64,000 bases of DNA from Winogradskyella immobilis (GTDB lineage: Bacteria; Bacteroidota; Bacteroidia; Flavobacteriales; Flavobacteriaceae): contig NZ_JAIQXX010000006.1 in assembly GCF_021887715.1 (NCBI RefSeq), positions 1-64,000 on the forward strand, written 5' to 3'. A program made the translations under genes and the position numbers. The stretch's first letter is position 1. The number at the start of each line of letters is the position of its first letter. This document shows, piece by piece, positions 1-64,000 of the stretch. The notes beneath the pieces were generated by a model. That model searched no databases, had not been told where the DNA came from, and was given only the letters and a program-made list of their open reading frames with translations.

Positions 1-373
1 TAACGATGTAAAAAAAATAAACCTGTACAGGTTTGATGGCTAACCAATGCTAATAGTCTCAAAAAGTGCTCGTTAAATTCACTTATTTTAACTATTAACA
101 CGATAAAACTAAAAAAAAAAAAAAATAGAATCAACAAAAAAACATAAGAAAAATCTGAATTTTTTATTTTTTAAAAAAATTACGGAAAAACCGTAATAAC
201 TTGCGAAATAAACTTTAAAATTTAACAATTTTATGTTTTGACAAGTGTTGTTAAAAATTATTTTATAGTTAATTTAATCTTTGTGTATTTTAATTTATTC
301 CATCTTGCATAGCCCTTAATATAGGAGAAGTCTCAAAATGTATTTTGTTTCAATTATCTAACAACACAGTGAT
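1..373. other. AT-rich intergenic region with palindromes, no gene seen
   Basis: No open reading frame of note lies here. Two inverted repeats are visible: a perfect 16-bp palindrome AAACCTGTACAGGTTT at 19-34, and a hairpin TTACGG-AAAAA-CCGTAA at 180-196. The rest is homopolymeric A/T. The preceding gene lies outside the window, so these could be a terminator or operator belonging to it. Confidence 0.5.
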
Positions 374-829
374 CTAACCCCTGAACTCTAGCTTCTGTTT
401 AAGTGCAATATTTCTCATTTCTAAAAGCGTTTTCATGTATTTGGTAAGAAATAACCAATTAACAAATTTGCCAATGATTCCGAATGGAGATTCAAAGCCA
501 AAACGGTCAATCATTAAAGTTTCACCTTCTTTCTCTTCAAAAATATGTTCGTGAAAAATAGACTTAAAAGGTCCTGAAACCATTTCATCGATAAAGTAGT
601 ATGGCGAATTAAACTTTGTGATTTTAGATGTTAATTGCTGCTTAACACCTAAATGTTTAGCCTCCCAAGTTACCCATTCATCCAACTCAATTAAACCCGA
701 TGTTTTTCCTGCAATGGCTTTTTCGCTAGAATGTTCTAAAGACTCTTGATGGAAATCAATACTGCGCGATAAATCAAAACACGATTTAATATCTGCTTTT
801 ATATAGGTTTTGAGTTCTACAAATGGCAT
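374..829 (-). CDS. SRPBCC-family (START-like) ligand-binding protein
   Basis: A 151-residue cytosolic protein without signal peptide or membrane segment. It has the layout of the SRPBCC/polyketide-cyclase superfamily: an N-terminal strand (VELKTYIKADIKSCFDLSR), a long middle section with repeated aromatic-rich strands, and a C-terminal helix (KTLLEMRNIALKQKLE) that would close the hydrophobic pocket. The ligand cannot be told from sequence. It is transcribed alone on the minus strand; the ATG at 829 is the only sensible start. Family assignment is by fold pattern, so moderately sure; enzymatic activity is not implied. Confidence 0.65.
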   Translation of the reverse strand: MPFVELKTYIKADIKSCFDLSRSIDFHQESLEHSSEKAIAGKTSGLIELDEWVTWEAKHLGVKQQLTSKITKFNSPYYFIDEMVSGPFKSIFHEHIFEEKEGETLMIDRFGFESPFGIIGKFVNWLFLTKYMKTLLEMRNIALKQKLEFRG

Positions 830-975
830 AAGCTTACTATTTTGAATAATATATTACAATATTCATTTAGTCGTAGAAAAACGTAGTTCTTAAAAACAAC
901 ACTTTTTAAAAAGATTGTCACACCGTTCCGATTCGCTATGACAAAAGGAAGTTTGTTAGGAATCATCTTCTATTA

Positions 976-1019
976 TCTAAAAGCGAAGCAATCTAAAGTC
1001 TAGCATCTACGAGCGTAGC
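976..1019. repeat. Degenerate heptad repeat tract A
   Basis: Immediately downstream of the ychF stop the sequence is built of 7-bp units in phase: TCTAAAA, GCGAAGC, (AA), TCTAAAG, TCTAGCA, TCTACGA, GCGTAGC. It belongs to the group of heptad tracts found at six other intergenic places in this window. Confidence 0.6.
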
Positions 1020-1022
1020 GAG

Positions 1023-2117
1023 TTACACATTAAACAAGAAATGCATTACATCTCCATCTTTAACGATATAGTTCTTGCCTTCTACACGCATTTTACCTGC
1101 TTCTTTTACTTTAGTTTCACTTCCGTAAGACACATAATCATTATAAGCAATAACTTCTGCACGGATGAACCCTTTTTCAAAATCAGTATGAATGACTCCT
1201 GCTGCTTGTGGCGCTGATGAACCAATAGTTACGGTCCAAGCTCTTACCTCTTTAACTCCTGCTGTAAAATACGTTTGTTGGTTTAAAAGCTTATAAGCCG
1301 AACGGATTAATTTCGCAGAACCTGGTTCGTCTAGACCAATATCTTCCAAAAAGAGCTGACGTTCTTCGTAATCTTCAAGCTCATTAATATCTGCTTCTGT
1401 ACCAACAGCTAAGACTAATACTTCTGCTTTTTCATCTTTAACAGCATCTCTAACTTTATCTACATAAGCATTACCTGTTGTGGCTGCACCTTCGTCTACA
1501 TTACAAACATACATTACTGGTTTGTCTGTTATAAACTGTGATGGTTTTACAAACTCAGCATAGTCATCCTCAGAAAATTCTAAAGCACGTACAGAAATAC
1601 CTGCTTCTAAGTTTTCTTTTATCTTAATAAGGATAGCTTCTTCTTTTTGCGCTTCTTTATTTCCTGTTTTTGCAGCACGCTTTACTTTATCTAGCTTTTT
1701 TTCAGTCGTTTCTAGGTCTTTAAGCTGAAGTTCCATATCAATGGTTTCTTTATCTCTAATAGGATCTACAGAACCATCAACATGTACAATATTATCATTA
1801 TCAAAACAACGCAATACGTGTAGAATGGCATCGGTTTCTCTAATATTTGCTAAAAACTGATTTCCTAGACCTTCTCCTTTGCTTGCACCTTTTACTAAAC
1901 CAGCAATATCAACAATTTCTACTGTGGCAGGCACTACCTTTTCTGGCACTACCAATTCTTCTAGCTTAGACAATCTTGGATCTGGCACGTTTACCACACC
2001 AATATTAGGTTCTATAGTACAAAACGGAAAGTTTGCACTTTGCGCTTTGGCATTAGATAAACAATTAAATAACGTTGATTTTCCTACGTTTGGTAATCCT
2101 ACAATTCCAGCTTTCAT
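1023..2117 (-). CDS. ychF: Redox-regulated ATPase YchF (Obg-family GTPase fold)
   Basis: YchF is a universally conserved P-loop NTPase of the TRAFAC/Obg group that prefers ATP and binds ribosomes. The protein starts MKAGIVGLPNVGKST, the typical family N-terminus with the P-loop at residues 7-15; an ATG 9 bases further upstream (2126) is possible but would add only MFL. The switch/G3 region reads DIAGLVKGASKGEGLGNQFL, and the C-terminus carries the TGS domain ending in GDVMHFLFNV. Length 364 is normal. A TACATTTG box on the minus strand at 2189-2182 probably drives it, with a GC hairpin repeat in the leader. Confidence 0.96.
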   Translation of the reverse strand: MKAGIVGLPNVGKSTLFNCLSNAKAQSANFPFCTIEPNIGVVNVPDPRLSKLEELVVPEKVVPATVEIVDIAGLVKGASKGEGLGNQFLANIRETDAILHVLRCFDNDNIVHVDGSVDPIRDKETIDMELQLKDLETTEKKLDKVKRAAKTGNKEAQKEEAILIKIKENLEAGISVRALEFSEDDYAEFVKPSQFITDKPVMYVCNVDEGAATTGNAYVDKVRDAVKDEKAEVLVLAVGTEADINELEDYEERQLFLEDIGLDEPGSAKLIRSAYKLLNQQTYFTAGVKEVRAWTVTIGSSAPQAAGVIHTDFEKGFIRAEVIAYNDYVSYGSETKVKEAGKMRVEGKNYIVKDGDVMHFLFNV

Positions 2118-2130
2118 CAAAAACAAGTTT

Positions 2131-2156
2131 TTTGATTCCCGTAAAAGCGGGAACCT
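2131..2156. repeat. GC-rich hairpin repeat in ychF leader
   Basis: The sequence TTCCCGTAAAAGCGGGAA forms a stem (TTCCCG/CGGGAA type) within an otherwise AT-rich leader between the ychF promoter box and start. It resembles the hairpin at 8233-8250 and is the sort of dispersed palindromic repeat common in Flavobacteriaceae. Confidence 0.5.
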
Positions 2157-2181
2157 CTTTTTTATTACAAATTTGCGAGTG

Positions 2182-2189
2182 CAAATGTA
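2182..2189 (-). promoter_or_regulatory. Probable -7 promoter box of ychF
   Basis: On the minus strand the sequence is TACATTTG, matching the Bacteroidota -7 consensus TAnnTTTG, about 65 bp before the ychF start. No clear TTG -33 element is seen at the expected distance, so confidence is modest. Confidence 0.4.
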
Positions 2190-2310
2190 GGTAATTAATA
2201 GAATAATTAAATTAAAAGTTTTGGATTGTATTTAATTGACAGTACAGTTACTGACCTTATATAACCCATCGGCTATTGATTTAAAATTATCGTTTTTTGG
2301 TATTCATAAT

Positions 2311-3336
2311 TTATTTACTGTTTAAATACCGCTCTAAATATTGTCTTAAATCTGCTGGTTTTATATCTATACTTAATATTTTCCCATTAGTATCAACTAA
2401 AAAGTTAGAAGGTAACTGTTGAATCCCTAATGATTTTATAGCTTCACTTTGAGAACCTTTTTCTGCAAAAGTGTTGGTCCAATAAAGATTGTCATCCTTA
2501 ATTGCTTTAATCCAAGATTCCTTTTTCAAATCAAATGAAACCCCATAAATTTCAAATCCTTTTTCTTTATAATCAGTATAAATTTCCACCAATTTTGGGT
2601 TATCTTCTCTACAGGGAGCACAATATGTAGCCCAAAACTCAATAAGCAAAATAGCCTTTTTTAAATCCTTCGTATTTATATACTTTCCTTTACTATCTGT
2701 GAGTTGAAAATCTTTCAGAATTGTTCCAACTTTTATATTTTTCAACTTTAATAAAGATGCTTTTATAGATTTAATTTCTTCACTCCTTTGAGTTGATATG
2801 TCAAGCTTATTAAACAGGTTATAGACCTGTTGATAACTAAATATAGGATCAGCTGCTATTTCTGATAATATTGTTCCACTGAATTGACTTTTTGGATTTT
2901 GAGTAATAATGGTGTCTAATTTTTCATAGAGTTTTACATTGAAATCTGAATCAGATTCAATTTGTTGAAAATAACTCTGTAAATCAGATAATATAAGAGC
3001 CGTTTTATTTCCCTTTATCGAATTGATAGCTACGGTCTTTTTGTTAATAGACACATTAACACTCATTTTGCTATTCTCTAGATATAAAACACTTTCAGAT
3101 GTAACCCCATTCTTTGTGTGAAGAAAAGATTCAATAGGATAACTAACTTTACCAATGAAAGAAAACGATTTGCTCATAACTAATGTGCTATCTGTTTTAT
3201 TTCCATAATTCAGATATATGTATCCAGAATAATCATTTGTAATCTTTCCCGTAATCTCGAAATTATCATTTTGACATAATCCATTAAAAAATGTAATGAT
3301 TATTGTGAGTGTTGTAAATAGTGTTTTTAATTTCAT
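2311..3336 (-). CDS. TlpA-like thioredoxin-fold protein (DUF4369 + AhpC/TSA-Redoxin)
   Basis: A 341-residue exported thiol-disulfide oxidoreductase. Residues 1-21 form a signal peptide ending near Cys21 (NGLCQ), which could be either a cleavage site or a lipobox. Residues about 25-120 match the DUF4369 beta domain common in Bacteroidota, a helical linker follows, and residues about 205-338 are a thioredoxin domain with the active site WATYCAPC (Cys239, Cys242) and the cis-Pro region GIQQLPSNFLVD. Such proteins reduce periplasmic cysteines or help cytochrome c maturation; the actual partner is unknown. It stands alone, about 50 bp downstream of the XRE regulator at 3388-3933, on the same strand, so co-transcription is possible. 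Confidence 0.88.
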   Translation of the reverse strand: MKLKTLFTTLTIIITFFNGLCQNDNFEITGKITNDYSGYIYLNYGNKTDSTLVMSKSFSFIGKVSYPIESFLHTKNGVTSESVLYLENSKMSVNVSINKKTVAINSIKGNKTALILSDLQSYFQQIESDSDFNVKLYEKLDTIITQNPKSQFSGTILSEIAADPIFSYQQVYNLFNKLDISTQRSEEIKSIKASLLKLKNIKVGTILKDFQLTDSKGKYINTKDLKKAILLIEFWATYCAPCREDNPKLVEIYTDYKEKGFEIYGVSFDLKKESWIKAIKDDNLYWTNTFAEKGSQSEAIKSLGIQQLPSNFLVDTNGKILSIDIKPADLRQYLERYLNSK

Positions 3337-3387
3337 GACTTTTTATTTTGACGTGTTATTCATTGATCGACTAACTATGTTACCTTT

Positions 3388-3933
3388 TTATCTTAGAAAT
3401 CGAAATGCAGGTTTATATTTAAATGATTTTTTATTGTAAATTCTAATTGTATTATAAATAGTTACTGCAATATTGAATACATAAAATACTGAAAGAGGTA
3501 TAAACATTGAAAACACTCCTGCTAGTATTAATAAATAATATAGAAGCAATAACAAACCATACGATATTTGAAAATTCAGAATAGCTTTTCCAAGCTTGTT
3601 AACACTTTTTAATTTATCTTTTTTTAATACCCACATTATCAGTGGAATAATTATTCCAAGTAAGGGGTAAAACAAAAATCCAAGCCCCGAAAGGCTCATT
3701 AAAATCAAATAATTTTGGTCTTCTTGTATCTTCCGACCTACTATTTCTTCGGGTGAAGTATCCAATGCTGCAGATAATCTTTTTAAAGTATCTCCTCTTG
3801 GAACAGTTTCATTATTTTCAATCCTCTGAATTGTTCTTATACTTAAACCAGATTCTTCCGCCAAATTTTCTTGTGATATTCCTTTTCTATCCCTTAAATC
3901 TTTTACATTTTGTGCCAGGCTGAAATTGGTCAT
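3388..3933 (-). CDS. XRE-family HTH regulator with membrane C-terminal domain
   Basis: 181 residues. Residues 8-62 are a Cro/C1-type helix-turn-helix (VKDLRDRKGISQENLAEESG then SIRTIQRIENNETVPRGDTL). From residue 74 the protein turns hydrophobic with three or four membrane spans (about 75-103, 121-141, 143-163), resembling a DUF4870-like domain, so it is a membrane-tethered regulator. Its HTH is clearly related to that of the protein at 4539-5210, and the two are probably paralogues. Upstream, at 4055-4071, is an AATCGTTT-G-AAACGATT palindrome that could be an operator. Target genes are unknown; the TlpA-like gene immediately downstream is the obvious candidate. Confidence 0.85.
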   Translation of the reverse strand: MTNFSLAQNVKDLRDRKGISQENLAEESGLSIRTIQRIENNETVPRGDTLKRLSAALDTSPEEIVGRKIQEDQNYLILMSLSGLGFLFYPLLGIIIPLIMWVLKKDKLKSVNKLGKAILNFQISYGLLLLLYYLLILAGVFSMFIPLSVFYVFNIAVTIYNTIRIYNKKSFKYKPAFRFLR

Positions 3934-4054
3934 TATTATATACTTTTTAATTTGAAGTAAAATTACATTTGTTTAATCATATTTGATAGCGTCTTTAACA
4001 TGTCATTCTTACGCATTTAGCATCAAATTCCTTTTTAAACAATTAAATGGCATG

Positions 4055-4071
4055 AATCGTTTGAAACGATT
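4055..4071. promoter_or_regulatory. Interrupted palindrome, possible operator of XRE gene
   Basis: AATCGTTT-G-AAACGATT is an 8+1+8 perfect inverted repeat about 120 bp upstream of the membrane-tethered XRE gene. Such dyads are typical HTH-dimer sites; binding is inferred only. Confidence 0.35.
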
Positions 4072-4416
4072 TACTACAATCGATTCAGAGACAAATTTAG
4101 TACTAGTAAGCGAAGTTAATTTTAATTCACACAAAAATCAATAGGTAAAACTATCTATATGTCCATAAAAATGATGAGCCAGTTGAGAACATCGTTATGT
4201 CCTTTGAAGTTACTTCTATGAATCCTATATGGATTTGATATGTAACTTGAGAAAAGTAATGTGGCGTTATTAAGTTTTTCTTTATAAACAAGCCTTGAGT
4301 CTACACTAATACAATATTTATTTTCTCTTAATTTAATCATTTCGTACTAGCAATAACTTAGTGATATAAATTCGTTTTAATGCCTATACCAAACTGTAAA
4401 TAAAATTACAGTTTAA

Positions 4417-4449
4417 AAACCTAGAAGTCAATACGTAACGTTACGTATT
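4417..4449. repeat. 22-bp direct repeat copy 1 overlapping a 20-bp palindrome
   Basis: Positions 4417-4438 are identical to 5332-5353 (22 of 22 bases, beginning AAACCTAGAAGTC). In this copy the repeat runs into the perfect palindrome AATACGTAACGTTACGTATT at 4430-4449. The two copies bracket the XRE gene at 4539-5210. Confidence 0.75.
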
Positions 4450-4538
4450 TTTCAATTATGTGAGTTCATTCTTTTTAATTTAATAAAAGGTGGTTTTAAT
4501 GACTTGTTAAATAGCTACAAAGTCAACTAATTCGTTTT

Positions 4539-5210
4539 TTAGAAACGTAAAGAGCTTAAAGAACGGTTTTGTTTTTTTGCTCGTAAGTCCATTATAATTG
4601 CAATAGCAAATACTACAGCAGCTGAAATTACCCCAATTCTGAGACGGTTATCTATATTGCCATTTACAGAAAAAGCAACAGCAAATGAAACTCCAAAATT
4701 GATAGCCCAAAACCTGTAATAATTACTAGGCAAAAACCGTAGTTTGTTTTTTAAATATTTTTTTAACTGGTTTAGTTTTTTCTTTAATAATTCATTACTA
4801 AATGAAGGTATTTTTTCAAGTTCTAGATATTCCAAATAACTTTCAATGGCTTCTAATTGTTCTGGGCTTAATTCCTTCTCTTTAAGCTCTGTTAAGGTGT
4901 TAATAAACCTTTCAAAGGTTTTAATTTCAGATTTCTTATTTGCTTTACTAAGCTGTTTTTTTAAAAAAATAATAGTGGCTTTAATATCTGCTGTTTCTGA
5001 AATCGTTTCGGATTCAGATAATTCACTTAATTGCACGTCTAGCGCATTTGCAATTCTTTTAATGGTTTCACCAGTAGGTTTAGATTCATTATTTTCAATT
5101 CTTTGTATGGTTCGTAAACCAACCTGCGATTCTTCCGCTAAATACTCTTGAGACATTCCTCTTAAAGCCCTTAATTCTTTTAATTTATTTGCCAATTTTT
5201 TTGTTTCCAT
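4539..5210 (-). CDS. XRE-family HTH regulator with helical linker and membrane C-terminus
   Basis: 223 residues. Residues 7-62 are a Cro/C1-type HTH (LKELRALRGMSQEYLAEESQ, then RTIQRIENNESKPTGETIKR) closely similar to the neighbouring regulator at 3388-3933. Residues about 75-145 are a charged, probably coiled-coil linker; residues about 163-210 hold two membrane segments. It is thus another membrane-anchored DNA-binding protein. The gene is flanked by a 22-bp direct repeat (4417-4438 and 5332-5353), with a 20-bp palindrome in the downstream copy. Autoregulation is plausible but inferred. The ligand or signal is unknown. Confidence 0.85.
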   Translation of the reverse strand: METKKLANKLKELRALRGMSQEYLAEESQVGLRTIQRIENNESKPTGETIKRIANALDVQLSELSESETISETADIKATIIFLKKQLSKANKKSEIKTFERFINTLTELKEKELSPEQLEAIESYLEYLELEKIPSFSNELLKKKLNQLKKYLKNKLRFLPSNYYRFWAINFGVSFAVAFSVNGNIDNRLRIGVISAAVVFAIAIIMDLRAKKQNRSLSSLRF

Positions 5211-5331
5211 ATTAAATGTAATTTTTGTTTCAGCAAATGTATTTTGAGTTTGCTATTAATGGTAACGCCATGTTTACGTCACCTTTACGCCAAGCTCATT
5301 ATAACAGGCGTTAAGCGAAGTTATAGCTTCT

Positions 5332-5353
5332 AAACCTAGAAGTCAATACGTAA
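5332..5353. repeat. 22-bp direct repeat copy 2
   Basis: Exact copy of 4417-4438, ending in ATACGTAA; here the following bases read GCGTATT, so only a shortened dyad remains. It lies upstream of the XRE gene start (5210), 915 bp from the first copy. Confidence 0.75.
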
Positions 5354-5422
5354 GCGTATTTATTTTTGCAACAAACAGTCTTTATTAATAATGGTCCCAA
5401 AACAGTAAACTTTAAAAAGCAT

Positions 5423-5455
5423 AAAAAAACCGAAGTGATGTCCTTCGGTTTTGTG
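5423..5455 (-). terminator. Rho-independent terminator of the ferredoxin gene
   Basis: The stem AACCGAAG/CTTCGGTT with A-run on one side and T-rich run on the other lies just downstream of the minus-strand ferredoxin stop; on the minus strand the stem is followed by TTTTTTT. Confidence 0.7.
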
Positions 5456-5474
5456 TTTTATATTTAAAGTAGTA

Positions 5475-5828
5475 TTAATCGTCTGGATGCATAAAACGCT
5501 GCTTACCTAACAACTCTTCTTCAGTTTCTACAACATCTTCATCTGGCACACAACAATCCACAGGGCAAACTGCAGCACATTGCGGCTCTTCATGGAAGCC
5601 CATGCATTCTGTACACTTGTCTGGTGCTATATAATAAAGTTCGTCACTAATAGGCTCTTGCGCTTCTTCCGCATCCACTTCTTTACCGTTTGGTAAAATA
5701 ATAGTACCCGTTAAGCTAGTGCCATCTTTATAACGCCAATCGTCAGCACCTTCATAGATTGCTGTATTTGGGCACTCTGGCTCACAAGCTCCACAGTTAA
5801 TACATTCGTCTGTTATTATAATTGCCAT
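5475..5828 (-). CDS. 2x[4Fe-4S] ferredoxin
   Basis: 117-residue electron carrier. The first cluster motif is C9-xx-C12-xx-C15-xxx-C19-P ([12 protein letters not shown]) and the second has Cys72, Cys75, Cys84 and Cys88, with an eight-residue insertion between the second and third cysteines, as in YfhL/Alvin-type ferredoxins. An additional CC pair follows at 92-93. A loop of about 40 residues between the motifs carries an acidic stretch. It is monocistronic, divergent from the acyl-CoA reductase gene at 5983, an arrangement I recall from other Flavobacteriaceae. The redox partner is not evident here. Confidence 0.93.
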
Positions 5829-5929
5829 AGAATTTTATCTTTTAATCTAAAATTTACTTTTACAAAAGGTATTTTTATTGCTTATAAAATAATCAAAATC
5901 AAAACCTTTTCTTGCTCATTTGCTTTCCG

Positions 5930-5937
5930 TAAATTTG
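5930..5937 (+). promoter_or_regulatory. Probable -7 promoter box of the acyl-CoA reductase gene
   Basis: TAAATTTG matches the Bacteroidota TAnnTTTG consensus, 46 bp before the start at 5983. The -33 element is only a T-run. Confidence 0.45.
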
Positions 5938-5982
5938 CCACTGCAAAAATAATGTAAAAAGCATTAGATAACCAAGTGCAGA

Positions 5983-7044
5983 ATGGATATAAAACAAAGA
6001 ATTAACGTTTTTGTTAAGTTAGGTGATTTCCTTAGTCAGTTTACCACTTCTGGCATTGAAAAAAAAGACCATATCGAAGGAAATGAGATTTGTTTTGATG
6101 GCTTTAAACATCAAATAAAAATTGCCAAAGAACACAATTCTTGGTTTACAGAAAATAACATTTTTTTCGCTTTAGAATCTTGGTCTAATGCATTGAAAAA
6201 TAGTAATATTGAGCAGTGGTTAAATAAGTATCACTTTAATAATAAAATTGATGGTAAAACCGTAGTCATAATCATGGCAGGAAACATTCCTTTAGTTGGT
6301 TTTCATGATTTTTTATCCGTACTCATTTCTGGGCATAATGTATTGGTTAAACAATCTTCTAATGACAAACATTTACTTCCATTTTTGGCAAAATACATAG
6401 AACTTATTGAGCCTGAATTTAAAGGAAAAATACAATTTACTGAAGAGAAGCTAGAACACTTTGATGCGGTTATTGCAACAGGAAGTAATAATACAGCCCG
6501 TTATTTTGAATATTATTTTAAAGACAAACCGTCTATTATTAGAAAAAACAGAAATTCTGTTGCGATACTTACTGGCAAAGAAACTGATGCACAGCTAGAA
6601 GCGCTTTCTGAAGATGTTTTTAGATATTATGGATTGGGTTGTAGAAATGTTTCAAAATTGTTTGTGCCAAAAGGTTATGATTTTGATGCGTTTTTTAAAG
6701 CCATTTATAAATGGCACCCCATAATTAATGAAGCCAAATATGCCAATAACTACGATTATAACAAAGCGGTGTATTTAATGAGTGAATTCGATATGTTAGA
6801 AAATGGGTTTTTAATGCTAAAAGAAGATGAAAGCTTTGCGTCTCCTATAGCTACTCTATTCTACGAAACATACAATTCTAATGAAGACCTAAATAATCGT
6901 ATCGCCACAAAAACAGATGAGATTCAATGTATTGTCGCAGATGGCTTTAACAGTAATGAAGTTGCTTTTGGAAACACACAAAATCCTCAGTTGTGGGATT
7001 ATGCCGATAATGTAGACACTATTGAATTCTTGTTAAAAATATAG
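5983..7044 (+). CDS. LuxC-like acyl-CoA reductase
   Basis: 353 residues with the layout of the LuxC/acyl-CoA reductase family (aldehyde-dehydrogenase fold). Visible motifs are a nucleotide-binding region (IIMAGNIPLVGFHDFLSVL, about 96-114), the ATGSNNTARYF stretch (about 165-175) and the likely catalytic Cys220 in YYGLGCRNVSKL. LuxC reduces acyl-CoA or acyl-enzyme to fatty aldehyde, but no luxA/B/D/E are present, so bioluminescence is not implied. It precedes serC by about 120 bp in the same direction; a link to serine synthesis is not obvious. Shorter than LuxC proper (about 480), hence the substrate is uncertain. Confidence 0.85.
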   Translation: MDIKQRINVFVKLGDFLSQFTTSGIEKKDHIEGNEICFDGFKHQIKIAKEHNSWFTENNIFFALESWSNALKNSNIEQWLNKYHFNNKIDGKTVVIIMAGNIPLVGFHDFLSVLISGHNVLVKQSSNDKHLLPFLAKYIELIEPEFKGKIQFTEEKLEHFDAVIATGSNNTARYFEYYFKDKPSIIRKNRNSVAILTGKETDAQLEALSEDVFRYYGLGCRNVSKLFVPKGYDFDAFFKAIYKWHPIINEAKYANNYDYNKAVYLMSEFDMLENGFLMLKEDESFASPIATLFYETYNSNEDLNNRIATKTDEIQCIVADGFNSNEVAFGNTQNPQLWDYADNVDTIEFLLKI

Positions 7045-7163
7045 CTGAAAAATTATAGAATTTGTAACACAAAATAGAGATATAATTAACACCTTTGTAA
7101 CGATTTAAGTTTTAAAAAATTAGAACCTCACATGATGTGGTTCTGAAATAAATTCAAAATAAA

Positions 7164-8228
7164 ATGATCAAAAAACATAATTTTAGTGCTGGACCATGCA
7201 TATTACCACAATCGGTAATGCAAAAAGCTTCTGAAGCGGTATTAAATTTTGATAACGGCTTGTCCTTATTAGAAATATCTCATCGCAGTAAACCTTTTGT
7301 TGATGTTATGGAACAAGCACGTTCTTTAGCATTAGAGTTGTTAGGTTTACAAGGTAAAGGTTATAAAGCTTTATTTCTACAAGGTGGCGCAAGCACACAG
7401 TTTTTAATGGTAGCTTTAAACCTATTAGAAAAAAGAGCTGGTTATTTAAATACCGGAACATGGGCAGACAAATCTATTAAAGAGGCTAAAATTTATGATG
7501 ATATCTACGAAGTTGGATCTTCTAAAACAGCGAACTACAATTATATTCCAAAAGGATTTGATATCCCTGACGATTACGATTATTTTCACTGCACTTCTAA
7601 CAATACCATTTTTGGAACGCAAATGAAGCAGTTTCCTAAATCACCAATTCCTATGGTGTGCGATATGAGTAGCGATATTTTTTCGCGCCAGTTAGATTTT
7701 TCTCAGTTTGATTTAATTTATGCTGGAGCTCAAAAAAATATGGGACCTGCTGGTACAACTCTAGTTGTAATTAAAGAAGATATTCTAGGTAAAGTGTCTC
7801 GTAAAATTCCATCTATGATGGATTATAAAATACACATTAGTAAAGGCAGTATGTTTAATACGCCTCCTGTATTTCCTGTATACGTATCTATGCTTACATT
7901 ACAATGGTTAAAAGATCTTGGTGGTATTAAAGCTATTGAGGAAGAAAATGAAAAGAAAGCACGTTTAATGTATTCGGAAATTGACTTAAACCCTTTATTT
8001 AAAGGGTATGCCGTTAAGGAAGACCGTTCTAATATGAATGCCACGTTTACTTTAGAAAATGAAAATTTAAAAGAAACATTTGATGCCATGTGGAAAGAAG
8101 CTGGTATTAATGGATTAAATGGCCACAGAAGTGTTGGTGGTTATAGAGCTTCAATGTACAATGCTTTATCATTAGATAGCGTAAAAGCATTGGTTGAAGT
8201 CATGAGTGAACTAGAAAGTAAAGCGTAA
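7164..8228 (+). CDS. serC: Phosphoserine aminotransferase
   Basis: PLP-dependent class V aminotransferase that converts 3-phosphohydroxypyruvate and glutamate to phosphoserine (serine and pyridoxine synthesis, cytosolic). The N-terminus KHNFSAGPCILPQSV and the core LFLQGGASTQF are family hallmarks; the Schiff-base lysine is Lys191 in YAGAQKNMGPAG. Length 354 is normal. It is followed after 42 bp by the dehydrogenase gene for the preceding step, which together make the committed serine pathway; a hairpin repeat lies in the gap. Confidence 0.97.
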   Translation: MIKKHNFSAGPCILPQSVMQKASEAVLNFDNGLSLLEISHRSKPFVDVMEQARSLALELLGLQGKGYKALFLQGGASTQFLMVALNLLEKRAGYLNTGTWADKSIKEAKIYDDIYEVGSSKTANYNYIPKGFDIPDDYDYFHCTSNNTIFGTQMKQFPKSPIPMVCDMSSDIFSRQLDFSQFDLIYAGAQKNMGPAGTTLVVIKEDILGKVSRKIPSMMDYKIHISKGSMFNTPPVFPVYVSMLTLQWLKDLGGIKAIEEENEKKARLMYSEIDLNPLFKGYAVKEDRSNMNATFTLENENLKETFDAMWKEAGINGLNGHRSVGGYRASMYNALSLDSVKALVEVMSELESKA

Positions 8229-8232
8229 AACA

Positions 8233-8250
8233 GATTTCCGCTTGTGCGGA
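8233..8250. repeat. Short GC-richer hairpin between serC and serA
   Basis: The stem TTTCCGC-TTGT-GCGGAAA is a perfect dyad in the 42-bp intergenic gap. No T-run follows it, so it is more like a dispersed palindromic repeat or mRNA-stabilising stem than a terminator. Confidence 0.55.
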
Positions 8251-8270
8251 AATGAAAAACAAGTTTTTCA

Positions 8271-9221
8271 ATGAAAGTATTAGCAAACGATGGAGTTTCT
8301 CAAAGTGGTATAGACGCACTAGAAGCTGCCGGATTTGAAGTATCTACAACAACTGTTGCTCAAGAGCAATTAGAAAATTACATCAACGACAATTCTATAG
8401 ATGTGCTTCTAGTAAGAAGCGCAACTAAAGTGCGTGAAAATATTATAGACAACTGCCCTAGCCTAAAAATTATTGGTCGCGGTGGTGTTGGCATGGATAA
8501 TATAGATGTTGATTATGCACGTAGTAAAGGTTTAAATGTTATTAATACACCAGCGGCATCTTCGCATTCAGTAGCCGAATTGGTATTTGCGCATTTATAC
8601 GGATTGGCACGTTTTTTACACAATTCTAATAGAGACATGCCATTAGAAGGAGATAGCAATTTTAAAAGTTTAAAGAAAGCTTATGCAAAAGGGACTGAGC
8701 TAAAAGGAAAAACTTTGGGCGTTTTAGGGTTTGGCCGCATTGGGCAAGCTACCGCTAAAATAGCTTTAGGAGCTGGCATGAGAGTCGTAGCTTACGATCC
8801 TTTTATGGAGTCAGCTCATGTAGAATTAGAGTTTTTTGATAATCAAAAAGTGAATTTTGAAATTAAAACAGAATCTAAAGAAGCCGTTTTAAATCAATCC
8901 GACTTTTTAACACTTCATGTTCCTGCACAAAAAGATTATGTAATTGATGAAGCAGAATTTAAGCAAATGAAAGATGGTGTTATCATTGCTAATGCTGCAC
9001 GTGGCGGAGTGCTTAATGAGGTTGCATTAGTTAAAGCAATAGAAAGCGGTAAAGTAGCAAGAGCCGCATTAGATGTTTTTGAGAATGAACCGCAACCAGA
9101 AATTCAATTACTAATGAATCCTGCATTATCATTAACACCACATACTGGTGCCGCTACCAATGAAGCACAAGATCGTATTGGAACAGAGCTAGCAGAACAA
9201 ATTATATCGATTCTGAAATAA
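8271..9221 (+). CDS. serA: D-3-phosphoglycerate dehydrogenase (short form, no ACT domain)
   Basis: 316-residue D-2-hydroxyacid dehydrogenase. The Rossmann motif is LGFGRIG (about 152-158); catalytic residues are Arg244 (NAARGG), Glu273 (ENEPQ) and His291 (TPHTG). Adjacent serC argues that the substrate is 3-phosphoglycerate, giving phosphohydroxypyruvate with NAD. The protein ends after the catalytic domain, so the ACT/ASB regulatory domains that give serine feedback inhibition in longer enzymes are missing. Another 2-hydroxyacid substrate cannot be excluded from sequence alone, but the context makes SerA most likely. Confidence 0.9.
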   Translation: MKVLANDGVSQSGIDALEAAGFEVSTTTVAQEQLENYINDNSIDVLLVRSATKVRENIIDNCPSLKIIGRGGVGMDNIDVDYARSKGLNVINTPAASSHSVAELVFAHLYGLARFLHNSNRDMPLEGDSNFKSLKKAYAKGTELKGKTLGVLGFGRIGQATAKIALGAGMRVVAYDPFMESAHVELEFFDNQKVNFEIKTESKEAVLNQSDFLTLHVPAQKDYVIDEAEFKQMKDGVIIANAARGGVLNEVALVKAIESGKVARAALDVFENEPQPEIQLLMNPALSLTPHTGAATNEAQDRIGTELAEQIISILK

Positions 9222-9331
9222 TTTTTAGGTTAAATGTGACCAAATCAATAATAATGAGTCCTAATAATATATTGGGACTTTTTTGTACCTTGAAAAGCAG
9301 AATTTTATTAATTAGAAAATTATACAACAAA

Positions 9332-9976
9332 ATGGCAGGAATTTTAGATTTATTAAATAGTGATTTAGGAAAAACTATTATTAACGGAGTATCAGGTTCT
9401 ACAGGAACCGATCAAAGCAAAACAAGTAGTGTACTAACTATGGGTTTACCAGTATTGATGAAGGCTATGGAGCGTAATGCTTCTACTTCTGAAGGTGCTC
9501 AAGGTTTGTTAGGAGCTTTAAACGGAAAACACGATGGAAGTATCTTAGACAACTTAGGTGGTTTATTTGGAAGCGGTGATCAAGGTTTAAAAACTGATGG
9601 TTCTAAAATTCTAGGACATGTCTTAGGACAAAAACAACAAGGCGTACAACAAGTTATTGGTCAAAAAGCTGGTTTAGATGCAGGTTCTGTAGGTAATATT
9701 CTTCAGGTTGCAGCACCAATTCTTATGGGTGTATTAGGCAAGCAAGCAAAACAAAGTAACGTAAGCTCTCAAAACGGGTTAGGCGGACTTTTAGGTGGAC
9801 TTTTAGGTGGCGCAAGCCAAACTGGTGCCGTTACTAAAGAACAAACTTTCTTAGAACAAGTTTTAGACTCTGATGGTGATGGTAGTGTTATTGATGATGT
9901 TGCTGGTATGGTGCTTGGAGGTAGTGGTAAAAAAGGTGGACTTGGAGGTTTACTTGGTGGCCTTTTTGGTAAATAA
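9332..9976 (+). CDS. DUF937-family Gly/Leu-rich protein
   Basis: 214 residues starting MAGILDLLNSDLGKTIINGV; a GTG frame opening at 9236 would add 32 residues without similarity, and the ATG at 9332 gives the usual DUF937 N-terminus. The protein is low in complexity, with helical N-terminal repeats and repeated GLGGLLGGLLGG blocks near residues 150-165 and at the C-terminus, plus an EF-hand-like DSDGDGSVID segment about residue 175. No signal peptide. YidB, a DUF937 member in other bacteria, is of unknown function. Followed by a strong terminator at 10001-10030. Confidence 0.85.
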   Translation: MAGILDLLNSDLGKTIINGVSGSTGTDQSKTSSVLTMGLPVLMKAMERNASTSEGAQGLLGALNGKHDGSILDNLGGLFGSGDQGLKTDGSKILGHVLGQKQQGVQQVIGQKAGLDAGSVGNILQVAAPILMGVLGKQAKQSNVSSQNGLGGLLGGLLGGASQTGAVTKEQTFLEQVLDSDGDGSVIDDVAGMVLGGSGKKGGLGGLLGGLFGK

Positions 9977-10000
9977 ACAGACTTATTTTTTAAATAATAT

Positions 10001-10030
10001 AAAAGCTAGTATTTCTTTACTAGCTTTTTT
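10001..10030 (+). terminator. Rho-independent terminator after the DUF937 gene
   Basis: AAAAGCTAGTA...TACTAGCTTTTTT forms a 10-11 bp stem with a short loop and T-run, 24 bp after the stop codon at 9976. Confidence 0.8.
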
Positions 10031-10100
10031 CATTAAATAGAATTAAAGTTATGTCCTAGTACTGTTATATTTTGTAACTTTATTCAAATTGAAAACGCCA

Positions 10101-10538
10101 ATGAGAGCATTTATTATTCTATTAATAGCAACTATTGCATTTACAAATTGTAAAACACCCGATACATACACAAAATCAACTGATGAAAGACAAGAGAGCT
10201 TAACCGCAAACGATACTGTCGTTATTGGTAGTGATGAAAATACTTATGAAATAATAATCATAGATGCAGGTTTTACAGGTTGGTTAGCTTCTATAGCGAG
10301 ACCAGAAGGTTACTATTCGCAATCGTTTATGGAAACTCGTAATAATCTTTTTGTTACAGAATGGAACAATAGAGTTAGACAACCGCAACGCTTTGACCCT
10401 AACCTATATCAAATGACTATTGATTATAATCGATATGAAGACTACGGTTACGAAATCAATTACAAATTATACAATTACTTTATTTTTTTTCAGCTAACCT
10501 ATAAACAGCGGTTAAGTGCTTTCATTCCTAGAATTTAG
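10101..10538 (+). CDS. Small lipoprotein, probably DUF6146 family
   Basis: 145 residues from the ATG at 10101 (a TTG at 10089 in frame would add four). The N-terminus MRAFIILLIATIAFTNCKTP is a lipoprotein signal with Cys at about residue 17. The mature part has conserved-looking aromatic-rich stretches (GWLASIARPEGYYSQSF and NRYEDYGYEINYKLYNYF). I recall this order (DUF6146, DUF6787, TonB receptor) from other Flavobacteriaceae, but the DUF number is from memory. Function unknown. Followed after 38 bp by the membrane protein gene at 10577. Confidence 0.75.
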   Translation: MRAFIILLIATIAFTNCKTPDTYTKSTDERQESLTANDTVVIGSDENTYEIIIIDAGFTGWLASIARPEGYYSQSFMETRNNLFVTEWNNRVRQPQRFDPNLYQMTIDYNRYEDYGYEINYKLYNYFIFFQLTYKQRLSAFIPRI

Positions 10539-10540
10539 AT

Positions 10541-10548
10541 TAAATTTG
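10541..10548 (+). promoter_or_regulatory. Possible -7 promoter box before the membrane-protein gene
   Basis: TAAATTTG lies immediately after the lipoprotein stop and 29 bp before the start at 10577. No -33 element is evident, so this is a weak call. Confidence 0.3.
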
Positions 10549-10576
10549 CAACGCAAAATCAAGCGAGGTAAAAACT

Positions 10577-11071
10577 ATGAGAAAATTTAAAGCGAATTGG
10601 GAAATTCAAGAAAATTGGCAATTGGTATTTCCATTATTAGGTCTAATAGGCTTAGGTTATTCTTCATATAAACTTGCTCTAGTTCTCTTAAAAGATGTAC
10701 AATTCATTTTTACACTTTTTGTTACATTAATTGTGTTTTTTGTTCTTTTAAAGTTCATTCTTTTCATTTTTAAAAAATTAAAGAAGAAATGGATTTTAAA
10801 ATACCGATGGGAAATGATACGTGTATTTATTGTTTTTGCAATTACAGGATCGTCTTCTGTGTATGTAGGACGGCCAATAATTAAAATGATTGGAATTACT
10901 AAAGAAAACCTCGGTGCTATTGGTTATTGGATTTTATACATTTTTATTGGCCTTATTTTCTATCAAATACTATTAGTTTGTTTTGGTTGGCTATTTGGTC
11001 AATTTAAGTTTTTCTGGGAGTTTGAGAAGAAAATGTTACGACGATTTGGACTAGGCAAATTTATAAATTAA
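10577..11071 (+). CDS. Membrane protein, probably DUF6787 family
   Basis: 164 residues. Four hydrophobic segments are visible: about 17-35, 42-64, 86-105 and 115-140, with a basic loop (KKLKKKWILKYRWEMIR) between the second and third and a basic C-terminus. An inner-membrane location is expected. It follows the DUF6146-type lipoprotein and precedes the TonB receptor module on the same strand. No catalytic motif is visible and the function is unknown. Confidence 0.75.
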   Translation: MRKFKANWEIQENWQLVFPLLGLIGLGYSSYKLALVLLKDVQFIFTLFVTLIVFFVLLKFILFIFKKLKKKWILKYRWEMIRVFIVFAITGSSSVYVGRPIIKMIGITKENLGAIGYWILYIFIGLIFYQILLVCFGWLFGQFKFFWEFEKKMLRRFGLGKFIN

Positions 11072-11128
11072 TGGTTTTTTGTTTTTATTAACAGTCTTTA
11101 GCATATTTTTTTTATTATTTTGCAACAC

Positions 11129-11431
11129 ATGAAAAATTCATTGTACAAAATAATGTCATTAACGTTTTTAATTACCTTTATTTTAATAAAAGTAGTTAAT
11201 ACGCATAGTGTGTCTCACATAATGGACGAAGACACTACTGAAAAATGTCAGTTTTGTGAATTTTACAGTGCTTCTGAACAGGTAGCTCTTTTTACACCTG
11301 TATTACAAATTTCTGAGAATACTAATGATTATCAAGAAGTAGAATACCAAGTATTCTATAAAACTCCTGTTTTCTCAGAAAAAACACCTCCTGGAAACTT
11401 TTTTAATCGGCCTCCCCCATTTTTAGTGTAA
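11129..11431 (+). CDS. Small exported CxxC protein upstream of TonB receptor
   Basis: 100 residues from the ATG at 11129; a TTG at 11120 would add three. One N-terminal hydrophobic segment (about 6-24) acts as signal or anchor. The next part carries His residues (THSVSHIMDE) and a CQFC motif, followed by a low-complexity tail ending in GNFFNRPPPFLV. The His plus CxxC pattern recalls DUF2946-like copper-related peptides and suggests transition metal binding. It sits 73 bp before the TonB receptor in the same direction, so it is probably part of that uptake module. Metal identity is inference. Confidence 0.65.
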   Translation: MKNSLYKIMSLTFLITFILIKVVNTHSVSHIMDEDTTEKCQFCEFYSASEQVALFTPVLQISENTNDYQEVEYQVFYKTPVFSEKTPPGNFFNRPPPFLV

Positions 11432-11504
11432 ATCAAAGCTTAAAAAATTAATTATATATCAGTAACAATCTTGATATGTAGCTATTTTTAATTTTTACAT
11501 TAAA

Positions 11505-13934
11505 ATGAGATCTATTATATTAATCCTATTATTTATAGGAACTTCAACAACGTATTCGCAACAGTGCAACTTTACTCTAAAGGGTAACATCATCGATTTT
11601 CATGATGGTAAACCTCTTGTTGATGCTTCTATTGTAGTCATTAAAGACGGAAATATCTTAAAATCTACAACATCAGATTCTAAAGGTAAATACCTGATTA
11701 AAGGATTATGTATCGGCAAAGTAGAATTATATGTATCGCATACAGAATGCAATTCTAAAACGATTCCTCTAGAAATTAAAGGAAATACAACACGTAAAAT
11801 AAGTTTAGAGCACCATTTAGAAAATCTAAACGAGATTGTAATTACTGGAGAAAAACGAGAACAAGGTATTTCTAAAGCCACTAGTGTACAAACGTTAAAA
11901 ACGGCTGACATTGAGCAATTTTCTGATGCATCTATAGGTGATGCTTTAAAAGAGATAAGTGGAGTATCTTCTTTAAATACAGGGAGTACTATTGTAAAAC
12001 CAATTATTCAAGGGTTAAATAGTAGTCGTATATTAATAATAACAAATAACGTGCGTTTACAAGATCAAGAATGGGGTATTGAACATGCTCCTAATGTAGA
12101 TCTTAATACTGCAGATAGGCTAACAGTTATAAAAGGATCTGGAGCATTACAATATGGTGGAGATGCCATTGGTGGTGTTGTTTTAGCAAAACCTAAAGCT
12201 TTAGCTACAAAAGATACTGTTTTTGGAAAAACAATTCTTTCAGGAAGCTCTAATGGTCGTGGCGGTAGTGTATCCTCTTCTGTTGATAAAGGGTTTAACA
12301 ATGGTATTGGCTTAAGAGTTCAAGGTACATATAAGCGTTTTGGAGACTTTAGAGCTCCTGATTATTTTTTAACAAATACAGGGACTGAACAAAAAGCAGC
12401 TTCCTTTAATTTTGGTATAAATAAATTTCTATATGGAGCAGAACTTTATTATAGTTATTACGATACAGAAATAGGCATATTACAGGCAGCAGACCTTGGT
12501 AATGTTACAGATTTAATTAGAGCGATAAACTCACCTGTCCCAGAGATTATTGAAGATTTTTCGTTTGATATTGGTTTGCCAAGACAAGAAGTAAAACATC
12601 ATTTAATTAAACTGAACTCTTACCTTAGATTAAAACGTTTAGGGAAATTAGGTTTTCAATATTCGTTTCAATTTAATGATCGTCAAGAATTTGACAATAG
12701 AAGTTTTATAGACGATGATATCCCTGTTGTAGATTTAGAACTAACAACACATAATTTAGATCTTTTACTAGAAGTCAACAATCTCGATAATGCCAAAATA
12801 AGTACTGGAGTTAGCGCTATATATCAAGAGAATTTTGCAGATCCAACAACAGGTGTTAGGCGTGTTATTCCTGATTATGAAAAATATGGTTTAGGTGTAT
12901 TTGGTGGCATAGCACATGATGTTACTGATGACTTACTAATCGATATTGGTGCCCGAGTAGATTATACACGTATCGATGCGCAAAAGTTTTATAGAGGTAC
13001 TTTTTTTGACGATCGCGGTTATAATATAGATTTTGCAGATATTATTGTAGAGCAAGTTGGTAGTCAAATCCTTGTTAATCCTGTTTTTGATTACACAACA
13101 TTTTCTGCCACCTTAGGATTGGCCTATAATATCAATGAAACTCTAGACTTGCAATTAAATTATGGTTTAGCAAGTAGACCACCAAATCCTTCAGAGTTAT
13201 TTAGTGAAGGCTTAAACCAAGCTTCTGTTGCTTTTGAATTGGGTGATTTACGTATTGAAGAAGAAACTTCTAATAAGATTGCCTTAACATTAAAAGGGTC
13301 ACTATTTAATGGTCGTTTAAACTTCAATGTCACTCCGTATATCAACTTAATAAACGATTATATTGTTTTACAACCATCAGAAGATGGTGTTATAACAACG
13401 AGTCGTGGTGCATTTCAAGAGTTTGAATATATACAAAACGATGCTCGCCTTGTTGGTTTTGATGTAGATGCAACATATGATTATAACGACTACTTTCAAT
13501 TTAAAACTAGTTTTTCATATTTAAGAGGTGATGATACTGAAGCAGAAAGACCTATTATAAATATACCACCTGCAAATTGGTTTAACACTATTTCTTACAA
13601 CAATAAAAAATTAAATAACCTTAGTCTGCAATTAAAAAGTGAAGCTGTTTTTGAACAAACACGCTTTCCTGATAATAACTTTATTGCTCGTACGGTTGTA
13701 AACAATGAGTTTGTCGATGAGTTAGTTGATGTTAGTACTCCTCCACCAGGATATCATTTACTGCATTTTAATTCATCAATTCAGTTTAACCTGAGTAAAC
13801 TCACAAAACTAGAACTTGGTTTTGCTGTGGATAATATATTCAACACAAACTATAGACAATATCTTAATAGATTCCGGTTTTTTGCGGATGAATTAGGAAG
13901 AAATTTCAAACTTAGAATCAAATTAAATTACTAA
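11505..13934 (+). CDS. TonB-dependent outer-membrane receptor
   Basis: 809 residues. Signal peptide 1-18 (ending TYSQQ), a CarboxypepD_reg-like beta domain about 24-105, a plug domain about 125-235 with TLKTADIEQFSDASIGDALK and the GSGALQYGGDAIGGVV segment, then a 22-strand barrel ending with aromatic-terminated LKLNY, a proper outer-membrane C-terminus. It imports a substrate with TonB/ExbBD energy. The neighbours (upstream CxxC peptide, downstream acidic lipoprotein) rather than SusD point to a metal or metal chelate, as in ZnuD-like receptors, and not a glycan. Substrate is inferred only. Confidence 0.93.
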   Translation: MRSIILILLFIGTSTTYSQQCNFTLKGNIIDFHDGKPLVDASIVVIKDGNILKSTTSDSKGKYLIKGLCIGKVELYVSHTECNSKTIPLEIKGNTTRKISLEHHLENLNEIVITGEKREQGISKATSVQTLKTADIEQFSDASIGDALKEISGVSSLNTGSTIVKPIIQGLNSSRILIITNNVRLQDQEWGIEHAPNVDLNTADRLTVIKGSGALQYGGDAIGGVVLAKPKALATKDTVFGKTILSGSSNGRGGSVSSSVDKGFNNGIGLRVQGTYKRFGDFRAPDYFLTNTGTEQKAASFNFGINKFLYGAELYYSYYDTEIGILQAADLGNVTDLIRAINSPVPEIIEDFSFDIGLPRQEVKHHLIKLNSYLRLKRLGKLGFQYSFQFNDRQEFDNRSFIDDDIPVVDLELTTHNLDLLLEVNNLDNAKISTGVSAIYQENFADPTTGVRRVIPDYEKYGLGVFGGIAHDVTDDLLIDIGARVDYTRIDAQKFYRGTFFDDRGYNIDFADIIVEQVGSQILVNPVFDYTTFSATLGLAYNINETLDLQLNYGLASRPPNPSELFSEGLNQASVAFELGDLRIEEETSNKIALTLKGSLFNGRLNFNVTPYINLINDYIVLQPSEDGVITTSRGAFQEFEYIQNDARLVGFDVDATYDYNDYFQFKTSFSYLRGDDTEAERPIINIPPANWFNTISYNNKKLNNLSLQLKSEAVFEQTRFPDNNFIARTVVNNEFVDELVDVSTPPPGYHLLHFNSSIQFNLSKLTKLELGFAVDNIFNTNYRQYLNRFRFFADELGRNFKLRIKLNY

Positions 13935-13958
13935 TATTTTTAAAAACAACTAATTATT

Positions 13959-14522
13959 ATGAAAACGTTCAAACCACTTTTACTTATTGCTTTACTTATT
14001 TTAGCCTCTTGTTCTGATGATGATGACGGAACACCGCCTGTTATTAACGACGAAGAAGTTATTACAACTTTAACTGTAACTTTAACACCTAATGGAGGTG
14101 GTCCTGATATAGTACTTACCAGCAGAGATTTAGACGGTGATGGTCCTGGCGCAGCTGTAATTACTGGAGGTACTTTAGCTGCAAACACAACTTATACTGG
14201 TGTTGTACAAGCTTTAAATGAACTTGAAGACCCAGCAGAAGATATTACTGAAGAAGTTGCTGAAGAAGATGATGAACATCAATTCTTTTTCCAAGCTATT
14301 AGTGGAGCCAACATCACTACTATGTATACAGATTTTGATGGTGATGGAAATCCATTAGGAATTAATTTAACATTAACTACAGGTGATGCTAGTAATGGAA
14401 CATTAAGAGTAACCTTACGTCATTTATTAGATAAAAATGCAGCTGGTGTATCTGAAGGAGATATTACTAATGCTGGTGGAGATACTGATGTTGAAGTTGA
14501 TTACCCAATAATTATACAATAA
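13959..14522 (+). CDS. Acidic lipoprotein partner of the TonB receptor
   Basis: 187 residues. Lipobox LILASC with Cys18, followed by SDDDDG, a Bacteroidota surface-export-like acidic signal. The body is beta-rich with TLTVTLTPNGGGPDI and LDGDGPG elements and an acidic-His patch (EEVAEEDDEHQFFF, about 99-112), plus DFDGDGNPLG, a calcium-loop-like segment. Families annotated as type 1 periplasmic-binding-fold lipoproteins have this look. It begins 24 bp after the receptor, so the two are co-transcribed, and it probably passes substrate to or caps the receptor at the surface. Ended by a perfect terminator. Confidence 0.8.
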   Translation: MKTFKPLLLIALLILASCSDDDDGTPPVINDEEVITTLTVTLTPNGGGPDIVLTSRDLDGDGPGAAVITGGTLAANTTYTGVVQALNELEDPAEDITEEVAEEDDEHQFFFQAISGANITTMYTDFDGDGNPLGINLTLTTGDASNGTLRVTLRHLLDKNAAGVSEGDITNAGGDTDVEVDYPIIIQ

Positions 14523-14550
14523 CCATTTTTTGTCCTAATACTTTAATTTT

Positions 14551-14577
14551 AAAAACACTCTTCGGAGTGTTTTTTTA
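14551..14577. terminator. Bidirectional rho-independent terminator
   Basis: AAAAACACTC-TTCG-GAGTGTTTTTTT is a perfect stem with a stable TTCG tetraloop and flanking A and T runs. It sits between the lipoprotein stop (14522) and the end of the convergent gene (14575), and can serve both. Confidence 0.9.
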
Positions 14578-14841
14578 TTTTGTTTTAGTTTTAAACACAT
14601 AGGTGTATAGCCACATTAAAGTAAAAGTCGGTGCAATATCTGTAAAAGGCAATGCTTCTTCTATAAATGTAATAACACCTGCTACTTTACCAGATTTACC
14701 TTTATACAACCGTGTCATTAAATAACCAGATAATGGTGCCCAAATAACATCTGAAAACTCACCAATAACTGGGATAACAAAAGATGCATAACCAATAGCA
14801 TCTAAAATAAGGCTTAATAGTAATTTAGGATACTTTTTCAT
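14575..14841 (-). CDS. Small membrane protein of unknown function
   Basis: 88 residues with about three hydrophobic segments (7-24, 27-42, 67-83) separated by a basic loop (LYKGKSGKV). The motif ALPFTDIAPTFTLMWLY is conserved in many Flavobacteriaceae proteins as I recall, so the gene is probably real. It ends in the shared terminator at 14551-14577. No enzyme motif is visible. Confidence 0.7.
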   Translation of the reverse strand: MKKYPKLLLSLILDAIGYASFVIPVIGEFSDVIWAPLSGYLMTRLYKGKSGKVAGVITFIEEALPFTDIAPTFTLMWLYTYVFKTKTK

Positions 14842-15041
14842 ACTAATATTTGTTATGATTAAAGCAATAAGTGTTCCAAATCATTTTATTAAAAAATAGC
14901 TGACATAATTTCAAAAAAATTCAATACATCTATATAAAAAGAACTCTCCAAAAAAGGTCGCTTCTTAACTACTTTTAACGTTTAATTATGAAGTTAACTT
15001 ATTTGATGAGTGTAGTTTTGTGCGACAATCAAAAATTGATA

Positions 15042-17483
15042 ATGATCAAACGTTTTGTTTTCTTTATATTAACAATGCTTGCCGTAAATGGTATACATGC
15101 GCAAGCAAAGAAAGCATTACATATAAAACGTGCAGATGTAGCACCTATAATTGATGGTGTTTTAGATGATTCTGTTTGGGAAAATGCTGAAATAGCTACA
15201 GATTTTATTCAGTTTCAACCAGAAATCGGAAACAAAAACCCTAATGAGCAACGTACCGAAGTAAAAATTACTTACGATGACGAAGCCATATACATATCGG
15301 CGTATCTCTATGACAATCCAGATTTAATTTTAAGACAATTTACCAGAAGAGATGATTTTGGTCAGTCCGATTTTTTCATGGTAGTACTTAACCCAAATAA
15401 TGATGCCCAAAATGACACTAATTTTGCGGTAACAAGTTCTGGCACGCAAGCCGATGCTTTGGTAAACCCAACTATTGGTGAAGATTTTACTTGGAATGCT
15501 GTTTGGGATAGTGCTGTTAAAATTGTAGATGATGGCTGGATTGTAGAACTAAAAATCCCATATCGAGCATTGCGTTTTACAGCTCAAGAAGAACCTATTT
15601 GGGGTTTGCAACTTCATCGTCATTTTAGAAGAACAAGAGCACAATTTACTTGGAATCCTATAGATGTTACTCAAGGTAATATCGGTTTATATCACGGGGA
15701 GCTTTACGGACTAAATAATATTAAGCCACCTATTCGTTTAAATTTATATCCATTCTCTACAGGTATAGCAAGTACTTTTGATGGTGAATCAGAAACAGAT
15801 TTAAACTTTGGATTAGATCTTAAGTATGGGATTACAGACAATTTAACATTAGACGCTACTCTTGTACCCGATTTTAGTCAGGCTGGTTTTGATAATCTAG
15901 CCCTAAACCTTGGCCCTTTTGAACAGACATTTGCAGAACAACGTCAATTTTTCACTGAAGGCGTCGATTTATTTTCAAAAGGTGGTTTGTTTTTTTCTCG
16001 TCGTATCGGTAATCAACCTTCTGGAGAATTAAACTTAACAGATGATGAATCCGTAGATTTACCTAACGAGGTAAAAGTTTTAAACGTAGTTAAGGTTTCT
16101 GGAAGAACAAAAAAAGGTCTTGGTATTGGATTGCTTAATGCCATTACCGAAGAAACTTCAGCTACAATTACTGATGATATTACTGGTGAACAACGTCAAG
16201 AAATTGTAGAACCATTTGCAAACTACAATGTTTTAGTCGTAGATCAACAATTTAACGGTAATTCTTCTATAAGTTTAATTAACACCAATGTTCTTAGAGA
16301 AGGAGGTTTTAGAGATGGTAATGCTACAGCGTTAGTGAGTAATTTTCAAAACAAACGAAATACATACCAGGTTAATACAGAACTAAAGCTAAGTCATGTC
16401 AATTTTCAAACTTCAGAGGCAGAAACTGGGTTTAGCAGTTCTTTTTTAATAGGAAAAACTCATGGCAATTTTCGTTATAGTGCTGAACATAATTTTGCCG
16501 ACACAAAATATGATATCAATGATCTAGGGCTCAACCTAAGAAACAATTTTAATAATTTTGGAATAGACGCTTCTTATCAAACATTTGAACCAAAAGGCAA
16601 TTTAAATTCTTATAGAATTACTGGATCTGTTGATTATGAGCAATTAGCAAGCCCTAATACATTTACTGGTATTGCTGCACGTTTAGATTTTTTTGCTCAA
16701 CATAAAAGTTTAAATGGTTTTGGGTTTAATTTAAGATCACGCCCAGGAAAACAATTTAATTTCTTTGAATCTAGAGATGGACGTCCTTTTATTTTTGAAA
16801 ATTTTGTGCGTCTAGGTGGATTTTATTCCTCAAACTATAATAAACCATTTGCCTTTGATTTTAGTGGTTCCATTGCTAGTATTTTTGAAGATGGCCGTGA
16901 TTTTTTTAGTTACAATATACGCTTCAGTCCACGTTTTAGATTCAATGATCATATTTTACTTATTTTTAATTCTGAATTCGATAGACGAAGAGGAGAACGT
17001 GGTTTCGCTACTTTTGAAGATGACGAACCATTACTAGGTAATCGCAAACGAAGACGTATTACCAATACTATTAGCGCTAATTATTCATTTAACTCTAATA
17101 ACACACTCGCTATAAATTTTAGACATAATTGGGATACTGTTAATTATGATAATGAACTCTTTACACTTATAGGTGAAACAGGACGCGTTACTACTGATAC
17201 TGGTTTTACGTTAGACAACATTAGTTCTGACCCTAATGTAAATTTTAGCACATGGAATTTTGATTTAAGTTATTCATGGCAATTTGCTCCTGGTAGTTTT
17301 TTAACGGCTTTATACCGTAATCAACTTTTAAATATTAACGAGCGTTCTGAAGATACATTTACAGGGAGTTTAGATACATTATTTGACGAACCTATACAAC
17401 ACATATTTTCATTACGTGTTCAGTATTTTATAGATTTTAATGGTATTAAATCTATTTTCAAAAAAAATAATACCAGTTCCTAA
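15042..17483 (+). CDS. DUF5916 protein: CBM9-like domain plus outer-membrane barrel
   Basis: 813 residues from the ATG at 15042, which gives a clean signal peptide (MIKRFVFFILTMLAVNGIHA); the frame opens upstream at 14988 without a plausible leader. Residues about 30-230 resemble carbohydrate-binding family 9 (IDGVLDDSVWENAEIATDF, the usual start of that domain). The remainder is the DUF5916 region with alternating aromatic strands and a C-terminal segment typical of outer-membrane barrels, including the LTLDATLVPDFSQAG hallmark. Substrate unknown; possibly surface glycan handling. Followed by lolD 37 bp downstream. Confidence 0.85.
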   Translation: MIKRFVFFILTMLAVNGIHAQAKKALHIKRADVAPIIDGVLDDSVWENAEIATDFIQFQPEIGNKNPNEQRTEVKITYDDEAIYISAYLYDNPDLILRQFTRRDDFGQSDFFMVVLNPNNDAQNDTNFAVTSSGTQADALVNPTIGEDFTWNAVWDSAVKIVDDGWIVELKIPYRALRFTAQEEPIWGLQLHRHFRRTRAQFTWNPIDVTQGNIGLYHGELYGLNNIKPPIRLNLYPFSTGIASTFDGESETDLNFGLDLKYGITDNLTLDATLVPDFSQAGFDNLALNLGPFEQTFAEQRQFFTEGVDLFSKGGLFFSRRIGNQPSGELNLTDDESVDLPNEVKVLNVVKVSGRTKKGLGIGLLNAITEETSATITDDITGEQRQEIVEPFANYNVLVVDQQFNGNSSISLINTNVLREGGFRDGNATALVSNFQNKRNTYQVNTELKLSHVNFQTSEAETGFSSSFLIGKTHGNFRYSAEHNFADTKYDINDLGLNLRNNFNNFGIDASYQTFEPKGNLNSYRITGSVDYEQLASPNTFTGIAARLDFFAQHKSLNGFGFNLRSRPGKQFNFFESRDGRPFIFENFVRLGGFYSSNYNKPFAFDFSGSIASIFEDGRDFFSYNIRFSPRFRFNDHILLIFNSEFDRRRGERGFATFEDDEPLLGNRKRRRITNTISANYSFNSNNTLAINFRHNWDTVNYDNELFTLIGETGRVTTDTGFTLDNISSDPNVNFSTWNFDLSYSWQFAPGSFLTALYRNQLLNINERSEDTFTGSLDTLFDEPIQHIFSLRVQYFIDFNGIKSIFKKNNTSS

Positions 17484-17520
17484 TTGTATAGCTTCACATT
17501 AAGTATTATTTTCACATTCT

Positions 17521-18192
17521 ATGGGTGCAATAATTTCAGCAAAACAAATTCATAAAGGCTACAAAGAGCTTCAAGTTTTAAAGGGTGTCGATATTAATAT
17601 AGAAGAAAGCGAAATTATTTCTATCGTTGGTGCTTCTGGTGCCGGAAAAACAACATTACTTCAAATTTTAGGTACTTTAGATAAACCCGATTATAAAACA
17701 GATTCTGAGCTTATCATTAACGGACAATCTATAAAAAGTTTAAATGATAAAGCATTGGCTGAATTTAGAAATACAAATATTGGTTTTATTTTTCAGTTTC
17801 ATCAGTTATTACCCGAATTTACAGCATTAGAAAATGTTTGTATTCCGGCTTTTATAAAAAACACGCCAAAACTTGAAGCAGAAACACACGCCAAAAAATT
17901 ATTAGAATATTTAGGGCTATCAGATCGTATAGATCATAAACCTAGCGCCATGTCTGGTGGTGAGCAACAACGCGTTGCTGTAGCTAGAGCTTTAATAAAT
18001 AAACCAAAAATTATTTTTGCAGATGAGCCTTCTGGTAATTTAGATAGTGAATCTGCTGAGCAACTTCATCAACTCTTTTTTAAACTTAGAGATGAGTTTA
18101 AACAAACCTTTGTAATTGTAACCCATAACCAAGAATTAGCTGCAATGGCAGACCGAAAACTAACTATGGTCGATGGGAATATCGTTGGTTAA
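17521..18192 (+). CDS. lolD: ABC transporter ATPase, LolD-type
   Basis: 223 residues, a single ABC domain. Walker A is GASGAGKTT (residues 37-45), the Q-loop is FQFHQLLPEFTALENV, the signature MSGGEQQR and Walker B IIFADEPSGNLD with H-loop TH. The lengths and FQFHQLLPEFT motif match LolD, the ATPase that with LolC/E releases outer-membrane lipoproteins from the inner membrane. No permease gene is next to it, which is common in Bacteroidota where lolE lies elsewhere. MacB/FtsE-like ATPases are alternatives. Confidence 0.85.
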   Translation: MGAIISAKQIHKGYKELQVLKGVDINIEESEIISIVGASGAGKTTLLQILGTLDKPDYKTDSELIINGQSIKSLNDKALAEFRNTNIGFIFQFHQLLPEFTALENVCIPAFIKNTPKLEAETHAKKLLEYLGLSDRIDHKPSAMSGGEQQRVAVARALINKPKIIFADEPSGNLDSESAEQLHQLFFKLRDEFKQTFVIVTHNQELAAMADRKLTMVDGNIVG

Positions 18193-18255
18193 CCTCTATA
18201 TAAATAGTACTGTTTTTATAAATTGAAAAATTAATAACCTTTTTATTTTTTTCAT

Positions 18256-19110
18256 TTAATCTCTAAACTCAAAAATATGATGCAAAGCGTCATATTCTGC
18301 TATTAGAGGAACTGAACCATGACTATCGTTCTTATAATACTTTGCTTTATATAACAATTGCTTTTGAGCATTCTTTTTAAGATAAGAATTAAGCTCCAAA
18401 ATAGAACGGATATGATTAGTTTTCGCTGTAGTATCTTTTTGTACACTTAACGTATCCATGCCTTTATTCATTGTATTTGCAATTGCTAAAAAAAGTGATT
18501 TACGTTTATACGTTTTATCTAGGTTTGTAAGCTTTATTTTGCTTAATAATCGTCTATTATTAAACCACATAGAAGGATCAATTGCTACATAAGAATTAAA
18601 CAACTCGGGCCTTTCTAACCATGTATTCATAACTGTTAATCCTCCCAATGAATGCCCTATAAATGTTTTATAAGATTCCGTTGGGTAATTAGAATCTATG
18701 TATGGGATCAATTCGTTTTCTATAAATTTTATAAAATCGTTTCCACCGCCAGATGCTGGTCTTGATTTCATCTTTGTTGGTGTTAAATCTCGCATTCTAT
18801 TTGTATTAGGAATACCAACTACAATCATTTTAGGAACAATAGTATTGCCATTTATAGAACTCAACTGAGTTATCATACCAACAACAGAATAAAAATGTGC
18901 ATTACCATCTAATAAATAAACAACAGGATATTTTTTATCACCTAAAGAACCGTCATAGTTTCCTTCTGGAACATGAATCCAAATTTGTCGTTCTTCTTTT
19001 AAAACCTTTGAAGTTAAGATATCTACTTTACCAATTGTAATTTGATTTTTTTGTCCGTAAACAATAGAAAGGTAAAGACAAAATAGAAAGGATAAACTAA
19101 TGCTTTTCAT
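18256..19110 (-). CDS. Secreted alpha/beta hydrolase (putative esterase, IroE/Fes-like)
   Basis: 284 residues from the ATG at 19110 (or 286 from 19116). Signal peptide ends at about residue 20 (LSIVYGQK). The esterase-D-type fold is supported by YPVVYLLDGNAHF, the nucleophile elbow GHSLGG, GIPNTNRMRDLTPT and a C-terminal DSHGSVP with the likely catalytic His. This group hydrolyses esters such as ferric-siderophore lactones or acetylated sugars; substrate unknown. It is transcribed toward lolD, from a spacer shared with the alginate lyase. Confidence 0.85.
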   Translation of the reverse strand: MKSISLSFLFCLYLSIVYGQKNQITIGKVDILTSKVLKEERQIWIHVPEGNYDGSLGDKKYPVVYLLDGNAHFYSVVGMITQLSSINGNTIVPKMIVVGIPNTNRMRDLTPTKMKSRPASGGGNDFIKFIENELIPYIDSNYPTESYKTFIGHSLGGLTVMNTWLERPELFNSYVAIDPSMWFNNRRLLSKIKLTNLDKTYKRKSLFLAIANTMNKGMDTLSVQKDTTAKTNHIRSILELNSYLKKNAQKQLLYKAKYYKNDSHGSVPLIAEYDALHHIFEFRD

Positions 19111-19307
19111 ATACATTAAATGGAATTAATAATTTAAAAAACTAAATTATTGATATTACAATTATTAAACTACATGTAATTAAAAATATTACTCTTTTTT
19201 ATTGAGTTCTCTAAATCTCATAACATAAGCAGTTTTTAATAGTGATTACTATAAGTAAACAAATTTTATCTTCAAAAAATTTCATCATTCAAATACTTTT
19301 TTTATTT

Positions 19308-19332
19308 TTGGTTAACCAAATTGGTTAACCAA
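19308..19332. promoter_or_regulatory. Double-palindrome operator upstream of alginate lyase
   Basis: Two perfect copies of the 12-bp palindrome TTGGTTAACCAA at 19308-19319 and 19321-19332, separated by one A, so centred 13 bp apart. It lies 31 bp before the lyase start, where a repressor would block transcription. The shape suggests a dimeric GntR/LacI-type regulator site. No such regulator is encoded in the window. Confidence 0.7.
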
Positions 19333-19362
19333 TTTTAAAATATTAAATAAGTAATTTACATT

Positions 19363-20379
19363 ATGGTGATTCAGACAAAACAATTAAAGCTAAATACTAT
19401 TTTTTCACTTTTAAAAATAGTATCATTAATGCTATTTATAGTTTGTTTTTCTTGTCAAAGCGACTCAGATGATTTACCTGAAGATGACATGGTAAATCAA
19501 GAAGATGAAGAAGATACTACTAATGATGATACTGATGGAGATGATAATGGTGAAGATGATACTGATGATCAAAGTTTTGATTTTCCATTTGATATTGGTT
19601 TAGCTAATTGGAAAATTACCTTACCTAGAAATTTTAGCGGAAATACCAGAGATGGTGTTTTAGTAGCTGATGAAGTTTTTTTAGATGCTTCAAGAAATGA
19701 TTATAGTAGCGATCCTAGTTTTAGGGTCTATGATGATAAATATTTCTTTTTGACGGAAGAAAATTACGCTAGGTTTGAATGTCCTGCTACAGAAGACATT
19801 CCTACAACAAGTGCTAATACAACTAATACCAGAACAGAATTGAGAGAAATGCCTTCTGACGGTTCTGGAGAAGCAGGATGGGATGCTACAAATTCAGTGT
19901 TAAAAACTATGGAATTTAGAGTAAGAGTAATACAGACTCCGAATTCTAAAAAATTTGCTTTTGCTCAAATTCATGATTTTCAACAACCTATATGGGACGA
20001 TTTAATAAGAATACAAGTACAAAGTGATGAAAGTAATGCTACAATTGGAGATCGTGGGAGAATCTTTGTTATGGGTGATATGGTAGAAGGAGAATTAGAA
20101 GACGGATTTGATGTTGATTTTAGAGCTTTAAATTATGACGATAGAGTTATTAAAGACGATTATATTCTTGGGGATTGGCTACATGTAAAAGTAACAGCTC
20201 AAAACAGTACTATTAGTATTTTCTTAGATGACATGGAAAATCCTGTTCGTGTATATGAAAATGCTGATTGTCGTAGTAATTATTTTAGAGCTGGTGTTTA
20301 TAACCAATCTATAAGAAATAGCTATGGTGGTACTGGTATAGGAGAGTTTTCTGAAATTATTGTATCTGATAATTTTTGA
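19363..20379 (+). CDS. Polysaccharide lyase family 7 (alginate lyase) lipoprotein
   Basis: 338 residues. Lipobox FIVCFSC with Cys31 (a second Cys is at 28), then a 40-residue Asp/Glu-rich linker (about 34-70) that would hold the enzyme off the membrane. The PL7 fold follows: NWKITLP (82-88), the substrate-binding RTELRE (157-162), the catalytic QIHD (202-205, His204) and YFRAGVYNQ (307-315), all family signatures. It cleaves alginate by beta-elimination; the QIH form generally acts on polyG or mixed blocks. It stands alone, with no SusCD pair beside it, under the double-palindrome operator. Confidence 0.93.
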   Translation: MVIQTKQLKLNTIFSLLKIVSLMLFIVCFSCQSDSDDLPEDDMVNQEDEEDTTNDDTDGDDNGEDDTDDQSFDFPFDIGLANWKITLPRNFSGNTRDGVLVADEVFLDASRNDYSSDPSFRVYDDKYFFLTEENYARFECPATEDIPTTSANTTNTRTELREMPSDGSGEAGWDATNSVLKTMEFRVRVIQTPNSKKFAFAQIHDFQQPIWDDLIRIQVQSDESNATIGDRGRIFVMGDMVEGELEDGFDVDFRALNYDDRVIKDDYILGDWLHVKVTAQNSTISIFLDDMENPVRVYENADCRSNYFRAGVYNQSIRNSYGGTGIGEFSEIIVSDNF

Positions 20380-20448
20380 TAGTATATAACTGTTCTACAA
20401 ATAGTTGTTTTTGTAGTTTTTATATATAAAACAATACCTTTATAATAA

Positions 20449-21726
20449 TTACTCTATTTGCTCTCCATGTTGACTAATGTCTAAACCACGCTCTTCTTGG
20501 TCATCTCTAACACGCATTTTAAGTAATAAATCCACTATTTTGAAGAGTACATAACTTCCACAAAAAGTAAATGCAGCAGTTATAAATAAAGCAATAATAT
20601 GGTAGTAGAATGTTGTCGTCTCTCCATAGGCTAAACCAACATCAATAGCAAATACAGCTGTTAATAACATACCAACTACTCCTCCTATACCATGACTAGG
20701 AAAAACATCTAGTGTATCATCAATACCTGATTTATTTTTAAGGTTAATCATCCAGTTAGAAATAATAGAAGCTACAAAACCAATAACCATAGATTGTCCA
20801 ATATTTACAAATCCAGCTGCTGGTGTTATTGCTACTAATCCTACAACAGCACCAATGCAAGCGCCAATTGCCGACATTTTCCGCCCCATTAAACGTTCAT
20901 AAAATAACCATGCTATCATGGCTGTTGCTGAAGCTACGTTTGTATTTGCAAACGCAATTACAGCATCACCATTAGCTCCTAATGCTGATCCTGCATTAAA
21001 ACCAAACCAACCAAACCATAATAAACCTGTTCCTAAAATAACATAAGGTACATTAGCATGAATTTCTTCCGTTACTTTTCGTTTTCCTAAATAAATAGCA
21101 CCAGCCAAAGCGGCAAATCCAGCAGACATATGTACAACAGTCCCGCCTGCAAAATCTAGCACTCCCCAGTTTCTAAACAAACCATCAGGATGCCATGTCA
21201 TGTGGGCTAATGGACTATAAATTAGCAAGCTAAAAAGTACCATAAATAAAATATAGCTTCTAAAACGAATACGTCCAGCAAAACTTCCTGTAATCAATGC
21301 TGGTGTTATAATAGCAAACTTTAATTGAAACAATGCATATAATAAAAATGGAATTGAAGATGAAAATTCTGGATTAGGCTCTACCCCAACATTTTTAAAA
21401 TTAAAATAGGTTAACGGGTTTCCTATAATGCCTCCTATACTATCACCAAAAGCTAAACTAAAACCTACAAGAACCCAAAGTACACTAATAACACCTAATG
21501 CAACAAAACTTTGCAGCATTGTAGAAATGACATTCTTTTTATTTATCATTCCTCCATAGAAAAATGAAAGCCCTGGTGTCATTAACAGTACAAAAGCACT
21601 CGCCACAAGCATCCATGCTGTGTCTCCTTTGTCTATTTGGCTAGATAATTCTTGGTAGTTTGATGCTGTAAATCCACAAAAAATAACAATAAGTGCAAGT
21701 ACTATAAAGTTGATCTTCTTCCCCAT
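20449..21726 (-). CDS. amt: Ammonium transporter
   Basis: 425 residues, about 11 or 12 membrane segments. Family motifs seen are MLVASAFVLLMTPGLSFFYGG, the pore His in GGTVVHMSAG and the second His in FPSHGIGGVVGM. The N-terminal extra hydrophobic segment (5-23) is probably a cleaved signal peptide, as in other Amt proteins. It moves NH4+/NH3 across the inner membrane. A glnK gene, usually next to amt, is not present here. The acidic-charged C-terminal tail (RDDQEERGLDISQHG) keeps the conserved GLD..HGE element that contacts PII protein. Confidence 0.95.
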   Translation of the reverse strand: MGKKINFIVLALIVIFCGFTASNYQELSSQIDKGDTAWMLVASAFVLLMTPGLSFFYGGMINKKNVISTMLQSFVALGVISVLWVLVGFSLAFGDSIGGIIGNPLTYFNFKNVGVEPNPEFSSSIPFLLYALFQLKFAIITPALITGSFAGRIRFRSYILFMVLFSLLIYSPLAHMTWHPDGLFRNWGVLDFAGGTVVHMSAGFAALAGAIYLGKRKVTEEIHANVPYVILGTGLLWFGWFGFNAGSALGANGDAVIAFANTNVASATAMIAWLFYERLMGRKMSAIGACIGAVVGLVAITPAAGFVNIGQSMVIGFVASIISNWMINLKNKSGIDDTLDVFPSHGIGGVVGMLLTAVFAIDVGLAYGETTTFYYHIIALFITAAFTFCGSYVLFKIVDLLLKMRVRDDQEERGLDISQHGEQIE

Positions 21727-21885
21727 TATAACTCAAAGTTTTAGTTGATTAATTTTAAAGCAAATTAATTTTTATTACTCTGAAAATCAATGTGGAATTC
21801 ATAAAAAAAGGTTGTGTTTTTTTAGAAATCTACAATAATTGAACACAAATTTGTCAACTCAAAAAACAGAATCAAAAGTTATCTA

Positions 21886-22503
21886 TTATCTGTGTTTTTT
21901 CTCAAAAACACCAAACAACTCCTTCCCTAACCTTGACTCAACTGAGTTATAAGCATTTTCAAAAGTTTTTACATTAAACCAAGGAGATAAGTAACTTAAA
22001 TATTCTTTTTTATCTCCACCAAATGGTCGTTTTTCTAGATCTCCTTTTAAAGGAATGTTAAACCAAAGTCCTACCAACTTGCCGTTAGACTGAAGTAATG
22101 TATTCATTTTTTTTGCGTAACGTTTTCGGGTCTCAATTTTTGGAGGAAAGGAACAAAAAAAGGTTTGTTCTATAATTAAATCATAAAGATTAACGTGTTC
22201 AAAGAAATCTCCTTCAATCAATTGGGTTTTTGGAAAATTGGGATTTCTTTGAGAAAATAAAATCAATGGTTCTGGAGCTATATCTAAAACAAATACATTT
22301 TTAAAACCATTGTTAAATAAGTACTCGGCTTCAAACGCATTACCAGCACCTGGAATTAAGATCTTAATAGATTTATCTTCTAATTGATCAATATAATCCA
22401 CTAATGGACGTGATGACTCACCTAAATCCCAGCACGTTCTATTTTCAATATAACGTTGAGACCAATATTGTTTTTCTCTTTCAGATATAGATAATCTCGC
22501 CAT
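21886..22503 (-). CDS. TPMT-like SAM-dependent methyltransferase
   Basis: 205 residues of the thiopurine S-methyltransferase family. The N-terminal YWSQRYIENRTCWDLGE and SAM-binding ILIPGAGNAFEAEYL (motif I), then VFVLDIAPEPL, GDFFEH and YDLIIEQTFFCSFPP are typical. Bacterial TPMT proteins methylate thiols or selenium/tellurium oxyanions; the natural substrate here is unknown. It is a single gene, facing away from fumC. Confidence 0.9.
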   Translation of the reverse strand: MARLSISEREKQYWSQRYIENRTCWDLGESSRPLVDYIDQLEDKSIKILIPGAGNAFEAEYLFNNGFKNVFVLDIAPEPLILFSQRNPNFPKTQLIEGDFFEHVNLYDLIIEQTFFCSFPPKIETRKRYAKKMNTLLQSNGKLVGLWFNIPLKGDLEKRPFGGDKKEYLSYLSPWFNVKTFENAYNSVESRLGKELFGVFEKKHR

Positions 22504-22573
22504 TATTAACTTTAATTAACTAAATATACCAAAAATGACTTTAAAAATAATTAAATAGAACTTCAATAAATTG

Positions 22574-22581
22574 TAAATTTG
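22574..22581 (+). promoter_or_regulatory. Probable -7 promoter box of fumC
   Basis: TAAATTTG lies 27 bp before the fumC start and fits TAnnTTTG. No convincing -33 element. Confidence 0.4.
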
Positions 22582-22607
22582 TAATTAAGAACAACAATTA
22601 ATAAGTC

Positions 22608-24005
22608 ATGTCATACAGAATAGAAAAAGATACTATGGGCGAGGTTAAAGTACCCGCTGATAAACTTTGGGGTGCGCAAACAGAACGCTCTCGTAACAAT
22701 TTTAAAATTGGTCCTTCGGCTTCTATGCCTTTAGAAGTGGTTTATGGATTTGCTTATTTAAAAAAAGCAGCCGCATATACCAATTGTGAACTTGGTGTAT
22801 TATCTGAAGAAAAACGCAATCTTATTGCTCAAGTTTGTGATGAAATTTTAGAGGGTCAACACAATGATCAATTTCCGTTAGTAATATGGCAAACAGGTTC
22901 TGGCACACAAAGTAACATGAACGTCAATGAAGTGGTTGCTAATCGTGCACATCAAATTGCTGGTAAACAAATCGGCGAAGGTGAAAAAACAATTCAGCCA
23001 AATGATGATGTAAATAAATCGCAATCTTCAAATGACACATTTCCTACAGGTATGCATATTGCTGCGTACAAAAAAGTGATAGAAACTACTATTCCTGGAG
23101 TTGAACAACTTAGAGATACATTTCAAAAAAAATCTGAAGCTTTTAGTAAAGTAGTAAAAATAGGGCGTACACATCTTATGGATGCAACTCCATTAACGCT
23201 AGGTCAAGAATTTTCGGGCTATACAGCACAGTTAACCCATGGTTTAAAAGCGCTAAAAAACACTTTAGCACACTTAAGTGAATTGGCTTTAGGTGGAACT
23301 GCTGTTGGAACGGGCTTAAACACTCCAAAAGGATACGATGTGCTTGTTGCAAAATACATTGCTGAATTTACAGGGTTACCATTTATAACGGCTCAAAATA
23401 AATTTGAAGCTTTAGCTGCACACGACGCTATTGTAGAAACGCATGGAGCATTAAAACAATTAGCTGTATCCTTAAATAAAATTGCTAATGATGTCCGTAT
23501 GATGGCTTCTGGACCACGTTCTGGAATTGGTGAAATTATTATTCCTGCAAACGAACCCGGAAGTTCTATTATGCCTGGTAAAGTTAACCCAACACAATGT
23601 GAAGCAATGACTATGGTCTGCGCACAGGTTATGGGTAATGATGTTGCTGTAACCGTTGGTGGTACACAAGGACATTACGAGCTTAATGTATTTAAGCCTA
23701 TGATGGCTGCAAATCTTTTACAATCTGCTCAATTAATTGGTGATGCTTGTGTGAGTTTTGATGTTAACTGTGCTTCAGGCATAGAACCAAACCATACGGT
23801 TATTAAAGAGCTTTTAAACAATTCATTAATGCTAGTTACAGCATTGAATACTAAAATAGGTTATTATAAAGCTGCTGAAATTGCAAATACAGCGCATAAA
23901 AATGGTACGACATTAAAAGAAGAAGCAATAAACTTAGGCTATGTCTCTGCGGAAGATTATGACGAATGGGTTAAACCCGAAGATATGGTTGGTAGTTTAA
24001 AGTAA
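22608..24005 (+). CDS. fumC: Class II fumarate hydratase
   Basis: 465 residues. Hydrates fumarate to malate in the TCA cycle, cytosolic homotetramer, iron independent. Motifs: [13 protein letters not shown], the [13 protein letters not shown] block, [17 protein letters not shown] and the superfamily signature [15 protein letters not shown]. Start [16 protein letters not shown] is the usual one. It is followed by a terminator at 24029-24063, and transcribed alone. Confidence 0.97.
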
Positions 24006-24028
24006 ACACAAGCATAAAATGATATATT

Positions 24029-24063
24029 AAAACGTTGCTTATAACAAGTAGCGTTTTTTTTTA
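24029..24063 (+). terminator. Rho-independent terminator of fumC
   Basis: A stem of AACGTTGCTT with AAGTAGCGTT (two G-U pairs) followed by a run of nine or more T, 24 bp after the stop. Confidence 0.75.
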
Positions 24064-24099
24064 TTCAAAAAAAATACAATCTTTACAAAAACCAATCGT

Positions 24100-25347
24100 G
24101 TGTCTATTCTTATAAAGAACATAAAACAACTCCTACAAGTACATCAAGATAACATAAAGATTGTTAAAGGTGCTGATATGAAAAAGCTCCCTTTAATTGA
24201 AAATGCTTATATATATATTGAAGACGATACCATTGTAGAATTTGGTACTATGGCAGACTATAAAACTATAGATGCTGAAACGGTAATTGATGCTAGTGGG
24301 AAAATCGTATTGCCATCTTGGTGCGATTCTCATACACATATTGTATATGCTGGCAATCGAGTTTCAGAATTTGTAGATCGTATTAATGGATTGAGCTATA
24401 CTGAAATTGCCAATCGTGGAGGAGGTATTTTAAACTCTGCAAAAACACTTCAAAATACTACAGAAAATGATTTGTATGAACAGTCTCTAAAACGTCTTAA
24501 TGCCATTATTGCTATGGGAACTGGTGCTGTAGAAATAAAAACGGGTTATGGATTAACCGTTGATGCAGAGCTAAAAATGTTAAACGTTATTAAGCGTTTA
24601 AAGCAAACCAGTTTAGCCAAAATAAAACCCACCTTATTGGCTGCACATGCCATTCCTGAAGAATATAAAAACGATAAACAAGGTTATGTAAATAAAATTA
24701 TAAAGGAATTAATTCCAAAAGCTTCGGCATTACGAATTGCAAAATACATTGATGTTTTTTGTGAAGATGGTTACTTTAGTATTGAAGATACGGATGCCAT
24801 TTTAAAAGCTGCAAAAAAACATTACTTAATTCCTAAAATTCATGTCAACCAGTTTAATATTTTAGGAGGTGTTGCTCTTGGAGTAAAACATAATGCTTTG
24901 TCTGTAGATCATCTTGAAGAGCTTAACAATGATGATATTGTAGCACTTAAAAACAGTAATACAATGCCTGTTGCTTTGCCTGCTTGCTCATATTTTTTAG
25001 GAATTCCATATACACCTGCGCGTCAAATTATTGATGCAGGTTTACCATTAGCCATAGCTACAGATTATAATCCGGGTTCTACCCCAAGTGGCAACATGAA
25101 TTTTGTTGTAAGTACAGCCTGCATAAAATTAAAGATGACGCCAGAAGAAGCTATAAATGCAGCAACAATTAATGGTGCTTATGCTATGGGTATTAGTAGT
25201 ATGTATGGAAGTATTACACGAGGTAAAAAAGCGAATCTTATAATTACTAAACCTATGGATGACTACTCCTCTATTCCGTATGAGTTTGGGGATAATCCTG
25301 TAGGTCAAGTTATAATTAATGGACAATTACTTAATCCATTAAAATAA
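24100..25347 (+). CDS. hutI: Imidazolonepropionase
   Basis: 415-residue amidohydrolase of histidine degradation: hydrolyses imidazolone propionate to formiminoglutamate. Zinc-binding DSHTHIVYAGNR near residue 80, EIKTGYGL (about 146), AAHAIPEEY, HVNQFN and the NPGSTPSGNM loop (about 330) are visible. The GTG at 24100 is the only upstream start and gives a normal N-terminus. hutG lies nearby at 26384 but is separated by an unrelated minus-strand gene; hutH and hutU are not in this window. Confidence 0.95.
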   Translation: MSILIKNIKQLLQVHQDNIKIVKGADMKKLPLIENAYIYIEDDTIVEFGTMADYKTIDAETVIDASGKIVLPSWCDSHTHIVYAGNRVSEFVDRINGLSYTEIANRGGGILNSAKTLQNTTENDLYEQSLKRLNAIIAMGTGAVEIKTGYGLTVDAELKMLNVIKRLKQTSLAKIKPTLLAAHAIPEEYKNDKQGYVNKIIKELIPKASALRIAKYIDVFCEDGYFSIEDTDAILKAAKKHYLIPKIHVNQFNILGGVALGVKHNALSVDHLEELNNDDIVALKNSNTMPVALPACSYFLGIPYTPARQIIDAGLPLAIATDYNPGSTPSGNMNFVVSTACIKLKMTPEEAINAATINGAYAMGISSMYGSITRGKKANLIITKPMDDYSSIPYEFGDNPVGQVIINGQLLNPLK

Positions 25348-25379
25348 AAAAATCCGAAGGCTAGCACCTTCGGATTTTT
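25346..25379. terminator. Bidirectional terminator between hutI and the coiled-coil gene
   Basis: AATCCGAAGG-CTAGCA-CCTTCGGATT with flanking A and T runs forms a strong stem between the converging genes ending at 25347 and 25404. Confidence 0.85.
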
Positions 25380-25403
25380 CAGCTATCAATCAATCATCAA
25401 CTT

Positions 25404-26291
25404 CTATCTCAAAGTAAATTCAGAGTTAGAAATTAATTCTTTATCATTAAATACGTTTACAATATAACGTCCTTTTACAAATTTTGTATCTTGATCTGGT
25501 GCTACAAACTCACAAATGTTAAGGTTTCTGTTTTCGTAATTAAAACGACTTATTAAACTATAGTTTAGTACTTGATCTTCAAATTGTACTTGATTGTTAG
25601 AGCCTAACACATTGCTTTGTGGATCTATTACTTGTACATATAGTTCTTTATCTCCTGCATCGGCAAGTGCGTTTTTAGCAACCGTAAAACATATTTTTAA
25701 TTTATCGCTACGAGATGCACGCTCAGTAGGTATTTGTTTACCACTTCGTCTTTCTATAACACCAAACCCTTTAAGACCAACCGTCTGTAATACGGCTGCA
25801 TCTTCAACAACATTAGCCAATTCTGTATTTTGTACTAAAAGTGAATCTGTAAAAACTGTACGTTCTGCTAATTGCACTTGAGTACTATCTAAAGACGTTG
25901 CTAAGAAATCGTTTTCAATTTTAAGGCGATCATTCTCTTTTAAAAGACCATCCATTTCCTCTTGTAATGCCAAAAACTTTTTCTTGTATCTCCAAAGACT
26001 GTTTACACTAGTCTGAGAAACTTTTAAAGAGTCCATAAGTCCTTGTATACGATCTCTTGCAGCTACTAAATCCTTATTAGCGATCTCATTTTCACCAATA
26101 GCTTCGTCATATTGTCTTGCCATAGTGTTTAAATCTGCCATCACCTGTTGTTTTTCACTAATAAGTGTCGCTTCTGTTTCCTTCTTTTCAGTATATAATG
26201 TCGATGTATAAAATGCTGTACCTAAAAATAAAGCCAACATAATCCCTAGTGCAACTTTTAATCCTATATTTTTACTACCTGATCCTTCCAT
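25404..26291 (-). CDS. Single-pass membrane protein with coiled coil
   Basis: 295 residues. Short cytosolic N-terminus, one membrane helix at about 12-30 (LKVALGIMLALFLGTAFYTS), a long coiled coil at about 33-160 with heptad Leu/charged repeats, then a beta-rich C-terminal domain (about 170-295) with YVQVIDPQSNVLG and GRYIVNVFNDKELI. The topology suggests the coiled coil and beta domain are periplasmic. It resembles common Flavobacteriaceae hypothetical proteins; function unknown. It splits hutI from hutG and is encoded on the opposite strand. Confidence 0.75.
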   Translation of the reverse strand: MEGSGSKNIGLKVALGIMLALFLGTAFYTSTLYTEKKETEATLISEKQQVMADLNTMARQYDEAIGENEIANKDLVAARDRIQGLMDSLKVSQTSVNSLWRYKKKFLALQEEMDGLLKENDRLKIENDFLATSLDSTQVQLAERTVFTDSLLVQNTELANVVEDAAVLQTVGLKGFGVIERRSGKQIPTERASRSDKLKICFTVAKNALADAGDKELYVQVIDPQSNVLGSNNQVQFEDQVLNYSLISRFNYENRNLNICEFVAPDQDTKFVKGRYIVNVFNDKELISNSEFTLR

Positions 26292-26383
26292 AATTATTTG
26301 TTTTTATCTATTAATTCTTCTTTTTTATTCTAAATTGAGGGCGAAAATAGTTAAAATAAATTGTAATTTTAATATTTAACCAA

Positions 26384-27403
26384 ATGCAAAATCTAATTCT
26401 TTTTACTGATAATGACCGCGATACACAATTAACAGTCCGTAAAGGGGAATCAAAATTTGGTGAACATGTTCAGCTGATTAACAACCTCACTAACATATAC
26501 GACGACATTGTGAATTTAGATGTCGACTATGTCATTTTTGGTGTTTCTGAAGATATTGGAGTTTATGCAAACTATGGAAAAACAGGAACTTACAAAGCTT
26601 GGGAAGCTACAATAAAAGTTTTGTTAAATATTCAAAGTAATGCTTTTACACATGCAAATCGAGTGCTCATTCTTGGACATTTAGATTATTCTGAACAAAG
26701 AGAAACTATTACTGCTCTAGATAAAACGAAAAAACAAAATATCAATCGAGCTCGTAAATTTGTAGAAACTATAGATGCTGATGTCTCTCATTTGGTTTAC
26801 TCAATTATTAAAGCAGGAAAAAAACCAATAATTATTGGTGGTGGCCATAACAATGCATACGGAAATTTAAAAGGCACTGCATTGGCATTAAACTCTAGTA
26901 TTAATGCTATTAATTTTGATGCACATACCGATTTAAGAACTGAAGAAGGCAGACATAGCGGTAATGGATTTAGTTATGCTATCTCCGAAGGATTTTTAAA
27001 AAACTATTTTGTTTTTGGCTTGCATGAAAACTATACATCATCAACTATATTTAAGCATTTAAATGATAAAGAACAACTTGATTATTGCACATATGAAGCT
27101 CTAGAAGTGAGAAAAGAAATAAAGTTTAAATCAGCTTTAAATAATGCTTTAAAGCATGTAACTAATAGTGGTTTCGGTATTGAAATTGATTGCGATGCTA
27201 TTGAAAATATACCAAGCAGTGCAAAAACTCCAAGTGGGTTTAGCACCAAACAAGCTCGGCAATTTATAAACTATTTTGGTAAAGAAAGTCATGCTAAATA
27301 TTTACATATTTGCGAAGCTTCCCCAACAAAAAAGACAGCGTCTAAAATAGGAAAACTAATTATGTATTTAATTACAGATTTTATAAGAGCGAATTCCTTA
27401 TAA
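26384..27403 (+). CDS. hutG: Formimidoylglutamase
   Basis: 339-residue ureohydrolase (arginase fold, two manganese ions) that converts formiminoglutamate to glutamate and formamide, the last step of the hut pathway. Metal ligands: GGGHNNAYG (His), NFDAHTDLR (Asp, His, Asp) and EIDCDAIEN (Asp, Asp), all in order. No arginine-specific features; the nearby hutI supports formimidoylglutamase. It ends two bases before the convergent protease gene. Confidence 0.92.
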   Translation: MQNLILFTDNDRDTQLTVRKGESKFGEHVQLINNLTNIYDDIVNLDVDYVIFGVSEDIGVYANYGKTGTYKAWEATIKVLLNIQSNAFTHANRVLILGHLDYSEQRETITALDKTKKQNINRARKFVETIDADVSHLVYSIIKAGKKPIIIGGGHNNAYGNLKGTALALNSSINAINFDAHTDLRTEEGRHSGNGFSYAISEGFLKNYFVFGLHENYTSSTIFKHLNDKEQLDYCTYEALEVRKEIKFKSALNNALKHVTNSGFGIEIDCDAIENIPSSAKTPSGFSTKQARQFINYFGKESHAKYLHICEASPTKKTASKIGKLIMYLITDFIRANSL

Positions 27404-27405
27404 AC

Positions 27406-28506
27406 CTAATCTAACGTTAGAAAGTTTTTTCGAGTTTCAGAAATGTCTAATACTACGATATGCTCTTCTCCTTCGCGTAAATAATGAACTTCTAATTTTG
27501 CCTTATTGTTAAATTTATTTCTTGCTTCAGTTAAACATTCTACGTGGCAAGCGAGTTGGTTTCCAATTTGCAAAATAATATCACCACCTAAAAGCACTTC
27601 TTTATTATTAATTTTTGCATAGATGTCACCACCTCGTATTCCTGCTTTTTCAGCCGGACTATTCTTAGCTATAGTTTGAACTAAAACACCACTTTTAATA
27701 TTTAAATTAAATAATTTTTTAAATTCTGCTTTAGTAAGTAATGTCCCATTTACACCTATCCAAGGTCTATCTTCATAAGATAAAATATCTTTTGCTGTAT
27801 TGATTGAAACGACCATGCCTATTCCTTGAAAACCTCCAGAAACCGTTAGTATACTAGATGCGATACCAATTACTTTACCTTCTGAATTAAAGATTGGGCC
27901 ACCGCTATTTCCAGAATTAATAGCCGCGTCAGTTTGAATAAATTCTAAACCAACTGTTCCATCATATAAATCATCAAAATCTCTAAATGCAGAAATTATT
28001 CCTGTAGAAAATGAATTCTCAAGACCATAAGGACTTCCTATGGCATAAATTTGTTGGCCTACCGCTAACCTATCTGAATCTCCTAAAGTTGCGTGTGGTA
28101 AATCACTGTCTGGCACATTCAGTTTTAATAATGCAATGTCTGCTTGCTTATCACTTAAAAGTATAGTTGCACGTCTTTTAATACCATCGGCAGCTTTTAC
28201 ATAAATTTCTGAAGATCCTTCAACAACATGCGCTGCAGTTAAAATATGACTCTCATTAGAAATAATAACACCAGATCCTAAACCTTCATTTTCAGTTGCG
28301 CCTCTTTCTGAAAATTTAGCGGATTTAGTTAAAATAGTAACTACAGTTGGAACTACATTATTATATAAATCAATCGTTTGTTTTTCTTTTTGCGAAACAT
28401 TAGCAGGAGTTTTTCTAGCTTTTGGTCTTATATGGCTTCTCTCTTGAGCTGGAGCCATAAATAATACAGAAACGACTAGTACTATTGTTGTAAATATTTT
28501 GTGCAT
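27406..28506 (-). CDS. HtrA/DegP-like secreted serine protease with PDZ domain
   Basis: 366 residues. Signal peptide 1-20 (ending MAPAQ). The trypsin-like domain (about 45-240) has the triad His93 (TAAHVV), Asp123 (ADIALL) and Ser201 (NSGNSGGP). A PDZ domain follows (about 265-355), with GVLVQTIAKNSPAEKAGIR. One PDZ rather than two makes it closer to DegS than DegP, but the signal appears cleavable. It would act in envelope protein quality control. A second longer degQ-type protease is probably elsewhere in the genome. Confidence 0.9.
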   Translation of the reverse strand: MHKIFTTIVLVVSVLFMAPAQERSHIRPKARKTPANVSQKEKQTIDLYNNVVPTVVTILTKSAKFSERGATENEGLGSGVIISNESHILTAAHVVEGSSEIYVKAADGIKRRATILLSDKQADIALLKLNVPDSDLPHATLGDSDRLAVGQQIYAIGSPYGLENSFSTGIISAFRDFDDLYDGTVGLEFIQTDAAINSGNSGGPIFNSEGKVIGIASSILTVSGGFQGIGMVVSINTAKDILSYEDRPWIGVNGTLLTKAEFKKLFNLNIKSGVLVQTIAKNSPAEKAGIRGGDIYAKINNKEVLLGGDIILQIGNQLACHVECLTEARNKFNNKAKLEVHYLREGEEHIVVLDISETRKNFLTLD

Positions 28507-28696
28507 GTCTATTTTTTTATCAAAAATACATTAAACTAATGTATTTATTAATATCAATTGCTTAAATAAATTCTACTCTATTTACCTATGTCATTATATT
28601 TCTTTAGTAGGCTCTAAATTTTTATATTTACGTAGCTATTACGTATTCTAAAAGACTGTTTAGACTTCGGCTCCAATAAAATAATACACAACGATA

Positions 28697-29161
28697 TTGA
28701 GTGTTAAAATTATACATTATCAACCTGAATATGCTTCTGCTTTTTATAATTTAAACATAGAATGGCTAAAAACCTTTTTTTATGTTGAAGCCTATGACGA
28801 AGCTGTTTTAAGCCAACCAGAAACTTATATTATTAATAAAGGCGGACATATTTTCTTTGCAAAGCAAGGCGAGACTATTCTTGGTACCGTAGCGCTGATG
28901 CCAACGGATAATCCTAAACTACTTGAGCTTACCAAAATGGCTGTTTCACCAGCTTCTCGCGGTTTAAAAATCGGGCAGCAATTAATGCAATATTGCATTG
29001 ATTATGGAAAATCTATTGGTTTAGATGGGCTTATGTTGTATTCTAATACCATCTTAGAAAACGCGATTTACATCTATCGCAAATACGGGTTTATAGAAAT
29101 ACCTGTTGAACCTAACAGTCCTTATGTGCGTAGTAATATTAAAATGGTGTTAGAGTTGTAA
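28697..29161 (+). CDS. GNAT-family N-acetyltransferase
   Basis: 154 residues, TTG start at 28697 (no in-frame ATG nearby). The acetyl-CoA site is visible as LTKMAVSPASRGLKIGQQLMQY (motif A, R/Q-x-x-G-x-A type with RGLKIG), followed by the LYSNTILENAIYIYRKYGF motif B. Substrate unknown. It overlaps the 3' end of the convergent gene at 29150-29620 by 12 bp. Confidence 0.9.
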   Translation: MSVKIIHYQPEYASAFYNLNIEWLKTFFYVEAYDEAVLSQPETYIINKGGHIFFAKQGETILGTVALMPTDNPKLLELTKMAVSPASRGLKIGQQLMQYCIDYGKSIGLDGLMLYSNTILENAIYIYRKYGFIEIPVEPNSPYVRSNIKMVLEL

Positions 29162-29620
29162 TTGGTCTAACTCCAAACAATACGCATTCTCTTTTTTACA
29201 GAGGATACTTAAGGTTTCAAATAAATATTTTTTTAATTCTTCATCTTCTGGAAATAGTTTATATGCCAATTTAAATTCTGAATAAGCATCTTTTATCAAA
29301 AATCGTTCAAGGCGTTCTTTCCCCGATTTCATTAAAAATGTAAAAGCAATTTTGTTTTCTCGTTCTACAGAAGATAAACGGAAAGTTTCCATTTCTTGAC
29401 TATGAAGTTTAACACCTGAATAGGACATGGCCATAAAAAACACAACTAAAGCAATTACTACAAAAGCAATAATATTAGAGCTATCTAATGATATAGAAGA
29501 GAAATTGGTTATAAAACGTAATCTAGTCTTCTCTTTAGGTGAATTTCTTCGTTTAGAAAAAGGTTTTCTTTTGCGCTTTTTAGCCTTGTATTTGTGTAAT
29601 GTGATATCTGAATAACTCAT
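29150..29620 (-). CDS. Unknown single-pass membrane protein
   Basis: 156 residues. Residues 1-40 are strongly basic (KAKKRKRKPFSKRR), residues about 50-67 are a membrane helix (IIAFVVIALVVFFMAMSY), and the rest is helical, with a TPR-like stretch RLERFLIKDAYSEFKLAYKL and two Cys near the end. No known family recognised. It may be the last gene of the long minus-strand cluster, 53 bp after the 250-residue gene, but could be independent. Confidence 0.6.
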   Translation of the reverse strand: MSYSDITLHKYKAKKRKRKPFSKRRNSPKEKTRLRFITNFSSISLDSSNIIAFVVIALVVFFMAMSYSGVKLHSQEMETFRLSSVERENKIAFTFLMKSGKERLERFLIKDAYSEFKLAYKLFPEDEELKKYLFETLSILCKKENAYCLELDQLQL

Positions 29621-29673
29621 AATTAAAGGCTTTATATTATGAGTCTATTTTTTCATCTAAATGTTACTCTCTA

Positions 29674-30426
29674 TTAATCAAAATCATTATTATCACTTGG
29701 CTTTCTATTCTCAAAATCATCCGTTATAACTTTTCTTAAATAATCGCAAAACAATCTATAATTCCCATTAGTCTTATATAGTTTTAGCTCTATTTCAAAA
29801 AGATTATCATGTTGCATCTTTATTCTAGGTATATATATTTCATTAAATTTTACATTGTAATCTTTATATACCCCAAAATATTTTTTCTTTTCTGAAATTT
29901 CCAACCATTCGTATTTTTTAGAATTAATCTTTAATGATTTAATTAAAAAACTCTTGTACGGATTTGAATATTCTCCACCTCCCAAAAACCTAGTAATAAA
30001 AGTATTTATTATATAAAACAACTCTTTGCTTCTTCCTTTTCCTTTATTTATAGAATTAAAGAGTGTTACAGAAAAAATATCCTTGTCAACATTTAAATCC
30101 AGAATTTTGAAATAATAGTTTGTTTCAAAAACTCTAAATAAATTAAATAGATATGTTTTTTCATATTTGCATCTTATAATTTCTATAACATCATTATTTA
30201 CAAGGTTGAAAATTGCTAATCGTATAGAAATTAATGCATACCAACTCCAATTAAAATTATCCGAAAAATTAAACTGTTGGTATTTTAATCGTGGATTTTT
30301 ACCTATAAAGAAAAGACTAATTTCATCGGATATAATTGGATCGAAACTTAGTTCTATCGGGATCTCTGAAATACGTTGTTTCTCATAAAGTTTTAACCCT
30401 AATAACTTTATATTATTAATAATCAT
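29674..30426 (-). CDS. Unknown protein, translationally coupled to the 565-residue gene
   Basis: 250 residues, no family recognised, no signal peptide or clear membrane span. Rich in Ile, Lys, Asn and Phe; contains FNLFRVFETNYYF and a short GKGRSKELFYIINTFITRFLGGG segment. Its ATG at 30426 abuts the stop codon of the upstream gene with no spacing (TAAATG), so the two are coupled. AT content appears higher than the neighbours. It could be a recent addition to the operon. Confidence 0.6.
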   Translation of the reverse strand: MIINNIKLLGLKLYEKQRISEIPIELSFDPIISDEISLFFIGKNPRLKYQQFNFSDNFNWSWYALISIRLAIFNLVNNDVIEIIRCKYEKTYLFNLFRVFETNYYFKILDLNVDKDIFSVTLFNSINKGKGRSKELFYIINTFITRFLGGGEYSNPYKSFLIKSLKINSKKYEWLEISEKKKYFGVYKDYNVKFNEIYIPRIKMQHDNLFEIELKLYKTNGNYRLFCDYLRKVITDDFENRKPSDNNDFD

Positions 30427-32124
30427 TTAATTATTCCCAGAAGCCTTTAAAGAATCTATTTCACGCTGTAACTGTTCGATACGCTTAGTGGTTTTATCTA
30501 CCTTAGGTAAGGTTTTTAAAGAATCTATAGTTTGTTCTATAATATCTTTATCTTCTAGTTCTTCTTGGTAATATTCACCTATCTTTTCGCTTGCTCTCCA
30601 AGCTTCATTAAGCTGGTCATATACTGTTTTATCCCAACCGTTCGGGTGTTTTACGTCGATCCAAATCACATCTCGGTATTCACTATCGATTAGAACAATA
30701 TCTGGTGTAGCAGAACCATCAAACTGTTGCGCGTCTGTATCGCTGATCGATGAGATTGTTCCTAAAAAAAATAACCGTTTACGACCTGCAATTTCTTTTA
30801 TATAAGGTCTAAATTCTACTGGAGTACTTGCATTCCAATCGTATTCTTTTCGAGATTCTTTTACTTTTAATGGCATTGCAGAAACACCTGCATAACCTTG
30901 TTTTTTACTAGCATGATCAAAATAATACAATTGATCTGAACCATCTGCCGGAATAAACACACTATAACTTAAACTCGTACGATCATCTCCCACAGGTTCT
31001 AAGCCAAACCAATGGTATAAACCACTATAAGCATTAGTGTTTGAGCCTGCAAAATCAAAATCGGTAACATAAGGCTGTTGGTTTTGGTCTTTTGGCATTT
31101 CTGGTATTTTAACTGCGGTTTCCATATTCCATGGCAGCGGATTGGTAAATCCACCCAAAAACTTTAAAGATTCTGCTTGCAATTGAGATACTTTCTCAGA
31201 TAATGTATTCTGTTTGGTTAAAAACGGGTAGTTTTTAATTTCACCCGGACTGATAAAAGTACCTTTACCAATGGTAATACGTTCTAGGTAATCATTAAAA
31301 TCGTGAGCACCACTTTCTACAATCATTACGCCACCAAAGGTTGGGTAAGGAAAAAAGAAGCCTTTCCATTTTATTAGACTCACTACTTCAACCCAATTAC
31401 CGTCATCGTTTTTCATGTAAAACGTATCGCTAGGTTCATAATTAAATAGCATCCAAGGATTAAAACGTTGTACTACGGCGTTATATGTGTTTCTGCTAAA
31501 TTTTAAAGATTCACCAATAGAAAACGTTACAGGTATACGATTTTCATTAGAAAAACGAGGAAATAGTGTTGTACTACTTACGGAGAATACTTCTTCTGTA
31601 TTATCGCTAATACGTTGCATAATATACTTTTCACTTGGCTGAATGGCCATTGTCCATTTATTTTCATTATCTACACGTACTAAATGTGGTAGAGAAACAT
31701 CTTTAGTCTCTCCTACACTTTCATTAGCCATAGAGAAAATATTACGTAAGGGCTGAATACGTTCATTTTGAGTTAGTGGCAATTCTGAAATCTCTACACG
31801 GTTTAGGTTATTGTAAACGTTATAGGTTTTCATATAATCGTACATTCTATAATGCCAACCAAATGCATATAGAATACCAAAGAAAACAGCTAAAAGTGCC
31901 AAAATGCCTAATCGTTTACCCGTACTTGGTGTTTTTCGGAATTTAATTAACCCAAAAACAAGCACTAAAGCAATGATAATTATAATGAATAAATACTTAC
32001 GTAGAAATAGTAAAAAAGGCTGATAGTCGTCTCTTAGTACAAATAAAGCAATAAGTAAGCCTAAACCAACTAGTGTGGTTACTATCTTTTGTTTTCTGCC
32101 TTTTTGCCAATATCGTTTTATCAT
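30427..32124 (-). CDS. Unknown 3-TM protein of the AAA cluster
   Basis: 565 residues. Three membrane helices at about 17-29 (TLVGLGLLIALFV), 42-60 (KYLFIIIIIALVLVFGLI) and 71-88 (LGILALLAVFFGILYAFG), then a large soluble domain (about 95-530) of mixed alpha/beta look, with conserved-type segments PWMLFNYEPSDTFYMK and YHWFGLEPVGDD, and a C-terminal coiled coil (about 520-562). Location of the soluble domain is probably periplasmic from the basic N-terminus. No known family recognised. Gene order with AAA ATPase and coiled-coil protein suggests a shared envelope complex. Confidence 0.75.
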   Translation of the reverse strand: MIKRYWQKGRKQKIVTTLVGLGLLIALFVLRDDYQPFLLFLRKYLFIIIIIALVLVFGLIKFRKTPSTGKRLGILALLAVFFGILYAFGWHYRMYDYMKTYNVYNNLNRVEISELPLTQNERIQPLRNIFSMANESVGETKDVSLPHLVRVDNENKWTMAIQPSEKYIMQRISDNTEEVFSVSSTTLFPRFSNENRIPVTFSIGESLKFSRNTYNAVVQRFNPWMLFNYEPSDTFYMKNDDGNWVEVVSLIKWKGFFFPYPTFGGVMIVESGAHDFNDYLERITIGKGTFISPGEIKNYPFLTKQNTLSEKVSQLQAESLKFLGGFTNPLPWNMETAVKIPEMPKDQNQQPYVTDFDFAGSNTNAYSGLYHWFGLEPVGDDRTSLSYSVFIPADGSDQLYYFDHASKKQGYAGVSAMPLKVKESRKEYDWNASTPVEFRPYIKEIAGRKRLFFLGTISSISDTDAQQFDGSATPDIVLIDSEYRDVIWIDVKHPNGWDKTVYDQLNEAWRASEKIGEYYQEELEDKDIIEQTIDSLKTLPKVDKTTKRIEQLQREIDSLKASGNN

Positions 32125-32161
32125 GTGATGTATTGTATTCTGAAAATTAAATTATTTAAAA

Positions 32162-32211
32162 GATCCTGAAAATAACACTTCGACTGCGCTCAGTGTGACA
32201 ATTCAGGATAT
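32162..32211. repeat. Dispersed Bacteroidota repeat (CACTTCGACTGCGCTCAGTG type)
   Basis: The string CACTTCGACTGCGCTCAGTG followed by TGACA, flanked by the short inverted pair GATCCTGA / TTCAGGATATC, lies in the gap between the 185- and 565-residue genes. I recall this GC-richer sequence as a widespread intergenic repeat in Bacteroidota. Confidence 0.6.
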
Positions 32212-32220
32212 CAATATATT

Positions 32221-32778
32221 TTACATTAAGCCTTTATCTTTTAAACGCTCACGAGCACTTTTCTTTTCTACTTCAGGTTCTATTTCTATTTCGTTTTGAG
32301 ATGTATCAGTTTCATTTAAAGTCTCAGAATCTCCCTTAGAACCTTTTGTTTTTAGATCTTCAATAAACTCTTTTCCTTTTTCAACAGCATCACCTACTAT
32401 ATCTCCTATAGAATCACTTTTCTCTTCTATAACTTCAGTTGATTTAATAACGAAATTTGCTAAATAAGTACCTACTAAAGTACCAACTGCAGCAGATGAC
32501 AATGCTGAAATGCCATTATAGCTCGCAAAGATTGAAATTGGTGTTAAGAATTCTAAAACTAAAGCTGTCATAAGAAATAAAACACCTACAAATATAATTC
32601 GTGGTATAAGTGTTTGCTTATAGATAAACCCTTTAGGATTATCAGCCGCCATTTGCAAAGCTTTGCTATTCATTACTTTATTAATAAATCGGTATAAACC
32701 ATTGCCGTTAGATTCTCGCCAATACAGAAAAATACCAAATAATATCGATCCTATAAAAATTACTAATTCTATTCCCAT
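32221..32778 (-). CDS. Unknown 3-TM protein with acidic C-terminal tail
   Basis: 185 residues. Membrane helices at about 3-19 (ELVIFIGSILFGIFLYW), 59-79 (RIIFVGVLFLMTALVLEFL) and 88-110 (ISALSSAAVGTLVGTYLANFV). Residues 115-185 are charged, with EEIEIEPEVEKK-like acid blocks and a basic end (ARERLKDKG), likely cytosolic. No family recognised. The gene sits between the S23-type gene and the 565-residue gene in the same direction. Confidence 0.75.
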   Translation of the reverse strand: MGIELVIFIGSILFGIFLYWRESNGNGLYRFINKVMNSKALQMAADNPKGFIYKQTLIPRIIFVGVLFLMTALVLEFLTPISIFASYNGISALSSAAVGTLVGTYLANFVIKSTEVIEEKSDSIGDIVGDAVEKGKEFIEDLKTKGSKGDSETLNETDTSQNEIEIEPEVEKKSARERLKDKGLM

Positions 32779-32786
32779 TTGTTATA

Positions 32787-32821
32787 AGTTTGAAGCCTGT
32801 AGTTTGAAGCTAGAAGCTTTT
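32787..32821. repeat. Heptad repeat tract B
   Basis: Five in-phase 7-bp units: AGTTTGA, AGCCTGT, AGTTTGA, AGCTAGA, AGCTTTT. GAAG-containing units here are the reverse complement of the units in tract C on the other side of the S23-type gene. Confidence 0.75.
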
Positions 32822-32828
32822 ACATGCT

Positions 32829-33182
32829 TTAATTAATTTTCTTTCTAAATGCGATTGTCATATTCATTAAATCAAAACAATTTTTGTAATGAAAGTTAAA
32901 TATATCTTCTTCAATATAAGACCTTCGCTTTGCTTTATGCAAACAAGTTACAACTTCTGCAATTGAACGGATTGCATATCCTAAAAACCGTCTATACTCT
33001 GCCGCAGATTGAAGAATACTGCCTTCAGATATATTTAAAGCTATTGAATCTGAAGCTCTTCGTATTTGAGAAGACAAATTATAAAGCTCTTTATCAGGAA
33101 AACGATCTGCGAGGCTGCTCATTTCCTCTCCTAGATCCATTCCTTTTTGCCAAATAATTAAATTCTCAAATTTGAATTTCAT
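32829..33182 (-). CDS. Four-helix-bundle protein (S23 / 23S rRNA-IVS family)
   Basis: 117 residues. The family hallmarks are FENLIIWQKGMDLGEEMSSL at the N-terminus, then LSSQIRRASDSIALNISEGS and YRRFLGYAIRSIAEVVTCL. Such proteins are often encoded by intervening sequences in 23S rRNA genes and in stand-alone form elsewhere; the fold is the same as the accessory Avd protein of diversity-generating retroelements. No reverse transcriptase is near. It interrupts the AAA operon and is bounded by inverted heptad tracts B and C, which suggests a later insertion. Confidence 0.9.
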   Translation of the reverse strand: MKFKFENLIIWQKGMDLGEEMSSLADRFPDKELYNLSSQIRRASDSIALNISEGSILQSAAEYRRFLGYAIRSIAEVVTCLHKAKRRSYIEEDIFNFHYKNCFDLMNMTIAFRKKIN

Positions 33183-33210
33183 ATTATAAGTCTATATTTT
33201 CAACAATTTG

Positions 33211-33254
33211 TTACTTCTTAACTTCCTTCTTCAGGCTTCTTACTTCAAAACTCC
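33211..33254. repeat. Heptad repeat tract C
   Basis: Units with CTTC at 7- to 8-bp spacing (starts about 33214, 33222, 33229, 33236, 33243). On the opposite strand it reads GAAGTAA, GAAGCCT, GAAGAAG, so it is inverted relative to tract B across the four-helix-bundle gene. Confidence 0.65.
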
Positions 33255-33256
33255 TA

Positions 33257-34492
33257 TTAAATATTGTTACTTATCGTTTCTATAACCCAGTCTCGAAAGG
33301 AATCATCCCATGTTTCATAATTTTTATAAAACTGTTCTTTATCATACCAATATAAAAGTAATACGTCATTGGGCGCCACATTAATTAACAATTTACTTAT
33401 TAAATCTCTATGATCTAAAGATAGTGACGAATGAGGCTCGTGCATGGCAAAATACATAGATTGCTCAACGATATCATTAACTTTATATGCATTACTGCGT
33501 TCTAGTTTTTCTAAATAAATTTCTACTCCCATCACTTGTTTACGAGATTTGATATCAATTTTATTTAGATAGCTCTTAAATAATACTTTATCACTTAATA
33601 TGTCTCTAATAGGATGCTCTGCATCGGTTAAAAACTTAGACAGCTCATTCTTCTTTACACGATCGTAACGTGAAGTCTTTATCATTTCTTCTAGATTACA
33701 TTGTATGATAAGATGGTCTTTTAACTTGTCCATCAGTTCAGGTTGCGCTACATGATAAATTAAAACATCATGAATGGTGTCTTTTATAGCTTCTTTATAA
33801 GCCTCTTTACTCTCAAAAACTACTATAGGCTTTATAAAATCTCGTAAAACATATACTCCATCAAAAGCACGAGTATAAAAAGAATCTGTTGAAAAACGAA
33901 TGGAATGTAACTTTAAATCTCTACCTCTTAAATCACCATAAGTTTTAGCTGATTTTAATATTTGTGCTTGTAAAGCTTCATCAATAAAATTATGATTGGT
34001 TTTAAACTTAGTAACCAACTCTAATTGCTCTTTTTGTATACGGTCTAGATCATCAATAAGACGAAAAGAGATACTAAGGTCTTTGTATTTTAAAACATCT
34101 AGTGGTTCATAAAAAACATCTATATCTTGATCAAAATCAATACATATTGCAGAATCTCTAGTAATATCATTAATCTTAGCTCCATGTGTTCTAAACACAT
34201 GTTTCATCATTTCTCTATCAAATGAATGGAATGGCAAATACACAGGTTTTCCTTTTTGTAAAGGAGAAATAATAATACCATGCGGATTTGCATCTCCGTG
34301 ATTTAGGTATTGAATATCATTCTTTTCTTCTGCAACTTCAGGACTCCAGCCTATCCCATCTATAGAAAATGACTCTAGTTTAGTCTCGGCAAAACCTAAT
34401 GTTACAAGGCATTTATTATAACGCTCTACTAGTTTTCCACTAACAGGTATGAGTTCACTTCTATATAAATTTGCTTTTTTTAGTTTGTTCAT
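33257..34492 (-). CDS. Unknown cytosolic protein of the AAA cluster (possibly DUF6638)
   Basis: 411 residues, no signal peptide or membrane segment. Mixed alpha/beta N-terminal half with HGDANPHGIIISPLQ and FHSFDREMMKHVFRTHG, a mostly helical C-terminal half with DHRDLISKLLINVAPNDVLL. I recall this as DUF6638, but that number is from memory. It lies between the 215-residue 2-TM gene and the inserted S23-type gene, and is likely a component of the same complex. Confidence 0.75.
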   Translation of the reverse strand: MNKLKKANLYRSELIPVSGKLVERYNKCLVTLGFAETKLESFSIDGIGWSPEVAEEKNDIQYLNHGDANPHGIIISPLQKGKPVYLPFHSFDREMMKHVFRTHGAKINDITRDSAICIDFDQDIDVFYEPLDVLKYKDLSISFRLIDDLDRIQKEQLELVTKFKTNHNFIDEALQAQILKSAKTYGDLRGRDLKLHSIRFSTDSFYTRAFDGVYVLRDFIKPIVVFESKEAYKEAIKDTIHDVLIYHVAQPELMDKLKDHLIIQCNLEEMIKTSRYDRVKKNELSKFLTDAEHPIRDILSDKVLFKSYLNKIDIKSRKQVMGVEIYLEKLERSNAYKVNDIVEQSMYFAMHEPHSSLSLDHRDLISKLLINVAPNDVLLLYWYDKEQFYKNYETWDDSFRDWVIETISNNI

Positions 34493-34536
34493 AAAAACTC
34501 ATTCTAAGTACTTTCTAAAGAAAATAACTTTAGTAT

Positions 34537-35184
34537 TTATTTTGTGTAAAATGTTTCAGAATGCCTGCTTGCCTTAGAGAATGAATCAATCCATTCAATA
34601 AAACTAATTGGTTTAAAATTCCTAAGCATCAACCATTCTATCGTATCATAGATATCAGATAAAATATCTTTATGCTCTTTTCTTAGAAACACTTTTCTCT
34701 TACCATAAAATTTATCTATACTATTAAGATTAAAATTCAACTTATTTTTAATTATTTCTTCTTGAAAACTTTTGCATTCTTTAAGATTTAACATTCTCCC
34801 ATTTATAAATGGATCGAACAATACTTGATAATAGTACCCATAGCGGTCTTGATGTTTTTGCCAATCTATTCCAACGACTACAGTATAACCCCTTAATTCA
34901 CCCACTATAAAATTCTCGTGCTTAAGGAAATTATGACTTAAAAATTCAATTAAAGGTGTTTTATCTAATAATCGCTTTATAAGCCATTTTTTATAATATT
35001 CATGTTTTATAAATTCAATACTCGACATTAATAACATAAAAACAAAGACAAAAACTAACAAGAATTTAAATCTATTAATATTTGAATTTGCATTGTCAAT
35101 AAAATACATAATGAACATTATAATAACATAAACAAAAATATATGTCACATAATATGATTTAAATATGTACCAAAATCTTTTCAA
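34537..35184 (-). CDS. Unknown 2-TM protein coupled to the AAA gene
   Basis: 215 residues. Two hydrophobic helices at about 12-28 and 40-56, followed by a basic cytosolic-type domain (KHEYYKKWLIKRLLDKTP) and GELRGYTVVVGIDWQKHQDRYGYYYQ. No family recognised. It starts three bases after the AAA stop, so it is coupled. The composition is more AT-rich and Phe/Lys/Tyr-rich than the AAA gene. It may vary between genomes. Confidence 0.65.
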   Translation of the reverse strand: MKRFWYIFKSYYVTYIFVYVIIMFIMYFIDNANSNINRFKFLLVFVFVFMLLMSSIEFIKHEYYKKWLIKRLLDKTPLIEFLSHNFLKHENFIVGELRGYTVVVGIDWQKHQDRYGYYYQVLFDPFINGRMLNLKECKSFQEEIIKNKLNFNLNSIDKFYGKRKVFLRKEHKDILSDIYDTIEWLMLRNFKPISFIEWIDSFSKASRHSETFYTK

Positions 35185-35187
35185 AGC

Positions 35188-37149
35188 TTAATCCTTCTTA
35201 CCAAACTGTTCTCTAGCTTCAGTTTCGATATTCATTTGGTTTACTCTAGCGTCTACTTTACGTTTAAAATCAGTATCTGCTATAGTAGCGACATTGTCTA
35301 AATACCGAATCACTTCTTGACGCCTAATATCTGAGAAATTTAACCCTTTCATATTAGATTTCATTAATTCTTGAAGCATATTGAACTTTGTCTCGTAATC
35401 TTTTTTGAAATACTTTTCAGGATTATCGAACCAACTTTCTTCTAAATCAAAATCTGTTAAGCGTAATGATATCGCAGATTGAATATTACGCACATCTCTT
35501 GATGAAAAGAATGGAAAGATCTTTTGAATCTCTTTAAATAACGCTGCATAGAACATATGATCTGTTTCTTGATGTAGTTTTTCTACTTTATCAAAAGTAT
35601 CATGCACGCGCTCTTCAGTTGGCTTTTCTACAGTATTTAAAATCTCGCCCATGCTCTTTGCTAAACCTTGATCTGCTAAATAGTCATAACCTTCCGGGTT
35701 TTTCATATTTACGAAGTTTGGCATAGTTTCTTGAAGTTTTCTCCACCATATGTAATCTTGATCTAGGAAATCGTGCTCAGAACGTGCACCATCAATTTTA
35801 AAACGGCCTTGTACACGAGATATCACAGCTTTGTCTAACATTTCAGGAAGATTTGTAAATAGACCTATAGAGCTATTTCCGTAATTAACAGCATATGCTC
35901 CTTCTGTATATCGTAAAAACACGCCTATAACCTCTTTTACACCTGCTGAAACTCCTTGTGCTGTTCGCTCTTGTAAATTATTTTCTGCATCATCAATTGG
36001 TGCAAAAATCAGTTTTGTAGGATCTTGCAAGGGTTTCATCCATTCTACCATTTTCTCTGCTGAACCTCCTTGAAATGTACTAATTAAAGTGTCTGGCATT
36101 GGGTGAAATAGAAACGGAATATCTAAATGATCTGCATGTTCTTTGAGTCGGGTTGCAATGGCTGCAATCAACATACTTTTTCCTGTTCCAGGAATACCAT
36201 AACCCATAAACACAGGCATAAATCCACCTAATTCTTGAAACGGGTTCTTTTTTACTTCAAAATCATAGCTCAATAAACGTTCCGTTAAACGACGTGCAAA
36301 ATGTTTAGCATCACGGTTACCTACAATCTGTTCAAACTTAATTTTATTAAATTCTACACTTTTTGCTGTACCTTCAAAGGTGTTTTCCCAGCCAGAAACT
36401 GCAAATTCTGAGTTTTCTAATTTATAAGTTCTGTCTACTATAGTTTCAGTATATTCTAAACTATTTTTACGCAATTGAATCTCAGCAATTAGAGCTTCAA
36501 AATAAACCACCGTAAAATTAATGACATCTTTATCTGACTTTATAATATCTGGATGTCCAAGGTATTTATCGTAATAAAACAAACTACAAGAAATTCCTTT
36601 TAAAGGCGATAATAATGATACTTCTGGAATGCCTGCAAATTTTTGCTTCATTACGCTTAAATCATCAGATGCATGTGGTTTAATATCGTTAAGAATTTTA
36701 TACGCCGTAGCAAATAGCATAAAAGCTGTTGCTGTATGCATTTTACTTTCGTATTCTCGTTTACCTGAGGTATCTAATGCTGATTTATTTTCGCTTAATG
36801 TAGATAAACCCGAAGCGTCGTAATAACTGTCTTTAATCCAAAGTCCTAATCCTATACCTTCTTGAACCGCATACAATGTCTGATTTAAATAAACAGGAAT
36901 TGCTATAGAATCTGGTAATAAGCGTTTTTTTAAACCTAGTATTGTTTTAGAAACAGATGTAATATTTACAGAACTACCGCTATTGGCTCTTGATAAATAC
37001 AATAAAATTGATTCATCTTTTGCGTCTTTATCTCTATTTTTTGCTCGTGATCCTTGCTCCCATTGTACACTTTTTAAATATGAAGAAGCTTCATCTCGAA
37101 GCATATCGAGTTCTGATAATTTTATAGGAAAAGTTGAATTGTGTTCCAT
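35188..37149 (-). CDS. AAA-family ATPase (classic clade), core of the unknown cluster
   Basis: 653 residues with one AAA module at about 270-460. Walker A GIPGTGKS (318-325, Lys324), a pore loop in classic-AAA context (STFQGGSAEKMVEW, about 357-370), Walker B IFAPIDDAEN (Asp386-Asp387 instead of the usual Asp-Glu), and the sensor-1/arginine-finger strand FTNLPEMLDKAVISRVQGRF (431-450). The N-terminal 270 residues are helical and unlike known AAA adaptors; the C-terminal 200 are helical and charged. This clade includes spastin, katanin, Vps4 and p97 relatives that pull proteins through a hexamer pore. A substrate in the cluster (the coiled-coil protein) is an inference. Confidence 0.93.
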   Translation of the reverse strand: MEHNSTFPIKLSELDMLRDEASSYLKSVQWEQGSRAKNRDKDAKDESILLYLSRANSGSSVNITSVSKTILGLKKRLLPDSIAIPVYLNQTLYAVQEGIGLGLWIKDSYYDASGLSTLSENKSALDTSGKREYESKMHTATAFMLFATAYKILNDIKPHASDDLSVMKQKFAGIPEVSLLSPLKGISCSLFYYDKYLGHPDIIKSDKDVINFTVVYFEALIAEIQLRKNSLEYTETIVDRTYKLENSEFAVSGWENTFEGTAKSVEFNKIKFEQIVGNRDAKHFARRLTERLLSYDFEVKKNPFQELGGFMPVFMGYGIPGTGKSMLIAAIATRLKEHADHLDIPFLFHPMPDTLISTFQGGSAEKMVEWMKPLQDPTKLIFAPIDDAENNLQERTAQGVSAGVKEVIGVFLRYTEGAYAVNYGNSSIGLFTNLPEMLDKAVISRVQGRFKIDGARSEHDFLDQDYIWWRKLQETMPNFVNMKNPEGYDYLADQGLAKSMGEILNTVEKPTEERVHDTFDKVEKLHQETDHMFYAALFKEIQKIFPFFSSRDVRNIQSAISLRLTDFDLEESWFDNPEKYFKKDYETKFNMLQELMKSNMKGLNFSDIRRQEVIRYLDNVATIADTDFKRKVDARVNQMNIETEAREQFGKKD

Positions 37150-37155
37150 TTTTAC

Positions 37156-37189
37156 TTTTAGCTTTTGGCTGTTAGTTTTTAGGTTTAGA
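37156..37189. repeat. Heptad repeat tract D
   Basis: In-phase units TTTTAGC, TTTTGGC, TGTTAGT, TTTTAGG, then TTTAGA fill the gap between the AAA gene start and the preceding gene stop. Confidence 0.6.
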
Positions 37190-37190
37190 T

Positions 37191-38231
37191 TTAACTATTT
37201 AAATCTGACATCTGTATTGGCGGTTTAGCTAGCTTATCTATAACTTCTGGTGCTTTATTATATAACATTTGAATAATTCTATGTGGTGCCATGACATAAT
37301 TCTGTTTTATAATTTCTGTCCATTTTTGAAATATCTGTTTATTAAAAAAACTACCTTCTTTAAACTCGCTTGTAGAAATAACTTCATTAATCTTTAATGA
37401 AAATGCATAAGCTTCTAATGGCACTTCTTTTTTAGCAATACTCTCTAATATGGCATGTGTAATTTCGTTTTCATCTTTTGCAAATACATTATGTAATGGT
37501 CCTAAATCTATACGTTTTATATGTTTTGGCAACAAATCTGGTAATTTACGATCTATTGCATAAGCCATAGCATCTAAATTCATTTTACGATCTGCAGATT
37601 GCTTAATCGCTTGGTATATTTCTTTCCTGTCATTATTAGGGTTTCTCCCATCATAATTAAAGTACATAAAACATATAAACGGTCTGTTTAATGACACATC
37701 ATAAAAACTCCAGCTTGTCATATATTCTGATGAAGATTCTTTTGGAGCTTCTATAATTTTGCCTTGAACAAACCTATTAAAGATAAACTGTTGCTTTACA
37801 TTAGTATAGTATACAATTGAAGCCGCTTGAAAAAGTTTTGATTTTTTAATCGGCTGTTTCTTGCGCATTAAGGTATCTAAAAATTCGTCTTGAAGTATCT
37901 CAATATCTGTTAATTTATTAAGGTATTCTTCCCTTAAAGCCAAATCGTTAAAAAGATATCTAAACTCTAAATAATTAGGAAACCCAGAATCTGTAAGATC
38001 AATTTTCATATTGTCTTCATCATCGTACATGTATTTAACACGCATGGCTTCTATAGAGTACAACAACAAATCACAATATTGCTTAAAGAAAATTAATTCT
38101 TGCTCAGAGCATAACTGCTGCTGTTGCATTTTAACAATGAGCTCTTTAATGGTAAAATCAACCATTTTATGATAAAACTCATATTGTGCTTTAGAGTCTA
38201 ATTGTGCTGAATCTAATGGGGTTACGATCAT
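37191..38231 (-). CDS. Unknown helical protein of the AAA cluster
   Basis: 346 residues, soluble, no signal peptide. Largely helical; the only notable strings are VDFTIKELIVKMQQQQLCSE and YEFYHKMVDF near the N-terminus, and a central beta stretch SWSFYDVSLNRPFICFMYFN followed by NDRKEIYQAIKQSADRKMNL. No family recognised. It lies between the coiled-coil and AAA genes and probably acts as their adaptor, though that is only from gene order. Confidence 0.75.
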   Translation of the reverse strand: MIVTPLDSAQLDSKAQYEFYHKMVDFTIKELIVKMQQQQLCSEQELIFFKQYCDLLLYSIEAMRVKYMYDDEDNMKIDLTDSGFPNYLEFRYLFNDLALREEYLNKLTDIEILQDEFLDTLMRKKQPIKKSKLFQAASIVYYTNVKQQFIFNRFVQGKIIEAPKESSSEYMTSWSFYDVSLNRPFICFMYFNYDGRNPNNDRKEIYQAIKQSADRKMNLDAMAYAIDRKLPDLLPKHIKRIDLGPLHNVFAKDENEITHAILESIAKKEVPLEAYAFSLKINEVISTSEFKEGSFFNKQIFQKWTEIIKQNYVMAPHRIIQMLYNKAPEVIDKLAKPPIQMSDLNS

Positions 38232-38240
38232 ATACTTTTG

Positions 38241-38304
38241 CAGTATGCAGTTGTCAGTTTACAGTAAGCCGAACAGCTAACTGTAAACTGAACACCGTTA
38301 ACTA
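38241..38304. repeat. Heptad repeat tract E with internal inverted repeat
   Basis: Units CAGTATG, CAGTTGT, CAGTTTA, CAGTAAG, then on the other half CTAACTG, TAAACTG, AACACCG, TTAACTA. CAGTTTACAG (38255-38264) and CTGTAAACTG (38281-38290) are perfect complements, so the tract can form a hairpin. Confidence 0.75.
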
Positions 38305-38308
38305 ATTT

Positions 38309-39661
38309 CTATCCTAATAAATCATCATTATTAGCATCTGGTTCTGGTGCTGAGTCTCCAGATCCGTCTGATCCACCATCATTACTTGGTGCTGTGTCAT
38401 CTGATTTATAGTATTCTTCAAAAATTTCTTTCATATCTATACCATAACGATCTGCAAAGTTTTTTTGAATATCTACATCTTTTTTACGGATTTCTTGTAA
38501 AGCTTCAGCATAACTGCCATAGACACCTTGCATTACTTTTTCGTGTACAGGAATATTATCCATCATTTCTTGACGAGCCCTAGCACTAGCGGTATGCATA
38601 GCGGCGAGTGTTTCGCCAATATGCTCATCGGTTTTAACACCTAAATGTTCTAATATAGCAGCAAATTCCTGATCTGTACGTGCTTTTAATGCTACTATAT
38701 AACCATCATAATACTTAAGACGTTCGTCTGTATCACTTTTTAATTTTGCACGATGTGTTTGTAAGTTACTACGTAAAGACGTTAATACTTTGATCGTTAA
38801 ATTATGTTTGTGTACAAAACTATCTTTAGATGCTGCCAATGTTGTATATGCATTTTTAAGACCTTCTAATTCTTCAACCTTTTGTTCTAGTTTTGTTACT
38901 TTTGATAATGCTTCAGAATATTCTGTAGATTGTTTGTCTGCTACTTCTTCTAAAGCAGTACGAGCCTGCTTAAGTAAAGCATAGCTTTCTTCTAGCTTGT
39001 CTTCTACTTCTTGTTTCTTTTCTAATGCTTTTGTATGATTTCTACTAGCTTCTACTATTGCGTCTTGTAATTTATCTTCAACCTCTTTGATTTCAACTTC
39101 TCTGTCTTTTAAACGTTTAACAGCTGCTTGACTTTTAAAAGAGAGTTCGTTTAATAGCGTTTGCACATCTGCGGTTTCGATACGTTGCTGAAACATAGCC
39201 TTAGCCTTATTATCTGCAGAATCACGTACTTTTTGTGCTTCTTTAAACTCTTCTTCTTCGCGCTTAATTTTACTCTTACGTCCCCAAAGATTATTCCACC
39301 ATGTATCTGGCTTATTTTGCGCATCTTCTAATTCTATTCTAGCGCGTTCTAAACCTTTAACGGCATCGTCAATGATTTTTTGCTCCTCTGCATTTAATGC
39401 GGAAAAACCTTCAAACATAATACCAACCTCATCTTGATAATCAGTAAGATCCTTAATGGCATCTAATAGTGTTGATCTATCTTTCTCTGCCATATCAACC
39501 ACATTATCTAAAGTTGCGTTAAGAATTTTTTGACGACTTTCCGGATCGTCTTCTTGTGCTAACTTAGATTTCATTTGGTCAATGGCTTTGCCCCAATTGA
39601 CATCTACTTTTTCTGGTTTTTCGTTGGAATTCGTTTCTAATAAATCAAAATCATCAGACAT
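38309..39661 (-). CDS. Acidic coiled-coil protein, first gene of the AAA cluster
   Basis: 450 residues from MSDDFDLLETNSNEK (ATG at 39661; the frame opens 14 codons earlier). Long coiled coil about 170-310 with heptad Leu/Glu/Lys patterns, a tryptophan-rich patch PDTWWNNLWGRKSKIKREEE (about 117-136) that could touch membrane or partner, a second helical part (about 310-410), and a low-complexity acidic tail (SDDTAPSNDGGSDGSGD...). Similar proteins are sometimes annotated as microtubule-binding, which is only the coiled-coil resemblance. A TelA/KlaA-like relation is possible but unproven. It is first in the operon, so it is likely the most abundant product. Confidence 0.8.
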   Translation of the reverse strand: MSDDFDLLETNSNEKPEKVDVNWGKAIDQMKSKLAQEDDPESRQKILNATLDNVVDMAEKDRSTLLDAIKDLTDYQDEVGIMFEGFSALNAEEQKIIDDAVKGLERARIELEDAQNKPDTWWNNLWGRKSKIKREEEEFKEAQKVRDSADNKAKAMFQQRIETADVQTLLNELSFKSQAAVKRLKDREVEIKEVEDKLQDAIVEASRNHTKALEKKQEVEDKLEESYALLKQARTALEEVADKQSTEYSEALSKVTKLEQKVEELEGLKNAYTTLAASKDSFVHKHNLTIKVLTSLRSNLQTHRAKLKSDTDERLKYYDGYIVALKARTDQEFAAILEHLGVKTDEHIGETLAAMHTASARARQEMMDNIPVHEKVMQGVYGSYAEALQEIRKKDVDIQKNFADRYGIDMKEIFEEYYKSDDTAPSNDGGSDGSGDSAPEPDANNDDLLG

Positions 39662-39989
39662 ATTTATATTATTTTTTAAGGTTGAACAAAATTGGAAAAG
39701 CAATTTCGGTAATTTTTATCAGTATAAAAACTTTCCGATACAATTTATCTGTATAAAATTTGAAGAAAATGTTACAAAAAACACAGAATAGGTTAATTGC
39801 TTAAATGTAACGATAACACTAAGTATCTTAAGCAATTAGTGTACATAAAACATACTTTCAACGATGTTTGCAAACACTTAATCGATGATTTGTTAATAAC
39901 TAAAATGTAAATTATTTATTACTAAATAGTTACAATATTGTTTTTTTTTCTATCTTAGCCTTAGAATCCAAATCTAAAAAACGAATATT
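39662..39989. promoter_or_regulatory. Divergent promoter region with long inverted repeat
   Basis: 328 bp between the AAA cluster (minus) and a small membrane gene (plus). The inverted repeat TAATTGCTTAA (39794-39804) / TTAAGCAATTA (39828-39838) has perfect 11-bp arms and a 23-bp loop, and is a candidate operator or leader hairpin. Both transcripts should start here; no clean TAnnTTTG box is seen on either strand. Confidence 0.45.
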
Positions 39990-40217
39990 ATGCCGTTTTC
40001 CCTACTAAATTCAACCATGGCTGTTAGCACCGAACAGCTGACTATAATACTTATAGTTACTGCTTCCGTATTTATAATTTTCATTGGAATAGCTATTATT
40101 AAGATGTATAAGCTCAAAGCTGAAAATAAAAGACTTATGGAGACTAATGCTTTTGAAAATGACATGGATAAATCCTATAAAGACTTTACTAGTGGTCATT
40201 TGTACGGTGATAACTAA
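39990..40217 (+). CDS. Small single-pass membrane protein A
   Basis: 75 residues (ATG at 39990; an in-frame ATG at 40017 gives 66). Membrane helix at about 19-38 (IILIVTASVFIIFIGIAIIK) followed by a charged helix MYKLKAENKRLMETNAFEN and an acidic tail ending GHLYGDN. It is followed 12 bp later by a similar 56-residue gene. No family recognised. A minus-strand frame overlapping it looks like a shadow. Confidence 0.6.
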   Translation: MPFSLLNSTMAVSTEQLTIILIVTASVFIIFIGIAIIKMYKLKAENKRLMETNAFENDMDKSYKDFTSGHLYGDN

Positions 40218-40229
40218 TCTTATTTAGTT

Positions 40230-40400
40230 ATGTTACATTTTCTATCTATATATTTAATACCATTAGCATTAGAGGATAGTTCTGATAGAATTATCAGTAT
40301 TCTTGCCATAGCTTTAGTGACACTAACTATTCTGTTAACACTAGCATTATACAAAGCATACAAGCTAAAAACAAAAATTAAAGAATTACAAAACAAATAA
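40230..40400 (+). CDS. Small single-pass membrane protein B
   Basis: 56 residues, MLHFLSIYLIPLALEDSSDR at the N-terminus, then one membrane helix (about 21-40) and a charged tail AYKLKTKIKELQNK. The helix-to-tail junction (YKAYKLKTKIKEL) mirrors protein A (IKMYKLKAENKRL), so the two are probably diverged tandem duplicates. Ended by a strong terminator at 40417-40448. Too short for most automatic gene calls. Confidence 0.6.
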   Translation: MLHFLSIYLIPLALEDSSDRIISILAIALVTLTILLTLALYKAYKLKTKIKELQNK

Positions 40401-40416
40401 TTATCTTATACCTTAT

Positions 40417-40448
40417 AAAAAAAGCCACGTAATACGTGGCTTTTTTTA
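40417..40448. terminator. Bidirectional terminator
   Basis: AAAAAAGCCACGTAATACGTGGCTTTTTTT: a stem GCCACGTA/TACGTGGC with A and T runs on either side, between the small membrane genes and the convergent ettA. Confidence 0.9.
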
Positions 40449-40477
40449 TAACTATTAAGTTGGGACAGCCAGATAAT

Positions 40478-42169
40478 TTACCTAACCAACTTTCTATATT
40501 TAATTCGTTTTGGCATTAAATCACCTCCTAAACGTTTTTTCTTATTTTCTTCATATTCACTAAAACCTCCTTCAAAGAAATAGACTTGGCTATCACCTTC
40601 AAAAGCTAAAATATGTGTACAGATACGATCTAAAAACCAACGGTCGTGACTAATTACTACAGCGCAACCTGCAAAGTTTTCCAAACCTTCTTCCAATGCT
40701 CTTAATGTATTGACGTCTAAATCGTTAGTTGGCTCATCTAAAAGCAATACATTACCTTCTTCTTTTAGTGTCATTGCTAAATGCAAACGGTTACGCTCAC
40801 CACCAGAAAGTAATTTTACTTTCTTGTTTTGCTCACTACCAGAGAAATTAAACCTGCTTAAATAAGCTCTAGAATTCACTTGCTTTCCTCCCATCATAAC
40901 AAGTTCTTGCTCATCACTAAAATTTTGCCAAATGGATTTTTCTGGATCTATATTAGAATGTTTCTGGTCAACATAAGCAATCTGTGCTGTTTCACCTACT
41001 TTAAACTCGCCTTTATCAGGATTTTCTTCTCCCATTATCATTCTAAAGATTGTTGTTTTACCAGCACCATTAGGCCCAATAACACCAACAATACCTGCTT
41101 GAGGCAGATTGAAATTTAAATCATCATATAATAACTTATCGTCATAGCCTTTAGCAACACCAATAGCTTCTATTACATTTGTTCCTAATCGCGGACCATT
41201 TGGGATATATATTTCAAGTTTTTCATCAAGTTGTTTTTGATCTTGACTCATTAACTTATCGTAGTTCTTTAAACGTGCTTTCTGTTTGGTTTGACGGCCT
41301 TTAGCTCCTTGTCTTACCCAATCAAGTTCACGCTCTAAAGTCTTTTGACGCTTAGATGCTGTTTTGCTTTCTTGAGCCATTCGCTTCGACTTCTGATCTA
41401 GCCAAGAAGAATAGTTTCCTTTCCAAGGAATACCTTCACCTCTATCGAGTTCTAAAATCCAGCCTGCAACATTGTCTAAGAAATATCTATCGTGAGTAAC
41501 GGCTATAACTGTTCCTTTATATTGTGCCAAATGATGCTCTAACCAATGTACAGACTCAGCATCTAAATGGTTTGTTGGCTCATCTAATAATAAAACATCT
41601 GGTTCTTGTAATAATAAACGACATAATGCAACTCGACGACGTTCTCCACCAGATAGCACTCCAATCTTTTTATCTCCATCTGGAGTACGCAGTGCATCCA
41701 TGGCAATTTCTAGCTTAGTATCTAGTTCCCATGCATTAGCTGCATCGATTTGATCTTGTAATTCAGCTTGACGATTCATTAGTTTCTCCATCTTATCAGG
41801 ATTGCTATAAACCTCTTCTAAACCAAACTGATCGTTAATACTATTATATTCGTCAAGGATAGCGACTGTTTCAGCTGAACCTTCACGTACCACTTCCATT
41901 ACAGTTTTATTATCATCTAACTGCGGTTCTTGTTCTAAATAACCAACGGTGTAACCCGGTTTAAATATAACATCACCTTGGTAGTTTTTATCAACACCAG
42001 CAATAATCTTAAGTAAAGTAGACTTACCCGAACCATTAAGACCTAAAATTCCGATTTTAGCTCCGTAGAAGAAACTTAAATAAATATTCTTTAAAACTGG
42101 TGTATTTGCTGATTGAAATGTCTTGGTTAAACCAGACATTGAAAAAATTATTTGCTTATCGTCACTCAT
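40478..42169 (-). CDS. ettA: Energy-dependent translational throttle protein EttA (ABC-F)
   Basis: 563 residues with two ABC cassettes and no membrane segments. First cassette: Walker A GLNGSGKST (about 42-50), signature LSGGERRRVALC, Walker B LLLDEPTNHLD. Second cassette: GPNGAGKTT, LLSGGERNRLHLA, LLLDEPTNDLD. The linker and the C-terminal MPKRIKYRKLVR tail are EttA features. EttA binds the ribosomal E site and adjusts translation elongation to the ATP/ADP ratio. Transcribed alone. Confidence 0.97.
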   Translation of the reverse strand: MSDDKQIIFSMSGLTKTFQSANTPVLKNIYLSFFYGAKIGILGLNGSGKSTLLKIIAGVDKNYQGDVIFKPGYTVGYLEQEPQLDDNKTVMEVVREGSAETVAILDEYNSINDQFGLEEVYSNPDKMEKLMNRQAELQDQIDAANAWELDTKLEIAMDALRTPDGDKKIGVLSGGERRRVALCRLLLQEPDVLLLDEPTNHLDAESVHWLEHHLAQYKGTVIAVTHDRYFLDNVAGWILELDRGEGIPWKGNYSSWLDQKSKRMAQESKTASKRQKTLERELDWVRQGAKGRQTKQKARLKNYDKLMSQDQKQLDEKLEIYIPNGPRLGTNVIEAIGVAKGYDDKLLYDDLNFNLPQAGIVGVIGPNGAGKTTIFRMIMGEENPDKGEFKVGETAQIAYVDQKHSNIDPEKSIWQNFSDEQELVMMGGKQVNSRAYLSRFNFSGSEQNKKVKLLSGGERNRLHLAMTLKEEGNVLLLDEPTNDLDVNTLRALEEGLENFAGCAVVISHDRWFLDRICTHILAFEGDSQVYFFEGGFSEYEENKKKRLGGDLMPKRIKYRKLVR

Positions 42170-42230
42170 ATATTTTTTGATTAATCTTTAATAGATAGTA
42201 ATTTAGAAGTGGATTTCTAATGTTTATAAT

Positions 42231-42270
42231 TTACTCCGTTACGCTGTAAACTGATACTGAATACTGAAAG
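42231..42270. repeat. Heptad repeat tract F
   Basis: Units CTGTAAA, CTGATA, CTGAATA, CTGAAAG in near-perfect phase, preceded by TTACTCC GTTACG, between ettA and the small membrane gene. Confidence 0.6.
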
Positions 42271-42275
42271 CTTTT

Positions 42276-42458
42276 TTAAACGCGTCCTTTTAAAGCATTA
42301 AATACCCATGCTACTGCCAAAAAACCAATACCTACAGCTGCAAAACCGTAACCTGCTACTTCGTAATATCTAAATGCGCCCAATGCTATTAACCCTAGTC
42401 CTACAATAATCATAATGGTCGTTGCCCATGCTAAAACCGTATTTTTATTCATTGCCAT
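42276..42458 (-). CDS. CAL67264-type small membrane protein
   Basis: 60 residues. Two membrane helices: about 8-27 (LAWATTIMIIVGLGLIALGA) and 34-54 (VAGYGFAAVGIGFLAVAWVF), short basic C-terminus KGRV. It matches the small membrane protein family known as CAL67264 in Flavobacteriaceae, from memory. Function unknown. Lies just upstream of ettA in the same direction, with heptad tract F in between. Confidence 0.85.
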   Translation of the reverse strand: MAMNKNTVLAWATTIMIIVGLGLIALGAFRYYEVAGYGFAAVGIGFLAVAWVFNALKGRV

Positions 42459-42515
42459 AATCGTTATCTTGTATTTTGTTAGTTAGTGTAAACGCAAATA
42501 TCGTTATTTTAAGGA

Positions 42516-42541
42516 AAAAAGCATTCTTAATAGAATGCTTT
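42516..42541 (-). terminator. Terminator of the FMN reductase gene
   Basis: Read on the minus strand, AAAGCATTCTATTAAGAATGCTTTTTT forms a GCATTC/GAATGC stem followed by a T-run, about 120 bp after the reductase stop. Confidence 0.65.
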
Positions 42542-42657
42542 ACTTATAAATTTATATTTCGTTAACTAACTCAAAGGTAAAAAATGCAATAGTCTATATT
42601 CCTTTAAACTATTATTTAATATTCTACTTTTTTTATTTTATCTAATAAGAATTTTAA

Positions 42658-43188
42658 TTATAATTCAACTTGAAGCTTATTAACTGCTTTTTCTAATTCA
42701 GCAGCTAAATCTTTATCAATAATTTTATTATCTAAAAAATTAGAGTAAAATGATGGCAAACTATATGTGCTTACAATATGTCCGCCCAAATGAGGAAATG
42801 TATTTTTTGCTAACTCTAAAACTGTTTTTCCTCCTCTGCCACCTGGCGAAGTTGCCATTAATAACATCGGCTTTTTTTGAAATACTTCTTTATCTATACG
42901 AGACATCCAATCAAATATGTTTTTAAAAGCAACAGTATATGCACCATTATGCTCTGCTAATGATAAAACAATGCCATCTGAAGACTTTATATGATTTAAA
43001 AAAGTATTCGCATTGTCTGGTATACCTTGATCGTTTTCATAATCAATACCATACATTGGTAAATTAAAATCATTTAAATCTAAAACTTCCACTTCTACAT
43101 CATTTAAAAATGAAGCCGTATATGTTGCCAATTGTTTGTTTATTGATGTTTTACTATTGCTTCCTGCAAATGCTATAATTGATTTCAT
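42658..43188 (-). CDS. NADPH-dependent FMN reductase
   Basis: 176 residues, flavodoxin-like fold. FMN-phosphate loop GSNSKTSINKQLA (about 9-21), the LNDFNLPMYG segment, the LSLAEHNGAYTVAFKNIFDW segment that holds the flavin and SPGGRGG near residue 115. It reduces FMN or quinones; the physiological substrate is unknown. Single gene, divergent from the carboxylase gene. Confidence 0.9.
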   Translation of the reverse strand: MKSIIAFAGSNSKTSINKQLATYTASFLNDVEVEVLDLNDFNLPMYGIDYENDQGIPDNANTFLNHIKSSDGIVLSLAEHNGAYTVAFKNIFDWMSRIDKEVFQKKPMLLMATSPGGRGGKTVLELAKNTFPHLGGHIVSTYSLPSFYSNFLDNKIIDKDLAAELEKAVNKLQVEL

Positions 43189-43316
43189 TATACTTATTAA
43201 AATTAGAGTATAAATGTAACCATAAACCTATTATATTCCTAGGTATATATTTCCACGATATATGCTTTTAACAATTCATTTAGAGTGTTAATATCTATTA
43301 AAAGCGGACTATTTTG

Positions 43317-43324
43317 TAAATTTG
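43317..43324 (+). promoter_or_regulatory. Probable -7 box of the carboxylase operon
   Basis: TAAATTTG lies 20 bp before the start at 43345. Its position also argues against the earlier frame opening at 43285 as the start. Confidence 0.45.
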
Positions 43325-43344
43325 TAATCAAATTAACACACTAC

Positions 43345-44973
43345 ATGGATTTAAAATTCAATAAAAACGAAGATCATAATAAACTCTTACTGTCAGATTT
43401 AAAAAAACGCCTAGCCAAAGTAAAACTTGGAGGCGGACAAAAAAGTATTGATAAGCATCATTCTAAAGGAAAAATGACTGCTAGAGAGCGCATTGATTAT
43501 TTATTAGATTCTAAATCAAAATCTATTGAAATTGGAGCTTTTGCTGGTGAAGATATGTATGCAGAGTATGGAGGTTGCCCTTCTGGTGGTGTTGTTATTA
43601 AAATCGGTTATGTTAAAGGCAAGCAATGTATTGTTGTTGCTAATGACGCAACTGTAAAAGCTGGTGCTTGGTTTCCTATTACTGGAAAAAAGAACTTAAG
43701 AGCTCAAGAGATTGCAATAGAAAATAAGCTACCTATTATCTACCTTGTTGATAGTGCTGGTGTGTTTTTACCAATGCAAGACGAAATTTTTCCTGACAAA
43801 GAACATTTTGGGCGCATCTTTAGAAATAATGCTGTAATGAGTAGTATGGGCATTACCCAAATTGCTGCAGTTATGGGAAGTTGTGTTGCTGGTGGAGCTT
43901 ATTTACCTATTATGAGTGATGAAGCTCTTATTGTAGATAAAACAGGAAGTATTTTCTTAGCAGGAAGTTATTTAGTAAAAGCTGCTATTGGAGAAACTAT
44001 AGATAACGAAACTTTAGGTGGAGCAACTACACACTGTGAAATCTCTGGTGTTACAGATTATAAAGCTAAAGACGATAAAGATGCTTTAAACACTATTAAA
44101 AATATCATTGATAAAATTGGTGATTTTGATAAGGCAGGTTATAACCGAACTAAAGCTATAAAACCTAAAAACAACCCAGAAGATATATACGGTATTCTAC
44201 CAAAAAGCCGTGCTGACCAATATGATATGAAAGAAATCATTAAACGATTAGTGGATAACTCTGAATTTGACGAATATAAAGAAGGTTATGGACAAACCAT
44301 TATTACTGCATATGCACGTATTGATGGTTGGGCTGTTGGTATTGTAGCAAATCAACGTCAACTTGTAAAAACTAAAAAAGGCGAAATGCAATTTGGTGGT
44401 GTTATCTATAACGATTCTGCAGATAAGGCTACACGTTTTATTGCCAATTGCAATCAGAAGAAAATTCCTTTAGTATTTCTACAAGATGTTACTGGCTTTA
44501 TGGTAGGCAGCAAATCAGAACACGGTGGCATCATAAAAGATGGTGCAAAAATGGTAAATGCTGTTAGTAATTCTGTAGTTCCTAAATTTACTATTGTCAT
44601 AGGTAATAGTTATGGCGCTGGTAATTATGCCATGTGTGGTAAAGCATACGACCCGAGACTTATTGCTGCTTGGCCTAGTGCTGAGTTGGCTGTTATGAGT
44701 GGTAACTCAGCAGCAAAAGTATTATTGCAAATAGAAACAGCCTCTTTAAAGAAAAAAGGCGAAACCATTACTAAAGAGAAAGAGGAAGAGTTATTCAATA
44801 AAATTAAATCGAGATACGATAATCAAGTATCACCATATTATGCGGCATCTCGTATTTGGACAGATGGTGTTATAGATCCATTAGATACCAGGACATGGAT
44901 AAGTATGGGAATAGAAGCCGCTAACCACGCTCCTATTGAAAAACCATTTAATTTGGGAGTATTACAAGTATGA
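43345..44973 (+). CDS. Acyl-CoA carboxylase beta subunit (carboxyltransferase)
   Basis: 542 residues from ATG 43345. Carboxyltransferase N- and C-halves: the start AKVKLGGGQKSIDKHHSKGK, TARERIDYLLD, the GSCVAGGAYLPIMSDE oxyanion loop, then KIPLVFLQDVTGFMVG and GNSYGAGNYAMCGKAYDP. This subunit transfers carboxyl from biotin to propionyl-, methylcrotonyl- or acetyl-CoA; the substrate cannot be settled by eye. The biotin-carboxylase partner is not in this window. An MFS transporter gene overlaps its stop by four bases. Confidence 0.93.
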   Translation: MDLKFNKNEDHNKLLLSDLKKRLAKVKLGGGQKSIDKHHSKGKMTARERIDYLLDSKSKSIEIGAFAGEDMYAEYGGCPSGGVVIKIGYVKGKQCIVVANDATVKAGAWFPITGKKNLRAQEIAIENKLPIIYLVDSAGVFLPMQDEIFPDKEHFGRIFRNNAVMSSMGITQIAAVMGSCVAGGAYLPIMSDEALIVDKTGSIFLAGSYLVKAAIGETIDNETLGGATTHCEISGVTDYKAKDDKDALNTIKNIIDKIGDFDKAGYNRTKAIKPKNNPEDIYGILPKSRADQYDMKEIIKRLVDNSEFDEYKEGYGQTIITAYARIDGWAVGIVANQRQLVKTKKGEMQFGGVIYNDSADKATRFIANCNQKKIPLVFLQDVTGFMVGSKSEHGGIIKDGAKMVNAVSNSVVPKFTIVIGNSYGAGNYAMCGKAYDPRLIAAWPSAELAVMSGNSAAKVLLQIETASLKKKGETITKEKEEELFNKIKSRYDNQVSPYYAASRIWTDGVIDPLDTRTWISMGIEAANHAPIEKPFNLGVLQV

Positions 44974-46274
44974 CCAAAACTCCAACGACCACTAAACAAC
45001 CGACTTACATTATAGTATTACTTATTCTAGCGGCAGAAGCTGTTTTTATATTGCCGTTTGTTTTACAGCGTATTTTTAGAACGACTTTTTTAGAATCCTT
45101 TAATATTAGTCAGTTAGAATTAGGAAGTTGTTTTTCTATCTATGGTATTGTTGCATTATTTTCGTATTTATTTGGTGGACCATTAGCCGATAGATTTAAA
45201 CCAAATGTATTAATGTCTATAGCCTTAATATTAACAGGTTTAGGCGGTTTATACTTATCTAGCTATCCAAATGTATATTATCTACATATACTATATGGCT
45301 TTTGGGGGTTTACAACTATATTTTTATTCTGGGCACCGATGATTAAAGCCACAAGAATTTGGGGAGGAAAAAATAAACAAGGTCTTGCTTTTGGATTTTT
45401 AGATGGAGGTCGTGGTTTAGTTGCTGCACTTTTTGGCTCAGTAGGCGTACTTATATTTTCTTTATTTATAACAAAAGATATTGAATTGACTTCTATTGAA
45501 GAACGACGAATCGCTTTTAAAGAAGTAATTACTTATACTTCCTATGCTGTAATTATAGTAGGTCTTATTGTGTTTTTTTTATTAAAATTAAATTTTGAAG
45601 ATTCTGAAAAGTCAGAAAAAAACGCAAAACTTATTACGATTAATAATTTTAAACTAGTGATGCAATACAAAGCAGTTTGGTTGCTTATGATTATTATTTT
45701 ATGCGCATATTACGGTTATAAAATGACAAACCTGTTTACTCAATATGCTGAGCAGGTTGTTCATTATAACAAAATTGAAGCAGCTAAAGTTGGTACGTAC
45801 TTATTATACATGCGACCAGTAATAGGAACCTTTATAGGTTTTCTTGCAGACAGAACAAAAGCCAGCCTTTGGATTATTATTGGCTTTATTTTAATGGCAA
45901 TAACAAGTTTAGTGTTTGCTACAGGTATTGTGGATGATTCTATAAACTTACTCTTTATATTATCTATAGGCTTAATGGCAATCGGTGTTTACTCCGCTAG
46001 GGTTTTATATTTTGCAACACTTGAAGAAGCAAAGATTCCATTAGCGGTAACTGGTACAGCTGTAGGTTTTATTTCGGTAGTTGGCTATACGCCAGATATC
46101 TTTACGGGTTTAATTAATGGTTATTTTTTAGATGCTTTCAATGAAGTTGTTGGGCATCAAATTGTTTTTGGAATTATGTTTTTATTCGCTATTGTTGGTT
46201 GTATTGCTTCATATAAACTGTATCAGCATTCCAAATCAAACACCAAACAGATTAATTCCCTTGATGCTTCATAA
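44970..46274 (+). CDS. MFS transporter
   Basis: 434 residues with 12 membrane helices. The loop 2-3 motif reads GGPLADRFKP (residue about 66) and the second half carries GFLADRTKA, both forms of the MFS signature. Substrate unknown. ATGA overlap with the carboxylase gene (44970-44973) implies translational coupling, so the cargo may be a carboxylic acid or an amino-acid-derived compound. The gene's 3' end overlaps the convergent M24 peptidase by 23 bp. Confidence 0.92.
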   Translation: MTKTPTTTKQPTYIIVLLILAAEAVFILPFVLQRIFRTTFLESFNISQLELGSCFSIYGIVALFSYLFGGPLADRFKPNVLMSIALILTGLGGLYLSSYPNVYYLHILYGFWGFTTIFLFWAPMIKATRIWGGKNKQGLAFGFLDGGRGLVAALFGSVGVLIFSLFITKDIELTSIEERRIAFKEVITYTSYAVIIVGLIVFFLLKLNFEDSEKSEKNAKLITINNFKLVMQYKAVWLLMIIILCAYYGYKMTNLFTQYAEQVVHYNKIEAAKVGTYLLYMRPVIGTFIGFLADRTKASLWIIIGFILMAITSLVFATGIVDDSINLLFILSIGLMAIGVYSARVLYFATLEEAKIPLAVTGTAVGFISVVGYTPDIFTGLINGYFLDAFNEVVGHQIVFGIMFLFAIVGCIASYKLYQHSKSNTKQINSLDAS

Positions 46275-47589
46275 CTCTAGGGATTGTCATTAGTTTTGTT
46301 TGCCTACCATTAACATATCTAAACCCATCTTTACCCCAAAAACCAGCTTCTTCTAGCATAATACGAATATCGCGTTTCCATTCGGGTATATTTACCGTAG
46401 TATTTAATTCTATGGCATAAACTGTGTTTTCATGTAATGGATAATCTCCTGTAATCGGTACACCACCTTGAGAATCCCACATTCCTAAAGTAGTCCCAGA
46501 TGAATGTCCGTAAAGCCCTAAAGGATGTGTGTAAATTGCGGGATTTAAACCTTCAGATTTTCCTTGACCTAAAGACGCTTTTAAAACATCGTTACCTGTT
46601 TTTCCTGTTTTAAAATTAGATGTAAAAATATCCTGTACACGATTACCATCTTTTAAAGCATCTACTAAAAATTTAGGAGGCGATGTTTCACCTGGTTTTA
46701 AAACATAAGCATGTTCTTGACAGTCTGTATTTAAACGTAAGTACGTAATTCCAAAATCACAATGTAATAAATCTCCTGGCATAATGACCATATTCTCCGG
46801 TCTGTTAGAAAACGCATATAAGTGATTACCCAATCCATCATTACTACGTTGTACATCTACCGATGGATGAAACCATGTTTTTAAACCTAATGCTTTTACT
46901 TTATCTCTTAACCACCACTCTACATCAGTTGTTGTTGTTACACCTGGAGTAATTACTTTTTCTGAAAACGCTTCTTCAATGATATTGTGTGTGATATCTA
47001 CTAATTGATTATAGATTATCATTTCACGTTCTGTACGCGTTTCTATCCAATTAATAGCTAATTTCTCAGCAGATTTAACTTTAGGTTTAAAACTGTCTGG
47101 AAGATTTTTCATAAAAGCTTCATAATCTGTTTTTACAATACCATCACAGATATTAAACGCATCAGAATAATTTAATCCTATTGTTTTAGGGTTTCGCTCT
47201 TCAATAATTTGAATCAAACGTTTCCATTGATCAGGTTCTTTTTCTTTATCCCAAGCAGAAATAATATTATCCCCAAAATTATAACGTGCTACTGCTAGTT
47301 TTTCAATTTTATTTTCTTCTTTATTTCTGTAGAACACAAGTATAGTTCTTCTCCTTGCATTTAGCCAAGTCGCTGGTAACATGGTTTTAAGCACAGGGTC
47401 TTCGTTATATTCTCTAGATATTAAAACCCACATATCTATGCCAGAGTTGTCCATTAATTGTGGTAACAAATTATTAAAACGATCTGCAAGAATTTCATCT
47501 ACAACCTCAGCACGTTGGCGTTCTGGCAGTATTTGTTGTGCGTTAATTTGAAGGGTAATTAAGAGAAAAAGGATAAAAAAACGAATCAT
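46252..47589 (-). CDS. Secreted M24-family peptidase (Xaa-Pro aminopeptidase-like)
   Basis: 445 residues from the ATG at 47589, chosen because it begins a signal peptide (MIRFFILFLLITLQINAQQ); the open frame starts 51 bp further out. The pita-bread domain is visible by metal ligands: LLHCDFGITYLRLNTDCQEH (Asp/Asp), THPLGLYGHSSGTTLGMWD (His), IELNTTV (Glu) and MLEEAGFW (Glu), in order. It cleaves Xaa-Pro or related peptides in the envelope. Similar secreted creatinase-like members are widespread in Bacteroidota. Confidence 0.9.
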   Translation of the reverse strand: MIRFFILFLLITLQINAQQILPERQRAEVVDEILADRFNNLLPQLMDNSGIDMWVLISREYNEDPVLKTMLPATWLNARRRTILVFYRNKEENKIEKLAVARYNFGDNIISAWDKEKEPDQWKRLIQIIEERNPKTIGLNYSDAFNICDGIVKTDYEAFMKNLPDSFKPKVKSAEKLAINWIETRTEREMIIYNQLVDITHNIIEEAFSEKVITPGVTTTTDVEWWLRDKVKALGLKTWFHPSVDVQRSNDGLGNHLYAFSNRPENMVIMPGDLLHCDFGITYLRLNTDCQEHAYVLKPGETSPPKFLVDALKDGNRVQDIFTSNFKTGKTGNDVLKASLGQGKSEGLNPAIYTHPLGLYGHSSGTTLGMWDSQGGVPITGDYPLHENTVYAIELNTTVNIPEWKRDIRIMLEEAGFWGKDGFRYVNGRQTKLMTIPRVMKHQGN

Positions 47590-47642
47590 AAGGTTATTGT
47601 TAGTATTTAATTGCACTAAAATAATATAATTCTTGGCCATAA

Positions 47643-47666
47643 AAAAAGAGCACCAATGATGCTCTT
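47643..47666 (-). terminator. Terminator of the 60-residue membrane gene
   Basis: On the minus strand, AAGAGCATCATTGGTGCTCTT is followed by TTTTTTT: a strong stem between the small gene (ends 47694) and the peptidase start. Confidence 0.8.
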
Positions 47667-47693
47667 AGATATCTATATTATATAATCGTAATT

Positions 47694-47876
47694 TTAATGT
47701 GCTGTAGCTTCACGCTTTGCTTTACGTTCTGCCATAATTTCTTTAAAACGCTCAATTGCTGAACCAAATACCCAGTAAGGGATAACAAAAGTTAATAAGA
47801 AAATCATTAACCAAAAACCAATTGTTAATATGGTTAAAAATGCTAAAAATCCTAGATATTGATCAAAGTCGAACAT
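47694..47876 (-). CDS. Small 2-helix membrane protein
   Basis: 60 residues. The hydrophobic region at about 8-40 (LGFLAFLTILTIGFWLMIFL then FVIPYWVFG) is one long or two short spans, followed by a charged helix FKEIMAERKAKREATAH. No family recognised. Terminator follows. Real because of its own terminator and membrane-protein composition. Confidence 0.65.
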   Translation of the reverse strand: MFDFDQYLGFLAFLTILTIGFWLMIFLLTFVIPYWVFGSAIERFKEIMAERKAKREATAH

Positions 47877-47977
47877 GAATACGTTTTAATTTTATTTTGA
47901 TATGGCAAAGATATAACCAAAATATAAGTTTTACAATAGCTTTGCTGAGATTTATTAACAGGATATTAAAAGTCTTT

Positions 47978-48838
47978 TTATAGATTATTAGTGTGATATT
48001 TTACTAAACCTTCTATTGGTCTTCTTATAAAATTTCCTACTGTATAATTATACTCATTTGCGACTTCCAAAATTTCATCTTTAGAAAAATATGCTATAGA
48101 ACCTGCAAAATGTACAGGGCAAGTCTTTAATTCTTCTTTAAATTGAAGAATCATACTTTCACTAAATATTCTAATCCCTTGTTTTATAACATTGACAATG
48201 TATTCTGAGTCTTTATTTAAAAACATAAATTCAGCAAAATTTGCCAAATACGCGTTTGGATTAGACTGTTTATATAAGTTGTACTTAATAAAATCAGCCT
48301 CTACATTGTATTTATGTGAAAATGCTAAACGGATAGTTTCTGGCATTTTATTAAAATAATAATCTCGTAATAATTGTCTGCCAAAATAATTACCACTAGC
48401 ATCATCCATAATAGAATAACCTAAACTATCTACACGTTGATGAAGGTTTTGCCCATCGAAATAACTACAGTTAGATCCTGTACCTAAAATACAGACTACT
48501 GCAGCCTCGTCTTTAGTGTTTATAGAAGCTCTTACAGCTGCATAGGTGTCTTCTCTAACTTCTACTTGTGCATTAACAAAAATAGATTGTAACACATTAG
48601 TTAAGATTAATCTTGGCTTCTCTGTGCCACAACCTGCGCCATAGAAAAAGATATGCGTAATCTCTTCTTTAACTTTTTTTAAATCTTTGTTTTTCCCAAT
48701 GATTTTTCTAAGCTTCTTTTCTGAGAGAATTGCAGGGTTTAAACCTTTAGTTCTTATTTTATCTAGAGCTTGTTCTCCTTCAGAATTAATAGCAATCCAA
48801 TCGCATTTAGTAGAACCTCCGTCTGTAATTAGAATCAT
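47978..48838 (-). CDS. BadF/BadG-type ATPase, N-acetylglucosamine kinase-like
   Basis: 286 residues of the ASKHA (sugar kinase/Hsp70) fold. Phosphate 1 motif ILITDGGSTKCDWIAI (2-17), phosphate 2 motif VVCILGTGSNCSYFDG (about 133-148), then GYSIMDDASGNYFGRQLLRDYY typical of GlcNAc kinase-like members. It probably phosphorylates an amino sugar, possibly recycled cell-wall GlcNAc. It precedes gapA on the same strand order, but the operon direction puts it downstream of gapA (75 bp), so it is likely transcribed with pfkA and gapA. Confidence 0.88.
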   Translation of the reverse strand: MILITDGGSTKCDWIAINSEGEQALDKIRTKGLNPAILSEKKLRKIIGKNKDLKKVKEEITHIFFYGAGCGTEKPRLILTNVLQSIFVNAQVEVREDTYAAVRASINTKDEAAVVCILGTGSNCSYFDGQNLHQRVDSLGYSIMDDASGNYFGRQLLRDYYFNKMPETIRLAFSHKYNVEADFIKYNLYKQSNPNAYLANFAEFMFLNKDSEYIVNVIKQGIRIFSESMILQFKEELKTCPVHFAGSIAYFSKDEILEVANEYNYTVGNFIRRPIEGLVKYHTNNL

Positions 48839-48912
48839 AAACTGTACACATTAAAATTCGATAAGCAAAAAAACTTTGATGATGCTAAGGAATTTTATAA
48901 AGTTATTTTTTA

Positions 48913-49932
<1,020 letters not shown>

Positions 49933-49946
49933 TTATCCGTTTATTA

Positions 49947-50933
49947 TTATACTGTCATTATATCTGAAACTCTAATGAGTTCCATGTTAATTTTAGAGCG
50001 CCCTTTTATGGCTTTATTTAATGGAGTTAAATCCATAACATCATTTTTAAGACCAACCATATAATTACTTTTTCCTTCAAGTAAGCTTTCTACAGCTTTG
50101 ACTCCCATTCTACTTGCTAAAACACGATCGAAACACGATGGTGATCCACCACGTTGCATATGTCCTAAAACAGAGACTCTTACTTCATATTCTGTCATAT
50201 TTTCTTCTACATAATCCGCCAATTCAAATACATTCTTTCCTATTTTATCTCCTTCAGCGACAACAACAATACTTGATGACTTGCCGGATTGTTTACTACG
50301 CCTTAATGACTCTAAAAGACGATCTAATCCTAAATCTTCTTCAGGGATTAAAATTTCTTCGGCGCCAGCTCCAACACCTGTATTTAAAGCTATATGACCA
50401 ACATCTCTTCCCATAACTTCTATAAAGAACAATCGGTTATGAGAACTGGCTGTATCTCTAATTTTATCTATAGCATCAACAACCGTGTTTAATGTTGTAT
50501 CATAACCTAAAGTATGTGTAGTTCCATAAATGTCATTATCTATAGTACCAGGAATACCTATTACTGGAAAATTATATTCTTCATTAAAAACCATTGCACC
50601 TGTAAAACTACCATCACCACCTATAACTACATAAGCATCAATGCCTTCAGATTTAAGTTTTTCAAACGCTTTGGCTCTACCTGCTTTGGTTCTAAATGCT
50701 TTAGATCTTGCTGTCTTTAAAACTGTACCTCCTTTATTGATAATTCCTTTTACACTACGTGCATTCATTTTTACAAAATCGCCTTCTATCATTCCTTCAT
50801 AACCTCTATAAATACCGTAGCATTCTATATTATGAAAAGCACATGTTCTTACAACAGATCTTATAGCTGCATTCATTCCTGGTGCATCGCCTCCAGAAGT
50901 CATTACCCCTATTTTCTTAATTTTTTGTTGCAT
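49947..50933 (-). CDS. pfkA: ATP-dependent 6-phosphofructokinase
   Basis: 328 residues. Start region MTSGGDAPGMNAAIRSVVR, ATP-binding GGDGS (105-109), the Gly rather than Asp after GGD marking the ATP-dependent type, and the catalytic TIDND (130-134). GHMQRGGSPSCFDRVLASRMG completes the fructose-6-phosphate site. Commits fructose-6-phosphate to glycolysis. First gene of the pfkA-gapA unit. Confidence 0.97.
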   Translation of the reverse strand: MQQKIKKIGVMTSGGDAPGMNAAIRSVVRTCAFHNIECYGIYRGYEGMIEGDFVKMNARSVKGIINKGGTVLKTARSKAFRTKAGRAKAFEKLKSEGIDAYVVIGGDGSFTGAMVFNEEYNFPVIGIPGTIDNDIYGTTHTLGYDTTLNTVVDAIDKIRDTASSHNRLFFIEVMGRDVGHIALNTGVGAGAEEILIPEEDLGLDRLLESLRRSKQSGKSSSIVVVAEGDKIGKNVFELADYVEENMTEYEVRVSVLGHMQRGGSPSCFDRVLASRMGVKAVESLLEGKSNYMVGLKNDVMDLTPLNKAIKGRSKINMELIRVSDIMTV

Positions 50934-51133
50934 TTTTTATCGGTTTAAATTCTTGCGTTTTTGAGAATTATCATTTTATATAAATCTATAAATGAAAAAA
51001 GGAACACTTATTTAAAAGTAAATTTACTAAAGTAAATAAAGAAAAAGCGATGAATGGCATAAAATAATTACCGGTAAGTAAATTCAAACGTTTTCGTTAA
51101 TAAGTATTTTAATAGATTAAGTTTATAAGAAGT

Positions 51134-54100
51134 TTAGTTCTTCTTTTTTGTATCTTTTTTCTTAATGGTAATAAAATCAGGAAGTTCTTTATCGGCTTCG
51201 GTAAATTCATCGTCTTTTGCTTCTTCCTTTTTCTTATCCTTTCTGTTTTTTCCTGAGAAAATAATTTGAAGCAATTCTTTAAACGTATCAAACTCTACAT
51301 TATAAGAAAGACCAATACCTTGAGTATAACCAATTTCTTCCCCAAAATTACGAATACTATTTTCTCTATTAAACACTGTAGCTCTCAACGTACCTTCATC
51401 ATTTAACAACAATTCTATTTGCAAATCGCCAGCTACAACAGTTTGTGTTGCACTACCAAATGGCACACCAACTTTACCGTTAATTAGTATTTTCTCAGAT
51501 AGTTTTGTTTGTAGTGTTAGCCCAAATCTATTGTCTGTTTGAAATTCAGGGTTGTTTGTCGCTAAATCTAAATCTACACCAACTTGAAAATTGTCATTCT
51601 GAGTCCCAAATAAACCACCTATAATTCCACTTAATCGCTCAGAAATAGTACCATTAAGATTTAAATCTGAAACTCCATTGACAAAACTACCACCTACGAG
51701 TAAGAGTAATGCTTGGTTGTTACGTTCTTCCTTAGAAGACAATCTGTATTCTAACTCAGATTTTATTGTTGAATCTACATTAGGAAAATCAAAAGTAAAA
51801 TCTGGTGTAAGGTTATCTAATGTTCCTGTTAAATCAATACCAAGGTTTACATCTATATTACGGTTTGTAGGCGTATCTAGTAATACTGAAGGATTTGTTG
51901 AAATATTATACAATGCCTTTATATTAAGCTCTGCATTAAGCGGGTCTCCTTCCCAAACTATACTTCCGCCTGGCTCTACTGTAAACTTTTTTTCTGCTAA
52001 ACCTCTATATCTAAAATTATATTCTCCTTCAAATACAGAGAAATCTCCCCACATATCAAACTTTCCATTAGTATCTATCAAAAACTCTAAATTACCTTCT
52101 CCCTTTCCTTTAATAGTACTCCCAGATTCTTTATCGATAACAATTTCTATTTCTGCATTCTGATCTACAAACAATTCAAACTTTAATTGTAATCCTGAAA
52201 TTGTTGTTTGAGTCAAGACTTCTCCATTAGCCTTTGCCAATCTGTCTTCTGGGCTTAAAAACTTTATATAAGAATTATCACCAAAACTTTCTAAATCATT
52301 TAAAGGAATATTAAAAACTGTTCCTTCTTCGGTCTTTCCTTCGATAACTTCTATAAATAATTGATCTGTAGGTCCAGATATTTCTGCTCTACCTGAAATG
52401 AAACCTGTTCCATAATACAAGGATTCTTCTGTTTCTTCTGTGTTTAATACTAACAGTCGATCTGTATTAAGCTTTAGGCCAAGCTCCCAATCACTAAAAT
52501 TATTATGTTCAATAAATCCATTAAGAAAACCTCTAGAAAAGTATTTTGAATCCGTCATAGCGACATTGTTAAACACAAATTGCTGCTCTTTTAAAATTAC
52601 TTGAGAATCAAAATCAAAACTATAATCAACATTTAAATATGGTATGGATAATCCTGCTTTATCTAAAAACAATTCACCATCTATACTAGGTTTATTTAAG
52701 CTACCAGAAACAACAGCATCACCCGATACTAAACCTCTAATATTGCTAATGACTCCTTCGCCTAAAGGATTTAAAGGATCTAGTAAAAAATCTCTAAAAG
52801 CTACATCTATATTAATATTGGGATTTTGCTTTTTAACATCGACATAACCATTAACATCTAAAGACTTTATATCATCGTTTTGTAATTTAATATCTACATT
52901 ATATTTGGTTAATGAATTATCTCCCTGAACAATAGCCTTTAAATCTCCAAGGTCAAATTTATTAAGCGTAAAATCTTCTATTTCTATATCTGACTTAGGT
53001 AAATACACACCTTCATTTTGAAGCAAAGCCAACTTTCCATTAACACGTCCGTCAAGAGCCAAACTATCTATACGTGGAGTAATCTTCTCTAGTTGCACAT
53101 TAGTAAAGTTTAGCCTTAAATCTTTATATGTAGAATCTCTTAACTCACCAGATAAAAGCATTTCTTCATTATTTTGATTAATGCGTATGTCATTAATCTT
53201 AACCTTACTAAGATCTTTATTAAAAACCATCTTGTTTTGATTGTCTTTATCAGAGTTAACCAACCAATCAAATCCTTTAAAATGTATATCCGATTTATTA
53301 AAACCTGCTACCGAATTATTATCATCATCAATAGTATAAAATAAGTTTAATTTAAAATCATCGGTATTATCTACTCCTCCTTTAAAATCGGTTTTAACAA
53401 GTAAAGTATCACGCTTAGTAACGTTAATAAGGGAGAAATCTGAAACCTTGTAAAAGCCAGCATCAATCTTATCTAATTCCATATAAGTATTATATACAGG
53501 ATTACTGTTATCTACTTCAATTTTAATATTATCGGCATAATAATCTTTGAATGAAATTTTAGGGGAATTAAATTTTAAATCGAAGCGATTAGCATCACTT
53601 TCAATTCTGCCATCCACTACTGTATTAGGGCCAAGCTGTAAATCTTTATAAAAGATCGTAGCTATTTGATTATAAATATTAAATTTAAAATCTAAGTATT
53701 GACCAGCATCTAACTTATAAGGACTATAATTTGCATAAATACTACCAATAGAGTTTTCTACCAATTTAAAAACATCTCTAATCTTAAATTGACCTACAAC
53801 TTCTCCTTCAATAATATCTGGAGAATCAATAGTTATGGTGCGCTCATTATTTTTAAAACTAGATACTATTGAAAAATCATCGAAACCATAACTATTATCT
53901 TGATTCTTATAGGTTGTCTTCTTTACATTAATTTTACCATAAGTATTATCTAATGTAGAACCATTAACTGTCATTTCTACCAATCCACTAAACTCAGAAA
54001 TTGTATCTCTAGTTACAAAGTTTAATGCTCTTAAATTAACATAATCAACATCTGCTTTAAAATCGAATTTTCGAATTGCACTAGACATATCCGCTAAACC

Positions 54101-55522
54101 ATTAAAATCTAATATTAAATTAGGGTCATTAGATTGTAATAATCCATTAAATATATTTTTTCCAATATCTCCAGACACATTAATCTTAGTGTACTTATAA
54201 TTGTTGTATTCTAAATAGGTGATATCTCCTTTTACATTTGTTTCAATATTCTCTAAATCAAAACTTTTTCCATCGACATCGAGATTAAGTGATGTGTTTT
54301 TAACCAAAGGATCGTTAAGTAATTCGCCTATATTAAAATCTTCGAGAATTAAATTTCCTATATAATCGGCTTTATCAATATCATCAATATCTGTAATAGT
54401 TAATCTTGATTTGGCAAAACCAATGTCTGTCGTAATATCTAAATCCGTATTAATGTCAGTGGTAGTAATTGTTGAATTTCCTGTAATTTTAAAATTACCA
54501 ACTTTTGAAAAAATTGAAGGAATAGAACGGCCAAGCACATTAGGCATTAATGTAACTAGATCATTATAATTAGAAGATAAATTACTATAGCGACCATCTA
54601 AAACAAATGCTTTATCTTTTCCGTTAAATATATTTTTAAAGTTAATATTACCTCTAATACGTGTATTTCTACTTGTACTAATATTTAAATTATTTGCGGT
54701 TAAATCATTTAAAGTTCCTGAAAAATCGGCATTAAATTTAGCACGTTGATTTCTACCAAATTCATTATAAAAAAGATTAAGCTCACTCATTTCTACTTCA
54801 GAATCTTTAAAGCTAGCTACTATCTGCACCTTATCCGTAAATTTTGCAAGATCTTTTCTATCGTATTTAAATTGTAAATCTCCTTTTAAAACAGAAGCTT
54901 CCGTTTCAATCTGTAATTGATTAAAACTCATATGATCTAGAGTATAATCAAAATTAGACATTAGATTTTTTACTCTAATAGCTCTACTATCTATAAATCT
55001 AAGTTTATTAATCCGTGTACGAACTTCTGGTCCGCTAATTACAAAGTCTGTTGTATTTGCAAAAAGTTCAGTAAACTCTAAAATATTTTGATTTTCAATA
55101 TTCTGATCTGTTAATCTAAAAATACCGTTTTCTATAGTTATATCACTAGATGATAATAAAAAACTACTTGGGCCTTGCCTTGGGTTATCATCTTCAAACT
55201 TTGCTACAAAGACATCTAGGTTTGTGTTTTTTTCTCCTTTATATGTTTTTAAATTAAATACTAAGTCTTCAATATCTACATCACCAAAATTTAATTTTCC
55301 ATTGTAAAGATTGTTGATGCTTATAATCGATGTATTAAGTTCTTTAATACTAATGAGTGTATCTAATTTATAGTCCTTGATTAAAATTTCTTTTAGCTCA
55401 ACGTCACCATTAAATTGAAGGCCTACTTTTCCTATTGCAATATTTGTTTTGTAATCTTTATTTAAGCGTTCTGTAGCATATTTACCAAGTCTTGTTTGTA
55501 CTGAAGGAATAGAAAGTATCAA
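51134..55522 (-). CDS. tamB: TamB-domain translocation/assembly protein
   Basis: At least 1462 residues. The C-terminal third has the TamB domain, with FDFPNVDSTIKSELEYRLSSKEERNNQALLLLVGGSF typical of the family; the rest is a long series of beta-strands forming the AsmA/TamB beta-taco. TamB spans the periplasm and links inner membrane to BamA-type outer-membrane insertase. The N-terminal signal anchor is encoded upstream of the given start: the frame continues open to 55603 with KKRLKILGKILGVVLLLFII, but has no ATG, GTG or TTG there; the TTG at 55522 would remove the anchor. Divergent tsaD lies 190 bp away, a common flavobacterial arrangement. Confidence 0.88.
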   Translation of the reverse strand: MILSIPSVQTRLGKYATERLNKDYKTNIAIGKVGLQFNGDVELKEILIKDYKLDTLISIKELNTSIISINNLYNGKLNFGDVDIEDLVFNLKTYKGEKNTNLDVFVAKFEDDNPRQGPSSFLLSSSDITIENGIFRLTDQNIENQNILEFTELFANTTDFVISGPEVRTRINKLRFIDSRAIRVKNLMSNFDYTLDHMSFNQLQIETEASVLKGDLQFKYDRKDLAKFTDKVQIVASFKDSEVEMSELNLFYNEFGRNQRAKFNADFSGTLNDLTANNLNISTSRNTRIRGNINFKNIFNGKDKAFVLDGRYSNLSSNYNDLVTLMPNVLGRSIPSIFSKVGNFKITGNSTITTTDINTDLDITTDIGFAKSRLTITDIDDIDKADYIGNLILEDFNIGELLNDPLVKNTSLNLDVDGKSFDLENIETNVKGDITYLEYNNYKYTKINVSGDIGKNIFNGLLQSNDPNLILDFNGLADMSSAIRKFDFKADVDYVNLRALNFVTRDTISEFSGLVEMTVNGSTLDNTYGKINVKKTTYKNQDNSYGFDDFSIVSSFKNNERTITIDSPDIIEGEVVGQFKIRDVFKLVENSIGSIYANYSPYKLDAGQYLDFKFNIYNQIATIFYKDLQLGPNTVVDGRIESDANRFDLKFNSPKISFKDYYADNIKIEVDNSNPVYNTYMELDKIDAGFYKVSDFSLINVTKRDTLLVKTDFKGGVDNTDDFKLNLFYTIDDDNNSVAGFNKSDIHFKGFDWLVNSDKDNQNKMVFNKDLSKVKINDIRINQNNEEMLLSGELRDSTYKDLRLNFTNVQLEKITPRIDSLALDGRVNGKLALLQNEGVYLPKSDIEIEDFTLNKFDLGDLKAIVQGDNSLTKYNVDIKLQNDDIKSLDVNGYVDVKKQNPNINIDVAFRDFLLDPLNPLGEGVISNIRGLVSGDAVVSGSLNKPSIDGELFLDKAGLSIPYLNVDYSFDFDSQVILKEQQFVFNNVAMTDSKYFSRGFLNGFIEHNNFSDWELGLKLNTDRLLVLNTEETEESLYYGTGFISGRAEISGPTDQLFIEVIEGKTEEGTVFNIPLNDLESFGDNSYIKFLSPEDRLAKANGEVLTQTTISGLQLKFELFVDQNAEIEIVIDKESGSTIKGKGEGNLEFLIDTNGKFDMWGDFSVFEGEYNFRYRGLAEKKFTVEPGGSIVWEGDPLNAELNIKALYNISTNPSVLLDTPTNRNIDVNLGIDLTGTLDNLTPDFTFDFPNVDSTIKSELEYRLSSKEERNNQALLLLVGGSFVNGVSDLNLNGTISERLSGIIGGLFGTQNDNFQVGVDLDLATNNPEFQTDNRFGLTLQTKLSEKILINGKVGVPFGSATQTVVAGDLQIELLLNDEGTLRATVFNRENSIRNFGEEIGYTQGIGLSYNVEFDTFKELLQIIFSGKNRKDKKKEEAKDDEFTEADKELPDFITIKKKDTKKKN

Positions 55523-55625
55523 TACTAGAATAATAAACAGAAGTAAGACTACTCCTAAAATTTTACCTAATATTTTGAGACGTTTTTTGATAGTACTGAT
55601 GACTTATAATTATTCGTATTTCGCT

Positions 55626-55633
55626 TATCTTTG
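55626..55633 (+). promoter_or_regulatory. Probable -7 promoter box of tsaD
   Basis: TATCTTTG fits TAnnTTTG, 76 bp before the tsaD start, in the 190-bp gap shared with tamB. No -33 TTG at the right distance. Confidence 0.4.
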
Positions 55634-55709
55634 CGTATATAATACGATTAAGATAGTGGTTTTAGACTATTGTTTTCAAAATTAACAATTATTATGCCTA
55701 ATCATAACT

Positions 55710-56732
55710 ATGGGTAAAGAAAATATATATATTCTAGGTATTGAATCTTCTTGTGATGACACATCTGCCGCTGTACTACATAACGATAGAATTTTAAGTA
55801 ATGTTGTCGCCAACCAAACAATACATGCTGAGTATGGTGGTGTGGTTCCTGAACTAGCTTCTAGAGCACATCAATCTAATATAGTACCTGTTGTAGACCA
55901 AGCTATTAAAAAAGCAGGCATAACTAAAGAACAACTCAATGGTATTGCCTTTACAAGAGGTCCTGGTTTAATGGGATCATTACTTGTTGGAACTTCATTT
56001 GCAAAATCATTAGCACTTGGTTTAAATATTCCTCTCATTGATGTAAATCATATGCAAGGGCATATTTTAGCACATTACATAGATGAAGAAGGCCATAACA
56101 AACCTCCTTTTCCATTTTTAGCTATGACCATTTCTGGTGGGCATACGCAAATCGTTAAAGTAAATAATTACTTTGATATGGAGGTAATTGGCGAAACTAT
56201 TGATGATGCCGTTGGCGAAGCTTACGATAAAAGTGGCAAGCTACTAGGCTTAGGTTATCCTGCAGGTCCGCAAATAGATAAACTAGCACAGCTAGGAAAC
56301 CCTAAAGCTTTTCAATTTACAAAACCAAAAGTTGAAGGCTTAAATTTTAGCTTTTCAGGGTTAAAAACAGCAATCTTGTACTTTATACAAAGAGAAACTA
56401 AAGCAAATCCTAATTTTATTAAAGAACACCTTAATGATATTTGTGCCTCTATTCAATATACTATCATTGGTATTTTAATGGATAAACTTAAACGCGCCAC
56501 TAAAGAAACAGGCATTACCCATATAGCCATTGGCGGTGGTGTTTCCGCTAACTCCGGTATTAGAAAAGCATTAAAAGATGCCGAGTCTAAATTTGGATGG
56601 ACGACCTATATTCCTAAATTTGAATATACTACAGATAATGCTGCTATGATTGCTATAGTTGGCTATTTAAAATACCGTAATAACGATTTTTCGGATTTTG
56701 ATGTTATGGCAACCGCTAGATTAAAAATATAG
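55710..56732 (+). CDS. tsaD: tRNA N6-adenosine threonylcarbamoyltransferase
   Basis: 340 residues. Makes t6A at position 37 of ANN-decoding tRNAs with TsaB/E. N-terminal IESSCDDTSAAVL, metal-binding His114 and His118 (NHMQGHILAHY), EAYDKSGKLLGLGYP and GGGVSANSGIR are all family signatures. Start ATG at 55710 gives the normal N-terminus. Transcribed alone, divergent from tamB. Confidence 0.97.
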   Translation: MGKENIYILGIESSCDDTSAAVLHNDRILSNVVANQTIHAEYGGVVPELASRAHQSNIVPVVDQAIKKAGITKEQLNGIAFTRGPGLMGSLLVGTSFAKSLALGLNIPLIDVNHMQGHILAHYIDEEGHNKPPFPFLAMTISGGHTQIVKVNNYFDMEVIGETIDDAVGEAYDKSGKLLGLGYPAGPQIDKLAQLGNPKAFQFTKPKVEGLNFSFSGLKTAILYFIQRETKANPNFIKEHLNDICASIQYTIIGILMDKLKRATKETGITHIAIGGGVSANSGIRKALKDAESKFGWTTYIPKFEYTTDNAAMIAIVGYLKYRNNDFSDFDVMATARLKI

Positions 56733-56746
56733 ATTTAAGTAAGCAA

Positions 56747-57076
56747 TTAACTTATATCATTTATAGATGCATTTGGTGCATTTTTCTTTACAGATGCTAT
56801 ACCATTTTCCATAGCAGAAGTACTTGAATACATCTCGCTTTTTCCTATAACCTGACCATTTGTTGATTTAAGATTAAAGTAAGGACTTCCGTTTTTTGCT
56901 GTTTTACGCTCAAAACATTTGTCATCCATACAATTTTTACTCACAGAAGCTATTCCGTTATTACAAGAAGCTTTAGTCCTATAAGCTTCGCTACTTAAAA
57001 TAACTTGACCATTACCTGCTTTAAGGTTAAATCTAAATTGACCAGATTTGTCCGTTTTAATTTCAAACTTTCCCAT
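56747..57076 (-). CDS. DUF1508 (YegP-like) protein, two repeats
   Basis: 109 residues made of two copies of the DUF1508 unit: FEIKTDKSGQFRFNLKAGNG (about 4-23) and FERKTAKNGSPYFNLKSTNG (about 55-74), each followed by xVIxxSExY-type segments. YegP is a small protein of unknown function common in bacteria. Starts at ATG 57076; convergent with tsaD, no partner genes. Confidence 0.92.
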   Translation of the reverse strand: MGKFEIKTDKSGQFRFNLKAGNGQVILSSEAYRTKASCNNGIASVSKNCMDDKCFERKTAKNGSPYFNLKSTNGQVIGKSEMYSSTSAMENGIASVKKNAPNASINDIS

Positions 57077-57171
57077 GTTTATATTGTTTTAAATTATTTG
57101 TTTTAAATATAATAAATATTTTATAAATCATTTACTGTCTGGCAGATATCAAAACAAGAACATAGTTAATC

Positions 57172-57202
57172 TTGCCAGCTTTAATTTCATTGTCTAAATT
57201 TG
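57172..57202 (+). promoter_or_regulatory. Promoter of the parvulin-rsmE operon
   Basis: TTG at 57172-57174, 20 bp spacer, TAAATTTG at 57195-57202: matches the Bacteroidota TTTG-N19-21-TAnnTTTG consensus, about 30 bp before the start at 57234. Confidence 0.7.
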
Positions 57203-57233
57203 TAACACAATAAAGTACCAAATCTATATAAAA

Positions 57234-57854
57234 ATGCGTTTATTATTTCTTTTCTTAATTGCTTTCCCTACTCTATTAAGTGCCCAAATGTCTATTGAAC
57301 AAGAGTTAGATTCTATTTCAGATTATAATGACGCAAAGGCTTTTATTAAGGTTAACAAAAGTGTAAAAGGCAAGCTGGTTACGTTTAATAAAGAAAAACA
57401 TAAAACAAAATTAGCTAACGAATTATTCGGGTTAGCTATTGGAGGCAAGAAAACTTATAAAACAGAACGTAATAAAACACATTACAAAGTACTTGACAAA
57501 TCGCAAAGCCCACATTACCGCGTTAGCATTATTCGTTTTGACAGTAAAAAAGAACTTTCACAAATTAATGCGCAACGCAATCTAATTATAAAAGCATACA
57601 AAACTGGCGAACATCAATTTGAAACATTAGCAAAAACATATTCTATTGATAGAAGTGGAAAAACTGGTGGAGATTTAGGTTGGATAAAAAAAGGTGAACG
57701 TTCTGATAATTTTGAAACCGTAATTGACCGTCATAACGTTGGTGATATTTTTATACTAGATGATAAGAATATACACTACGTCGTTTTAAAAACTAAGGCA
57801 GAACTATTAATTGATGAAATAACGCTTCTTAAAGTCACTGAACCTATTAAATAA
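57234..57854 (+). CDS. Exported parvulin-type peptidylprolyl isomerase
   Basis: 206 residues. Signal peptide 1-17 (LLFLFLIAFPTLLSAQ). The C-terminal half is a PpiC/parvulin domain (about 95-195): TYSIDRSGKTGGDLGWIKKG and FETVIDRHNVGDIFILDDKN with the terminal hydrophobic strand. It assists folding of envelope proteins. It is joined to rsmE by a TAATG overlap (57852-57856). Confidence 0.88.
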   Translation: MRLLFLFLIAFPTLLSAQMSIEQELDSISDYNDAKAFIKVNKSVKGKLVTFNKEKHKTKLANELFGLAIGGKKTYKTERNKTHYKVLDKSQSPHYRVSIIRFDSKKELSQINAQRNLIIKAYKTGEHQFETLAKTYSIDRSGKTGGDLGWIKKGERSDNFETVIDRHNVGDIFILDDKNIHYVVLKTKAELLIDEITLLKVTEPIK

Positions 57855-58561
57855 TGCAGCTTTTTTACAACGCACATATTACTAAAGAAGATTCAGTTTT
57901 TCATTTTAATAAAGAAGAAAGCCGCCATATATCTAAAGTACTCCGTAAAAAAACTGGTAACCAACTTAATATAACTAACGGAAAAGGATGGCTATTTACT
58001 GCTGAGTTAATTAATGTTGATCAAAAAAAATGCACAGCTTCTATAGTTTCTAAAACATTTCAAGCGCCTAAAACACATCAATTACATTTAGCTGTGGCGC
58101 CCACTAAAATGAATGATCGTTATGAATGGTTTTTAGAAAAAGCCACTGAGATTGGAGTAAGTTCTATCACGCCAATAATATGTGATAATAGTGAGCGTAA
58201 AATTATAAAGACTGAACGCTTTGAAAAAATTATTCAGTCTGCAATGAAACAATCTTTACAATTTTATTTACCCGAATTAAAGCCTAGTACTACCTTTAAA
58301 GAATACTTAAATCAAGAATTTTCTGGACAACAATTCATTGCGCATTGTGAAGATACAAATCGTAAATCTCTAAAATCGGAACTGAAGGCAAATACAGATT
58401 GTACAATCCTTATTGGACCTGAAGGAGATTTTAGTACTAAAGAAATTGAACTAGCATTACAGCATCATTTTACTCCTGTTACACTTGGAGATACACGTTT
58501 ACGTACTGAAACTGCAGCAGTAACTGCTTGTCATTCTTATGTTTTTACAAATGAATTATAA
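57854..58561 (+). CDS. rsmE: 16S rRNA m3U1498 methyltransferase
   Basis: 235 residues. SPOUT-class methyltransferase; N-terminal PUA-like domain (MQLFYNAHITKEDSVFHFNK, EESRHISKVLRKK), knot motifs ILIGPEGDFSTKEIELAL and VTLGDTRLRTETAAVTA at the C-terminus. Methylates U1498 in 16S rRNA helix 44. Coupled to the parvulin gene upstream (1-nt overlap), 3' end overlaps the convergent DUF1223 gene by 6 bp. Confidence 0.95.
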   Translation: MQLFYNAHITKEDSVFHFNKEESRHISKVLRKKTGNQLNITNGKGWLFTAELINVDQKKCTASIVSKTFQAPKTHQLHLAVAPTKMNDRYEWFLEKATEIGVSSITPIICDNSERKIIKTERFEKIIQSAMKQSLQFYLPELKPSTTFKEYLNQEFSGQQFIAHCEDTNRKSLKSELKANTDCTILIGPEGDFSTKEIELALQHHFTPVTLGDTRLRTETAAVTACHSYVFTNEL

Positions 58562-59290
58562 AGCTGTTTGAGTAGCTGCTGTAATATCTAACTCATCTGT
58601 TTCTACAATTAAAACTAATGAAAGTTTATCTTTTTCAGTTACAATTTCTGGGATACGTATAGAACCTTTTCCTTCTGTTTTATTTACCGAGAATTCTTGT
58701 TCTGCTACAACAATATTACTATTAGTTAATACTAAATTTCTATTTTCACCACGCTTTATATCTGTTGTACGCTCATCAATTACTAAAACAACACGCAAAT
58801 TTCTATCGGTAAGATTACCTTCAATACCATAGTTAAAATTTACATAATCTTCATCGGTTTTCTTTACATTAGAAACAACTATATTCTGACTTGAAGGATT
58901 TTTAGAATAAAATGCAATTTTATTATTTAATTTTGAACTGTTAGAACCTACAAAATGCTCTCTTCCATTTACAACTACTTGTGGTGTATATATTGAGCTG
59001 CTATAAAATTTTTGTGCATAACGTTCTTGTTTAGCTGTAAAATCAGCTTTACTAAATGGGTCTTTCCAACCTATATAATTCCAATAATCAACATGGTACG
59101 ATAATGTAATAACATTATCTGATTTAACCTTCTTTAACAATCGATCTGCAGGAGGACAACTAGAGCATCCTTGAGATGTAAATAATTCTAATACAACCGG
59201 ATTAGTGTTTTCTATATCCTCTGTTTCAGTATAAGAAACTGTTCCTAATAAAAAAGGAATTATAAATAATGTTAAGAATAGTGATTTCAT
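58556..59290 (-). CDS. DUF1223 thioredoxin-like secreted protein
   Basis: 244 residues. Signal peptide 1-18. The conserved core is VVLELFTSQGCSSCPPADRL (about 32-51), with Cys42 and Cys45, then HVDYWNYIGWKDPFSKADFT, a hallmark of DUF1223. The family has a thioredoxin-like fold, function unknown. A periplasmic or secreted role is expected. Divergent from the DUF4159 gene at 59339, about 50 bp apart. Confidence 0.93.
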   Translation of the reverse strand: MKSLFLTLFIIPFLLGTVSYTETEDIENTNPVVLELFTSQGCSSCPPADRLLKKVKSDNVITLSYHVDYWNYIGWKDPFSKADFTAKQERYAQKFYSSSIYTPQVVVNGREHFVGSNSSKLNNKIAFYSKNPSSQNIVVSNVKKTDEDYVNFNYGIEGNLTDRNLRVVLVIDERTTDIKRGENRNLVLTNSNIVVAEQEFSVNKTEGKGSIRIPEIVTEKDKLSLVLIVETDELDITAATQTAL

Positions 59291-59338
59291 AGATTATAAT
59301 TTTTACTTTTGAGAATACCTCTAATTTTTAGTATAAAT

Positions 59339-60010
59339 ATGATATTTAGTACGTCTCAAAACCGAATACTTACAGTCGTTACACTGATTATGATATGTTT
59401 AACATCAACATTTTCATTTGCCCAAGATGTTGCTATTTTAAAATATAAAGGTGGTGGAGATTGGTATTCTAACCCAACAGCATTACCTAATTTGGTGAAA
59501 TTTTGTAATGATAATATTAATACTAATATCAACGAAAACATACAAACCGTAGAAACTAATAGTATTGATATTTTTCAATTTCCGTTATTACACATGACTG
59601 GTCACGGCAATGTATTTTTTAATGAAGAAGATGCCGAAAATTTAAAAAATTATCTCGTTTCTGGTGGATTCATTCATATTGATGACAATTATGGCATGGA
59701 GCCTTATGTTCGAAAAGAATTAAAGAAAGTTTTTCCTAATAATGAGCTTATAGAGATTTCTAAAGATCATCCTATTTTTAATTCGGTTTACGATTTTCCT
59801 AATGGTTTACCAAAAATCCATGAGCATGATGGTAAAGCTCCACAAGCTTTCGGAATTTTTCACGAATCGCGTTTAGTACTTTTATTTACTTTTGAGAGTG
59901 ACTTAGGTGATGGCTGGGAAGATACTGAAGTGCACAATGATCCGCAAGAGGTTAGAGAACGTGCACTTAAAATGGGAGCAAATATTATTAAATATGCGTT
60001 TGAAAATTAA
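59339..60010 (+). CDS. DUF4159 protein, exported
   Basis: 223 residues from ATG 59339 (a TTG at 59309 would add ten). Signal peptide-like N-terminus ending TFSFAQ. Core motifs AILKYKGGGDWYSNPTALPN, MTGHGNVFFNEEDAENLKNY and FIHIDDNYGMEPYVRKELKK characterise DUF4159, seen in Bacteroidota and Planctomycetes next to MoxR/DUF58 clusters. No such neighbours occur here; function unknown. Confidence 0.9.
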   Translation: MIFSTSQNRILTVVTLIMICLTSTFSFAQDVAILKYKGGGDWYSNPTALPNLVKFCNDNINTNINENIQTVETNSIDIFQFPLLHMTGHGNVFFNEEDAENLKNYLVSGGFIHIDDNYGMEPYVRKELKKVFPNNELIEISKDHPIFNSVYDFPNGLPKIHEHDGKAPQAFGIFHESRLVLLFTFESDLGDGWEDTEVHNDPQEVRERALKMGANIIKYAFEN

Positions 60011-60015
60011 TAGTT

Positions 60016-60348
60016 ATGAAATTAAGTTATCGCTGTAATTCTTGTAAAAGAGATAATACTATTAAAACCAGAGCAACTGATAGGCATGGTCTATTAATGG
60101 AAAGAGGCAATAATGAATTTAATGAACGATGTAAATATTGCGGTAATTTTACAAAAAAGCATATAAATAGATTATATGCAGATGATGATTACACACTAGT
60201 TTTAATTGGTATAGCTATTGCTATAATTGGGACATGCTTTTTATGGGATTTAGGTTATATTTCTACATTAACAGGAACTATTCCTATTTGGTTTTGGACG
60301 GAAATGAAAAAGAAATCTAGTACTTTCAATCAGTCTTTAGTAAAGTGA
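60016..60348 (+). CDS. Zinc-ribbon single-pass membrane protein
   Basis: 110 residues. A zinc ribbon (C7-xx-C10 in RCNSC and C38-xx-C41 in RCKYC) precedes a membrane segment at about 60-79 (LVLIGIAIAIIGTCFLWDLG) and a possible second at 83-96. Starts 5 bp after the DUF4159 stop, so probably co-transcribed. No family recognised. Confidence 0.7.
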   Translation: MKLSYRCNSCKRDNTIKTRATDRHGLLMERGNNEFNERCKYCGNFTKKHINRLYADDDYTLVLIGIAIAIIGTCFLWDLGYISTLTGTIPIWFWTEMKKKSSTFNQSLVK

Positions 60349-60358
60349 TTACAGAATC

Positions 60359-60390
60359 ACTGACTACTGACTACTAACTACTAACTACTA
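60359..60390. repeat. Heptad repeat tract G (perfect units)
   Basis: ACTGACT, ACTGACT, ACTAACT, ACTAACT, ACTA: the most regular heptad tract in the window, lying 4 bp before the start of the SpoU methyltransferase gene. Confidence 0.85.
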
Positions 60391-60394
60391 AAAA

Positions 60395-60901
60395 ATGCAA
60401 CTCAACCATTATACTTCTCCTTTTAAAAAACAGAAATTTCCTATTACTTTAGTTTGTGATAATGTTACAAATGCGCCTAATATTGGAAGTTTATTTCGTA
60501 TCGCTGATGCTTTTGGAATAGAAAAGTTAATACTGTGTGGCGAGCATATTACTATAGGTCGTAAAATGGCAAAAACCTCTAGAGCGACTGAAAAATATAT
60601 TAATTATAGTATTAAATCTAACATATTAGATACCATTACTACTCTAAAAAAAGCAAATCATAAAATTATAGCTATTGAAATAACAGAAAACAGTAATGCA
60701 CTTAATATGCATATATTTAATAACCAAGAACCCATAGTTTTAGTTATGGGCGATGAAAATTATGGGGTTACAGATGACGTTTTAAAACTAGCAGATTCTA
60801 TTTTACATATAAATATGTATGGTAATAATAGTAGTATGAATGTAACTCAAGCTGCTAGTATTGTACTTTATGAAATCACTAAACAATTACAAAAATTATA
60901 A
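60395..60901 (+). CDS. SpoU/TrmH-family RNA methyltransferase
   Basis: 168 residues, SPOUT fold. Motif 1 NVTNAPNIGSLFRIADAFGI, motif 2 VLVMGDENYGVTDDVLKLAD and motif 3 INMYGNNSSMNVTQAASIVLYEI are the TrmH ribose 2'-O-methyltransferase motifs. Substrate (tRNA or rRNA) unknown. The heptad tract G occupies its leader. Confidence 0.93.
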   Translation: MQLNHYTSPFKKQKFPITLVCDNVTNAPNIGSLFRIADAFGIEKLILCGEHITIGRKMAKTSRATEKYINYSIKSNILDTITTLKKANHKIIAIEITENSNALNMHIFNNQEPIVLVMGDENYGVTDDVLKLADSILHINMYGNNSSMNVTQAASIVLYEITKQLQKL

Positions 60902-60941
60902 TTTTTTGTTGTACTTATAAATCTATAGTTATATTTAACCT

Positions 60942-62030
60942 ATGAACTCAAAGATTATAGCTAACGGTATTTTAAGAGCTTTAGGAATTCTTCTATCCAT
61001 TACACTCCTACTCTTTTTTCTATATAAAATACAATCTGTAATAGTTTATATTGCTTTAGCTGCTGTTATATCATTAATTGGTAGACCTATTGTTCTGTTT
61101 TTAAGACGTAAGCTAAAATTCAATAATATTGTTGCTGTTGTTGTTACTATGCTATTTCTTGTAGGTATATTAATAGGTTTAGTCGTTATGTTTATTCCTT
61201 TAATTGTAGAGCAAGGTCAAAATCTATCTTTACTTAATATAGAACAACTCCAAGGTAATATAGAACGTCTCTATAATGAAATTCTCACTTATTTTGAATT
61301 TAATAATATTGATGTAGAGCAGTCTATAAAAGATTCTAACCTATTATCAAAGCTAGATTTTGCTTTAATTCCTGAGTTTTTAAACAACATTATTAGTGGT
61401 TTAGGCAGTTTTAGCATTGGATTATTTTCTGTGTTTTTTATTTCTTTTTTCTTTTTAAAAGACAGTAAATTATTTGAAGATGGTATAATGATATTTGTGC
61501 CAAAAGGAAATGAAACACGCTCTAAAAGTTCTTTTAATAAAATAAAAGATTTACTCTCTAGGTATTTTGTAGGTCTTATTTTTCAGATATTAATTCTGTT
61601 TATAATCTATACTATTATTCTGTTAATATTCGGAATAAAAAATGCCATTGTTATCGCTTTTCTCTGTGCTTTATTAAATCTAGTGCCATATGTCGGTCCT
61701 TTAGTCAGTGCATTTTTAATGTTAATGTTAAGTATGTCTAGTAACTTAGGTCAGAGTTTTAGTGACGTTATTCTACCCAAAACCACGTATGTAATGATTG
61801 GTTTTGTTTTTGCACAATTGGTAGACAACTTTTTTAGTCAGCCGTATATTTTTTCAAAGAGCGTTAAATCGCATCCGTTAGAGATTTTTTTAATTATAAT
61901 TATTGCAGGTATTTTATTTGGAGTTATAGGTATGGTTATAGCTATTCCTACTTACACTGCACTCAAAGTAATATTAAAAGAATTTTTATCTGAATACAAA
62001 GTGGTAAAAAAACTTACTAAAGGCCTGTAG
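60942..62030 (+). CDS. AI-2E family transporter (PurR/TqsA-like)
   Basis: 362 residues with about eight hydrophobic segments: pairs at 12-50, 60-90, a pair around 145-175, and a C-terminal group 210-345 including LLFALLNLVPYVGPLVSA, the typical AI-2E family signature. Family members export or transport diverse small molecules; the AI-2 role applies to few. It ends 8 bp before the methyltransferase gene at 62038. Confidence 0.93.
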   Translation: MNSKIIANGILRALGILLSITLLLFFLYKIQSVIVYIALAAVISLIGRPIVLFLRRKLKFNNIVAVVVTMLFLVGILIGLVVMFIPLIVEQGQNLSLLNIEQLQGNIERLYNEILTYFEFNNIDVEQSIKDSNLLSKLDFALIPEFLNNIISGLGSFSIGLFSVFFISFFFLKDSKLFEDGIMIFVPKGNETRSKSSFNKIKDLLSRYFVGLIFQILILFIIYTIILLIFGIKNAIVIAFLCALLNLVPYVGPLVSAFLMLMLSMSSNLGQSFSDVILPKTTYVMIGFVFAQLVDNFFSQPYIFSKSVKSHPLEIFLIIIIAGILFGVIGMVIAIPTYTALKVILKEFLSEYKVVKKLTKGL

Positions 62031-62037
62031 TTTTAGT

Positions 62038-63216
62038 TTGAATTTAAAACTTCTAAATACCGATATCCAAACTTATATTACTGAAAATCTAAATGTAGAT
62101 GTTTCAAAATTGATTTTAAAAGGTAGTGATTTTGAAGGTGTAGATCATAAGCTAATTATAGAACAAATTGAAGCAAAAAAACGTTGCAAAAAAAAATTAC
62201 CCACTTGGTTTTCTAACAAAAATATTTATTATCCTAATAAACTAAATATTGAACAAACCTCTTCAGAACTTACAGCTAGTTATAAAGCTAATTTGGTTAG
62301 TGGCAAAACCTTAATAGATATTACTGGCGGGTTTGGTGTAGACTGCTATTACTTTTCGAAACAGATAGATACCGTAACGCATTGTGAAATCAATACCAAA
62401 CTTTCTAAAATTGTTAAGCATAACTATAAAACATTAAATGCTAATAATATAAAGTCTATAGCCAATGATGGTCTTGAAACTTTAGAAGCTTTAAATCAAT
62501 CTTTTGATTGGATTTATATAGACCCATCTCGTCGAGATGATATAAAAAACAAAGTTTTTTTATTAACTGATTGCCAACCTAACATTAAGAACATTTTAGG
62601 ATTACTTTTTATATATTCTAAAAATGTAATGCTTAAAACATCTCCTTTATTAGATATTTCTGCAACATTAAAAGATTTAAAATACGTTAAAGAGATTCAT
62701 TGTATCGCGGTAAATAATGAAATGAAAGAATTGTTATGGGTTTTACAAAAAGATTATAATGAAGCTATAGAGGTTAAAACCATAAATATTCAAAAAAACA
62801 GCTCGCAAACTTTCAACTTTCTATGTAAAGAAGAAGGATTGAAAGAAGCTTTTCACAGTAAAGCTTCTAATTATATTTATGAGCCCAATTCAGCCATATT
62901 AAAATCTGGTGCGTTTAATATCTTATCTAACAAATTAAATATATATAAACTTCATAAACACTCACACTTATACACTTCTGATGCATTAATTGAATTCCCT
63001 GGAAGACGCTTTAGTATTGACACTATTATACCATATAACAAAAAAGAATTCTTAAAATTAAAAGTAACTAAAGCAAATATTACAATACGTAACTTTCCAC
63101 TTTCTGTGAATGATATTCGCAAAAAACTTAAAATTAAAGATGGAGGTGACATCTATCTATTCTTTACTACAAATAATGAGAATAAAAGAGTGATTTTAAA
63201 ATGTTCAAAGCTTTAA
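62038..63216 (+). CDS. SAM-dependent methyltransferase with THUMP-like C-terminal domain
   Basis: 392 residues, TTG start. Residues about 75-190 are a Rossmann methyltransferase: LIDITGGFGVDCYYFSKQ (motif I), then DWIYIDPSRR (motif IV DPSR, as in RNA N-methyltransferases of guanine or adenine). The C-terminus (about 325-392) is the THUMP-like domain with FPLSVNDIRKKLKIKDGGD. Such proteins are unstudied but appear to act on RNA. Probably co-transcribed with the transporter. Confidence 0.87.
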   Translation: MNLKLLNTDIQTYITENLNVDVSKLILKGSDFEGVDHKLIIEQIEAKKRCKKKLPTWFSNKNIYYPNKLNIEQTSSELTASYKANLVSGKTLIDITGGFGVDCYYFSKQIDTVTHCEINTKLSKIVKHNYKTLNANNIKSIANDGLETLEALNQSFDWIYIDPSRRDDIKNKVFLLTDCQPNIKNILGLLFIYSKNVMLKTSPLLDISATLKDLKYVKEIHCIAVNNEMKELLWVLQKDYNEAIEVKTINIQKNSSQTFNFLCKEEGLKEAFHSKASNYIYEPNSAILKSGAFNILSNKLNIYKLHKHSHLYTSDALIEFPGRRFSIDTIIPYNKKEFLKLKVTKANITIRNFPLSVNDIRKKLKIKDGGDIYLFFTTNNENKRVILKCSKL

Positions 63217-63322
63217 ATAAATAGAAAATATATTTTCTTTTATAATAAAAACTTAAAAGCTTAAATTAATTAGCTTACTCTTAATACAGTAGATTATTAA
63301 CACAAAAAACTAATAAAAATTG

Positions 63323-63353
63323 TTGCGTTCTTTAATATGAAAAGTTACATTTG
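63323..63353 (+). promoter_or_regulatory. Promoter of the tRNA operon
   Basis: TTG at 63323-63325, 20-bp spacer and TACATTTG at 63346-63353, an excellent match to the Bacteroidota promoter, 40 bp before tRNA-Ser. Confidence 0.8.
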
Positions 63354-63393
63354 CATCCGCAATTTCAGGAAAACGTTCTTTTATAATTGTATT

Positions 63394-63480
63394 GGAGAGG
63401 TGCCAGAGTGGTAATGGAGCAGATTGCTAATCTGTCGACGCGCAAGTGTCGCCCGGGTTCGAGTCCCGGTCTCTCCGCCA
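63394..63480 (+). tRNA. tRNA-Ser(GCU)
   Basis: Cloverleaf: acceptor GGAGAGG pairs with UCUCUCC, anticodon GCT at 63426-63428 in the loop TTGCTAA, a long variable arm (class II) CGACGCGCAAGTGTCG, T-arm GGGTTCGAGTCCC. CCA end is encoded. Decodes AGC/AGU. Confidence 0.96.
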
Positions 63481-63523
63481 GAGTGAGTATAGAAAGGTCA
63501 ATCCGCCGGCTGGCACTTTCGCT

Positions 63524-63546
63524 AAAAATGTCTAGTAGACATTTTT
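63524..63546. terminator. Perfect hairpin between tRNA-Ser and tRNA-Pro
   Basis: AAAAATGTCTA-G-TAGACATTTTT: perfect 11-bp arms with T5 end, looks like a weak terminator or processing stem within the tRNA operon. Confidence 0.5.
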
Positions 63547-63559
63547 GATACGCTCAGTT

Positions 63560-63634
63560 CGGGGTGTAGCGTAGCCCGGTTATCGCGCCGCGTTTGGGAC
63601 GCGGAGGTCGCAGGTTCGAATCCTGCCACCCCGA
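63560..63634 (+). tRNA. tRNA-Pro(UGG)
   Basis: Acceptor CGGGGTG pairs with CACCCCG, anticodon TGG at 63595-63597 in the loop TTTGGGA, T-arm CAGGTTCGAATCCTG. CCA not encoded. Decodes CCN. Confidence 0.97.
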
Positions 63635-63673
63635 CTTTTTTTTTAGAATTAATTGTATTTTTAATTCTTAAAT

Positions 63674-63747
<74 letters not shown>

Positions 63748-63781
63748 CAAAAAGCTTCACTTTAACAAGTGGAGCTTTTTT
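63748..63781 (+). terminator. Terminator of the tRNA operon
   Basis: AAAAAGCTTCACTT...AAGTGGAGCTTTTTT: a stem with T-run directly after tRNA-Arg. Confidence 0.85.
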
Positions 63782-63910
63782 GTTTTCAATTTATCTCTAA
63801 ATCCTTTACCTACTAATAAATAAAAGTTAAATCTTATATCTATAGATAATTTTAATATCTTTTTTTTGTAAATTTAAAATTATTTCTTTTTAACTTTTAA
63901 ATATTAAATT

Positions 63911-64000
63911 ATGAAAAAATTAGCTATAACTTTATTCTCTATCTGTTTGAGTCTTACATTTGCTCAAGCACAACTTGTAGGTGGTGGAGATCCAGATCCT
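63911..64000 (+). CDS. Secreted protein, 5' part only (cut by window end)
   Basis: First 30 codons of an open frame starting at ATG 63911, 129 bp after the tRNA operon terminator. The N-terminus has a classic signal peptide (MKKLAITLFSICLSLTFAQA) with cleavage likely after ..FAQA, then the start of the mature part (LVGGGDPDP). Everything beyond lies outside the window, so the function cannot be judged. Confidence 0.6.
   Translation, partial: MKKLAITLFSICLSLTFAQAQLVGGGDPDP

Follow-up and report, generated by a model that had tools for sequence, protein, structure and literature searches.

The gene cluster at 30427-39661 of a 64,000-nt stretch of Winogradskyella immobilis (Flavobacteriaceae) DNA, hereafter the window, raises the question of whether a AAA ATPase encoded among coiled-coil, soluble and membrane proteins is part of a dedicated machine and, if so, what that machine might act upon. 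The eight open reading frames named in the initial annotation are all present and all lie on the - strand, and the range also contains a 117-aa reading frame that the annotation did not list (32829-33182; match to 23S_rRNA_IVP, E 2.5e-28).

Table 1. Genes of the cluster and its edges in the window
Gene	Position	Strand	Length (aa)	Features	Place in the unit
cc450	38309..39661	-	450	acidic (pI 4.8), mostly helical coiled coil	core member 1
h346	37191..38231	-	346	soluble, no known family	core member 2
AAA653	35188..37149	-	653	classic-clade AAA, Walker-B IDD	core member 3
g215	34537..35184	-	215	TTG start, two predicted TM	not conserved
DUF6638 protein (PF20343)	33257..34492	-	411		core member 4
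Four-helix-bundle protein (23S_rRNA_IVP / TIGR02436)	32829..33182	-	117		probable passenger
g185	32221..32778	-	185	membrane protein, charged tail	flavobacterial member
g565	30427..32124	-	565	three TM, large C-terminal domain	flavobacterial member
g250	29674..30426	-	250	abuts g565, just outside the range	not a conserved member

Six of these genes form a unit, in the order cc450, h346, AAA653, DUF6638, g185 and g565. Of 113 distinct loci, 108 carry the complete series in that order, and contig ends interrupt four of the remaining five; because of this constancy the cluster is more than a chance arrangement. Among 199 genomes of the family, in which AAA, cc450, DUF6638 and g565 were counted (the linkage of h346 comes from the loci), AAA and cc450 occur in an identical set of 62, DUF6638 in 61 of those, and g565 in these 61 as well as in G192 and G196; two further AAA matches (G064, G224) are FtsH. 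Unlinked members in other genomes had been named beforehand as evidence against a common system; in G126 the six genes are indeed spread over three places, yet all six are kept, and inheritance as a unit is borne out. Comparison of the window with three relatives gave finite dN/dS values in 11 of 18 comparisons, each <0.18, synonymous sites being saturated in the other seven, including all three for g565. Signals of single-operon transcription did not stand out, since promoter-like and terminator-like sites were no commoner than in shuffled sequence and the Bacteroidota promoter pattern gave 6 matches against 6.24 expected, with none inside the cluster.

Two genes that the initial annotation had counted as members fall outside this unit. 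One, g215, was detected at a single locus of 118, and its position is taken in most relatives (79 of 112 distinct loci) by a NudK-type NUDIX gene; at 8 of 118 loci the other, g250, has distant homologs close to g565. The 117-aa four-helix-bundle protein is a probable passenger; such a gene (23S_rRNA_IVP) is present at 14 of 112 distinct loci, where it follows DUF6638 in eight and h346 in six.

The first four genes of the unit are not confined to flavobacteria. We report here that Vibrio, Sinorhizobium, Shinella and Rhizobium have the cc-h-AAA-DUF6638 core as well, with its gene order intact in all six proteobacterial loci examined. In a survey of 72,556 plasmid records, which left aside chromosomes outside this collection, AAA, h and DUF6638 matched the same 10 records and cc matched those 10 plus one; an incomplete set, cc and DUF2333 only, is carried by pSK03, and the Vibrio AAA gene had no DNA match in E. 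coli genomes. When aligned with the flavobacterial families by hhalign, three proteobacterial cc proteins scored 43.6-56.3 and two h proteins 104.6 and 107.9 (98% for h against h346), all above the maxima reached by 40 shuffles each (25.0) and by reversed sequences (21.9). Judged by sequence comparison, the four core proteins are homologous between the two phyla. Since the same order is found in Bacteroidota and Proteobacteria, and members are lost or kept jointly, the function is under selection; because the genes are kept together in marine flavobacteria and the core recurs in some distant proteobacteria, the cluster has the look of a genuine cellular machine that has gone unstudied. A search of the open PubMed Central literature found nothing on DUF6638 or on this module.

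Membrane partners of the core vary by lineage: flavobacteria have g185 and g565, and most rhizobial loci seen have DUF2333 (PF10095), a neighbour of membrane type found in Sinorhizobium and Shinella. No DUF2333 match was obtained at the R. leguminosarum TP16 locus, and the Vibrio set has no neighbour annotated as a membrane protein (by annotation only, without a TM scan). One could therefore propose that only cc-h-AAA-DUF6638 is the machine and that g185 and g565 serve a separate envelope function, linked by chance: their homologs are absent from the proteobacterial loci, DUF2333 has no detectable homology to g565 (hhalign 0.6%), and incomplete sets are retained without AAA, cc450 or DUF6638 in G192 (g565) and G196 (g185 and g565). 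We consider this improbable, however, as g565 is present in 61 of 62 core genomes versus 2 of 137 without the core, and is retained in G126 though unlinked.

The conserved unit includes two of the membrane proteins that the initial annotation had recognized, and the annotated count of three TM holds for g565, whereas the g185 of the window has only two above threshold in a simple hydropathy scan. By the same scan, g185 has three TM in 85 of 108 distinct proteins and two in 23, and in 104 of the 108 the tail closes with a conserved SAR-E/D-R motif, of which the other four have variants. Charge distribution places the charged tail of g185 in the cytosol in all 85 three-TM proteins and the large C-terminal domain of g565 in the periplasm; the predicted structure of g565 (pLDDT 42.9) is unusable. 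Two candidate relationships were rejected, namely g565 as DUF4199 (matched by 7 of 15 g565 proteins, best 3.8e-4, with the window protein at E 0.92 over the TM part) and g185 as a relative of YqhA (hhalign 0.1%).

The ATPase carries the motifs by which it had been assigned to the classic clade, and this assignment stands: the Pfam AAA model (PF00004; cut-off 21.2 bits) scores the window protein at 36.2 and those of Vibrio and S. meliloti at 50.1 and 41.8. GIPGTGKS and R-I/V-Q-G/A-RF are present in 113 of 113 distinct AAA proteins, and TFQGGSAEKM and FTNLPE each in 112; in 10 AAA proteins compared across phyla, Walker A, the QG of the pore loop, IDD, the sensor-1 Asn and two Arg are invariant, and the pore-loop aromatic is F or Y. 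The IDD of Walker B (113/113, and 10/10 across phyla) has Asp at the usual catalytic Glu position and aligns to the LDE of archaeal VCP, so AAA653 is a variant of the PF00004 domain. DnaA also carries DD at Walker B. This substitution suggests slow or regulated hydrolysis, and may even mean little hydrolysis. The N-terminal region of ~260 residues belongs to no known family, no MIT domain appeared among the Pfam matches of AAA653 up to E 1, and a full-length AAA profile matched no PDB sequence at E 0.01. For the AAA domain, the best PDB matches are an archaeal VCP-like ATPase (E 2.9e-6) and Vps4B (6.7e-4), and they also include proteasomal and FtsH AAA. The rhizobial AAA has a weak TRIP13 match (1e-5), and no HORMA match was found among the nine proteins checked.

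Best matches of this kind, to AAA proteins that handle many clients, would suit a membrane-proximal unfoldase or quality-control chaperone that unfolds or extracts clients, in which cc450, h346 and DUF6638 would be adaptors or scaffold instead of a substrate polymer. Obligate soluble partners and two membrane proteins in flavobacteria are compatible with this role, which we regard as somewhat unlikely; the unit has no protease gene, and the strict pairing of the coiled-coil gene with AAA in the same 62 genomes fits a dedicated partner.

No Pfam, NCBIfam or PADLOC model reached its cut-off with either cc or h; none of 17 cc450 proteins matched PspA_IM30 or Snf7 at E 0.1, TelA (PF05816) matched neither these 17 nor the window protein in model searches, and the cc450 profile had no PDB match at E 1. 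PspA was rejected as a relative (hhalign to flavobacterial PspA 0.4%), and the similarity to CofC, seen in 12 of the 17 (E down to 9.6e-5), was taken as coiled-coil noise because the cc450 model is all helical. That model is weak (pLDDT 66.9), and Foldseek found no match to it at E 0.001 (best AhlC, 2.8e-3). VIA-align Z scores of 13.2 for AhlC, 12.2 for ClyA, 10.2 for PspA, 9.9 for CHMP1B/IST1 and ~10 for F-BAR lie within the usual helical-bundle range, so that ESCRT-III, F-BAR and ClyA-type folds are not told apart. A DDLL tail ends 106 of 112 distinct flavobacterial cc450 proteins (DDML in the other six); it was rejected as an acidic AAA-recruiting motif, being absent from proteobacterial cc and therefore lineage-specific at best.

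The 411-aa protein, described earlier as having no recognizable function, does belong to a named family, DUF6638 (115.8 bits against a cut-off of 27, E 3e-33), yet that family, like DUF2333, is a name without known function, the former as a core member and the latter as a rhizobial neighbour. Vibrio h had no match in a PDB profile search; among other cluster families, A4 had none at E 5, and A3 (0.39) and A6 (0.026) gave single chance-level matches. In the four-family core, cc and h have no model match above cut-off, DUF6638 has a family name but no assigned function, and AAA is a divergent classic-clade ATPase with an unusual Walker B.

Our tentative preference, held at somewhat less than even odds, is that the unit works at the inner membrane, where AAA would remodel an assembly of the coiled-coil protein; the ring, substrate, polymer, membrane site, anchoring and hydrolysis rate are all things that we infer. 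AAA would form a ring and pull on cc450 with its pore loops, taking apart or reorganizing a cc450 assembly in an ATP-driven manner, while h346 and DUF6638, as soluble partners, would bring in the substrate or give it shape. Lineage-specific proteins would hold the machine at the inner membrane, either g185 through its cytosolic tail and g565 with its periplasmic domain or, in most rhizobial loci seen, DUF2333. The pairing of AAA with a coiled coil makes the remodelling idea directly testable. Points counted against it were, for cc450, that no homology to a membrane-remodelling family was detected, the weak model and the ClyA-type toxins as best fold matches; the DDLL tail missing in proteobacteria, Vibrio without an annotated membrane neighbour and TP16 without DUF2333; the two genomes with g565 but no AAA, cc450 or DUF6638; and possible low hydrolysis and the full-length AAA profile without a PDB match.

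Another candidate role is in stress response or in conflict with phages, along the lines of TelA/Ter or IetAS. It would suit the patchy presence (62 of 199 genera sampled), the weak IetA similarity that the AAA domain shows in all 17 members (best E 5.9e-5) and the weak coiled-coil matches of cc450 to JetC (8.1e-5) and LmuB (1.8e-4). The unit differs from IetAS, however, in that the IteA model, with its cut-off at 510 bits, gives 14.5 and IetS is absent among ten cluster proteins; with no relatives in the phage records or viral contigs searched and a constant position next to an ABC-F gene (96 of 118 loci), a conflict role seems improbable.

Returning to remodelling of a coiled-coil assembly, the analogy to ESCRT-III/Vps4 drawn in the initial annotation stands in part, the AAA domain being closest, among solved structures, to archaeal VCP and Vps4, whereas the coiled coil has no detectable PspA/Snf7 homology and its fold scores are indecisive. 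As in Vps4 or CdvC with ESCRT-III, a classic AAA with a pore loop lies beside a helical partner gene; unlike those systems, the unit scores far below the cut-off of the CdvC equivalog (NF041006; 17.6 against 650 bits), its helical partner has no Snf7/PspA match, and it has the long N-terminal region, the Walker-B Asp and the extra partners h346 and DUF6638. For helical PspA/Snf7 proteins that in some bacteria are found with AAA ATPases, ATP-dependent membrane remodelling has likewise been proposed; h346 and DUF6638 are not named in the parts of that account consulted (PMC11237479), and the window genome, unlike such loci, has no PspA. If this unit did remodel a coiled-coil assembly at the membrane, bacteria would have a second way of doing the ESCRT-III/Vps4 job. 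A more specific proposal, in which a bacterial membrane-remodelling machine acts in the manner of ESCRT-III/Vps4 but upon a coiled-coil polymer unrelated to theirs, needs two obligate partner families and takes the place of PspA in those flavobacteria that have none, is unlikely on present evidence. PspA occurs in 17 of 199 genomes and overlaps with AAA in one (G233) versus 5.3 expected (P 0.012, uncorrected for phylogeny), which is only a hint that the unit replaces PspA in flavobacteria.

The six genes encoding the coiled-coil protein cc450, h346, the 653-residue AAA protein, DUF6638 and the membrane proteins g185 and g565 occur in this full order on one strand in 108 of 113 distinct AAA loci; four of the remaining five stop at a contig end, and the fifth is L070. 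This comparison covered 118 AAA-holding loci (38 of 40 genome stretches plus the best 80 of the 340 loci found), which encode 113 distinct AAA proteins. All eight open reading frames named in the initial annotation exist, on the minus strand, in a window whose closest named genomes are those of Winogradskyella, and its 411-residue protein belongs to DUF6638, a membership that had been overlooked. Two of the eight proposed members are dropped from the cluster, as the 215-residue gene between AAA and DUF6638 is found in 1 of the 118 loci and the 250-residue gene abutting g565 in 8. A NudK-type NUDIX gene occupies the AAA-DUF6638 gap in 79 of 112 distinct loci (seen across L053-L092 and L105-L184; one product matches TIGR00052, E 1.7e-46), and it is dispensable for the unit because the window genome has none. 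A four-helix-bundle gene, present in 14 of 112 distinct loci, lies 3' of DUF6638 in 8 and 3' of h346 in 6, resembling a mobile passenger with two alternative insertion places; its copy in the window, also overlooked, is listed in the table.

Co-occurrence was analyzed by searching 199 Flavobacteriaceae genomes (198 genera) with AAA, cc450, DUF6638 and g565. The AAA protein was found in 62 genomes, after two further matches, both FtsH, were discarded, and cc450 was present in the identical 62. DUF6638 and g565 each occur in 61 of these, the AAA genome without either being G186 (73% complete), and g565 is also found in G192, which keeps the ABC-F neighbor, a NUDIX gene and g565 and has lost the remaining genes, and in G196 (87% complete), which keeps g185 and g565. 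The proposed linkage does not hold in G126, where the genes are split over three places (cc450-h346-AAA, DUF6638-g185 and g565), but all six are retained. The AAA protein is present in 22 of 24 relatives within the genus of the window, in 0 of 15 genomes from other families of the order, and in 5 of 395 sampled genomes of the phylum, all five from Flavobacteriaceae.

Outside the phylum, full-length AAA relatives (26-29% identity) are encoded in 10 of the 72,556 plasmid records searched at the protein level, all from Vibrio, Sinorhizobium, Shinella and Rhizobium. The identical 10 records are matched by h and DUF6638 queries of rhizobial or Vibrio origin, and a cc query matches these plus R. leguminosarum pSK03; no relatives were found in annotated phages or viral contigs. 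The coiled-coil protein, h protein, AAA and DUF6638 have an identical order in all six proteobacterial loci examined. When flavobacterial and proteobacterial families were aligned, hhalign gave 100% for AAA, 99.9% for DUF6638, 98.3 and 98.4% for h, and 92.9 and 78.1% for cc, with scores of 43.6-56.3 (cc) and 104.6-107.9 (h) against a top null score of 25.0 when three cc and two h proteins were each shuffled 40 times and reversed. That AAA is strictly paired with cc450, and these two with h346 and DUF6638 over two phyla, points to one machine.

Among solved structures, the AAA domain matches an archaeal VCP-like ATPase (E 2.9e-6) and Vps4B (E 6.7e-4). In all 10 AAA proteins compared over the two phyla, Walker A, the pore-loop QG, the sensor-1 Asn and two Arg do not vary, and neither does the IDD that replaces the hDE of other AAA proteins. 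The acidic cc450 (pI 4.8) is almost entirely helical in a weak predicted model. Judged by loop charge, the large domain of g565 is predicted to be periplasmic in all 106 three-TM proteins and the g185 tail to be cytosolic in 85 of 85; in 104 of 108 proteins this tail has the conserved motif SAR-E/D-R. Read most simply, the coiled coil would form an assembly on which the AAA protein acts close to the membrane, a step that we infer, since homology of cc450 to ESCRT-III or PspA is not detectable, its fold matches do not single out one family and the membrane partners of the core differ by lineage. Nearly as likely, the AAA protein could be an unfoldase for quality control that uses cc and h as adaptors. 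No account of the module was found in the literature searched, the open papers of PubMed Central. A PSP study describes PspA/Snf7 proteins in bacteria with AAA partners (PMC11237479); the idea is related, but the proteins are different.

In Sinorhizobium and Shinella, the gene 3' of DUF6638 encodes DUF2333, which has no match in the R. leguminosarum TP16 stretch examined; a P. fluorescens study places duf2333 beside a NUDIX gene (PMC5256989). The pSK03 locus lies between genes that flank the whole set in S. meliloti. Its cc protein aligns just to residue 349 of 362 (32%), the C-terminal third looking altered, and a TIGR00645 gene is near its DUF2333 gene. The Vibrio set is immediately 5' of a gene annotated mfd.

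Coordinates of features in the window and in the compared proteobacterial loci
Locus	Positions	Strand	Feature
Window	32829-33182	-	Four-helix-bundle ORF, 117 aa (23S_rRNA_IVP / TIGR02436)
L200 and L202 (Vibrio)	12136-15597		Vibrio set, on 0.9-Mb records called plasmids
L204 (Shinella)	7001-8914		Stretch matching rhizobial AAA, one stop codon inside
L206 (pSK03)	9895-12249		cc and DUF2333 only
L207 (Skermanella)	7827-9487		YqhA-family gene directly 3' of DUF2333
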